Source: Aphelidium insulamus (lineage: Eukaryota; Aphelidiomycota; Aphelidea; Aphelidiaceae). From it: a stretch of DNA of 64,000 nt. Shown in pieces: positions 1-64,000 of this stretch. Position numbers and translations under genes: made by a program. Each line of letters opens with the position of its first letter. Positions within the stretch are counted from its first letter, which is position 1. The notes under the pieces are model-generated. The model made no database searches. It worked only from the letters and a program-made list of their open reading frames with translations, and was not told where the DNA came from. The stretch is from positions 147,001 through 211,000 of the forward strand of contig JAZDSV010000002.1 of NCBI GenBank assembly GCA_036784855.1, given 5' to 3'.

Positions 1-2
1 CG

Positions 3-329
3 GGCATCACGAGCAACCGCTGGATGGTCGCGGCGTTCTTTGTCTCGTTTCTGCTGCTGATGGCCGGTGTGTATATCGGGCCGTTGGCAGATGCGCTGGC
101 CCTGGTCCCACTGACAGACGGCATGGACTGGCTGAAGGTGTTTGTGGCGGTGCTCATCCAGCTGTTTTTGTCGGAAGTTTTGAAGTTTGGCGTGCGCACC
201 TACCGCAAGGCCCTGCTACTGGGACTGCCCACGGCGGATGTGAATGCGTCGGACGCCTCGCTGTTCACGCGGGTGCGTCTGGTGTTTGGCGATTCATATC
301 GCGGTCTGCGTAGCGGCAACAATCGCTGA
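3..329 (+). CDS. C-terminal end of a P-type cation-transporting ATPase (partial)
   Basis: The frame is open from the left edge and ends with TGA at 327-329, so only the last 108 or so residues are present. It has two hydrophobic segments: MVAAFFVSFLLLMAGVYI, then a stretch around WLKVFVAVLIQLFL followed by SEVLKFG. An N-R-W-M-V start to the first helix, a short loop and a final helix ending in a basic tail is the layout of the last two membrane helices of P2-type ATPases of the Ca/Na/K pump superfamily. No catalytic motif (DKTGT, P-loop) lies in the window, so ion specificity cannot be read. The 3' end is tail-to-tail with the gene ending at 407. The family call rests on helix pattern only. 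Confidence 0.5.
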   Translation, partial: GITSNRWMVAAFFVSFLLLMAGVYIGPLADALALVPLTDGMDWLKVFVAVLIQLFLSEVLKFGVRTYRKALLLGLPTADVNASDASLFTRVRLVFGDSYRGLRSGNNR

Positions 330-406
330 GTGCACATGCATGCAGATGTATAATGTGTTAGTGTTATTACATTGACACAACAAAATATAGCATAGCTCAT
401 ATTGCT

Positions 407-1445
407 TTATATCCGTTTGCGCTTCTCTGCCTGCTTCAGCGCCTTCTGCACCTTGTCCGTGAGACACTTTGCAATTACGGCGTGCATCATGGACGCGGTC
501 TGTGAGCACCGCTCCATTCCCGCCAGCAGCGAGTCGGTGTCCATGTCGCCGCACTGCACCAGCTGTGTGGTCTGCTTCTTGACAGGCATCTTGGCCAGCA
601 GTAGGCTCTTTGCGGTGGCAGAGGTTTGTTGTTGTTCACTGTCTGTCGCGTCCACCGCCCACACGCCGTCGACATTGATCTGGCAGGGTAAGCAGAAGTA
701 TAATACGTATATAATATGTATATAAGGATACCATGGAAGAGGCGCAGCACAGGTCCAACATCTCAATGCCGGCATCGGCAATGGCAGCCGAGGCACAGTT
801 GATGGCGGCAGACACCGCGGCCAACCCTCCGTCGCACTCCAGCACGGTGACAAAGATGTCGATGACGGATTTGGGGTAGAGCTGGAGTCGCACACACGGC
901 GACAATGCTTCCTCCAACCACCGCGATACTTGCTTCTCCTCGTCGTCTTGCTGGAATCCACGACGCGCACCGCTGCACGCAAATGTCGCAAACTTGAACT
1001 CGCACTGCAGCGTGGCGCTGTCCCTGAACGCGTCTCGACGGCCGCGCTGTCGTGGCCCGAACCTGGAAAGATATTACAAATGAACATGATGTAGATGATA
1101 GTATCAGTACACGCGTACACGGCAGCCATCACTTTCAACTGGCCGCACTCCAGGTACGCAGAGCCGTCTGCCTGCGTCACCAGACCGGTCTTGAGGTCTA
1201 TGAAAATGCACATACACGTGCGTAAGTCCATGTCAATGTATTATACTAATAGCACAGCCAGCACGCGTACAGACGGGGCGAAAATCGTCTACAGAGCGGC
1301 CGCCTTCCCGCTGCGGCCATGCTGGCACGTCAACCAACATATCAGCAGCTGTCTGCTTGTTCCCGTCAGCCACTTCCGCGTCATCAAAGGGAATCGACGC
1401 GATATCACGCGCGCCATCCGGTCCAACGTTGCGTTTCTTGTCCAT
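407..1445 (-). CDS. MTR3: Exosome complex RNase PH-type subunit, MTR3/EXOSC6-like
   Basis: Four exons are inferred: 1445-1256, 1197-1119, 1062-732 and 679-407, joining in frame to about 290 residues. The core shows DFRPVCTRAG, then LVTQADGSAYLE, a V-x-GPRQ motif, CEFKFATFA, a helix ending in EALSPCVRLQLYPKS, and DAGIEMLDLCCASS. This is the order seen in RNase PH folds of the exosome ring. RPVxxRAG and GPRQ fit MTR3 better than RRP41, but RRP41 remains possible. These subunits form the catalytically inert ring that threads RNA to RRP44 or RRP6. The start is the first in-frame ATG (1445); an upstream GTG at 1478 is ignored. The C-terminus is basic (KQAEKRKRI). It is followed upstream by another minus-strand gene ending at 1493. 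Confidence 0.72.
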
Positions 1446-1492
1446 CTGGAGATCGCTGGATGCTTTGTATTCAATCACGACGGCAACTATCT

Positions 1493-3193
1493 TCAGTCAA
1501 AGTCTGCGGGCCGAATGTTGCGGCGGCGTCCAAGCAGCTGCAACTTGCTCACAATCTCGTCGTGCTGCTCCATGTCTGCCTCTAGCTCTGCTACATATTG
1601 CTGTAGCTCTTGCACTGCATCTTCTCTGGACTGCGCCAGCTGCCGGGCACTTTGTACCTACATACACATAATCAATATTCTAGCATGCGTGTCATATATC
1701 TGTCCTTGCCGATGCTGTGAGAGTTGCAATCTGCCGCATCAGCTGCGGTGTGTTATTTCACATACTATACTTAAGATAAAGTCTCTTCCGTACCTCGGTG
1801 TTGGAATCAAGTAAGTGTCTGCGTTCTGTCTGCCAGTTCGCGTTTGCTTCCTCCAATTGGAGAGCCACAACTTCGACAGAATCATCCAACTGCTCACACT
1901 GTTTCGATTTCAACTTGAGCTGTTCAGACACATCTGCAGATGATTAAGTGACGCTATATTATGATCATGTTACTGTTGATGTTGTGGACTTGCCTTCAAG
2001 CCTGGACTCGGTGATGGCACAGTTTTGCTCGAGTAAAAGGTTTCTTCTAATCATTTCCGCAGAGTCTTTCTCGTGCCTGCATGCAAGAGATCAATTAATG
2101 CATTGATAGAATCTGCACTTACTTGAGAGCGTTTCTCTCCAAGCTCTCAATGTGGGTAGAAAGCGTCGAATTGTGTTGCAATGCTTCGCCTAAATCTTGT
2201 TCAAGTCTGTCAATTGAGTTCTGCAATTGCTGCACAGACACTTGTAGCCTTCAGAAAGACAGATTAGCAATTTAGATATAGGTGTGTTAAGATACAGGTG
2301 CGTTGGACATACTGCTGATTGTGATTTCTCGTGGCGGCCAGCTGACTGTTGGCAGTGGCTAGCAATTCGACTTGCTGGTCAAACTTTTCACTCGATACCA
2401 CGCCGCCAATAATTTCGGTTTGTGATAATTTATCATCCTGTGAGATACGCATTGCAACTTTATCTGTTGCTTGTACTCCATTGCTGATGGCAGTCGCCGG
2501 CTGGATCTCCAAAGACACTTCATTGTGCACATGAAGTGACAGCACCGCAATTAGATCGGCAGCAAGTTCCAGCGCCATACTGGTTCCCCTCTGGACCAGA
2601 CAGCACAAATTGTCGTTAATGGCCATAATGTTGTTGCAGGAAAAGATCTGGCACAGTGTAACTACTGCAGTCTGAATGAAGAATCAACCTCGCACCGATT
2701 GAACAATTTGGCGTTTCGTGCTAACAATCGACACGAACATGACCAAGGCCATCCCGAAAACAAATTCATTGTCGCTCTGCAGGCAGCGCAGCAGGCGAAC
2801 AAGATCCTTTTTAGGTATTTGTTCGTATGGCCATCCACGGTGCAAGTGTCGTCTCTGCTTCCACTGGCGATAAAAGATTTTCGTGGCATCATCGACGTGG
2901 TCACCAACAGCCGATTCCAGGTGATGTAGAGCTTGTACAAGATCGTCGAGTTGTGTCTTAGCCGCGCAATGGGTGTCTGCAAAGTTTACTGCTGTGTCCA
3001 CGTCAGCTAACGTCGCGCTTGGTCGCCGCGGCAACGGCTTGTGTTCATCAACGTCACAGCTGCCAGACACCGTGCCAGCCTCTGCCGGACCGATGTGAAT
3101 AGCCGACAGGCGACACTCCAAGTCGGTGCTGTTCATGCGACAATGCGTGCGCAGCGTCCCGACCGATTGTAAACGCGTGTTGCATGCCTCCAT
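1493..3193 (-). CDS. Coiled-coil protein with a helical N-terminal region, function unknown
   Basis: This is a multi-exon gene. The first exon (3193 to about 2690) encodes an N-terminal region rich in helices (ALHHLESAVGDHVDD, RLLRCLQSDNEFVFGMAL). It continues through IVQS into an exon starting IFSCNNIMAINDN. Later short exons encode heptad-rich coiled coil: LQVSVQQLQNSIDRLEQ, ESLERNALK, EMIRRNLLLEQN, EEANANWQTERRHLL and VQELQQYVAELEADMEQHD. The end is GRRRNIRPADFD and a stop at 1495-1493. One intron has a GC donor (GCAAGT, G at 1993). A helical repeat domain followed by a coiled coil suggests a scaffold, but I do not recognise the family. The start ATG at 3193 is only 34 bp from the divergent CHK1 ATG; a second in-frame ATG lies at 3136. 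Confidence 0.6.
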
Positions 3194-3227
3194 CGTTCCG
3201 CGCTGCTGTTTCAGCCCAACTCTGCCA
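3194..3227. promoter_or_regulatory. Very short divergent intergenic region between CHK1 and the coiled-coil gene
   Basis: Only 34 bp separate the two chosen start codons (minus ATG at 3193, plus ATG at 3228). If both starts are right, each promoter lies inside the other gene's 5' region or coding exon. Starts further in (minus-strand ATG at 3136) would widen the gap. No TATA box is evident in these bases. Confidence 0.3.
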
Positions 3228-5231
3228 ATGCTTACTGCAACAGCGTCCGCCGCGCAGCATGCACCGCCCAACTTTGTGCACCAGCGATTCCAACTCACCG
3301 ACACGGTCATAGGTGAAGGGACATTTGGGCGGTGAGTGTGACGACATTGTGTGAATCTCCCCTGTATGTAACAGTGGTGGTGCAGCGTGCAACTCGGACA
3401 CGACTCCGAGGCAAAGGGACTGGTGGCCGTCAAGATTGTCAGCAAGCACCACGGTGACTACTCTGGCGGCCGAATGCGCACCGAGCTACTCATACACGGG
3501 AATATCGCACATCAGAATATTATTCGCCTGCTGCAAGCTTGGGAAGATTCGGCATGGCATTACATTGTGTTGGAATTCGCTGCAGGCGGCGAACTCTTTG
3601 ACAAAATACGTATGCAGACTGTCTGTGACTGTGAGTATCTCTCGTTTGACAGAGCCAATAGAGCCGGACATTGGCGTAGAGGAGACGCTGGCACATTTTT
3701 ACTTTTGCCAGCTTATTTCTGGGGTGGCAAGTTGGGTGCATTTACATTGTTGTGTTGATTAACTCTTCTTATTAGGAGTATTTGCACAACCACTGCATCG
3801 CTCATCGAGGTACGCATTATGGACAATTATACAAATGCACTGTAACAAGAGCAGATTTGAAGCCTGAAAACTTGCTTTTGGACCAGCGGGGCAACCTGAG
3901 GATAGCTGATTTTGGTCTGGCCACAGTGTTCAAGCACAAAGGTGTCAAGCGGCGTCTGACTACCGTGTGCGGTATGTGTATATAAGATATTTGAATATAG
4001 TCTCACGCAATCAGGGACGCTTCCATACGTGGCTCCAGAAGTTCCATTTGCAGACTACGATGGGCCTGCTGTAGACGTGTGGGCGTGCGGAATTATTTTG
4101 CTGGTTCTACTTACAGGAAGTAAGTGTCATCATTTTCACGTTAGTATATTGACATTCACAGACACTCCGTGGGACGAGCCATCTGAGAGCTCACCAGAGT
4201 TTTGTGACTACTGCACCAGGGAGTGCCTAGACTTTGAACCGTGGAACCAGCTTAAGCACGACTCCTTGCGCAAGTTACAACATTTTTATACTCTCCAAGC
4301 TAATTTATCAGGGCTCATACGCTCCGTTCTGAATGTGTTTGAAGAGCAAAGATATACTATCGCCCAGATACGGAAAGACTCTTGGTTTTCAAGGTACTTA
4401 TTTTAGTATGTGCTAATCAGTATTTATTCTTAGGAAAAACAATATGCTCCGTGGCGGTACTATCCAGGCAACATTGCACAGATACACTGAGCGTGTTTCG
4501 TAGGGGAATGCAGCGATCCACTTGCGCTTGCGTCAAAGTTGATGTCCTGCATGTCAGTTGACGATGCATTTCAATGCTCACAAATGAGCATTGACGACCC
4601 AATGTCACAGCCGACCACCCATTCCGTAGTAGCGCAAGTCATGTGGTCTAGTTAAGCTGTTTTTGTTAATATCTTTGCAGAGAACAGTTTGGCTTTTCTC
4701 AACCGGTCCATCTCAACTCGATTAAAAGCACGCAAGGAGGCTGGGACCATCCAAATATGGTTTTCTCGCAGCCAGACACTCCATGGGAACCGGTGTCCAG
4801 CACCTACCAACCAGTGAGTGTTGCCGAGCAAACGTATCGTCTTTATCATTTCTTTGCAGAGCCCTGTCGATGGACATTCAGTGTTCTCTGCCGGACGGCT
4901 CACTCGGTTTTACAGTCATCATAGCGGGGATCAAGTGTTGGCACGCCTCGCTGCTCTGCTCGATTCGTTTATGATCCAATACGTGGCTCATGCACACGGG
5001 GTGAGCAATATCTGCCATTCCATCACCAACAATAATACCACCTAGTTGCAATTCAACACGGTGGACAAACGAAAATGTCCGCTAAGTGGAGAGATCGGTT
5101 TGCAAGCCATCAACACGTCGCTGTTGATAGTGTCATTCCGGAAAGGCAAGGGAGACCCGCTGGAGTTCAAGAGATTCTTTCAAGCGGTGCGTTCCGAGCT
5201 GGGCGACATAATATGTACAGACATCAACTAA
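3228..5231 (+). CDS. CHK1: Checkpoint kinase CHK1 homologue
   Basis: This is a Ser/Thr kinase in about nine exons. Exon 1 carries the glycine loop (GEGTFGR). Next come VAVKIV (catalytic Lys), [17 protein letters not shown] with the C-helix Glu, the hinge [12 protein letters not shown], the catalytic loop [10 protein letters not shown] (split by an intron after HR), the DFGLA motif and a VAPEV activation-segment end. The linker contains several SQ/TQ-type sites (CSQMS, MSQP, FSQP). The C-terminal region ([12 protein letters not shown] to [16 protein letters not shown]) matches the KA1-like regulatory domain of CHK1: a TRFF-like start and an SKGDGLEFKRHF-like end. These place it as the DNA-damage checkpoint effector kinase rather than CHK2, because there is no FHA domain. 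One intron uses a GC donor (GCAAGT, G at 4270). One intron ending near 4503 (TTTCGTAG) is inferred from frame continuity only. Confidence 0.85.
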
Positions 5232-5251
5232 GAGTTTTTCAAATGTATGCA

Positions 5252-7975
5252 TCATTCATTTGTAGCTGCTGAGGCTTCCGTTACTTCTTGATCCATGATG
5301 TGCGCGCGTAGCAATGCCTTTTTTGCGTAGTCGAGCCGCTTTAGTCGTTTGAATGCAAGCGCCTGTGACTTGGCCACAGCTGAAGCGGCCTTGACCTGTT
5401 CCAAATACGACTCCAATGTGAGAGCGCCTGACTGTACTTGTATCATGAGAATCTGCAGCTTGATCCCGATTTGTGTCTTCTTGTCCACCAAATCATCGGT
5501 TGGAAGCCGTTTCCTTTGGCACTCGACAATTGCCTGATCGATGCTCACTTGTTCGGCTTCCAGAACATTGTTGGATACGATACTGTCGATATTTTCAAAC
5601 TGCAGAATTAAATCTTCCGCATCGTCAGCGGATACAGTTGGCGACTTGACTGATGGAGATGGAGACGCCACATTGGAAGCTGGAGCTTTTGGGGTTGGCG
5701 ATGTAGGAGTGGCGGTTACTGCGGAGGCCGATTTCTCGGGCGCTGACGGAGCGCGAGGTGTTGGTGGAGAAACAGGTTTAGTTTCGGTCGATGAAGTAGT
5801 AGCAGTAGGCGATAATAGTGACGAATATGCGCCCGGATTGTACTGATCTATAATGAGCCATGACTCCGTACATGTTTGTATATCCGCTTTGAGAAGCGGT
5901 TGCCGCATTCGTAATCGGACCTCAATCTTGCCGCCAGTCGGCTTCCGAGAGCTGACATCCAGCAACTTTGTGTGTCAGCAGCATGAAAAGCTCATGTGAG
6001 GTTGTAAGAATAAGCATACCTCTACACATTCTTCAATCTCACAATGCTCCAGTAGTCCATCAAGCTTCACCAATGCACGTCCCAGTGAAATCGGCTTGCG
6101 CAAAAATCCACTAACTATGTTAGACATCATTGATACAGCATTCACACTTGCCGATTGTGAAGTACTTCGAACGCAGCCTTTTTTCGCTCCAGAAATCGTT
6201 GAAAAGGTTTGGTCCGATCGATTTTCAGCACCTTTTCATAACCATACTCTAACACCGATTATTTTCCTATCCTGAACAACAATGTAACATACCAGGATTC
6301 ATGCCACGCTTCGTGGTAGACATCGTGCCGTGACCCTGAGACGCGGAAGGACCTTCGGTTGGCCATCCAAACTCCCACGAAACATACGTGTCCAAGTCCT
6401 GACCGCCAACTTCTTTGCAGCCCAGTCCGATGCCTCGCAAAATCGTCAACTGCAGGTCCTGCATGGCCACGTCCGGAAACGATTTTTCCATTGTGTAGGT
6501 TATAGACGAATAGTGAAACTGCGGGATGCCGCTATTTGATACCAGATGTGATTCGAGAGATGCCAGGTCGGCCGCAAAATTCTTTTTCAACTGATGAAAT
6601 CTGAGCGCCAAGTCTTTTTTGCCGCCTTTGAGGTACTGTGCAGAGAGCGAAACACACGCGCTTATTTGCTGTTTTAGCTGGGCGCTCATGCGGTTAAAAA
6701 CTTGATCTGGTGCCTCTAGCGGTGATATAAAATCTTCGCCGCTATTGACGACCTATATTGTCAGTACGTGCATGGCAGAAAGACATTGGCGCACCGATGG
6801 AAGCGGTGGAACTGGCTTTGACGAGGCAGTGGTACTTGCGGTTTGAGCCTTGACAGCGACTGAATTATTTACCGGCTGCGTAACATCTGACTCCGGGGGA
6901 GAGGCGACCAAAGAATCTTGCAAACGCTTGGCCTTCAGTAGTGCTTCACGTGCTGCCTGTGTATTGTTGGCCTTCTTGTAAGCGAGTGCGGACCGTTTCA
7001 AGTGCAGAATCTGTCGCTCTACCGGCATCGAGTCCAAATCTTGCTCATGGTTGACCAGCGCATTCTCATTGGACACAGTAGGTGGTGATCGAGCAGCAGG
7101 CAGCGAAGAAACATCGGCAAGTCGTTGTTCCAGTTGTTTATACGCTGAGAAAGCCTCTCGCGCTCCAGAACGATCTCCAGCACGACTCTTTGTGGCAGCT
7201 TTCACCTTTTCCAGCCGAATATACTTTATCAGCAGTTCCTTATCGGATGTCTGCCGCTTCATGGCCAAGGGCAGTTCATCTTCAGGTTGTTCAATTGTCG
7301 AATGCTGTTGGGCTAATGTGTCTGTCGGTAGCGCTTCCTCCTTTACATCACTGGCGAGTTCACTTGTAGAGTGATGCATATCGGCTGCACCGTGATGTTC
7401 TACTGTAGCGTCGGGGGATGAGCCGGCAGCGCCTCCCTCATGTTCGCGGTGTCCAGTTATAGTGTACAATTCATGCTGTATGCATCTTTAGCCTCTCATT
7501 TAGATTAGAGGCTACTTGCCAGCAAATTCTCATTCGTCAGGTCATCGTCGGTAACTTCTTCGACGTGTACTTCTTCCACTAGTAGTGATGATACGGCGCC
7601 ATGGTCGACAAATGGCGCATTGCTGGCCATTTTTGGCTGGGCGGCGCTTACACGTGCGGTAGTATGCTGCACAGATGTGCCACCCCCGCCATCCGATATG
7701 GAGAGCGCATGCAGCTCTGCCTGCAAATGTCAATGGGGCACTATATAAATATGTGCATGCATGGGGACACTGGTGTTGCGTACAAGCAGCTGCGGGTCAT
7801 CCACGTCCACGTCATCATCGCAAACACCGTTAAAATCATCTCCCGCACCGCCCACGTCCACATTATCATCAAACAGCGACGGATCGAGCGTGAAGCCTGG
7901 CACGGACGGCGCCGTTCCCGTCTTGCTGTTGCTGTTGCCCTTGCCGGCGCCCCCAGCGAATATCCGGCCAAACAT
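5252..7975 (-). CDS. CC2D1A: CC2D1A/CC2D1B (Lgd) family protein with DM14 repeats and a C2 domain
   Basis: Seven exons run from ATG 7975 to stop 5252, joining to roughly 820 residues. The N-terminus is acidic and disordered (DDNVDVGGAGDDF, VEEVHVEEVTDDD). It is followed by DM14-type helical repeats (ERQILHLKRSALAYKKANN, AREALLKAKRLQ; and QISACVSLSAQYLKGGKKD). Next is a C2 domain (DLQLTILRGIGL to SWEFGWP, then LRKPISLGRALVKLDGLLEHCE) and a segment LLDVSSRKPTGGKIEVRLRMRQPL that closely follows the human CC2D1A GRKPTGG-x-LEV-x-VRIREPL pattern. The C-terminal linker is Pro/Thr/Ser-rich, then helical. Family members bind ESCRT-III CHMP4/Shrub and regulate endosomal sorting. Two introns have GC donors (GCAAGT, G at 7519 and at 6151); without accepting them the frame breaks. 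Confidence 0.82.
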
Positions 7976-8396
7976 GATGTGATATTAAATATGTAATACG
8001 ATATTTAGCAACCTGATGAATCCTGATGAAGTTTATGTTAAATGTTAAATGTTGTTAAATGTTGATAGTTGGAGAGTCGATATTATATCTATTGGGTGCG
8101 TTGTAATGACAGTATTCAAGAATACTTGTAGAGACGGTGGCATAAAAGTCTGGATTTTTTCATACATAAATGCAGTGTGAAGTTATACAACCATTTAAGT
8201 GCAGACAGCACTGTGCTATTATTGGCTTCTACCTGCCGCAGATGTTTAATTAACCGTTAATGGACAACATAACACGGCCCTACAACTATTTATAGCCAGG
8301 GTCACTTGCTCTGGCGTCCAACGAATCAGATGCCCGCAGCCAGGCTCTCACACACCGCACTGTGTACCGGTTAATCCCCAATTAAATATTCCAACA
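7976..8396. other. Intergenic region between divergent CC2D1A-like and 7TM genes
   Basis: This AT-rich stretch of about 420 bp separates two divergent start codons, so it should hold two promoters. A direct repetition of TTAAATGTTAAATGTTGTTAAATGTT lies near 8036-8062 (written here as repeats of the unit TTAAATGTT). An AATTAAATATT stretch precedes the plus-strand ATG. No gene or RNA feature was seen. Confidence 0.5.
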
Positions 8397-9239
8397 ATGT
8401 CCAGTGCCAAGTGCGACAGTGAACCGGCGCAGTATGGCTATGTCGCTTTTGTGATTTTGACGCAGGTGATTGCCACCGCATATGTGACAGTGCAGAGCGC
8501 ACGCGACGTCCACCACAGTTTCAGCGGACATCGACGCGAACTGTTCTCCTGGCTGATGCTTACGGCGGGATGCGCACTACTCGTGTCGTACGCCGCGGAC
8601 GTCGCAACCTTCTTCCAGCCGGACGATTTAGTCAGCGACACCATATACAGTTTCGGCTCTTCCATCTGGATATCGTCCTACTATGGTTACATTTACCTGC
8701 GCTCGCGCGAGATTATCCGGTACTCACGGTTCCGCGCAGCGCTCTACATGATTCTATGCGTGGGCCTAGTGTTCAACACGCTGGCGGCCATAGCTGGACT
8801 GCTTCCCGACGACGCCAATGTGCTAATTCTGTCCGGCTCTGCGCTGTTTGCCATCCTGGCCGACGTGTCATTCATCATTCTGTTTGCGACGCGTGTCCGT
8901 GAACTGCGGCAACAGTTGCACCTGGCGGCTGCACTGGAGGGCGGCGAGAAGACCAAGTGTCCACCTGATGTGCTGGAGATTGTTGCCGTGCACGGCCTGC
9001 GCTGCTGTATAATCACGTGCTGCAGCGTCGTGTGGTTCTTTGCAATCTACTCGATAAAGATGGGCGGTATGGCAGATGATTGTCTGTACGCATGGCTGCT
9101 GTCGGGAGAGAACGCGTGGCTAATGGCGCAGTATCTGATGCTCTACGGGCTCAAGGGCGCGGTGGAGCGCGGAGCTAAAGCCTCCAAACAGCAAACCACG
9201 GAGCAGGGCACATATTCCAGCGCTCTGTCGGAGCCTTAG
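8397..9239 (+). CDS. Seven-transmembrane protein of unknown family
   Basis: This is a single-exon gene of 280 residues. Seven hydrophobic segments can be drawn, roughly at residues 13-33, 50-73, 83-100, 112-135, 142-165, 195-218 and 228-252. They are separated by short loops, and a charged cytosolic-looking stretch (RVRELRQQ to GGEKTKCPPD) lies before segment 6. The tail is polar (KASKQQTTEQ) and Cys residues cluster in segment 6 (CCIITCC). The layout resembles GPCR-like or TOM1/THH1-like 7TM proteins, but no diagnostic motif (DRY, NPxxY, retinal-binding Lys) is visible, so no function is assigned. It starts at ATG 8397 following AACA. Confidence 0.6.
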   Translation: MSSAKCDSEPAQYGYVAFVILTQVIATAYVTVQSARDVHHSFSGHRRELFSWLMLTAGCALLVSYAADVATFFQPDDLVSDTIYSFGSSIWISSYYGYIYLRSREIIRYSRFRAALYMILCVGLVFNTLAAIAGLLPDDANVLILSGSALFAILADVSFIILFATRVRELRQQLHLAAALEGGEKTKCPPDVLEIVAVHGLRCCIITCCSVVWFFAIYSIKMGGMADDCLYAWLLSGENAWLMAQYLMLYGLKGAVERGAKASKQQTTEQGTYSSALSEP

Positions 9240-9343
9240 GTGGAGCATTACTACTGCAATATAGTATATTCATTAATATGCATGTCCATCCAATGGTTAC
9301 TTAAATGAACAACATTTGTGCCGTATATTTCACGTTGCACAGG

Positions 9344-9351
9344 TATAAATA
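9344..9351 (+). promoter_or_regulatory. TATA-box candidate upstream of the chitinase
   Basis: TATAAATA sits 186 bp before the chitinase ATG and is followed by an A-rich leader. Position and match to the TATA consensus are the only evidence. A short 5' leader without ATG codons follows it. Confidence 0.4.
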
Positions 9352-9536
9352 TGGTGCCTGGTGTGCACAGCAAGAGAAGTGAGAGCCCAACTGGAAACCA
9401 TTTCAATCGACAACCCCTTCTACAAACACGGAAACCCTTGCTCGCCCCTGTTGTTGCGGAACCCTAATCACGTGATTGCTTCCAACAACGCCACACATTA
9501 GCCGCTCTACGCACGCAAAGACTTGGTTCTTGACTC

Positions 9537-10688
9537 ATGGTGCTGGGAAAACGCATTGTGGGCTACTTTGCCGGCTGGTCCATCTACGGCCGCAACTATC
9601 AACCAACAGACATTCCCGCCGCCAAGTTGACTCACGTAAACTATGCTTTTGCCAATGTGGACGCGTCGGGCCATGTGCTCCTTGGCGACCCGTATGGTGA
9701 CGTGGAGAAGGTGTATCCAGGGGATAACGCAGGCAAGCAGCCATTCTGCGGCGCCCTTAACCAGCTGTTGAACAAAGTGCGCCCGGCCAACCCTGGCTTG
9801 AAAGTCTTGCTGTCTGTTGGAGGCTGGACGTGGAGTGGCAATTTTTCTGCGGTGGCACGCACAGAATCTGGACGCGTTGCATTTGCCGACTCTGTAAAGT
9901 CCATGGTAGACAAGTACGGATTTGATGGTGTCGACGTGGACTGGGAGTATCCGGTGGAAGGCGGTCTGGCGGGAATCGATCATTCGTCGGACGACGGAAA
10001 GAACTATGTGTTGTTGCTGCAGAAAGTTCGCCAGGCTCTGGGCGCCGACAAGCTCATCACGATCGCTGTGCCAGCCATGCCCAGCATTGCCCAACACTTG
10101 GACATGGCTGCGATTGCCAAGGTTGTGGACTTTGTCAACGTGATGACCTATGATTTCCGCGGTTCGTGGTCAAGTTACACGGGTCACAGCGCACAGCTTT
10201 ACACTTCGCCGACTGATCCCGATCCGGTGGGCCGATCGCTCAGCGTTAACTCCACTATGAATTGGTATCTGAGCAATGGAATGCCGGCTGACAAGATCAA
10301 CATGGGCATGCCGCTCTATGGACGCGGATGGGAAGGGATCAAAATATCAAATGCGACGCCGGCTCAATTTCAGAAATACAAATCGATTCCACGAGGAACG
10401 TGGGATAAGGCTACGGGAAAGCCGGAAGGCGTGTTTGACTATGCGGACGTGCTCAAGAGAATCAAGAAGAAAGATTTGATGTCCGAATGGGATTTAGACG
10501 CTCACACTGCGTGGGCGCACAGCTCGTCCAGCGATCTGATGATTAGCTACGAGAGTGTGCAATCTGCTCAGGAAAAGACACAGTATTTGGTTGACCATGG
10601 CCTAGGTGGCATAATGTTTTGGGATCTATCTGGCGATGATAGGACTAGCGATTCATTGGTGGATGTTGTTCACGCCAAATTAAGTTGA
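9537..10688 (+). CDS. GH18 chitinase (fungal-type, no signal peptide seen)
   Basis: This intronless ORF of 383 residues starts at ATG 9537. The barrel begins at KRIVGYFAGWSIYGR. The SxGG motif is LLSVGGWTWSG (Ser93) and the catalytic DxxDxDxE motif is FDGVDVDWEYP, with E137 as the proton donor and D135 the supporting residue. MTYDFRGSW follows, and the last strand is GGIMFWDLSGDD, which supplies the conserved Trp of the substrate cleft. An insertion between MPLYGRGW and DYADVLKRI corresponds to the alpha+beta insertion of processive-type enzymes. It should hydrolyse chitin beta-1,4 links. There is no N-terminal hydrophobic signal, so it is either cytosolic or its signal exon was missed. No carbohydrate-binding module is present. 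Confidence 0.93.
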   Translation: MVLGKRIVGYFAGWSIYGRNYQPTDIPAAKLTHVNYAFANVDASGHVLLGDPYGDVEKVYPGDNAGKQPFCGALNQLLNKVRPANPGLKVLLSVGGWTWSGNFSAVARTESGRVAFADSVKSMVDKYGFDGVDVDWEYPVEGGLAGIDHSSDDGKNYVLLLQKVRQALGADKLITIAVPAMPSIAQHLDMAAIAKVVDFVNVMTYDFRGSWSSYTGHSAQLYTSPTDPDPVGRSLSVNSTMNWYLSNGMPADKINMGMPLYGRGWEGIKISNATPAQFQKYKSIPRGTWDKATGKPEGVFDYADVLKRIKKKDLMSEWDLDAHTAWAHSSSSDLMISYESVQSAQEKTQYLVDHGLGGIMFWDLSGDDRTSDSLVDVVHAKLS

Positions 10689-10993
10689 TGTGCCGGATAT
10701 CGTGCTTTGCATAAGTAATAAATACCGCTCACGCGGACCTATATAAAGCGTTTTATAATACGTATTAAAACGTTATTTTACCACTTCATCATGCTTGAAA
10801 TCTAAGCTTTAGAACGCTGCGTATATAGCGCTGATTTGCCGCATAGATTTTCGTACGATAATACGGCGACGACGCCTATTTTAACAAAAGTCTTCTTTCT
10901 TTCCACTCTCGCCACTGCACTCCCAACCACTCTAGCTCTCTGCAACAACTCTCACTCAACCAAACACTCACAACCGCAACAACCTACAACAAT

Positions 10994-11225
10994 ATGCGGT
11001 TATCGGAAGACAATTTTATTATGCGACTCATTCTCGCAATCTCTCACGAGCTTATCAAGGCAGTTCGATCCTGCCGCCGACGCCGCAGGTATGACATCAG
11101 AAACAGTCACATCTGCCAACCAGACCAACCAGACACATCACAGGCAGCAACTGGACACACAACTGGACCACATTACCGGACACTGGGCACGAGTGCTTCC
11201 TCGCTTGGCCGACAACAATGAATGA
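10994..11225 (+). CDS. Very small two-exon gene (58 residues), function unknown
   Basis: Exons 10994-11088 and 11144-11225 flank a 55-bp intron (GTATGA to CACAG). The product starts MRLSEDNFIMRLILAI, has an Arg-rich centre (CRRRRR) and ends in GHWARVLPRLADNNE. The model is supported by comparison with the inverted copy. Three substitutions I could see in exon 2 are all synonymous in this frame, while the two amino-acid-changing differences fall inside the predicted intron. A 27-bp in-frame insertion in exon 1 is specific to this copy. It is not recognised, and could be a peptide or a regulatory upstream gene. Confidence 0.45.
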
Positions 11226-11821
11226 TAGTCTACATATATGTACGGTGGTCAATAGATATTGTAAAACGTCTTGAATGCTTCTACGAATCCATGTCAGCGC
11301 AACCATAAACGTTATAAGCACATCTCGGTGATGGGGTGATGTAGGAGATGAGTAGACATGAGCGCATCTGCGTGGTTCATGGATAAGGTGTGCGTGCGAA
11401 GTCTGCAAAAGTAAAGTGCTGTCAGGTGGCGCCGGTCGGTTGGGTTGCCGTGCCACTTGACAGCTCTTGATGATCATACAACACACAAGCACCATACGAG
11501 CCTTCTGCAGTCCAGATGTCTATTGGCTGCCATGGGGAACTCTGCCACTGTATCGAGTGCTGCTTTCGAGGTGCGGCGCGCGTTTGACAGCGTTTGTTCG
11601 CCTCGGTGACTGTGGCTGAGGCGGGCGGCGATTCTCGGCCCAGCTGATGCACATTCACGCGCACTCCCGCACACGCAAGTACACACACACACCCACACAT
11701 ACTCACACATCACACGGATATCCGTCGGCGCTCAAATCGCCCACACCGCAGCGACAGCAGTTGCCGTGGCGACGGCTGCGCACAAAAAGCCGCTTGGCGA
11801 CCGCTCACCGCTCTCTTCAGG
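11226..11821. other. Intergenic sequence between the small gene and the RhoGEF gene
   Basis: About 600 bp with no supported gene. It includes a CA-rich stretch (ACACACACACCCACACATAC, about 11,682-11,703) shortly before the RhoGEF start. The region is conserved in the inverted arm at about 38.07-38.6 kb. Confidence 0.5.
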
Positions 11822-13143
11822 ATGTCTTCACGCACCTACACCCGCACCATGCGTACCCCCGCCCAGTCCTACTTCTACTACATCTCTCTCTTGCGCTTCC
11901 GCGGCCCCGCAATGTGCCGCCAGTTCCGCGAAAGCCTGGATGAGTAAGTGTATTGTGACAGCAAGTGTCTCGGTGCTGACGTGGCGTGTGCGCACAGGTC
12001 CGCTCACAGCGCGCACCAACGCCTCACATCACTGTTCTCGGTCCGTGCTCGTCGCCGCTCTCCCATCATGTACGCAGACTGTGCCCGGGTGTCTGTGTGA
12101 GTATGTGTGGGTGTGTGTGTGTACAGTCTCTGTGGCAGTGTGGAGGAGGTGTCGTCGCCACTGCCAGCCGTCATTCTCTCCGCGCCGGCACCAATCACGA
12201 CTGTTTGCTCGCCGCCCGCGCCCGTCTTTGCCCTCCCCGCGGAGGTGGCGGCACTTGACCTGCCTGCCGCCGAGGTCACCCGCCAGAAGGTGCTGCACGA
12301 GCTCGTCAGCACCGAGGCCGACTTTACGCGCGACATGGCGCTGCTTGTGGATGTGAGTGGAGAGTGTGTGTCACACAGTGTTCACTCGGTGTGTCTCACA
12401 CGGCTGACAGAGCTTTGGCGGAGTCATCCACCGCTCGGCTGGTGTCGGTGCGCTGGACACAGCCGAGTTGCAGCGCCTGTTCAGCAGCGCCCGCAACTTG
12501 CTCGGCATCAGCCAAGAGATGCTTAAGCAGTTGCGGGCCAGACTGGACGAGAACCAGACCATCAGCGGCGTTGGCGACGTCTTGCTGCGCTCGGTATGCT
12601 TGTGTGTCTGTGTATAGTATTGTGTATCTGCCGTATTAAGATACTGGTAGGTGGACAAGTTGCTTGCGTACGGCACGTACTGCAGCAACTATCCCCGGGC
12701 GAGCCAGCTGCTGGTGGATCTGGCTTCTCGCGAGCCGTTCAAGTCGGCCGTGCAGGTATTTATTAAGTGTATGTGCACTGCACGGCCACTCAACTCTGTT
12801 CCGGCCGAGCTGGCGACGGGTGATTACCGTGGGTTGCCGATCGAAGCTTACTTGATCAAGCCGGTGCAGCGGATATGCAAATATCCGCTGCTGGTCAAGG
12901 TGCGGCGTAGTCTGTTCAAGCATTTGCAGCATATCCACTCATTTCCCGTTGTAGGAGCTGATCAAGGCAACCCCGGCAAATCACCACGACGCGGCTCTGC
13001 TTCTCGTGGCCGCCGAGAAGTTGGCATCCGTCGTGGCGGCGGTCAACGACACTGGCCGCAGTGCCACCAGTTTGACGCCGGAAGCCGCGGCCATCGTGGT
13101 TCTGCGCTGCGGCTTCTCGGCGTCTGATTTAATAGACGCCTGA
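11822..13143 (+). CDS. DH-domain (RhoGEF) protein, left copy
   Basis: This multi-exon gene starts at MSSRTYTRTMRTPAQSYFYY and stops at 13141-13143. A Pro/Ala-rich linker precedes a Dbl-homology domain. CR1 is QKVLHELVSTEADFTRDMALL. Next comes the helical middle (LQRLFSSARNLLGIS, VDKLLAYGTYCSNYPRASQLL), then the signature CR3 GLPIEAYLIKPVQRICKYPLL followed by VKELIKATPANHHDAALLL. DH domains exchange GDP for GTP on Rho-type GTPases. A PH domain normally follows; none is visible here because the product ends about 45 residues after CR3. Introns contain GT-rich tracts. The right-arm copy differs at the 3' end. Confidence 0.8.
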
Positions 13144-13667
13144 AAGTCCGTGTCATTTACATTTGTTATAGTGCAGGCAATTGGTGTGCACACTAACAGA
13201 TATTATCAAGCCATAAGAGTCATATATGCATTTGATGACAATTCATAAGTGAGTGGATGACACCTCAGAACCGTTCGTTGCACATAGGTCTTTGTGAGTC
13301 AACATCAGAATCCAAATCCCGAATCTATATTTAAAGGCGCTCCTATATGTGCGTACATTCTACCGCGCCAGCTTGTAATAATATATTGACCCAGCGTCAA
13401 AGAATCTTAGCTTATGGTTAGCGATTACTCGCAGGACATGCCATAAATGGCAAAAATTATGATGCCATGGCAACTATCGCAAGGTTGTCACGGCGACGGC
13501 AGCGATGGTACTTGGAGCCCGCGCCGACGCAGATGCTCTTCAAGTTTCGCTACTGCAACAGACTTACCACTTACGCCTCCAGCCTTCTTCGACTCCTTAG
13601 CTTTCCTACTCTCTCTCTCTCTCTTACTCACTCTCTTACGCTCCCACTCTTGACCCATCACACCACC
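13144..13667. other. Intergenic sequence with pyrimidine-rich leader of family A
   Basis: No gene was seen. The last ~60 bp before ATG 13668 form a CTCTCTCTCTTACTCACTCT-type pyrimidine tract. The same leader precedes the two other family A copies, so it is probably part of the shared promoter or 5' UTR. Confidence 0.45.
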
Positions 13668-13804
13668 ATGTTTTGCCTGTTCGCCACCATCAAGTCCCTA
13701 ATCGACCGCACCACCAAGACTGGCCGCGCCATCAACACCGCTCTCATCGCGCTTGACTTTGTCGCCGATGTTATGTAAGTCTCATTGCCATGTTTCTGTC
13801 CCTT

Positions 13805-13837
<33 letters not shown>

Positions 13838-14415
13838 TGATGTCACTGACACTGTCCAGGCTGACACCACGCAAACAACGTGCCGACTCTCAAACCGCCA
13901 GCTTGGGCGACGACAGTGACACCAACAGCAACCACAGCGATTGCGACAACGCATCCAGCACTATTACGACACTGGCCAGCGCCAGTGCAGAAGATTTGGC
14001 AGCTAGCCAAGGTAGAGATACTGATATATATCCGAGTGCCCTAACACTAACATGTGTCATAGAGCGCGTCCGCGAAGCCTACCGCCGCGCCAAACACACG
14101 CGCCCATTCATCGCTCCCAGCGCCCGGCTGGAGACGCAGGCGAGAGCGGCCAGCACTAAGCGCCGCCAGCAAGAGAAGCGCGAGCTGCAGATGCACGTGG
14201 CCGCCAACGTCGACGCCCGCCCGCCCCACTCTGACGGTCGCCGTGATCGCTGGGTACGCCGCATCACGCCTGAGAACTACTGGCGCGGCCGCGTGACGAC
14301 ACTCACCGCCGAACTGCAGCAAATCTGCATCGACGGCGACAACATCTGGCGCATAGAACCGTGCTGCGAAGAGCTGCGCGCCGCAATCGCCAAGCTCTTC
14401 CAGCACGGCGCCTGA
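13668..14415 (+). CDS. Family A protein (intact copy), lineage-specific, unknown function
   Basis: Three exons, 13668-13774, 13860-14011 and 14063-14415, join in frame to 203 residues. The N-terminus is MFCLFATIKSLIDRTTKTGR plus a short hydrophobic helix (INTALIALDFVADVM). A Ser/Asp-rich linker follows (GDDSDTNSNHSDCDN), then a basic helical region (RPFIAPSARLETQARAAS, KRRQQEKRELQ) and a C-terminal domain of form NYWRGRVTTLTAELQQI...EELRAAIAKLF. The same C-terminal domain ends family B, which shows common descent. Intron 1 contains a (GT)n run at about 13,806-13,832. Of three A copies in the window only this one is open throughout. There is no match to a family I know. Confidence 0.6.
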
Positions 14416-15089
14416 TGTTGATGATTGCTGCACTGCAATAGACTTTTTCTCTCCCCTCAATCAGGGTTGTGCAGAGTTGTGCCATTGTCTGTGCCTGTGT
14501 CTGTGTAACACTGTTGCACACTGACACCGCTGCACCGGTGATGTGTGTGCGCGCTGCTTACAGGCGCTGTGTGCAAGTGTGGTGCACAGAGTGTTTTGCT
14601 GCACATATGACTCACCCTGTCATGATATGTTATTGTACGTAGCAGTACAGGCAACCTTTCCCGTTTGACAGCACAAGAGCGTCGCCCTTCACCGAGACCC
14701 TAGCTGTCAGGTGGCGCTGACAATCGGCAGGTGGTCGGCAATTATTCACACGGAGCCCTGCTCTCTTATCCTAGTTGTTGGTGCCTGCAGCGCCTGTGCT
14801 GCGGCGGTCATGCCGATTGCACCAATGATGACACTGGCCACCCACTCACTGCTATTCCACAGTGGCCACCCGTCAAGTGAGGCGGGCTACGTGGTGTACG
14901 TATGAATATATTTCCTAAAATGGCCAACAACCGTTGCCAAGGTGCGCAAATAGCACAGCGTACACATAAGCAGCGCTGTGCAGTCCAGCTACTTCTTCAG
15001 CTTGTTTTCAACAGCTTCCGCCCTCACACAGTCTTCTCGCCCTCTCATTTACCTATTTTACGCTCACACCACTTACCTCAACCAACATC
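14416..15089. other. Intergenic sequence between families A and B
   Basis: About 670 bp with no supported gene. It is mirrored at about 30.6-31.2 kb in the right arm. Several short ORFs are present, but none is preserved between arms with a coding pattern. Confidence 0.4.
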
Positions 15090-18000
15090 ATGTTTTGCAT
15101 CATTTCCAAGATCGCCGCGCTGGTCGATGCGGAGACTGCCGTTGGCCGCACGATCACGGCCGCCATCGACGCGTTGAAATTGGCTGGCACCTCCTACGCT
15201 TTGTAGGCCTTGCTTTCGCATCAGCCGCATTACTTACAGTATCCTGCAGGGACATTGCGGCGTCCGCAGTTCGCACCCTGACTGTTACGGTCGAGGAGCC
15301 GGTCGAGGAGCCGCCGATGCCGTCGCTCACGTATGTCTCGCACTTGCTCTCTGTATCGCATCACTTATTTCATTCAGAGTCGCCGAAGTCGACAATGATA
15401 CCCCGTCCCCGGCTAGTCATGGCATCCACGCTGTTGTGCGCGGTCGAGGAGCCGATCGAGGAGCCGCCGATACCGTCGCTCACGTATGTCTCGCACTTGC
15501 TCTCTGTATCGCATCACTTATTTCATTCAGAGTCGCTGCAGTCGACAATGATACCCCGTCCCCGGCTAGTCATGGCATCCACGTTGTTATGGCGGTCGAG
15601 GAGCTCGATCGAGGAGCCGCCGATACCGTCGCTCACGTATGTCTCGCACTTGCTCTCTGTATCGCATCACTTATTTCATTCAGAGTCGCCGAAGTCGACA
15701 ATGATATCCCCGTCCCCGGCTGAGTCACGGCATCCACGTTGTTATGGCGGTCGAGGAGCGATCGAGGAGCCGCCGATGCCGTCGCTCACGTATGTCTCGC
15801 ACTTGCTCTCTGTATCGCATCACTATTTCATTCAGAGTCGCCGAAGTCGACAATGATAACCCCGTCCCCGGCTAGTCATGGCATCCACGTTGTTATGGCG
15901 GTCGAGGAGCCGATCGAGGAGCCGCTGATGCTCGTCGCTCACGTATGTCTCGCACTTGCTCTCTGTATCGCATCACTTATTTCATTCAGAGTCGCCGAAG
16001 TCGACAATGCATACTCCCCGTCCCCGGCTAGTCATGGCATCCACGTTGTCATGGCGGTCGAGGAGCCGATCGAGATGCCATGACTAGCCGATGCCGTCGC
16101 TTACGTATGTCTCGCACTTGCTCTCTGTATCGCATCGCTTATTTCATTCAGAGTCGCCGAAGTCGACAATGATACCCCGTCCCCGGCTAGTCATGGCATC
16201 CACGTTGTCGTGGCGGTCGAGGAGCCGATCGAGGAGCCGCCGATACCGTCGCTCACGTATGTCTCGCACTTGCTCTCTGTATCGCATCACTTATTTCATT
16301 CAGAGTCGCCGAAGTCGACAATGATACCCCGTCCCCGGCTAGTCATGGCATCCACGTTGTTATGGCGGTCGAGGAGCCGATCGAGGAGCCGCCGATACCG
16401 TCGCTCACGTATGTCTCGCACTTGCTCTCTGTATCGCATCACTTATTTCATTCAGAGTCGCCGAAGTCGACAATGATACCCCGTCCCCGGCTAGTCGGCG
16501 GCATCCACGCTGTTATGGCGGTCGAGGAGCCTGATCGAGGAGCCGCCGATACCGTCGCTCACGTATGTCTCGCACTTGCTCTCTGTATCGCATCACTTAT
16601 TTCATTCAGAGTCGCCAGAAGTCGACAATGATACCCCGTCCCCGGCTGGTCATGGCATCCACGTTGTTATGGCGGTCGAGGAGCCGATCGAGGAGCCGCC
16701 GATGCCGTCGCTCACGTATGTCTCGCACTTGCCTCTCTGTATCGCATCACTTATTTCATTCAGAGTCGCCGAAGTCGACAAGTGATACCCCGTCCCCGGC
16801 TAGTCATGGCATCCACGTTGTTATGGCGGTCGAGGAGCCGATCGAGGAGCCGCCGATGCCGTCGCTCACGTATGTCTCGCACTTGCTCTCTGTATCGCAT
16901 CACTTATTTCATCCAGAGCTCGCCGAAGTCGACAATGATACCCTCGTCCCCGGCTAGTCATGGCATCCACGTTGTTATGGCGGTCGAGGAGCCGATCGAG
17001 GAGCCGCCGATGCCGTCGCTCACGTATGTCTCGCACTTGCTCTCTGTATCGCATCGCTTATTTCATTTCGGATCTCCGAAGACGACAATGATACCCCGTC
17101 CCCGGCTAGTCATGGCATCCACGTTGTTATGGCGGTCGAGGAGCCGATCGAGGAGCCGCCGATACCGTCGCTCAACGTGTGTCTCGCACTTGCTCTCTGT
17201 ATCGCATCACTTATTTCATTCAGAGTCGCCGAAGTCGACAATGATACCCCGTCCCCGGCTAGTCATGGCATCCACGTTGTTATGGCGGTCGAGGAGCCGA
17301 TCGAGGAGCCGCCGATACCGTCGCTCACGTATGTCTCGCACTTGCTCTCTGTATCGCATCACTTATTTCATTCAGAGTCGCCGAAGTCGACAATGATACC
17401 CCGTCCCCGGCTAGTCATGGCATCCACGTTGTTATGGCGGTCGAGGAGCCGATCGAGGAGCCGCCGATGCCGTCGCTCACGTATGTCTCGCACTTGCTCT
17501 CTGTATCGCATCACTTATTTCATTCAGATTGGTAACCGGTGCCGGCGATACCCAGTCCCCGGCTAGTCATGACATAGAGACTGTTCCCGCCGAAGTGACC
17601 GACGCGCTACAGGTGGCGCCGCTCGCGTACGTCTCTCACCTCATTTCTGTAGCACACCGCTTATTTGATACAGAGTGACAACCGTCGGCGATGATGCCGA
17701 GTCGCCGGCTATTCAATACATGGCGACTGTTCCCGCCGGCATTAGTGAAGAGCTGCAGGCGGAGATGCCTCCGTATGTCTTCAACTTGGTGTCGGTATCT
17801 CTTGCTTATTCTTACAGAGTTACTCCCGCCGATACACATACCGAGTCTCCGGTCATTCAAGACGTGGCTACTTCTGCGACCGAAGCTGCCGAGGAACCGC
17901 CGGCGGATCGCCTCATGTATGCCTCTCGCGTAGTGTCGCTGTATCCATCAACTAAAATGCCACAGAGAGCTTGCTGGCCAAGCTGATTTTGATTCCGGGT

Positions 18001-18470
18001 CGTTTGGCCCGGAACAGCGACTTGCGGCGGTTGGCCGCATGTGGGCCCAATTCGGGATCACTGATCCAGCAGCTGCCATGGACTTTGTGCCCGCGATAAC
18101 GCCCAATCTGCTTGCCGCACGCGCGGAATTACGGGCGAGGGCAGCCCGCTTCAATCCGCCACAGCCATTGCTGGCTTTTCAAATTGTCCGACGGGCATTG
18201 GCGCTGCCGTCTCGCGCGGCCAAGATGCAGAATTTGGAGGTTGAAAAACTAAAGAAGCACATCCGTGCCAATAGCCGCGGCATCGACCCAAAGCCAGGAC
18301 TGCTACCATGGGTACAAAGCAAGCTGGCACCCAAGAAGTACTGGGAGCGCCGCGTGCGCCAACTGACGGCTGAGCTGGCCGGGATTCAGGGCGCCCCAAT
18401 GGTGCAGGTCGACACCGTACGCGGCGAACTGGAGGCGGCCACCGCGAAGCTGTTCACGCTGACCGCGTAA
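15090..18470 (+). CDS. Family B protein with expanded exon array (left copy, probably frame-disrupted)
   Basis: Exon 1 (15090-15202) encodes MFCIISKIAALVDAETAVGR and exon 2 (15250-15330) ends VEEPVEEPPMPSLT. A tandem array of repeat exons follows to 17527, then three older homologous exons (VTTVGDDAESPAIQYM..., VTPADTHTESPVIQDV...). The final exon has AVGRMWAQFGITDPAAAMDF and the C-terminal domain KYWERRVRQLTAELAGI...ELEAATAKLF. The 35-residue repeat reads VAEVDNDTPSPASHGIHVVM then AVEEPIEEPPIPSLT. Most array exons carry +1 or +2 indels relative to the 105-bp unit, so the left gene probably cannot make the full protein unless these are sequence errors. The right copy (29138-30598) has one unit and is open. 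Function is unknown. Confidence 0.5.
15331..17527 (+). repeat. Tandem array of exon-intron units (~152 bp, 15 intron copies)
   Basis: Introns starting GTATGTCTCGCACTTG begin at about 15331, 15484, 15637, 15790, 15943, 16105, 16257, 16409, 16563, 16716, 16870, 17024, 17177, 17329 and 17481. Each intron is about 47 bp and ends TTTCATTCAG. Each intervening exon is nominally 105 bp, in phase 2-2, so adding or losing a unit preserves frame. Observed spacings of 152, 153, 154 and 162 show frequent small indels. The unit at about 15,943-16,104 has an altered end (GAGATGCCATGACTAGCCG). Confidence 0.92.
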
Positions 18471-18649
18471 GCAATAAATCTTATCGTTCATCTGTGCGCT
18501 TTATGACACTGATATTGTTGTGCGGTGACACTGAAGTGTTCTCACTGTCGCACAAAAGTGCTGTACCCATTCTGAAAATGCATATTTAATATCAGACTTC
18601 GTCACTAGCACTGCTTGTGTATGTCTCTCACTTGGTCCTTTATCACTTG

Positions 18650-19224
18650 ACGTAATTGTGGTCGCCGACAAAGGTAATTCCGCGTCTGTCGACCAAGATG
18701 AGCAGCTAGGGCAGTTGGCCGCATGTGGGCCCGCTTCGGGTTCACAGACCCGGCGGCAGCAATGGACCAGTGCCCGCCGCTACGCCAAATTTGCTAGCCA
18801 CACGCGCGGAGTTACGGGCGAGGGTAGTCCGTTTCAACCCGCGACAGCCGATGTCGGCTTTTCATATTGTCCGACGGGCGTTAGCGCTGACGTATCGCGC
18901 TCAGGGCAGGAACACTGCATCGCCCAATAGCCAAGCTGGATGGAGTTCTCAAGATGTAACAGAGAAGACGCGGTCAAGATGAAGAATCGAGAGGTCGTAA
19001 AACTCAAGAAGCACATCCGAGCCAATATCTGCGGCATCGATAAAAAGCCAGGACTGCTACCATGGGTCCAAAGCAAGCTGGCACCCAAAAAGTACTGGGA
19101 GCGCCGCGTGCGCCAATTAACGGCTGAGCTGGCCGGGATTAAGGGCGCCCCAATGGTGCAGGTCGACACCGTACGCGGCGAACTGGAGGCGGCCTGCGCG
19201 AAGCTGTTCACGCTGACCGCGTAA
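18650..19224 (+). pseudogene. Truncated duplicate of the family B C-terminal exon
   Basis: This stretch repeats the end of gene B: a GPxxGFTDPAAAMDQ-like part out of frame, then VVKLKKHIRANICGID, LLPWVQSKLAPKKYWERRV and a stop after KLFTLTA at 19222-19224. It lacks the N-terminal exons and the upstream part is frame-shifted. The following ~150 bp also match the sequence after gene B, including TGACACTGAAGTGTTCTCAC. It is a downstream tandem duplicate. Confidence 0.7.
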
Positions 19225-19439
19225 GCAATAAATCTGATCGCCGCTCATCTGTGCGCATTATGACACTGAGTTGCGGTGCGGTGACACTGAAGTGTTCTCA
19301 CAGTCGCTTGAAAGTGCTGTACCCATTCTAAAAATGCATATTTAATATCAGACTTCGTCACTAGCACTGCTTGTGTATGTCTCTCACTTGGTCCTTGTGC
19401 TGTACCCATCTAAAAATGCATATTTAATATCAGCAGCGC

Positions 19440-20025
19440 CTCGGCTCCGATTTACGTCCCTCACAATAAACGACTTCGCCAATAGTACCACTTGTGGATG
19501 TCTCTCACTTGGTCCTTTATAACTCGAACACAGACCCGGCAGCAGCAATGGACCCAGTGCCCGCCGTTACGCCAAATTGCTAGCCATACGGCGGAATATT
19601 GGGCGAGGGCAGCCCCTTTCAACCGCCACCGCCGGTATAGGCTTTTGAAGTTGTCCGACGAGCCCACGCGCTGCCATCTCTCGCTCAGGGTAGTAACACA
19701 GCATCGCGCCAGGTCGGCTCGGCCGCATTGGAGGAGGCAGGCTGTACGGCAACAGTGGCAATGGCTATTGGAGCATGCGGCAGCCGCCAAGCTAAAGAAA
19801 CACATTCGTGCCAACGTCCGCGCCACCATGTCAAACTGCAACTGGTTAAATGGCTGCGCGGTACGCTAGCGCCACAAACCTGGGCCTGCGCCAGTGGATG
19901 CAATGCAAATTGGCACAGCACGCGTACTGGTAGCGCTGGGTTCGCGAGTTGACGTCAGACCTGGCCACGTTGGACGATTTACCAGTGGTTCAAGTCAAAA
20001 TTGCAGTCTGCGAGCTGACTGCATA
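19440..20025 (+). pseudogene. Older degenerate duplicate of the family B C-terminal exon
   Basis: Scattered matches to the B tail remain: a DPAAAMDPVPAVTPN-like segment, LKKHIRANVRAT and a GYWERRV-like remnant without an open frame. It is more diverged than the copy ending at 19224. It ends near CTGACTGCATAA at about 20,015-20,025. Confidence 0.55.
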
Positions 20026-20206
20026 ATCAATACCCGCGAATAATATGACCCTATTTTGCGGTGTGGTAACTTGATTTCTGTCACATAAATAGAGCTGCCG
20101 CGCGGTTGTGCATGCTAGTCTGTTGTTGTGCTGGACGGGTGGCAAAGATTCAATGAATGGGAATGATATGTATTTTTGGCGGCAATATAACAACATCATG
20201 TGTTAT

Positions 20207-20883
20207 TTAATGCGCCGAGGAGTTGGCGCGCGAGTACCCTACGCCCAACTCCGGGTACTGGAATGGCACACGCGCCAAATCCACGCTAAGACGGTCCACA
20301 TCGAGCGGCATAGGCTGTCCGAGCCACATGGCGCGCTCAGTGTGATCAGCCACCTCGTGACGCGTCAATGGATGCACGAGAACCGTGAGCCCGGCGCGGT
20401 GCAGCGTGAACCACACCACCGCCTGACGCATACTCTCAGCGGGCACCCACACCTCGAACGAGCCAGAGAGATGCGGCCCGACCGGCTGACGGTTGAAATC
20501 GGGCACGGCAGACTCGTTGAGCGCGGGCAGCACGTCTGCGGTGACCCCATTAAACACGGCCAGGAACTCGCGACGCTGCACGGCATCCAACAGCTTTTGA
20601 CGCAGTGCATAGGCCGCCGCCTCACTGCGCGCATTGCGATGGAACCAGTACACTGCGTCAATGCGGTAAGTCAAGGTGGCAAGTAATAAGTATCGATACC
20701 ATGAAAGTGCCATTCACGGATGTCCGTGTCATCGTCAAGTGACGCGACATTAACATCGTCCACGTGGCGCATTGAAGCAGACTGCAGTGAATGCTGCTGA
20801 TGTTGCTGCTCCAGTGTCTGCGGGAAAGCGGCCACCACCGCCAGCGCCAAAGAAGCTACCAACAGTGCCGCGGTGAACTTCAT
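20207..20883 (-). CDS. Secreted DOPA 4,5-dioxygenase-like protein
   Basis: Two exons (20883-20700 and 20652-20207) give 209 residues. The N-terminus MKFTAALLVASLALAVVAAF is a clear signal peptide. The catalytic region starts with the WHFHVYWFH metal-ligand-type motif, which the intron splits exactly. It continues through GPHLSGSFEVWVP and ends with VLVHPLTRHEVADHTERA and WLGQPMPLD. GPHP-GSFEV and HP-T-x-x-x-x-DHT-x-RA are hallmarks of the DOPA 4,5-dioxygenase family (extradiol ring cleavage of catechols, known from betalain-type pigment synthesis in fungi). A secreted member is unusual because family members are usually cytosolic. It lies in the spacer between the two inverted arms, divergent from ASCC3. 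Confidence 0.8.
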
Positions 20884-21820
20884 AATATTGTCGTTGTTGC
20901 CAGATGACTGCAAGACCAAAATCGCACGCTTTTTAATGCAAGATCGTACGATTCCCGTCCAATGATATGTGGGTGTCTGGCCATGATATATAAGGACACT
21001 CGATGGCTGTTTTATATTAAACATCATCAGTTTAGGGCTGATATGCATGTATGTATATGTATAGCTGTGTATATGGCCAATGGTATCTGCATGTACAAAA
21101 TATGTATGCGGAGATATAACATATGTGAAGGACTACATGGGGTGTGCACAGCCGGCTCTACACAAAGAACCACTACAACTCGTTACAGACACCCTATATG
21201 CAAAGCAACGCTAGCCGTAGTATACTACGGCTAGCGTTGTACCTATAGGTAATGGTTGTGAAACTGTAGGCAATGTCAATGAAGCCAGCACTTGTAAATG
21301 AATAATCAATTGACCAAGCCAGTCTATGAGTGTGTGTGTGTGTGTGTATTCTAGCTGTATGTGGCAATACAGAGACAGACGCGGCCCCCAGTCAGTCAAC
21401 TACATTGCACTATCGCTGGCCACGCTTGTCGCCGTAGTTGTGCAGTGTTACTGGGCGCGACAGTGCTTCGAGGTCGGCCTGTTGCCGGGAAACACACAGT
21501 CAGTGAGTACACGGGGCTGTAAGTTAGTCAGTTGGGCGGACATACCGGCGAGTACCCGGCAATGGCGGCCGCTGCTTGTTCATGGGCGCGTTGGCGGGCG
21601 TTGACGCGCTGTACTTGCCTGCTGGCTGATTCGGCGCGACGTTCCTCCGCCAGAATGTCTCTGTGTGGGGTGAGTGAGTGAGTGAGTGAGTGACTAGCGA
21701 GAGTGGACAGGCACACCAACCCGGCCATTCTGGCAAGTTGCTGGTTGCGCAGTTGGCGACGCGTTGGCTTCTGGCTGGCGTCCATTCGCGCGTGAACAGT
21801 TGCAGGCTGTGCACACATCC
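20884..21820. other. Divergent intergenic region between the DOPA dioxygenase and ASCC3 genes
   Basis: About 940 bp containing AT-rich promoter-like sequence (a TATATA stretch about 20,985-20,992, about 105 bp upstream of the dioxygenase ATG), a 34-bp perfect palindrome at 21206-21239, a (GT)8-type run near 21,328-21,346 and GAGT repeats near 21,670-21,690. No gene was seen. Confidence 0.5.
21206..21239. repeat. 34-bp perfect palindrome
   Basis: The half site CAACGCTAGCCGTAGTA is followed immediately by its exact reverse complement, with no spacer. It lies in the divergent promoter region of the DOPA dioxygenase and ASCC3 genes. Confidence 0.9.
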
Positions 21821-24800
21821 ATGGCAACGTCGACAGCGCGCGCCGCCGCCTCGGACACATTGCCGCCCGCTGCAGACCGCCGTGCATTTAGGCCCGCGCC
21901 GCCGCGCTGGTCTGACCTGTGTGCCGACCACTTGCCTGCTGGCGTGTCATTGCTGCAACACGGTGCTGCCGGGGATGCCTCCATCCCAGCAGTGCCGCCC
22001 TCGTTGTTGTCATACATGGCCTCGAGACATGCAAGTGCCGCCGCTCTAATTACCGGCACACTGCCCACCCGGCACAGCGTCCCCACCTCTGTCACTGCCT
22101 CTGCCACCTCTCTGACGGGCGTTGTGGATGGTGCTATGGCGACGACGGCGACACCGTTGCCGCCAGCAGCGCCTGAATCTGCAGCTACTAGTACTACTAG
22201 TACTACTACTACTACCTACAACTACGAGTGGCTGTGCACGCGGCTGGAGGATATATTCGGCGGGGACGAGCTGGCCGATAAGATATGCAGCATCCTGGCC
22301 GTGGAGCGCGCGGGCCGAGACGGCGGCGCCGCTGTCCAGCAAGAGCTGCTCGATCTTCTGGGCTTTGATCATATGGACCTGCTGGAGGTGTTGCTGACAC
22401 ACCGGCAGCAGTTTGCGGTGGTGCTGCCTGCCAGCCGTGTGGTTTCCGCCGCCGATACACCGTCAGGTGATGGCATATTCGCCGCCATGCCCCCACGGCT
22501 TCCACCGCGATCGCTGAATGCCCGCAGCAACATTGTGGCCACGACAGCTGCCAGTGCCCCGTACCGCCCCGGTTCTCAGGTGACCGTGGCCACTGCCGAG
22601 TCCAAGAGGCTGGCGAAGGAGCAGCGCAAATCTGAGCGCCGTGCCCTGAAGAAGGCCGTGACGGACGCTGACACCCAGCAAGAGCACTTAAACAGCATTG
22701 ACGTGGACTACATGCGATCCAGGCGCGAGCAAGAACTGTCGCAGCCCCATCCGCTCATTGGCGAGCAAAACATCCCACGAACGGCATCCACACGGCATCC
22801 GCGCTACCCGCACGTCTACTCGCGCCACGCTGAACGCGAGGAGATTGTGGGCGTGCGCGGCGCTGCCCAGAACGTGCTGCCGGCCGGCTCGCAGCGTCGT
22901 GACACGGCCGAGTTCGAAGAGATCACACTGCCCATCACGCCCAACGCCGACCCCATGCCCAGCGAGCGCATGGTGACAATCGCCGAGATGGACGAGTGGA
23001 TGCGGCCCGCGTTCCCCGGCTACACGGCCCTCAACCGCATCCAGTCCATTGTATACGAGACGGCCATGCGTACCAACGAGAACCTGCTCATTTGCGCGCC
23101 GTACGTGACACATATATACATGATATACTATCCTGGATTCTTTCTAATGGAATTCTCGCAGGACCGGCGCGGGAAAGACGGATATCGCAATGTTGAATAT
23201 TTTGTCCACGGTGCGACAGTGCGGATGTAAGAAGGACAAGTTGTTCTTTTATAGCATTGTTATACTAAAAACACACAGTTGACGCCGCAAGCAAGGAGCG
23301 CAAGGAGATGAAGATTGTTTACGTCGCGCCGATGAAGGCGCTTGCGGCTGAAGTAACGCGAAAATTCGCCTCACGCCTCAAGCCACTCGGCATCAATGTG
23401 CGCGAGCTGACCGGAGATACAAGTCTCACACGCGCCGAAATGGACAGCACCCAGATTCTGGTGGTCACGCCGGAAAAGTACGATGTCATCACGCGCAAGT
23501 CTGGACAATCGGAGACGGAGCTGGCCAACAAGATCCGGCTGCTCATCATTGATGAGGTGCACTTGCTGCACGATGACCGCGGCGCCGTGCTCGAGACAAT
23601 CATTGCGCGCACTTTGCGGCTGGTGGAGAGCACGCAGTCCATGATCCGTATCGTCGGCTTGAGTGCCACACTGCCAAACTACGTGGATGTGGCCGAGTTT
23701 CTGCGCGTGAACCCCGTGAAGGGACTGTTCTACTTTGACGACGGGTTTCGGCCCGTCCCGCTTGGTCAGTGCTTTGTCGGCATAAAGGGCAAGCGGGCTG
23801 CTGTAAAGGATCGCATGGACCGCGTGGCCTACGACAAAGTGGCGGACGTGCTCGAACAAGGCCGTCAGGCCATGATATTTGTGCACGCGCGCAAAGAGAC
23901 GGTCAAGAGCGCAACCGCTCTGCGCCAGCAAGCAATGCACGACGGTGCCACTGCTCTGTTTGAAGTGTCGGAGGAAATTCGCGGCACCACAAAGTACTCG
24001 CTTATGGCGGCCGAGTTTGCAAAGTCTCGCAATCAAGAAATGCGACAGCTATTCAACATGGGCATAGGCATTCATCATGCGGGAATGCTGCGCTCGGACC
24101 GCACACTCACCGAGCGTGCGTTTGAGCAGGGAATGCTGAAGGTTCTTTGTTGTACGGCGACGCTGGCATGGGGTGTTAATCTGCCCGCCTACGCCGTCAT
24201 CATCAAGGGCACGCAGGTGTATGACTCGACGCGCGGCGCCTTTGTCGATCTGTCAATACTGGACGTGCTGCAAATATTCGGGCGCGCCGGTCGGCCACAA
24301 TTTGAACCGCACGGCCTCGGATGTATATTGACAACCCACGACAAACTATCGCACTACCTTACGCGCATCTCAAGCCGCGTACCGATCGAGTCGCAGTTCT
24401 CCAAACATCTATTGGACAACTTGAATGCCGAAGTATCTTCGACGGGCACTGTCAGCAATCTGGATGAAGCCGTCCAATGGCTGGGATACACGTACTACTT
24501 TGTGCGGCTGCGCAAAAATCCGCAGGTGTACGGGCTGCAAACGTGGGACCCCATGTTGGATCCGCAGTTGGTGCAGCATCGCCGCGACTTGTGCATCATC
24601 GCCGCCAAGAGATTGATGCAGTACCAAATGATTGTATTTGACGAAAAGAGTGGGACATTGGGCGCCACTGACTTGGGACGCATTGCTGCAGTTAGTTGCA
24701 TTGATTCGTTTTGTCAATATCGTTCATTCTAATCGACGCCGCGCAGACATTCTACCTGCAGTCTGATACGGTAAATGTTTTTACGCAGTCGCTACACGCC

Positions 24801-27800
24801 AACTGCACACCGGCCGATCTGCTGGGTGTAATTAGTTGCAGTCACGAGTTTGACGGGTTAAAAGTGCGAGAAGAGGAGATTCCGGCTCTCAACTCGCTAA
24901 TCAATAACGGGTACATGGCCTGTCAGTCCAAGGTATTTTGCTGTACATAGTGAAGCTCAGGTTTCGTATTGTAATGTAACGCAGCACGGGCCAGACACTC
25001 CGAACGGCAAAGTGAATACGCTGATGCAGGCCTTCATATCTCGAGCTCCCATTGATGATTTTGGCCTTGCATCAGACACGGCGTACTTGGCGCAAAATGT
25101 CCCTCGCATTGTCCGCGCTCTGTTTGAAATAGCCGTAAAGAGGCGCTGGGGTCCGACGGCCAGTGCGGCGCTTGCACTATGCAAATCGGTTGAGCGTCAA
25201 TTATGGGAGTTCGAACATCCGCTCGCACAATTTAATGTGGCACGCTCGGCACCAGGCGATAAGAATGTCAGCAAACCCCAACGGCAGCTGATTTCACCAG
25301 AGGTCCTTCGCAAACTGAACGATTTAGATGCTTCAGTTAGCGACATTGAGGCATTGCGTGATTTAAGCGCGGATGATATTGGTGCACTGATTAGAAATCA
25401 GCGGGCCGGCAAAGATGTGTCACTGTGCGTTCGATGGTTTCCGCTGCTTTCGTTGAATACAAGATGTCTGCCCATCACAAGGACAGTCATGCGAATCGAA
25501 GTGGTAATTACGGCGGATTTTGACTGGTGTGACAGATTCCACGGGAATTCAGAGGCCTGGTGGATATTTATTGAAGATGATGAAACTACAGAATTGCTGG
25601 CATCGGAATTATTTACTCTTTCTAAAAAGCGAGCTCGTGATTCACAGAAGCTGTACTTTGTGGTGCCGGTGGGTGAACGGCTACCAACAGGAATGTGCGT
25701 GAAAGCGTCATCAGACCGCTGGCTCGGTGCAGATACATTAAGTCCCATATCATTTCGCCACATAATTTTGCCAGAGGCTGCGTCACCGCATACAGACTTG
25801 CTGGATCTACAGCCGTTGCCACTATCGGCGTTGCACGATACCGCATTGGAAGAACTGTACGCCTCCAAGTTCTCTCATTTCAACCCCATCCAGACGCAAG
25901 TATTTCATTCACTATACAACACTGATCAAAATGTGCTACTCGGCGCGCCTACCAGTTCCGGCAAAACTGTTTGTGCAGAATTGGCAATATTTAGAGCACA
26001 GCGGGCGCATCCTGGCACTGTTTGCGTATACATTGCGCCACTGAAGGCTCTGGTCCGAGAACGTATTGATGACTGGAAGAAGCGTCTGGGCGAGAAGCTG
26101 AATAAGAAAGTTGTGGAACTCACCGGCGATGTAACACCAGATATACAAACAATTCTCTCGAGCGATATCATTATCACAAGTAAGTCAAATGCCAACTTAT
26201 TAATTTTAATTTTCTGATCATGTAGCTCCTGAAAAGTGGGACGGTGTTTCTCGCCAATGGAAACAGCGCAAGTATATTCAGCGGGTCTCGCTCGTGATCA
26301 TGGACGAGATTCATCTGCTTGGTGGCGATCGAGGTCCGATTCTCGAGATAATAGTGTCGCGCCTGAACTACATTTCATTCCACACCGGCCGTCACGTCCG
26401 CGTGGTCGGACTTTCTACTGCGCTGGCCAATGCTCAAGACCTCGCCAGGTGGTTGAATGTTCATCCTTCAGCTGGCCTATTCAATTTCCGCCACTCTGTT
26501 CGCCCGGTGCCCTTGGAGATTTATATCGACGGGTTTTCTGGTCGGCATTACTGTCCAAGAATGGCCACGATGAACAAGCCGATTTTTCAGTCGATTCTTA
26601 CACACTCCCCGGACAAGCCAGTGATCGTATTTGTATCATCAAGGCGTCAGACTCGCCTTACTGCCAAAGACTTGATCTCACTATCGGCCACTAGGATGGA
26701 TAATCCAAAGCGATTTCTGCGTATGAGCGACCAGGAAATGGATAGCCTGTGCGAGCTGCGTATCAAAGATCCCGAGCTGAAACACGCACTCTCATTCGGC
26801 ATAGGACTTCACCATGCGGTACGTTACCTTATTTGGTCGATTTGCAATTTTTATCCTGTAGGGTCTCTCGACAGACGATCGTCGACTGGTAGAGGAGCTC
26901 TTCTTATCACAAAGGATTCAAATCTTGATTGCTACCAGCACTGTTGCGTGGGTAAGCACTCATCAGTGTTATGTGGTCTCAACTAACTAATTCAGGGCGT
27001 CAATTTTCCGGCTCACTTGGTAATAATCAAAGGCACAGAGTTTTTCGACGCCAAGCAACACAAATACGTCGACTTTCCCATCACGGACGTTCTGCAAATG
27101 ATGGGCCGTGCAGGGCGACCTCAGTTTGACACCACTGGGAAAGCACATGTGCTTGTTCACGATGTGAAAAAGTCATTCTACAAAAAGTTCCTGCACGAGC
27201 CGTTCCCCATCGAAAGTTCTCTTCATGATTGCGTTATCGACCACATCAATGCCGAAGTTGTTTCCGGAGTTGTGTCCGCGGTGGCCGACGCAAAAGAATA
27301 TCTCACTTGGACCTATTATTATCAACGTTTGCAACGAAATCCCACTTATTACGGCTTGATACCGGCATCTTTACAAAAGAACGCGGAAGAAGAAACTGAT
27401 GGACCTTCTTTTGAGAGTCAACTTCTCGGCTATGCGGAAGTAACGCCTGCTGATGTTGAGCAACATCTACAAAAGGTTGCTGCTGAATCGTTGAGTACGT
27501 TGTTGCAGCGAGGATGCCTCGTTGTAAATGCGGATCAATCGCCACAGATTCTACCTACTGTGCTTGGAGTAATAGCGTCGCACTACTACCTTTCAAGCGT
27601 CACGATGAAACTTTTCAACGAGAATGTTCGAGAAGACTGCACGTTTACGGAGTTGTTGTGGCTCGTGGCCCAATCCTTTGAATACTCGGAACATCCGGTG
27701 CGTCACAACGAAGAACTGCTAAACGCAGAATTGGCGTCACTTTTGAAGAGGGATTCAGAACGGAACCACCAGTTGCCAAGCGGCACAGAAAATTACGAGT

Positions 27801-28654
27801 CGCCACACGTAAAAGTTTTTCTGTTACTTCGAGCTCACATGGCCCGAATGAGTCTGCGACAATTCTCGGCTGATTACGCAACAGACACCAGATCCGTTCT
27901 TGATCAGGCAATACGCATTACGCAGGCTTTAATCGATGTTTGCGCCGATGTTCATGGCATCGTTACGGCAACGACTGAAGCAATCAGAATTCTGCAGTGC
28001 ATCAAGTCTGGTGCTCAGGAAACCGATGTCCCGGTGTTTGCCAACAGCGTTATTAAACATCGATGGATGCTCGCGCGCCTTCCAAAGATTTCAAGCAATA
28101 GTGGACTGCCTAGCCTCGACGTGGCACGTAAAATGTTCTCCAATGTGCTATCGCAATCGGAATTGAAGGATGGTCTTGGAGCGTTGGCCGACCTTCCGTT
28201 GATATATATTGAAAGTGCGACGCTAGAAGGTTCTGTCAAGGGCGACAGATCATTATTGTCAAACGGTGTCGCCGCCGAAACTGCCAGCGTGCTACTACTG
28301 GATGGGATCTGTACCATGAAGGTTGAATTTCAGGTAAAACGTTCGAATCGCAGTGGAAGGCAAGAATTCTCTGGTGACGAGCCGATCGCAAACTTGCCGC
28401 ACTTTCCCAAGCAGCAGCGAGAAGGATGGTTCCTTATTGTCGGGCACAAAAAGAGTAATCGAGTACTGTCGCTCCAGCGGCAAACATTCGCGTCTCGACA
28501 GCAGAGATTGCTTCAGTGCAAAGTTGACATGGACTCATGCAGGGATCTAGAGCCTGACGTAGAACACGAAATTGAATTGCTAGTGATGAGTGACTGTTAC
28601 TGCGGACTAGATAAAGCGATCTCGGTGAAGCTCAAGATTGAGAAAAAAATATAA
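21821..28654 (+). CDS. ASCC3: ASCC3/Slh1-type tandem Ski2-like helicase
   Basis: This large multi-exon gene encodes about 2,150 residues. It starts at the first in-frame ATG (21821). Two complete helicase cassettes are visible. The first has [10 protein letters not shown], Walker A APTGAGKT (built across an intron at 23102-23160), [36 protein letters not shown] and [11 protein letters not shown]. The second has Walker [51 protein letters not shown] and [11 protein letters not shown]. Each is followed by a Sec63 region. Sequence around [15 protein letters not shown] and [12 protein letters not shown] tracks ASCC3 rather than BRR2. The family resolves collided ribosomes (RQT complex) and unwinds DNA for alkylation repair. 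The second cassette has STAL where SATL is usual. Confidence 0.88.
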
Positions 28655-28744
28655 TAGCGACAGTTCTTTGCAGTTCGTAGGTTCTTTGCAGCTATCCTAT
28701 CTTGGCAATAATTTTTTCGATGAAGTGTTATTGTAAATTGCAGC

Positions 28745-28925
28745 CTTCGCCTCTTTTTCCGCGCATACGGCAAGCAAATTTGGCGTTACCGCGGGCACAA
28801 AATCCATCGCGGGCGCCGGATCTGTGATACCAAACTGGGCCCACATGCAGCGACCGCCGCCCGTCGCTCTTATTGGTCGACAGACGCGGAATTACCATTG
28901 TCGGCGACCACATTACGTCAAGTGA
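28745..28925 (-). pseudogene. Degenerate family B tail fragment at the inner end of the right arm
   Basis: On the minus strand this has GSTAGAC-type sequence matching 18.66-18.80 kb (TAATTCCGCGTCTGTCGACC, then a WAQFGITDPAPAMDF-like segment and VTPNLLA). It stops abruptly beside the ASCC3 3' end. It corresponds to the start of the truncated copy at 18,650, which shows the tail duplication predates the inversion. Confidence 0.6.
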
Positions 28926-29137
28926 TAAAGGACCAAGCGAGAGACATACACAAGTGGTGCAATTGGCGAAGTCGTTTATTGTGAGGGACGTAAATCGGAG
29001 CCGAGGCGCTAATGATATTAAATATGCATTTTTAGAATGGGTACAGCTTTTTGTGCGACAGTGAGAACACTTCAGTGTCTCCGCCCAACAATTCAGTGTT
29101 TTAAAGCGCACAGATGAGCGGCGATCAGATTTATTTC

Positions 29138-30598
29138 TTACGCGGTCAGCGTGAACAGCTTCGCGGTGGCCGCCTCCAATTTGCCGCGTACGGTCTCGAC
29201 CTGCACCATTGGGGCGCCCTGGATCCCGGCCAGCTCAGCCGTCAGTTGGCGCACGCGGCGCTCCCAGTACTTCTTGGGTGCCAGCTTGCTTTGGACCCAT
29301 GGTAGCAGTCCTAGCTTTTGGTCGATGCCGCGGCTATTGGCACGGATGTGCTTCTTGAGTTTTTCGACCTCCACATTCTGCATTTTGGCCCTACAGCCCG
29401 TCTTCTCTGTTACGGCTTGAGAACTCGATCTACGTTGGCGATGGGTCAATACAGTGTTTCCCTTGCTGGCGCGAGACGGCAGCGCCAATGCCCGTCGGAC
29501 AATTTGAAAAGCCAGCAATGGCTGTGGCGGATTGAAGCGAGCTGCCCTCGCCCGTAATTCCGCGCGGGCGGCAAGCAGATTGGGCGTTATGGCGGGCACA
29601 AAGTCCATGGCAGCTGCTGGATCAGTGATCCCGAATTGGGCCCACATGCGGCCAACCGCCGCAAGCCGCTGTTCCGGGCCAAACGACCCGGAATCAAAAT
29701 CATCTTGGCCAGCAAGCTCTCTGTGGCGTTTTAGTTGATGGATACAGCGACACTACGCGAGAGGCATACATGGGGCGATCCGCCGGCGGTTCCTCGGCAG
29801 CTTCGGTCGCAGAAGTAGCCACGTCTTGAATGACCGGAGACTCGGTATGTGTATCGGCGGGAGTAACTCTGTAAGAATAAGCAAGAGATACCGAGACCAA
29901 GTTGAAGACATACGGAGGCAGCTCCGCCTGCAGCTCTTCAGCAAGGCCGGCGGGAACAGTTGCCATGTATTGAATAGCCGGCGACTCGGCATCTTCGCCG
30001 ACGGCTGTCACTCTGTATCAAATAAGCGGTGTGCTACAGAAATGATGTGAGAGACGTACGCGAGCGGCGCCACCTGTAGCGCGTCGGTCACTTCGGCGGG
30101 AACAGTCTCTATGTCATGACTAGCCGGGGACTGGGTATCATCGGCGCCGGTTACCACTCTGAATGAAATAAGCGGTGTGATACAGACATCAAGAGAGAGA
30201 CATACGCGAGCGGCTGCGTCGGCGGCTCCTCGACCGGCTCCTCGACCGCCATAACAACGTCGATGTCATGACCAGCCGGGGACGGGGTATCATTGTCGAC
30301 TTCGGCGACTCTGAATGAAATAAGCGATGCGATACAGAGAGCAAGTGCGAGACATACGTAAGCGACGGCATCGGCGGCTCCTCGACCGGCTCCTCGACCG
30401 TAACAGTCAGGGTGCGAACTGCGGACGCCGCAATGTCCCTGCAGGATATTGTAAGTAATGCGGCTGATGCGAAAGCAAGGCCTACAAAGCGTAGGAGGTG
30501 CCAGCCAATTTCAACGCGTCGATGGCGGCCGTGATCGTGCGGCCAACGGCAGTCTCCGCATCGACCAGCGCGGCGATCTTGGAAATGATGCAAAACAT
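29138..30598 (-). CDS. Family B protein (right copy, apparently intact)
   Basis: ATG at 30598 (MFCIISKIAALVDAETAVGR) and TAA at 29138. Homologous short exons, each ending in phase 2 before a ~47-bp intron beginning GTATGTCTC or GTACGTCTC, give one recent 35-residue unit (VAEVDNDTPSPAGHDIDVVM...) and three older units. The last exon encodes WAQFGITDPAAAMDFVPAIT, a basic stretch, LKKHIRANSRGID and the C-terminal KYWERRVRQLTAELAGI domain. The product is about 380 residues. In contrast to the left copy, the units here keep frame. It has a 26-residue stretch (SKGNTVLTHRQRRSSS...) missing from the left copy. No known domain; relatedness to family A is by the C-terminal domain and the MFC N-terminus. 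Confidence 0.6.
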
Positions 30599-31271
30599 GA
30601 TGTTGGTTGAGGTAAGTGGTGTGAGCGTAAAATAGGTAAATGAGAGGGCGATGAGACTGCGTGAGGGCGGAAGCTGTTGAAAACAAGCTGAAGAAGTAGC
30701 TGGACTGCACAGCGCTGCTTATGTGTACGCTGTGCTATTTGCGCACCTTGGCAACGGTTGTTGGCCATTTTAGGAAATATTTGCATACGTACACCACGTA
30801 GCCCGCCTCACTTGACGGGTGGCCACTGTGGAATAGCGGTGAGTGGGTGGCCAGTGTCATCATTGGTGCAATCGGCATGACCGCAGCACAGGCGCTGCAG
30901 GCACCAACAACTAGGATAAGAGAGCAGGGCTCCGTGTGAATAATTGCCGACCACCTGCCGATTGTCAGCGCCACCTGACAGCTAGGGTCTCGGTGAAGGG
31001 CGACGCTCTTGTGCTGTCAAACGGGAAAGGTTGCCTGTACTGCTACGTACAATAACATATCATGACAGGGTGAGTCATATATGTGCAGCAAAACACTCTG
31101 TATAACCACACTTGCACACAGCGCCTGTAAGCAGCGCGCAGACACATCACCGGTGCAGCGGTGTCAGTGTGCAACAGTGTTACACAGACACAGACACAGA
31201 CAATGGCACAACTCTGCACAACCCTGATTGAGGGGAGAGAAAAGTCTATTGCAGTGCAGCAATCATCAACA

Positions 31272-32004
31272 TCAGGCGCCGTGCTGGAAGAGCTTGGCGA
31301 TTGCGGCGCGCAGCTCTTCGCAGCACGGTTCTATGCGCCAGATGTTGTCGCCGCCAGTGCAGATTCGCTGCAGTTCGTCGGTGAGTGTCGTCACGCGGCC
31401 GCGCCAGGAGTACTCTGGCGTGATTCGGCGTGTCCAGCGATCACGGCGACCGTCAGAGTGGGGCGGGCAGGCGTCTACGTTGGCGGCCACGTGGATCTGC
31501 AGCTCGCGCTTCTCTTGCTAGCGGCGCTTCTTGCTGGCCGCTCTCGCCTGCTTCTTCAGCCGGGCGCTGGGAGCGATGAATGGGCGCGTGTGTTTGGCGC
31601 GGCGGTACGCTTCGCGAACGCGCTCTATGACACATGTTAGTGTTAGGGCACTCGGATATATATCAGTATATCTACCTTGGCTAGCTGCCAAATCTTCCGC
31701 ACTGGCGCTGGCCAGTGTCATAATAGTGCTGGATGCGTTGTCGCAATCGCTTTGGGTGCTGTTGGTGTCACTATCGTCGCCCAAGCTGGCGGTTTGAGAG
31801 TCGGCAAGTTGTTTGCGTGGTGTCAGCCTGGACAGTGTCAGTGACATTAACGATACACACACACACAAAGGGACAGAAACATGGCAATGAGACTTACATA
31901 ACATCGGCGACAAAGTCAAGCGCGATGAGAGCGGTGTTGATGGCGCGGCCAGTCTTGGTGGTGCAGTCGATCAGGGCCTTGATGGTGGCGAACAGGCAAA
32001 ACAT
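31272..32004 (-). pseudogene. Family A copy with premature stop (inner right-arm copy)
   Basis: Same three-exon layout as the intact A gene: ATG 32004, MFCLFATIKALIDC, Ser/Asp linker, basic helix, C-terminal RVTTLTDELQRI domain and stop at 31272. At 31520-31518 the CAG codon of the KRRQQEK segment is TAG, cutting the product before the conserved C-terminal domain. The downstream frame is otherwise open, so the lesion looks recent. Confidence 0.7.
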
Positions 32005-32204
32005 GGTGGAGATGGGTGAAGAGTGAGAGGTAAGAGAGAGAGTAAGAGAGAGAGAGTAAGAAGGCGAGGAAAACTAAGTGGGCTGGAGGCGTAAGTGGTA
32101 AGTCTGTTGCAGTAACGAAACTTGAAGAACATCTGCGTCGGCGCGGGCGTCCATGTGTCGTCGCTTCCGTAACCATGCGACAGTTGCCATGGCACGATTA
32201 TTCT

Positions 32205-35200
32205 TGTCATTGGCCCCGCACCAGTTGCTTTTATTACATATCAGTTGGTGTAGCTGTCTGTACTTTGCAACTCGCATACTACTACAATTATTCATTGTTG
32301 ACCGGTTAACTGCTGGCCTTGATTGACACCGGGCTGACTAGCACCGAGATGACTGGGCAGGCAATACATATTTAACTGCGCCTTTCATTATGTTCCTTTT
32401 ACTAGACTCATTTACCATTTGTTGAAATTTCAAGTGTGCATTGATAGGAATGTAATATCGGTGGTGCTAGCTAGTACATTTATGAACAATCCTTCATTGC
32501 AATATTGTGAAGTGTGCATGGCGGTCAAATGGCCATAGAAAATGCGAGCCATATACAAAGTAGCATGGATTGAAATAATTAACGGTTTACACATTGTCAT
32601 GGCATCGTTGCATTTCACGTTATAACGTTACATATTACCCTTTATGGTACAGTTATATAGGTGCTACATTTGCAGCGAAAACGAATGCTTATATTTGTAC
32701 ATACATAGTTGCGATATTATCGCATCTCTGGTACTCGAACTAATTCTGTTGTCCGACGTATTGGCCGAGCCCTGGCAGACGTGGACAGCCTTGCGGCTTC
32801 TGTCAGCATTCAGCGAGTGTGGCAGCAACTCTCTTTTATTTGGCGCATGAGACGGCTATGGCACTGGCCGCGCGGCAGTAATTGACTCGCTGTAATAAAA
32901 ACTCTGCTTCCTATGGAGCTTGATTGATACTTTGTAGGCGATACAGAATAACATCTCCGCGGCAACTACTGTAGCGTCGTCTGCCATGAGCGCCTGATGC
33001 TGACGAGATCGCGCATCAGCACCACGTCTACGCAGCTATCCTCGGCCGGCGTATAGTGCCGCTGTTTTTGTCGTGGTCAGGGATTCCTGCGCTAAGCGCC
33101 TGGCCCCGCTAGCATTCGTGGACTCCCGGCATACCTGGCCATAAGTTTGCCACCTGGTGTCCCAATGGCTACTGGCAGGTGATATACACATATTATGGTT
33201 GCTCTATCCTTCAAGTTCTGACAATGCTCTGCAGGCGCGCGGGTGTCAGCAGCGCCATTCCGAGGAGATCCTTTGCAGAGGCAGCTGGCTGGCTGCTCTG
33301 CCCAGTCACTCTGCACAGGTTCAACTCCGCATGCTACCGTGACACCACTAGCATGACATATCTGTGGTGTATTGAGTGGAGCTGAGCGGAGACTGCGCGG
33401 CTCTATGCCCCTCCAACAGGTTGCACATTACAATATAGCATAATCCTAACGCCATACTCTGAGCATATACCCATTCAAGAGCTGTACGCACTTAGGCCGC
33501 GTGGGTCGGTGCCACCAGCCAGCGCACCGACACTCATCTGCTGTATGACGCGAGACACTGGCACATAGTGCGTGCTGCCGCGTCGCACCGTAAGTATCAC
33601 TATACGCTTTGTGGTTCCCGCGGATTAACGAGGGATCCGCAGAGTCTGTGCACCGTGCGGTGAACTATAGCTCTGGCTCTCTGCAGCACATGCTGGCTCT
33701 GCACCACCCACTGACGCGCGTTGTTAGACTGGGACCAATGCAGTGCGTAACCACATTACATATCACGGCTATATTTCCCAGTTGCATCCCTGCCACGACC
33801 AATGGCACGACCCGCTGCCCGTCATACATATTGCAGAGAGGACACATGCTCTAGTACGTACCACTGAAAGTATTTCGCGCGCTGCTTGACCTGCTTAAAG
33901 CCTACAATGACATAGTTCTGATGCACATCATAACACTAGAAAATACACACAGAAATTACACAGTACACACGAATACACTTGTCAAACGCAGATGTAAAAT
34001 CATGCATGTATATATAAGTATAAACGTACAGTATATACAGAATGTGCAGGCAATGATGCAGTAGGATGCAGTGCTGAAGACACAGGGAGGCACGGAAGAC
34101 ATATGTACAGAGCACCACTGCAATCTGCGTTCATCAGCTATGCTGGACAGTGTGTTGCGCGTTATACCAGGTATCTATCAAAGCAACGCCCAAAGCATAT
34201 ATCAAAAGTACCAGAAAAGTGCAGTAGCAGTAGTCATAGGATACTATTTGTGCATCGAGTAATACTGAAGGTATACAGTACACATAGTCCGCAGACACAA
34301 GAGGCACGGAGACATATGTACAGAGCACCACTGCAATCTGCGTTCATCAGCTATGCTGGACAGTGTGTTGCGCGTTATACCAGGTATCTATCAAAGCAAC
34401 GCCCAAAGCATATATCAAAAGTACCAGAAAAGTGCAGTAGCAGTAGTCATAGGATACTATTTGTGCATCGAGTAATACTGAAGGTATACAGTACACATAG
34501 TCCGCAGACACAAGAGGCACGCAAGCATATGTACAGAGCACCACTGCAATCTGCGTTCATCAGCTATGCTGGACAGTGTGTTGCGCGTTATACCAGGTAT
34601 CTATCAACGCAACGCCCAAAGCATATATCAAAGCACCAGAGAATTGCAGTAGCAGTAGTCATAGGATACTACGGGTACATTGAATATCGTACTAGAGCGG
34701 AGCGCGCGCCAACCAGGGTGTCGCTCATGTGCTCATCATCTCGTGGCAGCCCTACTCTACCCATGTGTGTCAGTATAGAGAACAAGCAGTGATAATGATA
34801 TGAGAAATGATAAAGTGGTTGGCAGCGGTCGCACAGTTTCATGTCTCCGCGACACAAGGCTGCAAGTGATGATAGTCAGTAATTGGAGCCACTTGCAAGT
34901 ATGTAACAAAGCCTGGCGACGGCCGCCACTCCACAGCGTCAGAGTAGCCTTGATGACCAATGCAGAATTCAGCAATCATCAGCAATAGTGTCGCAGGAAG
35001 CACGCAGACGAGACATCGAGAGCAGCAAAGTGAGAGTGCGAGTGTGCGAGTGCGCTCGAGCCGCCAAACAAGCCGCGCCATCGATTGCGCAACAAACAGT
35101 GTGATTGACGGCTCGATTGCGCTTGGCTTGGATCTGTTGCACACAGCTGCCTGATAGACACAGACAGACTCAGACAGACTCAGAGACAGACACACGCACA

Positions 35201-35450
35201 CGCACAGAAAGAGAGAAATAGAGCGAGAATACACTCTGTATTTCCATATTGATACTCACTCATTTGAGTGAAATAGAGAGATAATGGCTCCGATAATGAA
35301 CTGTGTACAATTGATACTTGGTACATGGCACTTGTATACTCATAGGTGCGCTTGCAGCAGCTCTAACCGCACTTGAAGCGTCATGTGGGCTGCAAGTAAA
35401 CAAAATAAAATTGTTTTGAACACAATCGCCGCACAATCGCCCAATCAGCA
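32205..35450. other. 3.2 kb insertion unique to the right arm, mostly without recognisable genes
   Basis: This AT-richer stretch between the two right-arm A copies has no counterpart in the left arm. Short ORFs occur (for example on the plus strand at 32644-32850 and 33609-33854), but none has a domain, codon pattern or copy that supports coding. It contains the 213-bp tandem repeats at about 34.08-34.69 kb and CAGACAGACTC-type short repeats near 35,160-35,200. It may be a decayed mobile element, but no terminal repeats or transposase were seen. Confidence 0.45.
34080..34690. repeat. Three tandem copies of a ~213-bp unit
   Basis: The landmark CATATGTACAGAGCACCACT recurs at about 34,100, 34,314 and 34,527 (period 213-214). 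Copies one and two are almost identical over CAGCTATGCTGGACAGTGTG; the third diverges after AGCATATATCAAA. The open reading through all three units on the plus strand is a by-product of a period divisible by three and is not called as a gene. Confidence 0.9.
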
Positions 35451-35478
35451 GTCTATTGCAGTGCAGCAATCAACGTTG

Positions 35479-36210
35479 TCAGGCGCCGTGCTGGAAGAGC
35501 TTGGCGATTGCGGCGCGCAGCTCTTCGCAGCACGGTTCTATGCGCCAGATGTTGTCGCCGCCGGTGCATATTTGCTGCAGTTCGGTGGTGAGTGTCGTCA
35601 CGCGGCCGCGCCAGTAGTTCTCTGGCGTGATGCGGCGTGTCCAGCGATCACGACGACCGTCAGAGTGGGGCGCCAGGCGTCTACGTTGGCGGCCACGTGC
35701 ATCTGCAGCTCGCGCTTCTCTTGCTGGCGGCGCTTGGTGCAGGCAGCTCTCGCCTGCTTCTCCAGCCGGGCGCTGGGAGCGATGAATGGGCGCGTGTGTT
35801 TGGCGCGGCGGTAGGCTTCGCGGACGCGCTCTATAACACATGTTAGTGTTAGGGCACTCGGATATATATCAGTATCTCTACCTTGGCTAGCTGCCAAATC
35901 TTCCGCACTGGCGCTGGCCAGTGTCGCAGTGCTTGAGGCGTTGTCGCAATCGCTATAGTTGCTGTTGGTGTCACTGTCGTCGCCCAAGCTGGCGGTCTGA
36001 GAGTTGGCGCTGTGTTTGCGTGGTGTCAGCCTGGACAGTGTCAGTGACATCAACGATACACACACACACACACAAGGGACAGAAACATGGCAATGAGACT
36101 TACATAACATCGGCGACAAAGTCAAGTGCGATGAGAGCGGCGTTGATGACGCGGCCAGTCTTGGTGGTGCAGTCGATTAGGGACTTGATGGTGGCGAACA
36201 GGCAAAACAT
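35479..36210 (-). pseudogene. Family A copy with frameshift (outer right-arm copy)
   Basis: ATG at 36210, three-exon layout as in the intact copy, and stop at 35479. Near 35,672 one base is missing within NVDARPPHSDG (the copy reads NVDAWRPTLTV and goes out of frame), so the conserved NYWRGRV...LFQHGA end is not translated in the starting frame. The 3' flank is cut at about 35,450, where similarity to the left arm ends and the 3.2 kb insertion begins. Confidence 0.7.
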
Positions 36211-36741
36211 GGTGGTGATGGGTGAAGAGTGAGAGCGTAAGAGAATGAGTAAGAGAGAGAGAGAGTAGGAAAGCTAAGGAGTCGAAGAAGGCTGGAGGCG
36301 TGAGTGGTAAGTCTGTTGCAGTAACGAAACTTGAAGAGCATCTGCGTCGGCGCGGGCGTCCAAGTATCATCGTTGCCGTCGCCGTGACAACCTTGCGATA
36401 GTTGCCATGGCATCATAATTTTTGCCATTTATGGCATGTCCTGCGAGTAATCGCTAACCATAAGCTAAAGAGTTCTTTGACGGCCGAATGTATTATTACA
36501 AGCTGGCGCGGTAGAATGTACGCACATATAGAAGCGCCTTTAAATATAGATTCGGGATTTGGATTCTGATGTTGACTCACAAAGACCTATGTGCAACGAA
36601 CGGTTCTGAGGTGTCATCCACTCACTTATGAAATGTCATCAAATGCATATATGACTCTTATGGCTTGATAATATCTGTTAGTGTGCACACCAATTGCCTG
36701 CACTATAACAAATGTAAATGACACGGACTTTCAGGCGTCTA

Positions 36742-38067
36742 TTAAATCAGACGCCGAGAAGCCGCAGCGCAGAACCACGATGGCCGCGGCTTCCGGCGTC
36801 GAACTGGTGGCACGGCAAAACCGCTGCGGCCAGTGTCGTTGACCGCCGCCACGACGGCAGCCAACTTCTCGGCGGCCACGAGAAGCAGAGCCGCGTCGGG
36901 GTGATCTGCCGGGGTTGCCTTGATCAGCTCCTACAACGGGAAATGAGTGGATATGCTGCAAATGCTTGAACAGACTACGCCGCACCTTGACCAGCAGCGG
37001 ATATTTGCATATCCGTTGCACCGGCTTGATCAAGTAAGCTTCGATCGGCAACCCACGGTAATCACCCGTCGCCAGCTCGGCCTGAACAGAGTTGAGTGGC
37101 CGTGCAGTGTACATACACTTAATAAATATTATTATCATACCTGCACGGCCGACTTGAACGGCTCGCGAGAAGCCAGATCCACCAGCAGCTGGCTCGCCCG
37201 GGGATAGTTGCTGCAGTACGCGCCGTACGCAAGCAACTTGTCCACCTACCAGTATCTTAATACGGCAGATACACAATACTATACACAGACACACAAGCAT
37301 ACCGAGCGCAGCAAGACGCCGCCAACGCCGCTGATGGTCTGGTTCTCGTCCAGACTGGCCCGCAACTGCTCAAGCATCTCTTGGCTGATGCCGAGCAAGT
37401 TGCGGGCGCTGCTCAACAGGCGCTGCAACGCGGCTGTGTCCAGCACACCGACACCAGCCGAGCGGTGGATGACTCCGCCAAAGCCCTGTCAGCCGTGTGA
37501 GACACACCGAGAGAACACTGTGTGACACACACTCTCCACTCACATCCACAAGCAGCGCCATGTCGCGCGCAAAGTCGGCCTCGGTGCTGACGAGCTCGTG
37601 CAGCACCTTTTGGCGGGTGACCTCGGCGGCAGGCAGGTCAAGTGCCGCCACCTCCGCGGGGAGGGCAAAGACGGGCGCGGGCGGCGAGCAAACAGTCGTG
37701 ATTGGTGCCGGCGCGGAGAGAATGACGGCTGGCAGTGGCGACGACACCTCCTCCACACTGCTACAGAGACTGTAAGCACAATAAGCGTGCACACAGACAC
37801 CCGGGCACAGTCTGCGTACATGATGGGAGAGCGGCGACGAGCACGGACCGAGAACAGTGATGTGAGGCGTTGGTGCGCGCTGTGAGCGGACCTGTGCGCA
37901 CACGCCACGTCAGCACCGAGACACTTGCTGTCACAATACACTTACTCATCCAGGCTTTCGCGGAACTGGCGGCACATTGCGGGGCCGCGGAAGCGCAAGA
38001 GAGAGATGTAGTAGAAGTAGGACTGGGCGGGGGTACGCATGGTGCGGGTGTAGGTGCGTGAAGACAT
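36742..38067 (-). CDS. DH-domain (RhoGEF) protein, right copy with altered C-terminus
   Basis: This is the mirror copy of the left RhoGEF gene: ATG 38067 and the same DH motifs (STEADFARDMALL, LPIEAYLIKPVQRICKYPLL). Near 36,815-36,825 an 11-bp insertion after CTGGCCGCAG shifts frame, so the last ~25 residues differ (SGFAVPPVRRRKPRPSW...) and the stop is TAA at 36742-36744. Substitutions in the DH domain appear conservative. The intron after the second exon lacks the long GT tract of the left copy. It may still be functional because the DH domain precedes the change. Confidence 0.65.
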
Positions 38068-38615
38068 CCTGAAGAGAGCGGTGAGCGGTCGCCAAGCGGC
38101 TTTTTGTGCGCAGCCGTCGCCACGGCAACTGCTGTCGCTGCGGTGTGGGCGATTTGAGCGCCGACGGATACCCGTGTGATGTGTGAGTATGTGTGGGTGT
38201 GTGTGTGTACTTGCGTGTGCGGGAGTGCGCGTGAGTGTGCATCAGCTGGGCCGAGAATCGCCGCCCGCCTCAGCCACAGTCACCGAGGCAAACAAACGCT
38301 GTCAAACGCGCGCCGCACCTCCAAAGCAGCACTCGATACAGTGGCAGAATGCCCCATGGCAGCCAATAGACATATGGATTGCAGAAGGCTCGTATGGTGC
38401 TTGTGTGTTGTATGATCATCAACACTTTACTTTTGCAGACTTCGCACGCACACCTTACCCATGAACCACGCAGATGCGCTCATGTCTACTCATCTCCTAC
38501 ATCACCCCATCACCGAGATGTGCTTATAAAGTTAATGGTTGCGCTGACATGGATTCGTCGAAGCATTCAAGACGTTTTACAATATCTATTGACCACCGTA
38601 CATATATGTAGACTA

Positions 38616-38820
38616 TCATTCATTGTTGTCGGCCAAGCGAGGAAGCACACGTGCCCAGTGTCCGGTAATGTGGTCCAGCTGCGTGTCCAGTTGCTGCCTG
38701 TGATGTCTCTGGTTGGTCTGGTTGGCAGATGTGACTGTTTCTGATCTCATACCTGCGGCGTCGGCGGCAGGATCGAACTGCCATGAGTCGCATAATAAAA
38801 TTGTCTTCCGATAGTCGCAT
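38616..38820 (-). CDS. Very small two-exon gene, right copy
   Basis: Mirror of the 58-residue gene at 10994-11225: ATG 38820 (MRLSEDNFIMRLMAVRS), same 55-bp-type intron and same ending GHWARVLPRLADNNE. It lacks the 27-bp insertion present in the left copy. Conservation of frame across both arms is the main argument for coding. Confidence 0.4.
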
Positions 38821-39552
38821 ATTGCTGTAGGTTGTTGCGGTTGTGAGTGTTTGGTTGAGTGAGAGTTGTCGCAGAGAGCTAGAGTTGTTGGGAGTGCAGT
38901 GGCGAGAGTGGAAAGAAAGAAGTCTGTTGTTAAAAATAGGCGTCCGTTGCCATCTTATGTAGTACGGATGTGGCACATGGACTCTTTAATTTATTCATGT
39001 AAATGTACATATTTCTTTATCTACTGTGTAAGGAAAATTAAAGCTTTTCGTGCGCCGCTTTAGGCAAGGAGTTGTCACATTTGGCATTGTTGGACAGCTC
39101 CCAAACATGACGCCGCCCAAACCATAATCAATCGCATACTGTGTTCTCTCGTAGCCTATCATCAAATTACCTGACGGGCTTTGCGCCCAACAAGCATGCG
39201 CCGTGGAGTCCCACTCTGTTATTAACTCTTTAAGGGGCGGACTTTAAGGGCTTTTATCGTGGCATTAGTGATGTGCTCAGTCGTCGTGGTTTGTCGGGCT
39301 GCTTGGACGGCACTGGAGCGGCATAAATACCAGAGGTACCAGTTCAGCCGATCGGAGATGATTATCACGCCGAAGCTGCGTATGATGCTAAAGTGCCTTA
39401 GTATCATCAGCAACTTTTGCAATTGGACGCAATGAGCAGTTTGTCAACTCTGTTGTGTCTAACAACGTGGATGTCCTTCATCATTTTCAATTGCGCTATA
39501 AAATCGTGGCGAAAATGATGTGCGTTTCGCGTGAACAGTACACATCACCCAT
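38821..39552. other. Intergenic sequence outside the right arm, up to the TIR element
   Basis: The first ~130 bp belong to the end of the inverted repeat. Beyond about 38,955 there is no similarity to the left flank and no supported gene. The element insertion site is at 39552/39553. Confidence 0.45.
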
Positions 39553-39795
39553 CCCCCCCCCCATATACACGCCCCCGGTTTTATAGTCGCTACTATTACT
39601 GCCACATTTAGTCTTTCTTTTTCGCTCATATGCTCAAAGGCTGTCGGGATTTCTATCTCATATCAACTCTCCTTTTATTAGTGACATGTCAGGATTCAAC
39701 ACGTGATTTCAAAGGTGATTTACAGCGGACTAATTGAGTCCATGATACACTGGTAACCACCAAATTGGATACTCCCGTCGCAACTGGAGAGAGAT
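39553..39795 (+). repeat. Left terminal inverted repeat of the 5.8 kb element
   Basis: Pairs with 45,130-45,356 in inverse orientation. The outer ~55 bp are nearly identical. The inner part is conserved in blocks, including CTGTCGGGATTTCTAT at about 39,642 and GATACTCCCGTCGCAACTG opposite CTAGTCCCGTTGAAACTG. Confidence 0.85.
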
Positions 39796-40099
39796 GGTCA
39801 GGTGGTACGCCATGAGCATAATGGAAACAGGGGCTGTCAATGATTTGATACACCAGATGAGTCTGCAAAGATATCAGCTGATATGACCAATTATATTTAT
39901 AAGTGAAGTCAAATATGAGGTTAGCCCCAAATCTTCATCTGTTGATGAGGAAAATGCGCAGACAAAAATTGAATCAACAATCACGCCCCTGACAGCTCTG
40001 TTTCACTTTTTCTTCTTTCTTTCTTGCTGTCACGCATTGATTTTACTTTCTTTCTTGTCACGGTTAATTCCATTTCTCTTCCTAAAAAGATTTTAAATA

Positions 40100-42115
40100 A
40101 TGGCCACTCCACGACGCTCGCCGCGCATCCAAACTGTACGTAACAAGTTGCAATGACACTGACACACTACAGACGCGCCAGCTGCCACAAGTCACGTGCG
40201 CTGATGTTTCAACGCATGTAACATATCTGCCACCACGTCGACCGCTTGCCGATATCACAAATGTTCTAAAAACACCGGCGACAAAGCAGAGAAAAACGCG
40301 CGCAACACCACGCGGCGCCAAGCGCCCTGACTGTGTGTTTCACTCATTGATATTATTTTTTTGATATCATAGACAAGCGCGATGAAGAAACTGGAGAGTG
40401 GCTAGGGCCATTCTTGTGCACATTTGGTGGGGAAAGTCAGCATCACTGGGTTTACGACACTGACAAATTCTACTTCAAAAAGAATGGCCAGCCGTCTGCC
40501 ACGTGTTTGCACCACAAGGCAATCGCTCATTCTTCCAAAAACGTTACAGAGATGAATGCCAAGGTACTGTTTCATCATCAGTTCAAACGATATTTAATTG
40601 ATAGGCAAAAGCGCGCGATTCTTATGCTCGTCGACTGTTGAACATATTCGATATTGTTGAAGAAAATTACATGAACAATGGGTTGGATGATGCAATGTTG
40701 GTCGATGCTTTGGGCATTGCACGAGACTTCACTGTTAAATCGTCCCCAACTCTAAAAGTACTGTTTCATCATTTATCTACATCTTGCTATATCTTGGGTG
40801 ACTCTGCCCATTGATTTTTGTTTCAATTTTGATACTTCCTACAAGTGACTGACTTTTTTTAGCGAGCTGAATTGTCCAAGGCCGGAGACAGATGTTTTGA
40901 TTGTACCGCAAGAGTCGATTTGATTCTGGTTGGGAGCTTCTGGTATTGTCAGGAACACGCGGACTGTCGCCAGGAACGCACCCAAGAGGTAATTCACCCG
41001 TTTCTATCTATATCTTGCTATATTCTGGGTGACTCTGCCCATTGATTTCTGTTTCATTTGTGATATTTCCTATCATTGACTAACTTTTTTGTAGCAAGCG
41101 GAGTTGTGCAAGACTGATACCGGAGCATTTCTGAAGCGAGTGTCAACAAGTCTCGTAACCAATGGTGAATGGACACTTCGACCAACACCTCGGGCTCAAT
41201 TGTCATTTGTACTACGATTAGTTCGGCATGGCTTTGTTGATGGATTTTCTGCGCATCTGGAACTTGGTGATGCTGAGCAAGCTGATATCTTGACTTAGAT
41301 TTCCGACAATCAAGGCAGCATAACTGGTCACTCTTCTGGCATTGTACTGTCATTCTTTTCTATGACTGGGATGGCGATGTTTAGTCCTGACCGCACCGAC
41401 TCGACATTGAATGTAGACGATATTGGGCAGCTGACAATCCGAGATTGCTATGGATGGAATAAGTATGTGAATTATTTGGCAAATTTGTACTGATGTTTAG
41501 GATGATGCGCGATAAGCCTGCAGCTCAGCGTCAGCGTGTGCTCGACATGTTGGCAGGTCACGACTTCGAAAGAGCAGACTTGGTTTGGGCCACATATCTT
41601 GATGGCGGCGACGATACTTATGAGTTGACTGACAAGATGTCAAAGCTACTCGAGAAGAAACACGACAGTCAGTCTGTGGAGACGCGTAATGCATGGAAAG
41701 CTGTTTAGTACAGGAGACAAATGAACTTGCCAGATATCCGGGAATGGTCAGTGGAGACGATGAAGGAGTACTGTAGAAAGCTGCAGGCTGTCTGTCCAAT
41801 TCTCGGCACCGATTTGACTCTCAAAGCGCTGCATTGTGATAGGTATGCTTGTAATTATATTTTGAGGCTCCTTACAAATTTAGGACCACGGATGATGGTG
41901 TCTATTCTGAGAAGACTACACTGATAACGCACGAGTTTTTGGGATTTGCAAAGGCTTCGGGCTCGTCAACTAATTGTTTCAAGACGAAAGTGTTGCTGCA
42001 CGAGGAGAAGAGACGCCGGGGAATGAGTGATGCCGACGATCGTGTTGCTGTTGTTGCGATTATGCGCGAGTTTGTTACCACTATCTGCGAGCATCAGAGA
42101 ACCATGAAACGATGA
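40100..42115 (+). CDS. Unrecognised multi-exon gene of the TIR element
   Basis: Exons 40100-40135, 40173-40332, 40373-40563, 40605-40757, 40863-40988, 41095-41462, 41501 to about 41,841, and a last exon from about 41,885 to the TGA at 42113-42115 join in one frame. The N-terminus is basic (MATPRRSPRIQT, TPATKQRKTRATPRGAKRPD), suggesting nuclear localisation. A middle part has paired Cys (RCFDCTARVDLIL, FWYCQEHADC) that could bind zinc. The frame is interrupted by TAG at 41296-41298 and 41706-41708. Both read as splice-acceptor-like CTTAG/GTTTAG, so each may end a short in-frame intron (63 and 33 nt candidates) rather than stop translation. I do not recognise the family. Being the largest gene, it is the best candidate for the element's mobility protein. 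Confidence 0.5.
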
Positions 42116-42198
42116 AATACACACACACACTGAACATTCACTTTCATTTTAATATTTTATTATATTCTCCTAAGTTATCCAATACACCTATACAAAAA

Positions 42199-42612
42199 AT
42201 GCGCAAATCCATTTCAGAACTCTTGGCGATACCATGCAAGAAAGCAGGAACTATCTGCAACTCCAAGGGAGTCTGTGTAAAGCCTTCCACTCCCGCTGTC
42301 CCTTCCAAGCCCAAGTATGCTCCTCGTGTCAATAAGGTCAAGATTGTCAACAAGCGAGCATCTGACCCAGCTTACACCATCAACCCGGCGACTGGACGAT
42401 ACATTCTAAAGGTCCGTAAGACGCGTGTACGCAAACCTCCAGCACATCCATGTCCTTCTGGACAGCGTTATTACGCCAAGGCCAAGGGCTGTAAAGATGT
42501 AAAACAACGACCCAATCAGGCTCGTTGCCCCAAGGGTACGAAGCGCAGCAAAGCCACGGGTGCATGCTACACTCCTGTTCGTCGAGTCACGCGTGTCTCG
42601 GGTCCAAAATAA
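42199..42612 (+). CDS. Small basic Cys-containing protein of giant-virus style
   Basis: This intronless gene encodes 137 residues and is very rich in Lys, Arg and Pro. Motifs of the form INPATGRYILK, CPSGQRYYAKAKGCKD and CPKGTKRSKATGACY are short Cys-Gly-Lys repeats. They resemble the NPxTGR and CPxGxxxxxxTGxC segments common in structural or DNA-binding proteins of nucleocytoplasmic large DNA viruses. This is a stylistic resemblance, not a family assignment. It sits between the multi-exon gene and the Crinkler-like gene, in the same orientation. Confidence 0.5.
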   Translation: MRKSISELLAIPCKKAGTICNSKGVCVKPSTPAVPSKPKYAPRVNKVKIVNKRASDPAYTINPATGRYILKVRKTRVRKPPAHPCPSGQRYYAKAKGCKDVKQRPNQARCPKGTKRSKATGACYTPVRRVTRVSGPK

Positions 42613-42845
42613 AGCAAAAATTAGAATATTAATACGTATTGAAATGAAAGAAAAGGAAAGTTGAAACATATTTAACACGTTTGACAGCTCGATGTTTTTC
42701 ATCATTGACAGGGCATCAAAAGATCTTTTACAGATCAACGATCCAGTTTATTATAAACGGATAAACGGATTAAAAACGGAAACATTTGATCCAATCAGAA
42801 CGTCGAATGATGTGACGCTCGCTTGTTTTCTTCAAAAAAACTCAA

Positions 42846-44017
42846 ATGGCCGACAAGAAAGCAGAGATTCTCGCCGCCCTAGACACCGTCGACCCGCTAC
42901 CACAAGACCTGATCGATGAACTGACGGCGGCGATGGACCCTGATTCTATTCGCCGAAAGACTACGACGTGGATGTGCTACACCGAAGCGCAATGGAAGAC
43001 CCTTCGCAGTGACATCGGCCGCTCGGACGGCTTCGCCATCTACAACGCACTGCATCCCAACCAGGGTATGCATCAGTGAATTTGTGATTATGATGACTAA
43101 TTGTGTGCGTAGGAGCCAAGCGCAAGGCAGAAGAAGAAGGCGAACCCCCTCTGGAGAAGCGTGTTGCGAGTTTGGAAAAGTATCTGGAGCGGGTCAACAC
43201 GGTTTCAATATCCTCGCAGGACGCAGATGTCATCATCGCAGAGGGTTTCACGGTGAAAGGATATGTTGTGGCGTCGTGCCCTGATGATATCGCCGATCTT
43301 GCGCCGTTATTTGAATGGGACGATCGCAAAGAATGTGCGCAACATGACAAGTATATCCCGTACCTGTCGGCCCTTTTGAAGCACGAAGAGTTTCTTTGTG
43401 TTACTGTTCCTCCCAACAACAAGATGTTGGACAACAAATCTCTCCGCATTCATCTGAAAGGAACGACAGACGCTGTGATCAGACCTACTGGATCCCCTGG
43501 TGAAGTCATCGGCATAGGCGAATGGAAGAAAATTGTGGACGAGTCGCACCTGCCGCAATTGCACGGCGAAGTGATCTCTGCGAATTCCAAATATCCCCTC
43601 CTGAAGCCGTTCGGTGTTCTGTCGGATTTACGTGACAGTTGGACAATCTGCTGGATTGATGGGGATACAATTTGTCAAGTCACGCACGAGCGCACCACTG
43701 AAGGCAAAGTGGTCACACTCACTCGCAAGACAGCCACTGCCTTTCTGCGCAATTGCTCTCTCGCAGCAATCTTGGATGTCGGTAAGCGTGTGTTTGGGGA
43801 CTCCCTGGAAGTGTTGGCGGCACAAGATATCAAGGTTGTTTCGGAATTCGCTGATCGGAAGGCCGCAGTCGTGAATGTTGAGGAAGACGGTAGATTTGTG
43901 AGCCTGCAAGAGTTCAGAGAGGAAGAGGAGTTCAAGAAGTCCAAGACGCTGGACTTGTTAAACCTCAAGGACAGTTTCGATGCTTTGCCGTCACATTTGT
44001 ACTCAATGTACAGATAA
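42846..44017 (+). CDS. Crinkler-like protein with a PD-(D/E)XK-type nuclease core
   Basis: Two exons (42846 to about 43064 and about 43113-44017) join at HPNQ-GAKRKAEE. The N-terminal part is helical and may be a DNA- or protein-binding domain. After a basic KRKAEEEGEPPLEKRV linker, the C-terminal part shows GTTDAVIRP, then GIGEWKK and HGEVISANSKYPLL, then PFGVLSDLRDSWTICWI. A D...E-x-K pattern followed by Q-x-x-GE and a L-x-DL-x-x-x-W-x-x-W strand pair is the layout of the restriction-endonuclease-fold domain in Crinkler-type proteins of oomycetes and chytrids. No secretion signal is present. Cargo or mobility function inside the element is open. Confidence 0.55.
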
Positions 44018-44208
44018 TTGGTGTTTGAAATAAAGTAGAATTGGCGTGATTAATAATGAAACTGGTGAGCATATTGCAAGTGACTTCGACTGGCGTGATA
44101 AGTAAATGTTGCAAATCTGGAAGAGTTGCCCACCATTTCATCGACAGTAAAAGAAGTCTGGATTCAGCGGGAGTGTTCAAATCGAAGGAGATTATGGCGA
44201 TGTTGAAG

Positions 44209-44600
44209 TTATGGGGACGTCGAAGATGGCGACGAGGTGATGAGTGACAGCAACTCTGACTGAATATGATGTTGAGATTGAACGAGACTGTGTAGTTTTG
44301 TAGGATTGTTTAAAATGATGCGAATATCATTTTCAACTGAACCGGTGTCTGTACCCGAAACACCATCAAAGTGAAATACAAGTCCATTGGACAACGAATA
44401 AATACCGTTGCCAGTGCGCGCATTAAGCTTACCACCAAATAGACTCTCAATCTGAGCATAAGTAGCGATATTCTACAATAGCGCAGAATTCAAGAGCTCC
44501 AACGTGGCAATCTTCTGCTTGAGTTGAATGGGTTGAGTATTGCCACTCACGTATGGAGCGCCGACAGTCAAGCGCTTATTGCCAACCTGCTTGGCTTGAA
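44209..44600 (-). CDS. Small opposing ORF of the TIR element
   Basis: On the minus strand the frame reads RLTVGAPY, then a perfect GTGAGT donor and TTGTAG acceptor (78-nt in-frame intron containing one TAG), then NIATYAQIESLFGGKLNART, YSLSNGLVFHFDGVSGTD and a stop at 44209. The 5' end is unresolved: an upstream frame near 44,810-44,580 begins without an ATG. Gly/Ser-rich beta-type composition hints at a structural or fibre-like protein, but there is no family match. Confidence 0.35.
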
Positions 44601-44774
44601 GGGTCCGTGTACACCGTGTCCAGCGGCAGTGTCTTCAGATACGTGGACCTGACTGTGGTGCACGGGATGACTGTGCGCATTTTGTATAGTATCAGTGGAG
44701 AATATAAATTCAAATTAAATTTTAATGAGAACTTGTCCCTGTTTCGGGAGAGTCCGCTGGGATTGAAATTGGGA

Positions 44775-45218
44775 TTGCCAGTATATCGCGTGACTGTGTG
44801 TGTCAGTTTCAACGGGACTAGTCCAAGTTAGTAGTAGCCCGTATATCGTGGACTCAATCTATCCGCTATAAATAGTGCGTGGAATTTCCAGTATATCGCG
44901 TGACTGTGTGTGTCAGTTTCAACGGGACTAGTCCAAGTTAGTAGTAACCCGTGTATCGTGGACTCAATCTGTCCGCTATAAATAGTGCGTGGAATTTCCA
45001 GTATATCGCGTGACTGTGTGTGTCAGTTTCAACGGGACTAGTCCAAGTTAGTAGTAACCCGTGTATCGTGGACTCAATCTGTCCGCTATAAATAGTGCGT
45101 GGAATTTCCAGTATATCGCGTCACTGTGTGTGTCAGTTTCAACGGGACTAGTCCAAGTTAGTAGTAACCCGTGTATCGTGGACTCAATCTGTCCGCTATA
45201 AATAGTGCGTGGAATTTG
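44775..45218. repeat. Four tandem 110-bp repeats inside the right TIR
   Basis: The unit contains CAGTATATCGCGT, GTCAGTTTCAACGGGACTAG, TATCGTGGACTCAATC and CGCTATAAATAGTGCGTGGA. Starts of GGAATTTCCA recur at 44,881, 44,991 and 45,101 (period 110). TATAAATA in each unit looks like a core promoter element. The left TIR has the single-copy equivalent (CAGCGGACTAATTGAGTCC). Confidence 0.92.
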
Positions 45219-45362
45219 ACGTGGAGTCCTGCCGTGTCACTAATAGAGTCTGGATAGAAATCCCGACAGGGTTTTAGCTTAAGAGAGGGATTAGGAGAGT
45301 ATATGTGGCAGTAATAGTAGCGACTATAAAACCAGGGGGGTGTATATGGGGGGGGGTACCAT

Positions 45363-46675
45363 CAGAGACCTGAAAAGGCGTTATGGGAGTAAACAATACC
45401 CACCCATACCCACCAAGCTTAGTCGTTTTGTTGACAACTGTAGTGAGTGCAGTGGCCAGGCGATGGTCCATGCATGGCGCCCATGAGTAGTCCTGTTTAA
45501 TACCTTAATAATGTTAAATTAAAGTTAAATAAAAAATATTGGCAAATACCATTGTTGTTGGATGCACTGTCAGTGATAACCGTCACCAAAGGGTGGTGCT
45601 CCTCGCAAATGCCGAAAACTTCAAGGGCGTCCCTAAATTTGCTAACCACTAGTTCTGGTGTATGACTTGTCTTCTTTATCGGCTTAACATGTAGGGTGCG
45701 GCTGTGCAGGCAGAAATCGCTGTCAATGTAGTGAAGCGTCACAGCCATGAATGATGCTTTCTTGATCGAGTCAGTCCATAAGTCGGTCGTGCACGCAATG
45801 CCCACATTTGACTTGAGGTGTTTTTGTAAAATACTTTTAAGTCAAATGCGACCTTTCTCAGCAAGCTGCTCGACTTTGTTGTGCATTGTTGTTGCATGGC
45901 AGAACAGTTTGTTTACGTCCACCCTGCCAGTAGCCGCGCAGCCAATGTCGAGAAGAGTCTGCGCAAGTGTCTTCAAGCCCACTCCTTCAACTGCCTCAAA
46001 TGGACGCATGTCAGTTGCGCAGAAGGTAGCCAGAGCTGATGTCACTTTGGTCTTCATTGCTGTTGTTACTGCCTAAGAGGTCATTAAATACCCGCAAGAT
46101 ATGTACTATTCAATATATATCCAAAGAACCTGTTTGCAAAACAAGACATTGCTTGCTGATGGGCTGAATACAGTTTTGCATATGTGCTTGCCCAAGGTGC
46201 CCGTGCCAGTATTATGCTTGAACTTATACGTCTTCATACATTTCTTGCAGGCTGCGAAATCGAGTTTGGCACCAGTGGCGGTGTGCACAATGCCAAACAA
46301 CGTCCATACGTCCGATATCCCGCTGGCATTGTTGACAAGCTTGTATGCCGCAGTATCCTTGCCGCCTCTCAATTCGCGCTCAATATCTGCCTGTGACATT
46401 TAGGAAGAGAAACAATCCCAACCACTGCACCGTATGAAACACAAACTATGCCAAACAATCCCTGAAGGGAACAAATGGCAAACAATCCTTGCACTCTATT
46501 GCATCCAATGCGTACCAATAAGCTGGTGCCAGTATATCAACTTATTAGTACTGTACCCGCATTTAACCCATGGGTATGCAAAAACTCTGTACCCACCCAT
46601 TACCCACCCATCCAAATATCCTGTGCCCATAACCCACCCATTACCCATGGGTATGGGTTAGAATGCAGGTCTCTG
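45363..46675. mobile_element. Decayed hAT transposon
   Basis: Terminal inverted repeats CAGAGACCTG (45363-45372) and CAGGTCTCTG (46666-46675) start with the CAGAG typical of hAT. Flanking 8-mers GGTACCAT and GTGACCAT agree at six of eight positions, consistent with an eroded 8-bp target duplication. Subterminal regions are rich in the ACCCATACCCATGGGT type of repeat. The length (1.3 kb) is too short for a full transposase, so this is an internally deleted copy. It is inserted beside the G9 end of the 5.8 kb element. Confidence 0.82.
45410..46399 (-). pseudogene. Truncated hAT transposase
   Basis: ATG at 46399. The first exon holds a BED-type zinc finger (CKKCMKTYKFKHNTGTGTLGKH, of the C-x2-C...H form, split here). 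The next part carries GVGLKTLAQTLLDIG, the RNase H-like start CTTDLWTDSIKKASFMAVT and VTVITDSASNNNG, and a last exon CMDHRLATALTTVVNK. An in-frame TGA lies between AEKGRI and LKSILQKH (about 45,842). The C-terminal catalytic and dimerisation region is missing. The product is non-functional. Confidence 0.8.
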
Positions 46676-47128
46676 GTGACCATGCACAATGTATTCCAGG
46701 TACATTTTCGCTTTTCGAGCTGGGTGTACAACAGGATATAACCTAGCCAAATATTGTGGACTTATTCGCCTTCTATAAAGGAATCGCCAAACTTGGGCTT
46801 CTTGATGTTTTTGGGAGGATATTTGCGTGCCTGACTGCTGGCGGTTTGCCTGACACTTCCAACTGGCTCTCCTTTGTGATGCGCAGGATTGAATCACACT
46901 CGGAACCAAATCTTGCCACGCTGACACGTCTGAAAACAATATAATCCCATTCTACAACAATGATCATGGCTTTTGAGCTTCTACATTTATTCATGTAACT
47001 ATTGCCATAGTCTGAAACGTTGGCGCATTTGCGACGTATCAGGTGTCCATTACCGTGCAATCAACCAAAAAAATTTTGTGCAACGATGCAGCATGTCCCA
47101 CTACTGATCCTGAAACACGCAGATATAA
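46676..47128. other. Intergenic flank after the hAT element
   Basis: Minus-strand ORF fragments are present (for example one ending RKYPPKNIKKPKFGDSF just before a stop at about 46,760), but no coherent gene could be built. It may be the remnant of another element or a terminal exon of an unseen gene. Confidence 0.3.
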
Positions 47129-47818
47129 ATGATTCGAATTACGAGAACCAACAGCACAAAAATAATGTTCACATTGCTTATTTTAGCGGTTGCAACTAGC
47201 TGCCAGCTTTGCTCATTGCAGCTTTTCACATTGGCGTCACCCGTGGGTTCACCTAATGATGTTGGCATGGAAGTCGGCCACATTTCTTGTCAAGTCGAAG
47301 TCACTTCCGATAGCAACAACCATTTCACCGTCTACAACACCGGCAATCAAGTCCAAATATTAGGCGGAAAAGCTGTAACAAAACAAGGGCTTATTAGCGC
47401 CATGTACTTCATGGATGTACCCAAGGGCGCAGATGGAATTACAGGTGACATTGATATCGTTGTGTCAGGCCCTTTGATTATTTTAACAAAATGCTGGGAC
47501 AAAAAAGGCGATGAACATACTCACACCAGCGGACATGGCTATGCAGATTTGCCAACAACTACCTGGACTCTGGATGATGACACAGCAAACTCGGAAGATG
47601 TTTGTGTCACAGATCAAGCATGGAAAAATCCGTACAGCAATCTTCAGAAATTTTCTTTGCGTCCACTCTGGATAGGCATATGCCCCGATTCGACCCGTCT
47701 CACTGCAGTCCTAAAATATAAGCTTTCCCCTTTGACGCTTACTAGCAGAACGGACAATATTTCCAAATGCAATTCGAAACAAGAGGGCTGTGTAGTTACT
47801 TATGGGGATGCGAATTGA
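47129..47818 (+). CDS. Predicted secreted protein, unknown function
   Basis: This single-exon ORF has ATG at 47129, with an alternative ATG at 47165 that starts directly at a hydrophobic signal (MFTLLILAVATSCQLCSLQL). The mature part (~195 residues) has several Cys, a beta-rich character (CQVEVTSDSNNHFTVYN, GDIDIVVSGPLIIL) and a His-rich stretch DEHTHTSGHGYADLP. It resembles small secreted beta-sandwich proteins but matches no family I can name. The second start gives the more typical signal peptide. Confidence 0.5.
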   Translation: MIRITRTNSTKIMFTLLILAVATSCQLCSLQLFTLASPVGSPNDVGMEVGHISCQVEVTSDSNNHFTVYNTGNQVQILGGKAVTKQGLISAMYFMDVPKGADGITGDIDIVVSGPLIILTKCWDKKGDEHTHTSGHGYADLPTTTWTLDDDTANSEDVCVTDQAWKNPYSNLQKFSLRPLWIGICPDSTRLTAVLKYKLSPLTLTSRTDNISKCNSKQEGCVVTYGDAN

Positions 47819-48148
47819 CCGAGTAAATTAGCACCAAAAGGGTTCCAAAAATTGTTTTTCCAATGTACATACCATCTGTAATATTCACTGCGGCCGGCGA
47901 CTCTGTATCTAAAATTCATGGACAGAGCTCGTTGACACAGGCGCAACAGTCTCTGATGAAATACTAATTTATCTCATGCGTCGCTAGACTTTAATCGCTT
48001 TAATTGCTTAACAAGCGCCAGTTATCCAAGGGTTTATCTGTAGTACATATGTAGTGTACGTATGTACATATGAAGTGGGAATGGATAACTTTTAACGAGC
48101 CGCAATAACTTTTATGAACTGAAACAAGACAACAATCAAATTACGACC

Positions 48149-51100
48149 ATGGCAGACGAAGGCGGCGGCGGCGACGCTGATCTCGGCAACACCGACGCCC
48201 AACCTGCACCGGCACCGCCTGCTAGTGGCGATGATTTGCTCGCCACTCTGCTGGAACCACTTGCTGACTCGCCGAGTGCTGATGATGCCACACTCGCCCC
48301 TAACGTTGCATCATCGCCCTTTGGTGCTGCTGTTGGCCCGTTGCTGCCCAGCGATGTTGCGCGCCGCCTTGTGGACTGGGTCGGCCTTCAGGATACCAGT
48401 GCCAGTGGTGACGAGGAGCAGGGTGATGCAACGTCGTCGGTGGACGCTACAACACATTTGGTTGAGCAGCATGTTCTGTCGGCCCCGCGCTTCTATGCCC
48501 GCCTGATGGGCGAGATTACCAGGCGGCTAGCTGCGCCTGTTGTCCAGCGCCACGCTACTGCCACTCTCTCGCGGGATACCGAGTTAGACCTTAAAGCAAG
48601 CGTGCAACGTCTCGAGAAGCGATTGCACGACGAGGCCGCCGAGAAGATGGTTCTGCGCCTCAAGCTGGGTAAGTACACTATGTCTCCCGCACTGACGGCG
48701 TCACTTATGTGCGCATAACCTATATTTCTATATATGCGAATGCCTGGATTTTACCTCACGGATAATTAATAATTGTGCAGAACAAGTGAGCAGCGAGTAC
48801 GAGAATACCGTCAAGGAGCAACGGCATTCCAGCGCCACCATGACGGTCAAGGCTGATCGATACAAGAAGCAACTTGACGAAGCCGGTACGTACTCGCATA
48901 TATATATATGTATATATGTATGTTGACTTTTTCATTGCAGAAGAGTCGAATGAAAAGCTGAGACAAGAGTACCGCGCAATTAAGCAGCAGCTTGAAGTAC
49001 GGACGGGTGAACTGGCCACATGTCGAACCACTCTGACGCAGACGGAGGAGGAGAAGCAGCAAGTGTTCGACAAGCTACTACAGCGCGAAGAACACGCGGA
49101 CCAGCTGGCAGCACAGGTGGCCGAGTGTCAGACAAAACTGAAGGAGGCCGCTGAAAAGCTTGTCAAATCGGAGGCGGCCATGTTTGAGGTTCAAACGCGG
49201 GAAAGAACACTCAATTTCAAGGTGACCAAATTGGAGCAAGAGTTGGCGCTGGCAAATCAACACCGCGAATGGCTTGACCGCGAAGTCAAATCACGCACCG
49301 AAGAGTTTGCCGCACTGCGCAGCGACAAGTCTGCCACTCAACTGCGTCTCCAGACCGAACTGGATAATTGTCAGGCAAGTCTGCGCGCTGCCGAGGCAAG
49401 CAATCGGCAGTTGAAGGAGAATCTGGCCGACTTGACCGGCAACTATGAGCAGATGGCGTCAACGCTCTAGAACAGAATCAACAACATAGCGCCACGCACC
49501 GGCAGTTACACCGCCAGGAGCTCGACACGCAAAAGAAACTGATTGAAGCACTGCGCAAGTCGGACGCCCAAAAGTCTGAGAAGCTTGCCTCGCTGCACGA
49601 CCAGCTGGCATTGCTGGAGCAGAGCATCGAGACCCGCGTCCAAGAGTTCAACCAGGCGCTGGACGCACGCCAGCAAGAGAATAATGACCTGGAGGCCCGC
49701 ATTTCGGAACTTAATGGGGAACTGAGCGCCGCCAAGGAGCAGTTGCAGACCACAGACACGCTGCTGCAACAGTACGGAATATCCGTCAACGATGTCACGG
49801 AGGAGCAGCAGCAACAGCACGGCGTATTCTCCCCCACCGCCGCCGCACTGTCCAAACTCCAAAAGACTGGCAAGACATTCACGCACGTCTACGCCGACTT
49901 TGTTAAGAGCCAGAATGAGGTTGCGCGACTCAAAGCAGACAACACGCAGCTGAAACGCGGCATGGACGATGTGCTGCGTGAAGTGGAGGCGCGCGCTGCC
50001 GAGTATCAGCAAATTGAAGTGGCGTACGATACCGCGTGCAAGGAGGCGCAGGAACTGGCGGGCAGGCTGCGCCGTGTCTCGGACGAGCAGAGCCAGGCGG
50101 TGGCGCGTGTCGACGATTTGCGGAGTCAGTGCCGCCAGCTGGAAGAGGATAATCGGTGGTTGCGACAGGCTAATCGCGACATTGCCGACCAGCTTAACAG
50201 CGTACTGGCCACCATCGAGGAGATGGAGGGCCGATTGCCTCCTGGTGGAACTACAGCCGCTGCCAACGCCGACGATCAATCCGATACGCAAGCAGTTATC
50301 AGCGAGCGGCTGGTGCGCGTGCGAGACATTGAGGATGCCATGCGCAAGAACCACGAGCTGCTGGAAATCGTGCGCAAACTGAGCGACCAGCGCGATAAGG
50401 ACGAGCTTGCCGAGAGTCGTGCCGAGCTGGACGACTCTGCTCGGGCTAAGCCGATGATGTGGTCAGCATGGCCGCGTGCAGCTGGTCGGAACAGCGTCGC
50501 CAGAGAGCGATCCGACCATGCGATGAGCACTGTCAGCGAGCGAGAAATGTACCGCAAAATGGTGCAGTCCACGCCCACACGCGGCCGCTCTTCGTCGCGT
50601 CTGAGCTCGGTGGCGATGGACCGCTCAGTGGCCGCATCGCCGCACAGCTTTATCGAACAGAATAACAGGTCTCTAATTGACGGCGTCACAACTGCCGCAG
50701 ACAGGTACATCATGGCTGCGATGATGGCGACCCGCGCGAATACTGCCTTTAAGCGCACACGCAGCAACTTGCTGGTAAGAGTCGCGCGACGAGTTTGAGG
50801 CATTCCGCAAAGAGACTGCTCAAGACACGAAAGTGTTGCAGCAGCAACTGCAAACCGTCCAGAAAGACTTTTCCGAATGTCGCATTCAGCTGGCACAGTC
50901 CAAAACGCAGGCCACCTTCTTGGAAGGTTTGTTATTCATATGTTACTCTGTACTAGACATTAATTTATGACTAATACTATAGAACGCGCTCAATTTCTCA
51001 ACAAGACGATTGACCAGCAGCTGGCCGAGTGCCAAGAGCTGCGGCAGCGCAATGCAAATCTAATTGGCAGCATTGGACAGTTTGAAGCGCGGTTGGAGAG

Positions 51101-54100
51101 ATCCGAGACGGGCAAGTCTCAAATACACTCGGAGATGAATCGCATCCAGCAAGAGATTGCACACCTGCGTGCCGAGAAGGAACTGTTTCGCACGGCGGAG
51201 GCGCGCCACGCCGAGGACCGCGAAATGATGCTGCAGGAGCGGAACCGGCTGAACGAGCTGATTGCCAGCCTGCAATCTATGCACGCCGAACTGGAGCACA
51301 AGGAGGCCACGGAGAAGCGCCTGCTGACTGACGAGAAGCAAAAGGTGGAGGAAGAGTTGGCGCGTGCACGCTCACAACTGTCCGAGCTGTCCCTAGAATT
51401 GAAGGCAATGACGGCGCGTCGCGATGCCGCCATACGCGACTGGCAACTCAAGTACGACAACAAGTGCGCAGAGTTTACACAAACGCGTGAAGCCTTGGTG
51501 GCACTGGAAGCCCAATCGGCTGCCGCTGAGGAGCGATTGAATGAGCTGCGACAGCAACTGAAAAACCGCGAGGATGAATTGCGCTTGCTGCGCGCTACCC
51601 CGCGTGATGTTGCCGCTGTTTCCACCGATGGACAAGCGGCTGTAAATACCGGTGAATTTGAACAACAAATTGCCCGCCTTAAGCAAGATGTGGCCGAGAC
51701 AAAGTTGGAGGCCGAGAGGCAGCGCGCGCACGCGGAAACCTATCAGGAGATCAGCAAGAGCGCCGAGGACAAGCTGGCCCAGAATAATGAAACATTTGCC
51801 GCCTATCAAGAGGCCATGGAGCAAAAGATGACGGAGCTGGAGGCCGCCAATGCCAATCTCACGCAGCGCATGGAGCAGCTCAGCGCCGATTCTGCCAGCG
51901 CGACCGAACAGCTTAAACAAGCCGCGGATCAGGCCGGGCAGCGCGTCATCGAGCTGGAAACACAATTGCAGAATATTCTCACTGCACATCAAACGGCTGT
52001 TGATGCCGAGTTTGCGGTAAGCTCGTGTGTGCTATGTTAATTGTTCCTTCATATAATCGATGCAGGCGAGAAGTAATATGAATGTGATGCGTCGCGACTT
52101 GGAACGGCAGTCGCGCATTGCAGACGACGCGTCGAAAAATTATGAACACGAACTAATTAAGCATGCCAAGGACGTGGAGCTTCTCACTTCGCTCAAACAG
52201 CGCGCCTTCAATTTGCGCAACGAGAACAATCAGCTGCGCTCAGAGCAAGAGCGACAGGCGGAGACACTGAAAAGTGCCACGGACTCGTGGAACAGCCAGA
52301 AGGCTCTGCTGGAGAAACAGGCAGCTCACGCCGAGGAGCGTCTGGCAGACATCACGGCACAGAACAACATCCTGCACTCGCAGCTGGAGACTCTGGGCGC
52401 CCAGATCGCCCGGCTGCAAACTCCCCTGTTGGACATTGACAATGATAATGTCGCCAGCGTGGCCATGGCCACCGACATGCGCACCATTGAGGAGCTGCGC
52501 GAAGTGATCAAGTTTCTGCGCCGCGACAAGGAAGTGCTCGAGTACGAGAAGGAGGCGCAGGGGCAGGAGATGCGCCGTCTGCAGGCCGAATACGACATCT
52601 CCACGCGGTCGTTGAACGAGGCACGCGCCCAGTTGACTGATCTGCAGCACCGGCAGCAGCACGGCCGACTTGTCAGCGCACAAGAGCACGAAGATCTGCT
52701 GGCCAAGGCCGGGCAGGTCGACATGCTGCGCGCCAACAATCAAATGATGCGCGAAGAGAACACACGTAACGTGGACCGGATTACTTACCTGGAGCGGCGC
52801 GTGCAAGACTTGTCGGCGTCGGTCACGCCGCTTCGAGGCAAGCAAGAGTTATTACAACATACATGTATCTGACATCTGACGTAATATATAGAGCAATTGC
52901 GCAAAGTACAAGCAGAGCTTGAAGTACGGCAGCAGGAAATCCGCCTGCTGGAGGAGGACAATGAGCGCTGGAAGAACCGCACACAGCAAATCCTAGCCAA
53001 ATACGATGTAAGCTCTAACAGTCCTACATAATTAATAATGTTGACATACCGTGCTTGCAGAAAATAGACCCCGTGGAGCACCGGCAGCTGGTGGAGAGTC
53101 ACGAGCAGCTGAAACAAGAGACAGCACAACGCATCGAGACATTGACGCAAACCCTGGCAGAGAAGGAGTCTCAGCTGGCAGCGAGCGCCGAGCAGGTGTC
53201 CACTCTTCGACAATCTCTAGATGACGTGGCCGCTCGGGAACTCACCCTCAAAGTACTAAAGCCAGACCTAGAAAAAGCGAAACAGGAGCTGAACGAGGCG
53301 TCCACACAGAACACAGCGCTCCAGCAGCAGAGGGACGAGTTGCAGACAAAGCTTACTGCAGTCAATGAGCACGTGGTCAAAGTGAACAAGGTCAACATAT
53401 TGTGGAAGACACGCGCGCTGCGTGCCGAAGAGTCCCTGCAGTCGTCGCACACCGCCGGTGAACTGGACAGCCTGAAAGCGTCTGTGGTCGAGTTGCAGAA
53501 ACAGTTGGCATCGGCCCGCGAACAGCAGCAGTCCGAGATTACGGCCCTGTCGGAGAAGCACGCCGCTGAACTATCTGCCGCACAGCGGTCGCTGGAGTCT
53601 CGCTACAAACTAAAGGAGAACATGGAGCAGAAAAAGTTGAGGCGCGCCGAAGAACGCTGCCGACAGTTGGAGGAGGAGATTGTCGCGCTGAAACAAGAAC
53701 TTGCCTCCGCGCAAGCATCCACGGAACTCAGCGCCACCGTCAGCACACCAACTTTACCTGCCGGCACCACTCCAGCAGCTATAGGCAACAAACGGCGCCA
53801 TGAAGACGTTGCCACTCCGCCGCCGCCGCCGTCACAGCCGCCACCTCAACCATCGGCGCCCGCTATATCGCCCAAGCCTACCGCAGCCAGCATCTGGGCG
53901 CCATTCGAGTCGAGCGTTGTGGCGCCGCTGGCTGCACTGGCACCGTCTGCAGCTGCGACACCATCAGCAGCAGAAGCAACCGACCAGACAAACAAACGAG
54001 TGCGCATCCAGGAAGCACAAGTTCCCGTCAATGACCAAAGCCACGACGAGATGGAGGAAGGCGAATTCCCTACCGAGCCTGAACCAACCGCTGCCGAAAC

Positions 54101-55358
54101 GGAAGTAGCAGATGGCGGCGCAATGGACCATGATGGCCAGCAAGCAGAGGAGGATGAGCAGAAGCACACGGAAGCCGAGGAGTCTGCCGCCGAGATGGAC
54201 ACAGAAGAAGCCGAGGACGGTGAAGACGGAGAGTACGTGGACTCTACCGCCAATGCTTCCAGTGTCGAGAACGACGAGGAGGAAGAGGAAGAAGAGGAGG
54301 AGGATGAAGAGACACATCCAGAGTCTGGCGGCGAGGAGGAAGCCGGAGAAGAGGGCGAAGTGGATGCTGGTACCACCGCCGGCGACGAGTACAACGTGGA
54401 GGATGGTGAATCGTTCGCCGAAGAGTTTCTCAGCGGTGTCATGGCAGAGATGTCGGCAGAGACATCTGCGCCTCAGCAACAGACCGACACCTACACCGCG
54501 GCGACACAGGATGCACTTCGCTCAGCCGACACACCCACGCCAACCATCGAGGAGCCTGCCGAAGAGACTGCAGACAATGAAGAGGAGGAAGGCCAAATCA
54601 GCGCGGATGAAGGCGCGGCGACCGGCACTGAAGCAGCCGCCGAGGAGACCATCGTGTTGCCGTCCTCGTTGATTTCAGTGCCAGGCGGCGCAACTGTCGC
54701 CGAGACTCCAGCTGTGGCGGAGGAAGCCGAGGAGGGCGAGATGCCAAACTCTAGCGCCAACTCGCCCACAACACCGCTGCCGACCACGACGACCGTCATT
54801 AAGCCGGAAATATCGACGATGAAGCCCGCTGTGACGCGCAGAACAACGGCAATGATGTTGAAGAGCAAGAAGGCGGCCACCTCGGTAACCTCCACTCCCA
54901 AAACCAATGTTACTGCGAATGCTGCCGCCACTCGCACCGCTCCGCCATCACTGAGGTCCATCCGCGTTCCTCCAGCGCCACCCGCTCCACCGGCAACAAC
55001 TGCACCGAGCACCGCCACCACACAACCCATCATTGTCACCAAGACTGGGTTTGCCATTCCAAAGATTGTGTACGATCAACCGGCACCCACCGCCGCAACG
55101 CCCACTCCCGCCAAGGCAGCTGCAGAGGCTGGCACAGTTTTGCAAGCGGCATCCACTCCATCAAACGCCGCCGCCACATCTGCTGCTACTGCCAACACAG
55201 CCACGGGATCCAAGGCAAAGACGCGCATCAAAGTCGGGGGCGGCAAAGATCTGGGCGGTGTTGCACGCAGCGCTCTAGAAGGTCTGACCCACGCTGCCAC
55301 ACGCGGACGTGGGCGAGGCCGTGGCGGCAAGACGCGACTGCCCAAATCATCTCAGTGA
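48149..55358 (+). CDS. TPR: Nucleoporin TPR/Mlp homologue (nuclear basket)
   Basis: About eight exons encode roughly 2,270 residues. After an acidic, Ala/Asp-rich start, the protein is almost continuous coiled coil up to about residue 1,600. A conserved TPR block is visible: VISERLVRVRDIEDAMRKNH, then EMYRKMVQSTP. Later comes LREVIKFLRRDKEVLEYE followed by QMMREENTRNVDRITYLE, matching human TPR in order. VNKVNILWKTRALRAEE corresponds to the conserved end of the rod. The tail is disordered, strongly acidic (a Glu run at about 54,280-54,310), then Pro/Thr/Ala-rich, and ends with RGRGRGRGGKTRLPK. One intron has a GC donor (GCAAGC, G at 52838). Two places, about 49,468 and about 50,785, need a frame change: short introns or sequence errors. 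Confidence 0.85.
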
Positions 55359-55656
55359 TACATACAGCAACTTTAACATGGTGGAATTACACCTTTGCAC
55401 TGTACACTGTACACAAATGTCTCTGTGTGGACTGTTGTAAATAATAGTCACAACAGGCAGACAGACTGTGTAGGCAAAATACAGAACGCGCTTGTGAATC
55501 ACAGTTGCCATCTCCATGTATTATCACTGCTGTCCAACCACCGCCAACTACTTGCATATGTATTCATATATGTACACTGCATTATGTATGTATGCGCTAG
55601 TATACAATATCATGTACGATATACACTATTCAGTAGTACTTGATATGTGCGCCAGT

Positions 55657-56132
55657 TTATTCATTAGTCGTGGATGTGCCGAGAGCGGAGGAGGACTCGT
55701 CGGCTGCGGCTGGCATGGACTGCGAGGACGCCAGTGCGGCACTGGCCTCGGCGGCAATCATAGAGTTGGCGGTGGCGGCATCCTCCTCGTCGTCGCCGCT
55801 CTGCTGCATTAGCTCCATTATGGAGGACTCTAGCTCGTCCATCCGGGACGCCATCTCCTCCATCTTGCCGAGGATCTGCCCCGACATCTGGTCAAAGCGG
55901 CTTTGCTACAGTGATGGTTATTACACGTCAGTGTGGGTGGGTGCCTGGATGGCGCGAGCACAGCGCGTACCAGTTGGTCTAGCACATTGTCCACAAACTG
56001 TGTGAGCTCGGCGGGGTTGGCGGCAAATTTAACAGCGTCCGCCTCAGTGGGCTGCTTGTCCATGGCGGCTGGTGCACCTGCCACCGGCTGTGTCTGCGGC
56101 TGTGCAATTTCTGCGCTTTCGTCGGCGGCCAT
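55657..56132 (-). CDS. HSBP1: Heat shock factor-binding protein 1 homologue
   Basis: Two exons, 56132-55971 and 55905-55657, give 136 residues. The conserved coiled-coil core reads LTQFVDNVLDQLQSRFDQMS then GQILGKMEEMASRMDELESS and IMELMQQSG. This follows the animal HSBP1 core (FQTMSDQIIGRIDDMSSRID-like) residue class by residue class. HSBP1 trimers bind HSF1 and dampen the heat-shock response, and also support WASH complex assembly. This protein is longer than the usual ~76 residues, with disordered Ala/Ser-rich extensions at both ends. Its start codon is only 131 bp from the stop of the Fanzor gene on the same strand. Confidence 0.88.
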
Positions 56133-56139
56133 ATTTTCG

Positions 56140-56275
56140 CACTTGTGCAGATCAAGGAGAATTATAGTGGCTTGGCTAAATACTAGAAATTGATCTAGCA
56201 TTGTGGTGGGACCGGTTTTACCCGGGACTGTCCGGCATAACCGAAGTTGAGACCCCTTGCGAGCTACGCTCGTTG
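56140..56275 (-). ncRNA. Candidate guide-RNA (fRNA/omega-type) region at the 3' end of the Fanzor gene
   Basis: Guide RNAs of TnpB and Fanzor systems come from the 3' end of the gene and its downstream flank. On the minus strand this stretch has a CGAGC-GTA-GCTCG hairpin over the last codons and a second inverted pair CTAGA...TCTAG about 75 nt downstream. The middle is GC-rich (TATGCCGGACAGTCCCGGG). The call rests on position and visible hairpins only; the HSBP1 promoter overlaps the same DNA. Confidence 0.25.
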
Positions 56276-58292
56276 CAGATGGCGTGGTCGTTCTCGACCA
56301 TGTATCGCACTCTCTGCTGCCATCCAAATATTTGACGCCGCGTTGCAATCTCGATTCCACAGGCGTCTACAGGTTGTACACCTGAGCCGACTGCGATCTT
56401 TGACTGTAGCTATCCAATTTGGATTCGGGTTGGCCTTTCGCCGAAACGGTTTGCACTCAGTCGCTACTCCGACCGAGCCACAGTGACTGCAGTATTTGCT
56501 GGTTCTGAACTCATTCACCAAGTACACCTCATATCCAGCCCTGCGCAGCGTTTTTCGAAAACCTTTGCCTTTGACTGGTTCCTTGAAGGGTCGATGCTGC
56601 CGCTGCGCCCAATCTCCAATTGCCACAATGGCTTCATCTGGGCCGCCATATTTCTGTCGAAATATCTTGAGCATCTTGGCCTCGGTTTTTTGGCGCAGTA
56701 TATAGCTACCGAGCTTCAGCTTTCGAAACATGTACTCCCTGTAAACTGGTAATAGTTGTAAGTTGCACCTGTTTTTGGCCACGCAAAATTCGCGAAATCG
56801 ATCCACATTTAGCGATTTTGAATTGAACGCGCTTAGTTCGTTCTCCCACTCTCGCACATACTTGTCTCCGGCCATACGTGACGTTTTGTTGCGGCGAATT
56901 TGCCTGTACTCGGAGAATCGCGTTTCTTTTCTACGCTGCTGCTGCGTGCAGCGAAACTTGTCTTGATACTTTTCTAAAACTGTTAATAGATGTATCATAT
57001 TAAGCATCATGCATGCCTGTTCCATCCACGCAGTAAAGCAAATTCCCCATGTTTGGATCAATGGCCACGATGGTTTTACGCATCAAGTTGTCATAGTTTG
57101 GTAGTTCGTCAATGTATAGATCGTTATTCTGAGCTGCAACTTGTATTTGATCTCCTTGCACCATGACCTCTTTTTTCAGTAAAATGCTGCAGCTGACACC
57201 GTCGGTTTGAATTTGGTAATCAAAATGAAACTGGTCCTCATTGTCATTTCGAAGCCGGAATGCTTTTTTGTCAAGTTTGAAAAAGAGACGCCACACTCGG
57301 TTCTTGTTCACAGCATTTAGCGGTTTAAAGTCGACCTGCCTGTCGTCGATGTGGGGGAAACAAATGTCCATCAATGCTTTGGTGTCAAGTCGTATATGCT
57401 TTGGGATAATGTTGTTGCGCAACGGAAATACATTGAGTAGCTTCTCACCACGTGCCTCCACCAAACGCATCATGTATATCATTGGTCGCAAGTAGTCCTG
57501 CGGTGAGATTTGAGAATCGTATGCCGCATTGATGTTCAATTCACGCTGCGGTAGGACATGAAGTCGCTGAGCTTGAATCCATTCGTGATGCTCTGGCTCG
57601 GCAGTAAGATCACCATGACTAAGTAGGTCGGTCTTTACGCGCTTCAGCGAGTCACAAAAGTGAGACTTTGCCGCTCTCCGTCGCTCGACATTTTGATCCT
57701 CCTTGAACGCAAGTAGCCGTTCTCGCATGTTCATTGAAATGTTCACAAAGCGCTGCACATAGTCCACAAAGTGCAGCTTAATATTGTTCTCGTACATTGT
57801 TATGATCTCGGTGGTTAGAAACTCGATGACGTTTGAAAGCCCAGTGTAGTTGTCTCGATGGACCTCCATGTCGCGCAAAAACATTTCCACGCGGGGCTGA
57901 ATTTGCTCTTGCAGCTCGGCCATTTCGGGCCCAAAGTGATGGCCATTTCGCGGCGGTAAAGCCAGCAATTTAATCGCCAGCTTGACAAAATTTCGAGATA
58001 TACGTGGAAGCGGGTTTCCGGCATCGTATTCCCGGAGCACATAATCTTTGATAAATTGGTACGTCAATATCATAATGCTATGGCTTCGATAGACTGCCGA
58101 CTTGATATCAGTCAAAGTCTGATCTGCAGTTGAACCGTTTGATCCCGCCTTAAGAATTCCCTTGAGGCCAGTTTTGATCGTCTGATAAGTCACCATTCGA
58201 TGCACACTATGTGGCTGTTCATCAAGGATCGTACGTTTTGCAGCGTCATGCCTTGTAGGGGCTCCAGCTGCACGCTTTGAAGCGCGTTTCAT
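56264..58292 (-). CDS. Fanzor (eukaryotic TnpB-like RNA-guided nuclease), apparently intact
   Basis: Exon 1 is 58292-57017 and exon 2 is 56979-56264, joined by removing a 37-nt GC-AG intron (GCATGC to TTAACAG), to give 663 residues. The N-terminal ~400 residues match the Fanzor1-type REC/WED region (NVFPLRNNIIPKHIRLDTKA). The RuvC-I motif is VAIDPNMGNLLYC with D412. FRCTQQQRRKETRFSEY follows. At the usual RuvC-II site there is AIGDW (Gly547 rather than Glu), and a Glu (E582) lies 35 residues later in LVNEFRTSKYC. That is the rearranged catalytic site reported for Fanzors. The zinc finger is C589/C592 and C626/C629, and RuvC-III is NRDCNAASNI with D636. The C-terminus is RERPRHLQRA. These nucleases cut DNA guided by a RNA from their own 3' region. 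No flanking transposon ends were found. Confidence 0.9.
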
Positions 58293-59264
58293 CTGTACAC
58301 CGTGAGAAGCTTTGTGATAGCATTTCTTATATACGCATACGTTGATATTTGTCGGTAACTCTTGTGAATGACAGTTGTATTCACAATATGTAGTTATTGG
58401 CTATATTATTAGTACTTGTGAACAACAAATATGTGACGCAAAAACGCATTAATGCTTTAACACACCTAAATCGGCGCCAATTTGTTTGCGTTAATACTCA
58501 GCTGCCTTGACGTTTGCCGAGACAGTAGAGCTTTGCTAATCGGTTAGGATGTATATAGAAACATTTGGCTACCATACTGGTGTGTGTGTGTGTGTTGTAA
58601 GCGTCTTGTAAGTGTCGTTTGTGTGTTCGGCGTGCTCGGGAATGTACAAAATTGGGAGCGCACAAAGGAAAATAAGAGATTTGCGCGCGCTTTTATGGGC
58701 GCAGCGACGTACAAATTTCAATATATCAACTGACTAATCGCATTAAAGCAATATATTAAAACATTCATCGACATTGCAGTCAGCTAATCGCGTTGTCTGC
58801 AGCAGCAATTTTAATCAAATTGAAGACGCTCCACCACCACCTGGTTTTGCAGGCCAATCAGGAGGCGTGGTTTAATATAGGAATTTGCGCTCCGCACTCT
58901 TAAGCAGTTTTCGCGCAGATTACTCAAATTGTGCGTGTTGCAATCGTGCGCCACGCACCACGCTTTTATATTTGCGCCTAACAGGCTGTGGCGCAGTCGG
59001 TCAAGGTCGTACGTGAATGGCGCAGCAAATGCGGCGGCGCCAACTATATAGTTGCGGTGAATTCAGATGTAATAAGATTCCAGCATACCAAAAGCATTTT
59101 GTGCCGTTTAAGAGTTTAGTAATTTAGTTGTTGTGTTGTAGAGTTTAGAATATGTGCGCGCACAGTTGTGGAACACAGTTTTTGTTGTGGAAGCATTGAT
59201 TTACTATGAAGCAGTGCTGTGTATCGTAAGTGCGTGCGTGAACTCATCCGAAAGCGTTAGCAGA
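58293..59264. other. 970-bp intergenic region between the Fanzor gene and the unknown nuclear gene
   Basis: No ORF is supported. It contains a (GT)8-type run near 58,580, GCGC-flanked TTTTAT motifs (about 58,686 and 58,971) and a 14-bp palindrome CAACTATATAGTTG (59041-59054). It should include the Fanzor promoter. No inverted repeat matching the Fanzor 3' flank was found. Confidence 0.5.
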
Positions 59265-60960
59265 TCACTTCTTTTGACGGGGCGTGGCTACCTTACGCCT
59301 TTTGCTTGAACCCGCGGCGGCAAGCGCCAGTTTGCGCTTGGCAACAGGGACGGGTGTTACTATTTCCGAAATGGGCATACAGGTGTGTCAACTCCACCGT
59401 CAGCCGAGGAGGAGCTACCGCTGGCTTCAGCCATGGACATTACATGACTTGGGCCAGCAGTCCTAGAATTGCGTGTTGGTGTTCTTCCTTTGCTCGCAGC
59501 AGCACCACGCGCTGATTGTTTTGGCGCTGCATTTTTGTGAAAGTTTCGAAGCGCATCCGAGACATTCGGGTCCCCAGAGAGCGTGCTGCCATCAAAGTCA
59601 CGTGCCGGAATCTTGCTCTTCTCGGCCGCGGTGCGTGGATAGTCGACAATTTCAACAAAGTCACGTGACGACATCTTGCCCTTCTCGGCAGCGGTGCGCG
59701 CACGCTGGGAATGCTGAGTGCTGGAGCCGGCACCAATGTCCACGCCGCCACTGTTGTCAGCATCATCGGCATCGTCAATCAGCGTAATTACCGTCTTACG
59801 CGTAGCTGTAGCAGTGCGTGCCGCCTCTGCAGCAACTTCTTCGTCATGAGCATCGATCTGCTCGAGCAAGTCCGCCAAAATTTTGTCATTGTTTGCCGAC
59901 GAACCCAATGGCGGTTCGGTGGAGGATTCCGCAGTGGTTGCTTCGGCCTTTACACCAGGAGTTCCCATTGCATCAGCTTTTGCCGCAGTACCACGGCGCG
60001 TAGCTGGTGGAAGCGGCGACGATGTAATCGTTGCACGAGACGAACCTGCCGGGGCCAGCAATTCAGACGGGTCAGAGTAGCGTGGCGCAGGTTGCGTAGG
60101 TCGGCGGAAGTTCCACAGCGAGCTGGCAGCGGGCGACGTAACACCGGGCGTAGCGGCGGCAATCACATTGCGTCCTCCAGTGACAGATGCAAACGTGAAG
60201 TCGGTTGGATCGAGGCAGATCGTTGTCACCGTGTTGTCCGCAACAACAACATCACTCAGGCAGCCTGCACAGCAGATTAGTTATTACACAGTGTACACAC
60301 TGGGCACGTACCGCTGAAGAACAACGCAGAGCGGCGATGCATCTTCCCCACCATGTTGCCATACTGAGTGACATTGTAGGCGCACTCGAACTGACGGTAT
60401 CCAGTCAGTGACTGCGAGATACATCAAAGCATATCGTACCGTGACAGTGGCACTAATGCTGTTGGCGTACAGAGGCGTTTCGATATGGATTGCCGTGTTG
60501 CTTGGGCCGTTGTACGCGCCCACACCACAGATACGCGGCGAAAACGGCGCTGCAGTTTTGTTTGTCAGTATGAATGCATGTATACGCGTGTATGCGTGTG
60601 TGTAAACGTACGCTGATCGCCATGCAGCGGGAGCAAACGGCTTGCCTCCACCAGCATGAAAATCGGCTGAGAGAACGCGTGGTGACGCGACCTTCAAGCA
60701 TGTAGGTGCACGTCGGCATGGGTTCAACCACCTCGCGATCCACGTCCGTCCACGACACCATCATGATGTCCACGGCTGCATCAGGAGACACTGTCAGTCA
60801 CTGTTACACGGCACTGTCACAGCAATCACGTTGTGCTTACGGTGCGTGGTGCCGGCGAAAATCGTGGCATTGCTGCGGATCCAGCGCGAACCACGCGCGT
60901 CCGAGTCGTCCGGGTTGCAGAGTGCTGAAATGTGCTCAAGGAAGACTGCGGGCGCTGCGA
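59265..60960 (-). CDS. Predicted nuclear protein, unknown family (5' end unresolved)
   Basis: A multi-exon frame can be followed through: AVFLEHISALCNPDDSD, RWIRSNATIFAGTTH, VDIMMVSWTDVDRE, PIFMLVEASRLLPLHGDQ, FSPRICGVGAYNGPSNTAIH, FECAYNVTQYGNMVGKMHRR and CLSDVVVADNTVTTICLDP. A long disordered Ala/Ser/Thr-rich region follows, with two copies of RTAAEK-x-K-x-x-x-RDF. A 38-nt intron (GTGGAG to AAATAG) joins SSSSAD to the last exon, which ends in a bipartite-type nuclear signal (KRKLALAAAGSSKRRK) and stop at 59265. No ATG lies in the first visible exon, so an upstream exon is missing from the model. A globular N-terminal domain plus a basic tail suggests a chromatin or DNA-associated role. I recognise no family. 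Confidence 0.5.
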
Positions 60961-61126
60961 CGCGCGGCTTTTATGCTGCGGCAGAAGTTTGTGTCACGTA
61001 ATTTCAGGCAGGAGCGAGGATTGGTCGTCAAGGTGGAGAGGGCCAATCGGGGCAGAAAGTGCACATTTTTGTAAATTAGTTGTCGGGCGCTTTTATGATA
61101 TGATATGATGTGGCTTGATTATGCTT

Positions 61127-64000
61127 TTACAATGCAGTAAACATTGCTAATGCGGGATTGCTGGCGAATTCTTGGCGCAGCGCGCTTAAAGCTTGTTCGT
61201 GCTCTTCGTTTGTTGTGTCGGAAGCTTGTAGTGCACGTAAAAGTGTCTCGCCCAGCTCAATTATGGTTTGCTCCTCACTTGCTTGCTGCGGGGCTGTCTT
61301 GCTGTCGGCGATACTTTGTTTTGTACGCAGCTGCACCATGCCATTATCGTGCACGATATTCACAATTCATTCCTACCTGCTCGGCTATAGCCTTGGCATC
61401 TGTGATAATGTTTGTCGGGTAGCCAACTTGTGCCGCCAATTCCAGGCCGTAGCCGCGCTCTTTAGTCACACCATCGCGTAAGCGGTAAGTGTACTGATAT
61501 CCGGGGCTATTGTGGCATGGCTGTGCATCATCCCCATTAACCAGTGCACATAACAGCACCACAAACACCAACACATACATCGACGTGCAGATGGCAAGTG
61601 GTGACGGCGGGGTACACTTCCAGTATGCTTGCCAGTTCCGAGAAATGCGTAACAAAGAATACAAGTGCCTTCTTGCTGACAATCAGCTCCTCGCACATGG
61701 CACACGTGATACCCAGTGCGTCGAATCGCGACGTGCCCCTCCCCAACTCATCCACAAACACCATACTGTTGGCCGTCACTTGGCTCAGTATGTATGCCAT
61801 GTCTCGCATCTCTGCCATGAATGTCGACGTGCTTGTCTCAATGTCGTCATTGTTGTGCAGCCGCGTCAGTATCTGGTCCACCACGCGGAATGAGGCATAC
61901 TCTGCCGGCACGTGGCAGCCAACCTGTGCCAGTATCACCAGCAGTGCTATTTGTCTGTGGTATTAAGTACAAATTTCATGGTGCATAGCAGCTCTAGATA
62001 CCGGAGATATGTCGACTTTCCGCTCTGCATTATTAAGTGTTAGATATAAGCAATATGATATCATGTATGTGGGTACCATGTTGGGACCGGTGATTATTTG
62101 AAATGTGCAGCTGTCCACGGCGTATATGTCGTTCGGTATATATTGTACTGTGCGGTCGAGTGCATCGCGGACTGGGTGGCGTCCAGAGCGCACGGCAAGT
62201 GTGTCGGAGAATTCTGGCTGCACGGCGCCGCGCGGTAGTTTGATCGCGTAATTGGCGAAAGACGTGAGCATGTCCAACAGTCCGATGGCTTCCGATACTT
62301 TATACAGCGCCGAGATCTTGGTCCGCACGAACGACAGCAGGTCCTGGATAACACTGCGATATTAGTGGTGGCTGTAAACGTATGTGTCAATTGTTACGTG
62401 TCTGATAGCAGGGTAATCTCGGTGTAAGACTCGTGCAGTCGTTCATTCAATTTGATCAGTGCCAGCGAGGTGTATGATATGGTGCGCTTGGCTCTGGTCG
62501 GGTTCACAAACTCCGACGGCAAGTGCTTCTCATTCACCAGCTCCACGCTGCTGGACAGCGAGTAGCCAGACACGGCATTGAAGTTCAGTTTAATCGGGAA
62601 CTCGTATTTTTCTCCATACTCCTTGACCACGCGATGCACATCGCCAGTGACCTCGTCGTACGTCTGTCGCGCAACGTCCAGAAATGAATTTGTACCAGGC
62701 TTCATGACCGTCGTTTCATTCAGACAGTAACGACATTATAATAATGCTTGCCTTGACCGCCTGGATATACTCTCGCCTGCCTTTAATCCCGCCACCCTCA
62801 TATGACACACTTTGCGACAGAGAGTTGTCGATTTCAGCTCGTATGTCATCCAAATCAGAGTGGCATAGTGTCTGCAGAGAGTGAGTTTGCATTGCGAATC
62901 TTACGTACTCGCCGCGTGCTTGGCCACTAGTATATCACCGTGCTTGCCCTGCAGCAGTTCTGCAATCACACGAACGCTCTTGAGCGACGTTTTCAGCTTC
63001 AGCACCACGTTTATGCAGCGTGAAGCGTATGCTGCACTTATATTACTTGGAACTTGCACAATCTACTTGTTTAATTATGAGTATTTTGATATCAGTCCTT
63101 GCCGTTGATAGCAGGTGATCAATGTCCTGAACCGAGGCAAGCGCTATAAATATTAGGAGATATACATGGTGCTCTACAAAACGCCTCAACTACCCTGCTG
63201 GAGTGACATTACGCAACCGGCCTCGTCCATTAATGCTACGTTGGTAAGTACAAGGTCAGCAGTGTATTCAACCACACCTTTGACTGCTTCATGGCGTGCT
63301 TTTATGGTGTTTACATCTTTGACGGGCTGAACAATATTGGCACGTAAAAGGCGCGCTTGCGACAGATTAATGGAATGCTTTAAATAAAAAGTAGCCGTAC
63401 CTCCCATAGCAGTCTTTGTGTAGTTTACGGCGGAATAGAGTGTCATTCGACCGTGCGGGTCATCAACATTGGAAAGCAGTTCCAAGTCACGAACTGTGCT
63501 CAAGTCCATTAGCATCAGTCCTTCGCCGGTGCGGAAGGTTATGCGCGCAGTGTGCGGCTTGAAGCTGAATGCACAGCTCTCTCGAACTTTCTTCACTAAA
63601 GCTCCAAAGGCTGCCAGCGCGTAATACCTTGATGAGTCGTCAGCACATTGTGTGTAGTTTGCAGTGTTGACTCTACTTGTTTCGCATGTTCATCAGCCAC
63701 AACTTGGACTCGTCAACACCGAATTCCTCGATAAAGTCCACGCCTACATCTCATAATCCAGGTATTTACAGAACATGAACGTACCATCCTTGTCACTGAA
63801 ATCGCGGCGCGGCACTGTCAACAGTCGCATGGCATCGCGGTCCATGGCACATGCACGTTCCAGCGCGCTAATCAGCTTGGAGCTCCACATTGCCAAGCTC
63901 TCGGGTGCCGATATCAGCACCTAAATAAGGTTTTGTAATGCATTGGACTAGCATTAATAGCAAACTTGCCGAGGTTGAAGGCGATACCACCATTATGTGG
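61127..64000 (-). CDS. MSH4: Meiotic MutS homologue MSH4 (5' end beyond the window)
   Basis: The gene runs off the right edge and ends at 61127. Core-domain sequence LYSAVNYTKTAMG joins LLRANIVQPVKDVNTI across an intron. The ATPase domain has the Walker A ITGPNM-SGKSTYLR, where the SGKSTYLR part is a 23-nt microexon (62024-62002). Then come GCHVPAEYASFR, NDDIETSTSTFMAEM and the Walker B FVDELGRGTSRFDALG, and a TTHF-type FVTHFSEL. VPAEYSSFR and DDIET-x-x-STFM are typical of MSH4 rather than MSH2, 3 or 6; there is no N-terminal mismatch domain in view. MSH4 pairs with MSH5 to stabilise crossover intermediates in meiosis, implying a sexual cycle or its recent loss. Confidence 0.88.

Follow-up and report, generated by a model that had tools for sequence, protein, structure and literature searches.

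The question raised by this locus is whether a gene that looks broken when read directly can be read as one protein after splicing. On the minus strand of the window (the whole 64,000-nucleotide stretch analysed) an open frame starts with an ATG at 58292 and stops at a TAA at 57002–57000, directly behind the peptide CVDGTGMHDA, and a second frame ends at 56264; the break lies just after RuvC-I. Start, stop and strand of the gene (58292–56264, minus) are as an earlier note on this DNA had claimed. Judging from sequence comparisons, we think it very likely that this is a Fanzor1 gene carried by a multi-copy mobile element, one family of which has a 43-nt U2-type GC-AG intron after RuvC-I, and that splicing would give a protein of 661 aa with a full catalytic triad and a C4 ribbon.

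The predicted protein

Excision of the 43 nt joins exon 1 (57017–58292, minus strand, 1276 nt), identified by its open frame, matches to Fanzor1 structures in the PDB and a conserved Asp, to exon 2 (56264–56973, minus strand, 710 nt with the stop codon), identified by a Pfam match, conservation and alignment to SpuFz1. A search with the joined product, which the earlier note had proposed as a check, bears out its assignment: phmmer comparison with solved structures gives the Fanzor1 proteins of Parasitella parasitica (9cf0, 5e-32), SpuFz1 (8gkh, 8.2e-32) and Guillardia theta (9cer, 1.1e-13), and Pfam gives Cas12f1-like_TNB (PF07282, E 6.5e-10). By its phmmer matches to these characterised proteins, the predicted product is a Fanzor1, and by homology a TnpB-like, RNA-guided RuvC nuclease of the eukaryotic kind.

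The order along the protein is the RuvC triad with its alternative Glu, then the C4 zinc ribbon, then RD. Asp412 of RuvC-I is encoded in exon 1, and Glu580, the zinc ribbon (Cys587/590/624/627) and Asp634 of RuvC-III in exon 2; D412/E580/D634 align to D383/E541/D606 of SpuFz1. When the 661-aa form was used as a query, 625 database relatives were found with E <= 1e-3; the best is about 660 aa long and 45% identical over 96%. We compared the protein with 121 relatives, namely 120 of these 625 matches plus family B from the same genome (see below). The 120 are predicted proteins in which gene introns are not visible, and their retrieval with the 43-nt form as query introduces a slight bias toward that form. 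The triad columns hold D in 121, E in 119 and D in 118 of the 121, and the four Cys are kept in 121, 121, 119 and 111. The catalytic D, E and D and the four Cys previously listed are thus present and conserved, although the numbering E582/D636 given with them most likely becomes E580/D634. One Fanzor1 relative in the database (P0044), 40% identical, is assigned to Sphagnum tenellum, on a 15.5-Mb contig, and may be a plant copy or a contaminant.

Exon 1 also contains QTDGVSCS, which matches the Fanzor1 TDG motif. That motif is placed in the WED domain in the structural account of PMC10711439, and we infer that QTDGVSCS lies within the corresponding domain here.

Boundaries of the predicted intron

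The GC donor CAG/GCATGC at 57016 is confirmed. Three acceptors are in frame with it, a CAG at 56980 (37 nt), TTTTAG at 56974 (43 nt) and a third at 56962; removal of 57016–56980 does yield a 663-aa open frame, as had been reported. In-frame excisions without stops, up to 97 nt long, were scored against a profile of the 121 relatives with splice signals ignored (2037 excisions, 1220 distinct peptides). Of these, 57016–56974 (43 nt) ranks first, with a score of 118.1 and three equivalent registers, and 57016–56980 (37 nt) ranks 32nd with 109.1. Of 2772 excisions with a suitable length, taken from almost the same stretch and with stops allowed, only 42 have GT/GC...AG ends, and agreement between the blind test and the splice-type ends is therefore beyond chance expectation.

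The predicted intron (56974–57016, minus strand, 43 nt, phase 1) reads CAG/GCATGC...TTAAC...TTTTAG/AA, combining the donor, acceptor and branch-like site of a U2-type GC-AG intron, with the A of TTAAC 9 nt from its end. In its product 10 residues separate the Cys of LLYC from the Phe of DKF, the commonest spacing among the 121 relatives (10 in 96, 7 in 17, 11 in 7 and 8 in 1).

An alternative explanation is that the CAG at 56980 is used, either alone or together with that at 56974 as a tandem pair with a 6-nt offset, to give 663 aa with two extra residues. This overlaps with the preferred reading, and the 37-nt intron is likewise GC-AG and in frame; it also has a TTAAT 20 nt from its acceptor, and three host introns have their only branch-like motif at 29–41 nt. 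We nevertheless consider it unlikely. The 12-residue spacing that it produces is found in none of the 121 relatives, it stands well down the profile ranking, its length falls below the whole range of the 17 supported host introns (40–75 nt), and its nearer branch-like A is only 3 nt from the AG. On spacing, rank, length and branch distance alike the acceptor 6 nt further on is the better one, and 56974 (TTTTAG) rather than 56980 is most likely the true acceptor. What stands of the original proposal is its core, that the frame needs a short GC-AG intron in a host that can use GC donors, which agrees with the relatives, with paralogues that lack the insert and with host intron anatomy; the exact 37 nt and 663 aa are not supported.

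Introns and GC donors in host genes

The element starts some 20 bp beyond the apparent stop codon of a host MSH4 gene (61127–64000, minus strand, running beyond the window end), which we identified by a MutS_V match (E 4.5e-43), by homologues, the best 50% identical over 68% of the query, and by direct reading of the stop. The window also contains an ASCC3-like helicase gene; for both genes the best named homologues are from early-diverging fungi at about 50% identity, with ascomycetes and animals lower down, and on this basis we regard the host as a fungus. The helicase gene is flanked by inverted segmental duplications (10854–18217 and 29469–38961) that are about 91–96% identical, and a 153-bp tandem array lies at 15288–17528.

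To determine host introns, each of these two genes was compared with ten homologues by spliced alignment; the 16 possible donor dinucleotides carried equal cost, and the acceptor had to be AG. Seventeen introns are backed by at least half of the references, 12 with GT donors, 2 with GC and 3 with others. Both GC donors are in MSH4 (2 of 10 supported introns) and none is in the ASCC3-like gene (0 of 7). The intron at 62751–62700 is supported by all ten references, and that at 63102–63063 by 5 of 10, or by 7 of 7 with donors restricted to GT and GC; near 63969 a third MSH4 case is likely, one of the three introns with other donors, which is 3 nt away from a GC donor preferred by 4 of 7 references under the same restriction. 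The earlier statement that five or more nearby host genes have GC-AG introns is not confirmed at that breadth, with GC donors in one of the two genes tested; further candidate GC introns lie in a coiled-coil gene (48.8–55.4 kb) and a kinase gene, neither with homologues for comparison. GC-AG introns of fungi are a known and mostly U2-spliced class, and GT-AG introns make up 98.7% in the fungal survey figures of PMC7072748; against this background 2, perhaps 3, of about 10 MSH4 introns are GC-AG here, although the sample is small.

The supported introns are 40–61 nt long in 16 of 17 cases; the seventeenth, of 75 nt with a CA donor, looks like noise. A branch-like motif, defined as [CT]T[AG]A[CT] with its A 5–16 nt from the intron end, is present in 9 of the 17, compared with 8% of random window positions, and both MSH4 GC-AG introns are among the eight without it. 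We rely on this count over all 17; in a hand-picked set of nine host introns, 7 have such an A, at 8, 9 or 14 nt. With GC donors in MSH4, and a host-like length and branch distance in the Fanzor intron, it is plausible that the host could splice it.

Copies and families in the genome

The Fanzor query, searched exon by exon, has 73 matches in the assembly (17.95 Mb, 169 contigs); they group into about two dozen clusters, of which some are mere fragments. We fetched 20 loci, which by nucleotide similarity form at least three families: A with nine copies including that in the window, B with six and C with five. Two pairs with a common flank (L042 and L045; L046 and L054) are possible duplicates of one insertion. 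Several Fanzor matches (on C95, C12, C117, C38, C96, C115, C53 and C149) are situated no more than about 5 kb from the end of their contig, which may mean that they are subtelomeric or that the assembly broke at repeats.

A search with the intron's first 37 bases, allowing up to 3 mismatches, finds nine places on nine contigs and no others in the assembly, all with the GC donor; eight are in fetched family-A copies and one (C53) falls within a Fanzor match outside the fetched set. Confinement of all nine to family-A copies or a Fanzor match speaks against the intron being a spreading 'introner'. Three family B and C loci that we translated read straight through the intron site (CVQGTDRNQTKF, CVQGSDRNQTKF and CVSGAGPDQTKF) in stop-to-stop frames of 663, 765 and 877 aa. 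Gain of the intron in family A is the simpler history, though not the only one, since database proteins reveal no gene structure. The ninth fetched family-A copy, a match on C149 that we considered as an intronless sister, being a single piece, is uninformative on the intron because a larger deletion spans most of it together with part of exon 2. The 877-aa frame belongs to a family-C locus (L048:3030–5660, G000:C86:47k) whose Fanzor has a long low-complexity insert before RuvC-I, rich in Arg, Ser, Gly and His.

The gene had been described as apparently intact. This is so of the reading frame in the window, the only one of the nine fetched family-A copies without a lesion beside the intron, but not of the family: the other eight each have at least one frame-changing indel, three have stops as well, and the family evolves close to neutrality. 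Across nine copies dN/dS is about 0.83 for exon 1 and 0.94 for exon 2, neither different from neutral. When bases near indels are masked and the two most truncated copies left out, the remaining seven give 0.66 for exon 1 (p = 0.07) and 0.67 for exon 2 (p = 0.12), jointly p = 0.023. Constraint on exon 2 is not below that on exon 1, but the signal is too weak for selection to serve as proof of splicing, and the values are compatible with family A having been dead since the insertion.

This bears on a second explanation, in which the 43-nt stretch is an insertion that is never spliced, family A has been a pseudogene ever since, and its copies were spread in trans by family B or C proteins or by the element's transposase. 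The eight broken copies and near-neutral nine-copy dN/dS would be expected, as would a right end less changed than the ORF (see below), as is usual for cis-acting parts, and families B and C do have open frames. Yet such an insertion would have to bring splice-site ends, a host-like length and a branch-like site to exactly the position where their removal restores the conserved protein, both exons are equally mildly constrained in the better copies, and the window copy carries no further lesion. We regard this explanation as improbable, and favour a spliced 43-nt intron.

A canonical GT-AG intron is a much poorer candidate. In all, 20 GT-AG, GC-AG or AT-AC choices of 25–89 nt leave the frame open, and one of these, 57029–56969 (61 nt, 655 aa), does have a GT donor. 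Its removal takes out VDGTEK, however, so that 4 residues remain in an interval that spans 7–11 in the 121 relatives, and it ranks 330th in the profile test (score 92.6), which makes this reading very hard to credit. The existence of such choices does mean that it was an overstatement to say that a gene finder limited to GT-AG would call a pseudogene. Repeats near contig ends are prone to assembly or sequencing error, but recurrence of the insert at nine genomic places on nine contigs with no more than 3 mismatches excludes a sequencing error and, for practical purposes, refutes this last explanation.

Anatomy of the element and its 5' module

Repeat boundaries common to copies in different flanks define the whole Fanzor-bearing element as about 4.9 kb (56181–61110, minus strand). 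Its left end, ATCATATCATAAAAGCGCCC, lies within 61104–61110 (ATCATATCATAAAAGCG) and is shared by copies in different flanks. Upstream of the Fanzor gene is a 5' module of about 1.9 kb (59180–61110, minus strand), apparently with a spliced gene whose longest open frame is 59363–60280; its pieces, joined by eye, have no match in Pfam. The module is 91–95% identical in front of family A, family B (3 of 6 fetched loci; L040, L046 and L047) and family C (4 of 5; L048, L049, L051 and L053) Fanzors, and the Fanzor proteins of families B and C are about 41–52% identical to that of family A. The three families diverge at one common point, near window position 59180, and their right ends differ. Among other copies, the module is merely 66–84% alike in L041 (family B), was not found within the fetched stretch of L050 and L054 (family B), is absent from L037, L042 and L045 (family A), and in L052 the locus is cut by the contig start. 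Matches to the module gene are also found on contigs without a Fanzor match, for example C98 and C107.

The five family-C copies are about 99% identical across their overlaps, in four of them with the module included. Family C has therefore probably been active recently, and module and Fanzor cassette seem to move as one unit in this family. We tentatively raise the possibility that a Fanzor gene with its right end forms a swappable cassette on a shared mobile left module, that the element could retarget or renew itself by exchanging its nuclease, and that the GC-AG intron marks one lineage of such cassettes.

The right end and the class of the element

Behind the stop codon, the right end (56181–56263, minus strand), a possible omega-RNA scaffold, ends in CTAGATCAATTTCTAGTA; it is recognised by a CTAGTA end in all eight family-A copies that reach it and by its few mismatches. 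When the 84 nt from stop codon to element end are aligned to eight other copies (636 bases, gaps aside), 3 mismatches appear, fewer than in exon 2, a contrast that comes mainly from three copies of which two are close kin. This conservation fits a cis-acting end or an omega-RNA. Folding of one right end per family gives z values of -1.17 for A, -6.66 for B and -1.18 for C, so that the window's own right end folds no better than its shuffles and we do not propose it as a structured RNA; the family-B value reflects a very strong hairpin (L040:4740–4860) a few bases ahead of CTAGTC. A search of 56000–61300 against Rfam gave no match at E <= 1. One right end stands alone without a Fanzor gene (L060, G000:C12:141456–141535), starting near the stop codon position, and resembles the ghost elements that PMC10432273 describes in S. 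punctatus.

The left ends of the window copy and four others read ATCATAT, two further copies being truncated there. All right ends compared read CTAGT, followed by A in 8 of 8 family-A and 4 of 4 family-C copies and by C in 6 of 6 family-B copies. Neither an inverted repeat of the ends nor a target duplication was seen in the compared copies. A search for RepHel with the profile PF14214 gave no match, and none came from its controls either. The helicase profile PF05970 gave 21 matches; at the one locus inspected, on C165 (L059, G000:C165:25200–28200), a long ORF that we take to be B-family DNA polymerase-like lies beside the PIF1-like helicase match, and the region looks viral or Polinton-like. 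The ends of the present element recall those of Helitrons, which are known carriers of Fanzor1 (PMC3627910), and are suggestive in this respect, although the base after CTAGT is fixed within each family here, unlike the canonical Helitron flank.

Implications and comparison with known systems

By analogy with the Fanzor family, the events at this locus may run as follows. The spliceosome would remove the 43-nt intron, the right end of the element would supply an omega-RNA comprising scaffold and guide, and the nuclease would cut matching DNA through D412, E580 and D634; cutting would in turn favour retention or copying of the element, its likely role. Gene finders can miss or mis-splice Fanzors whose frame needs a short GC-AG intron, and catalogues of RNA-guided nucleases may consequently undercount them. 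A genome that holds an intron-bearing lineage beside sister families without the intron offers a natural setting for testing at what point a TnpB-derived gene adopts host splicing. The part most worth following is the shared 5' module before unlike Fanzors, which raises a testable question of cassette exchange.

Our search for literature joining 'Fanzor' with 'GC-AG', which took in few subscription papers, found none. One 2023 paper reportedly bears on Fanzor introns. Fanzor introns as such are not new, since Fanzor1 genes with 5–10 EST-supported exons, compared with the two predicted here, were described in Chlamydomonas elements in 2013 (PMC3627910). The elements concerned, CRe-1, -2 and -3 of Chlamydomonas reinhardtii, are likewise multi-copy with many copies truncated; their authors assigned them to Helitron2 (PMC3627910), whereas the present element has only suggestive ends.

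The Parasitella parasitica Fanzor1 (PDB 9cf0–9cf3) is the best match in the PDB by E-value (5e-32) and is also fungal, but the RuvC insertion domain (FRI) described for it in PMC11423790 is not apparent here, the alignment skipping its residues 972–1086. SpuFz1 of Spizellomyces punctatus (PDB 8gkh, 9ceu–9cez) has the same triad, D383/E541/D606 (PMC11423790). PMC10432273 describes a single ORF for it and a locus of 2.1 kb that has inverted repeats, whereas the gene reported here has a predicted intron and is carried by an element of about 4.9 kb whose ends form no inverted repeat.
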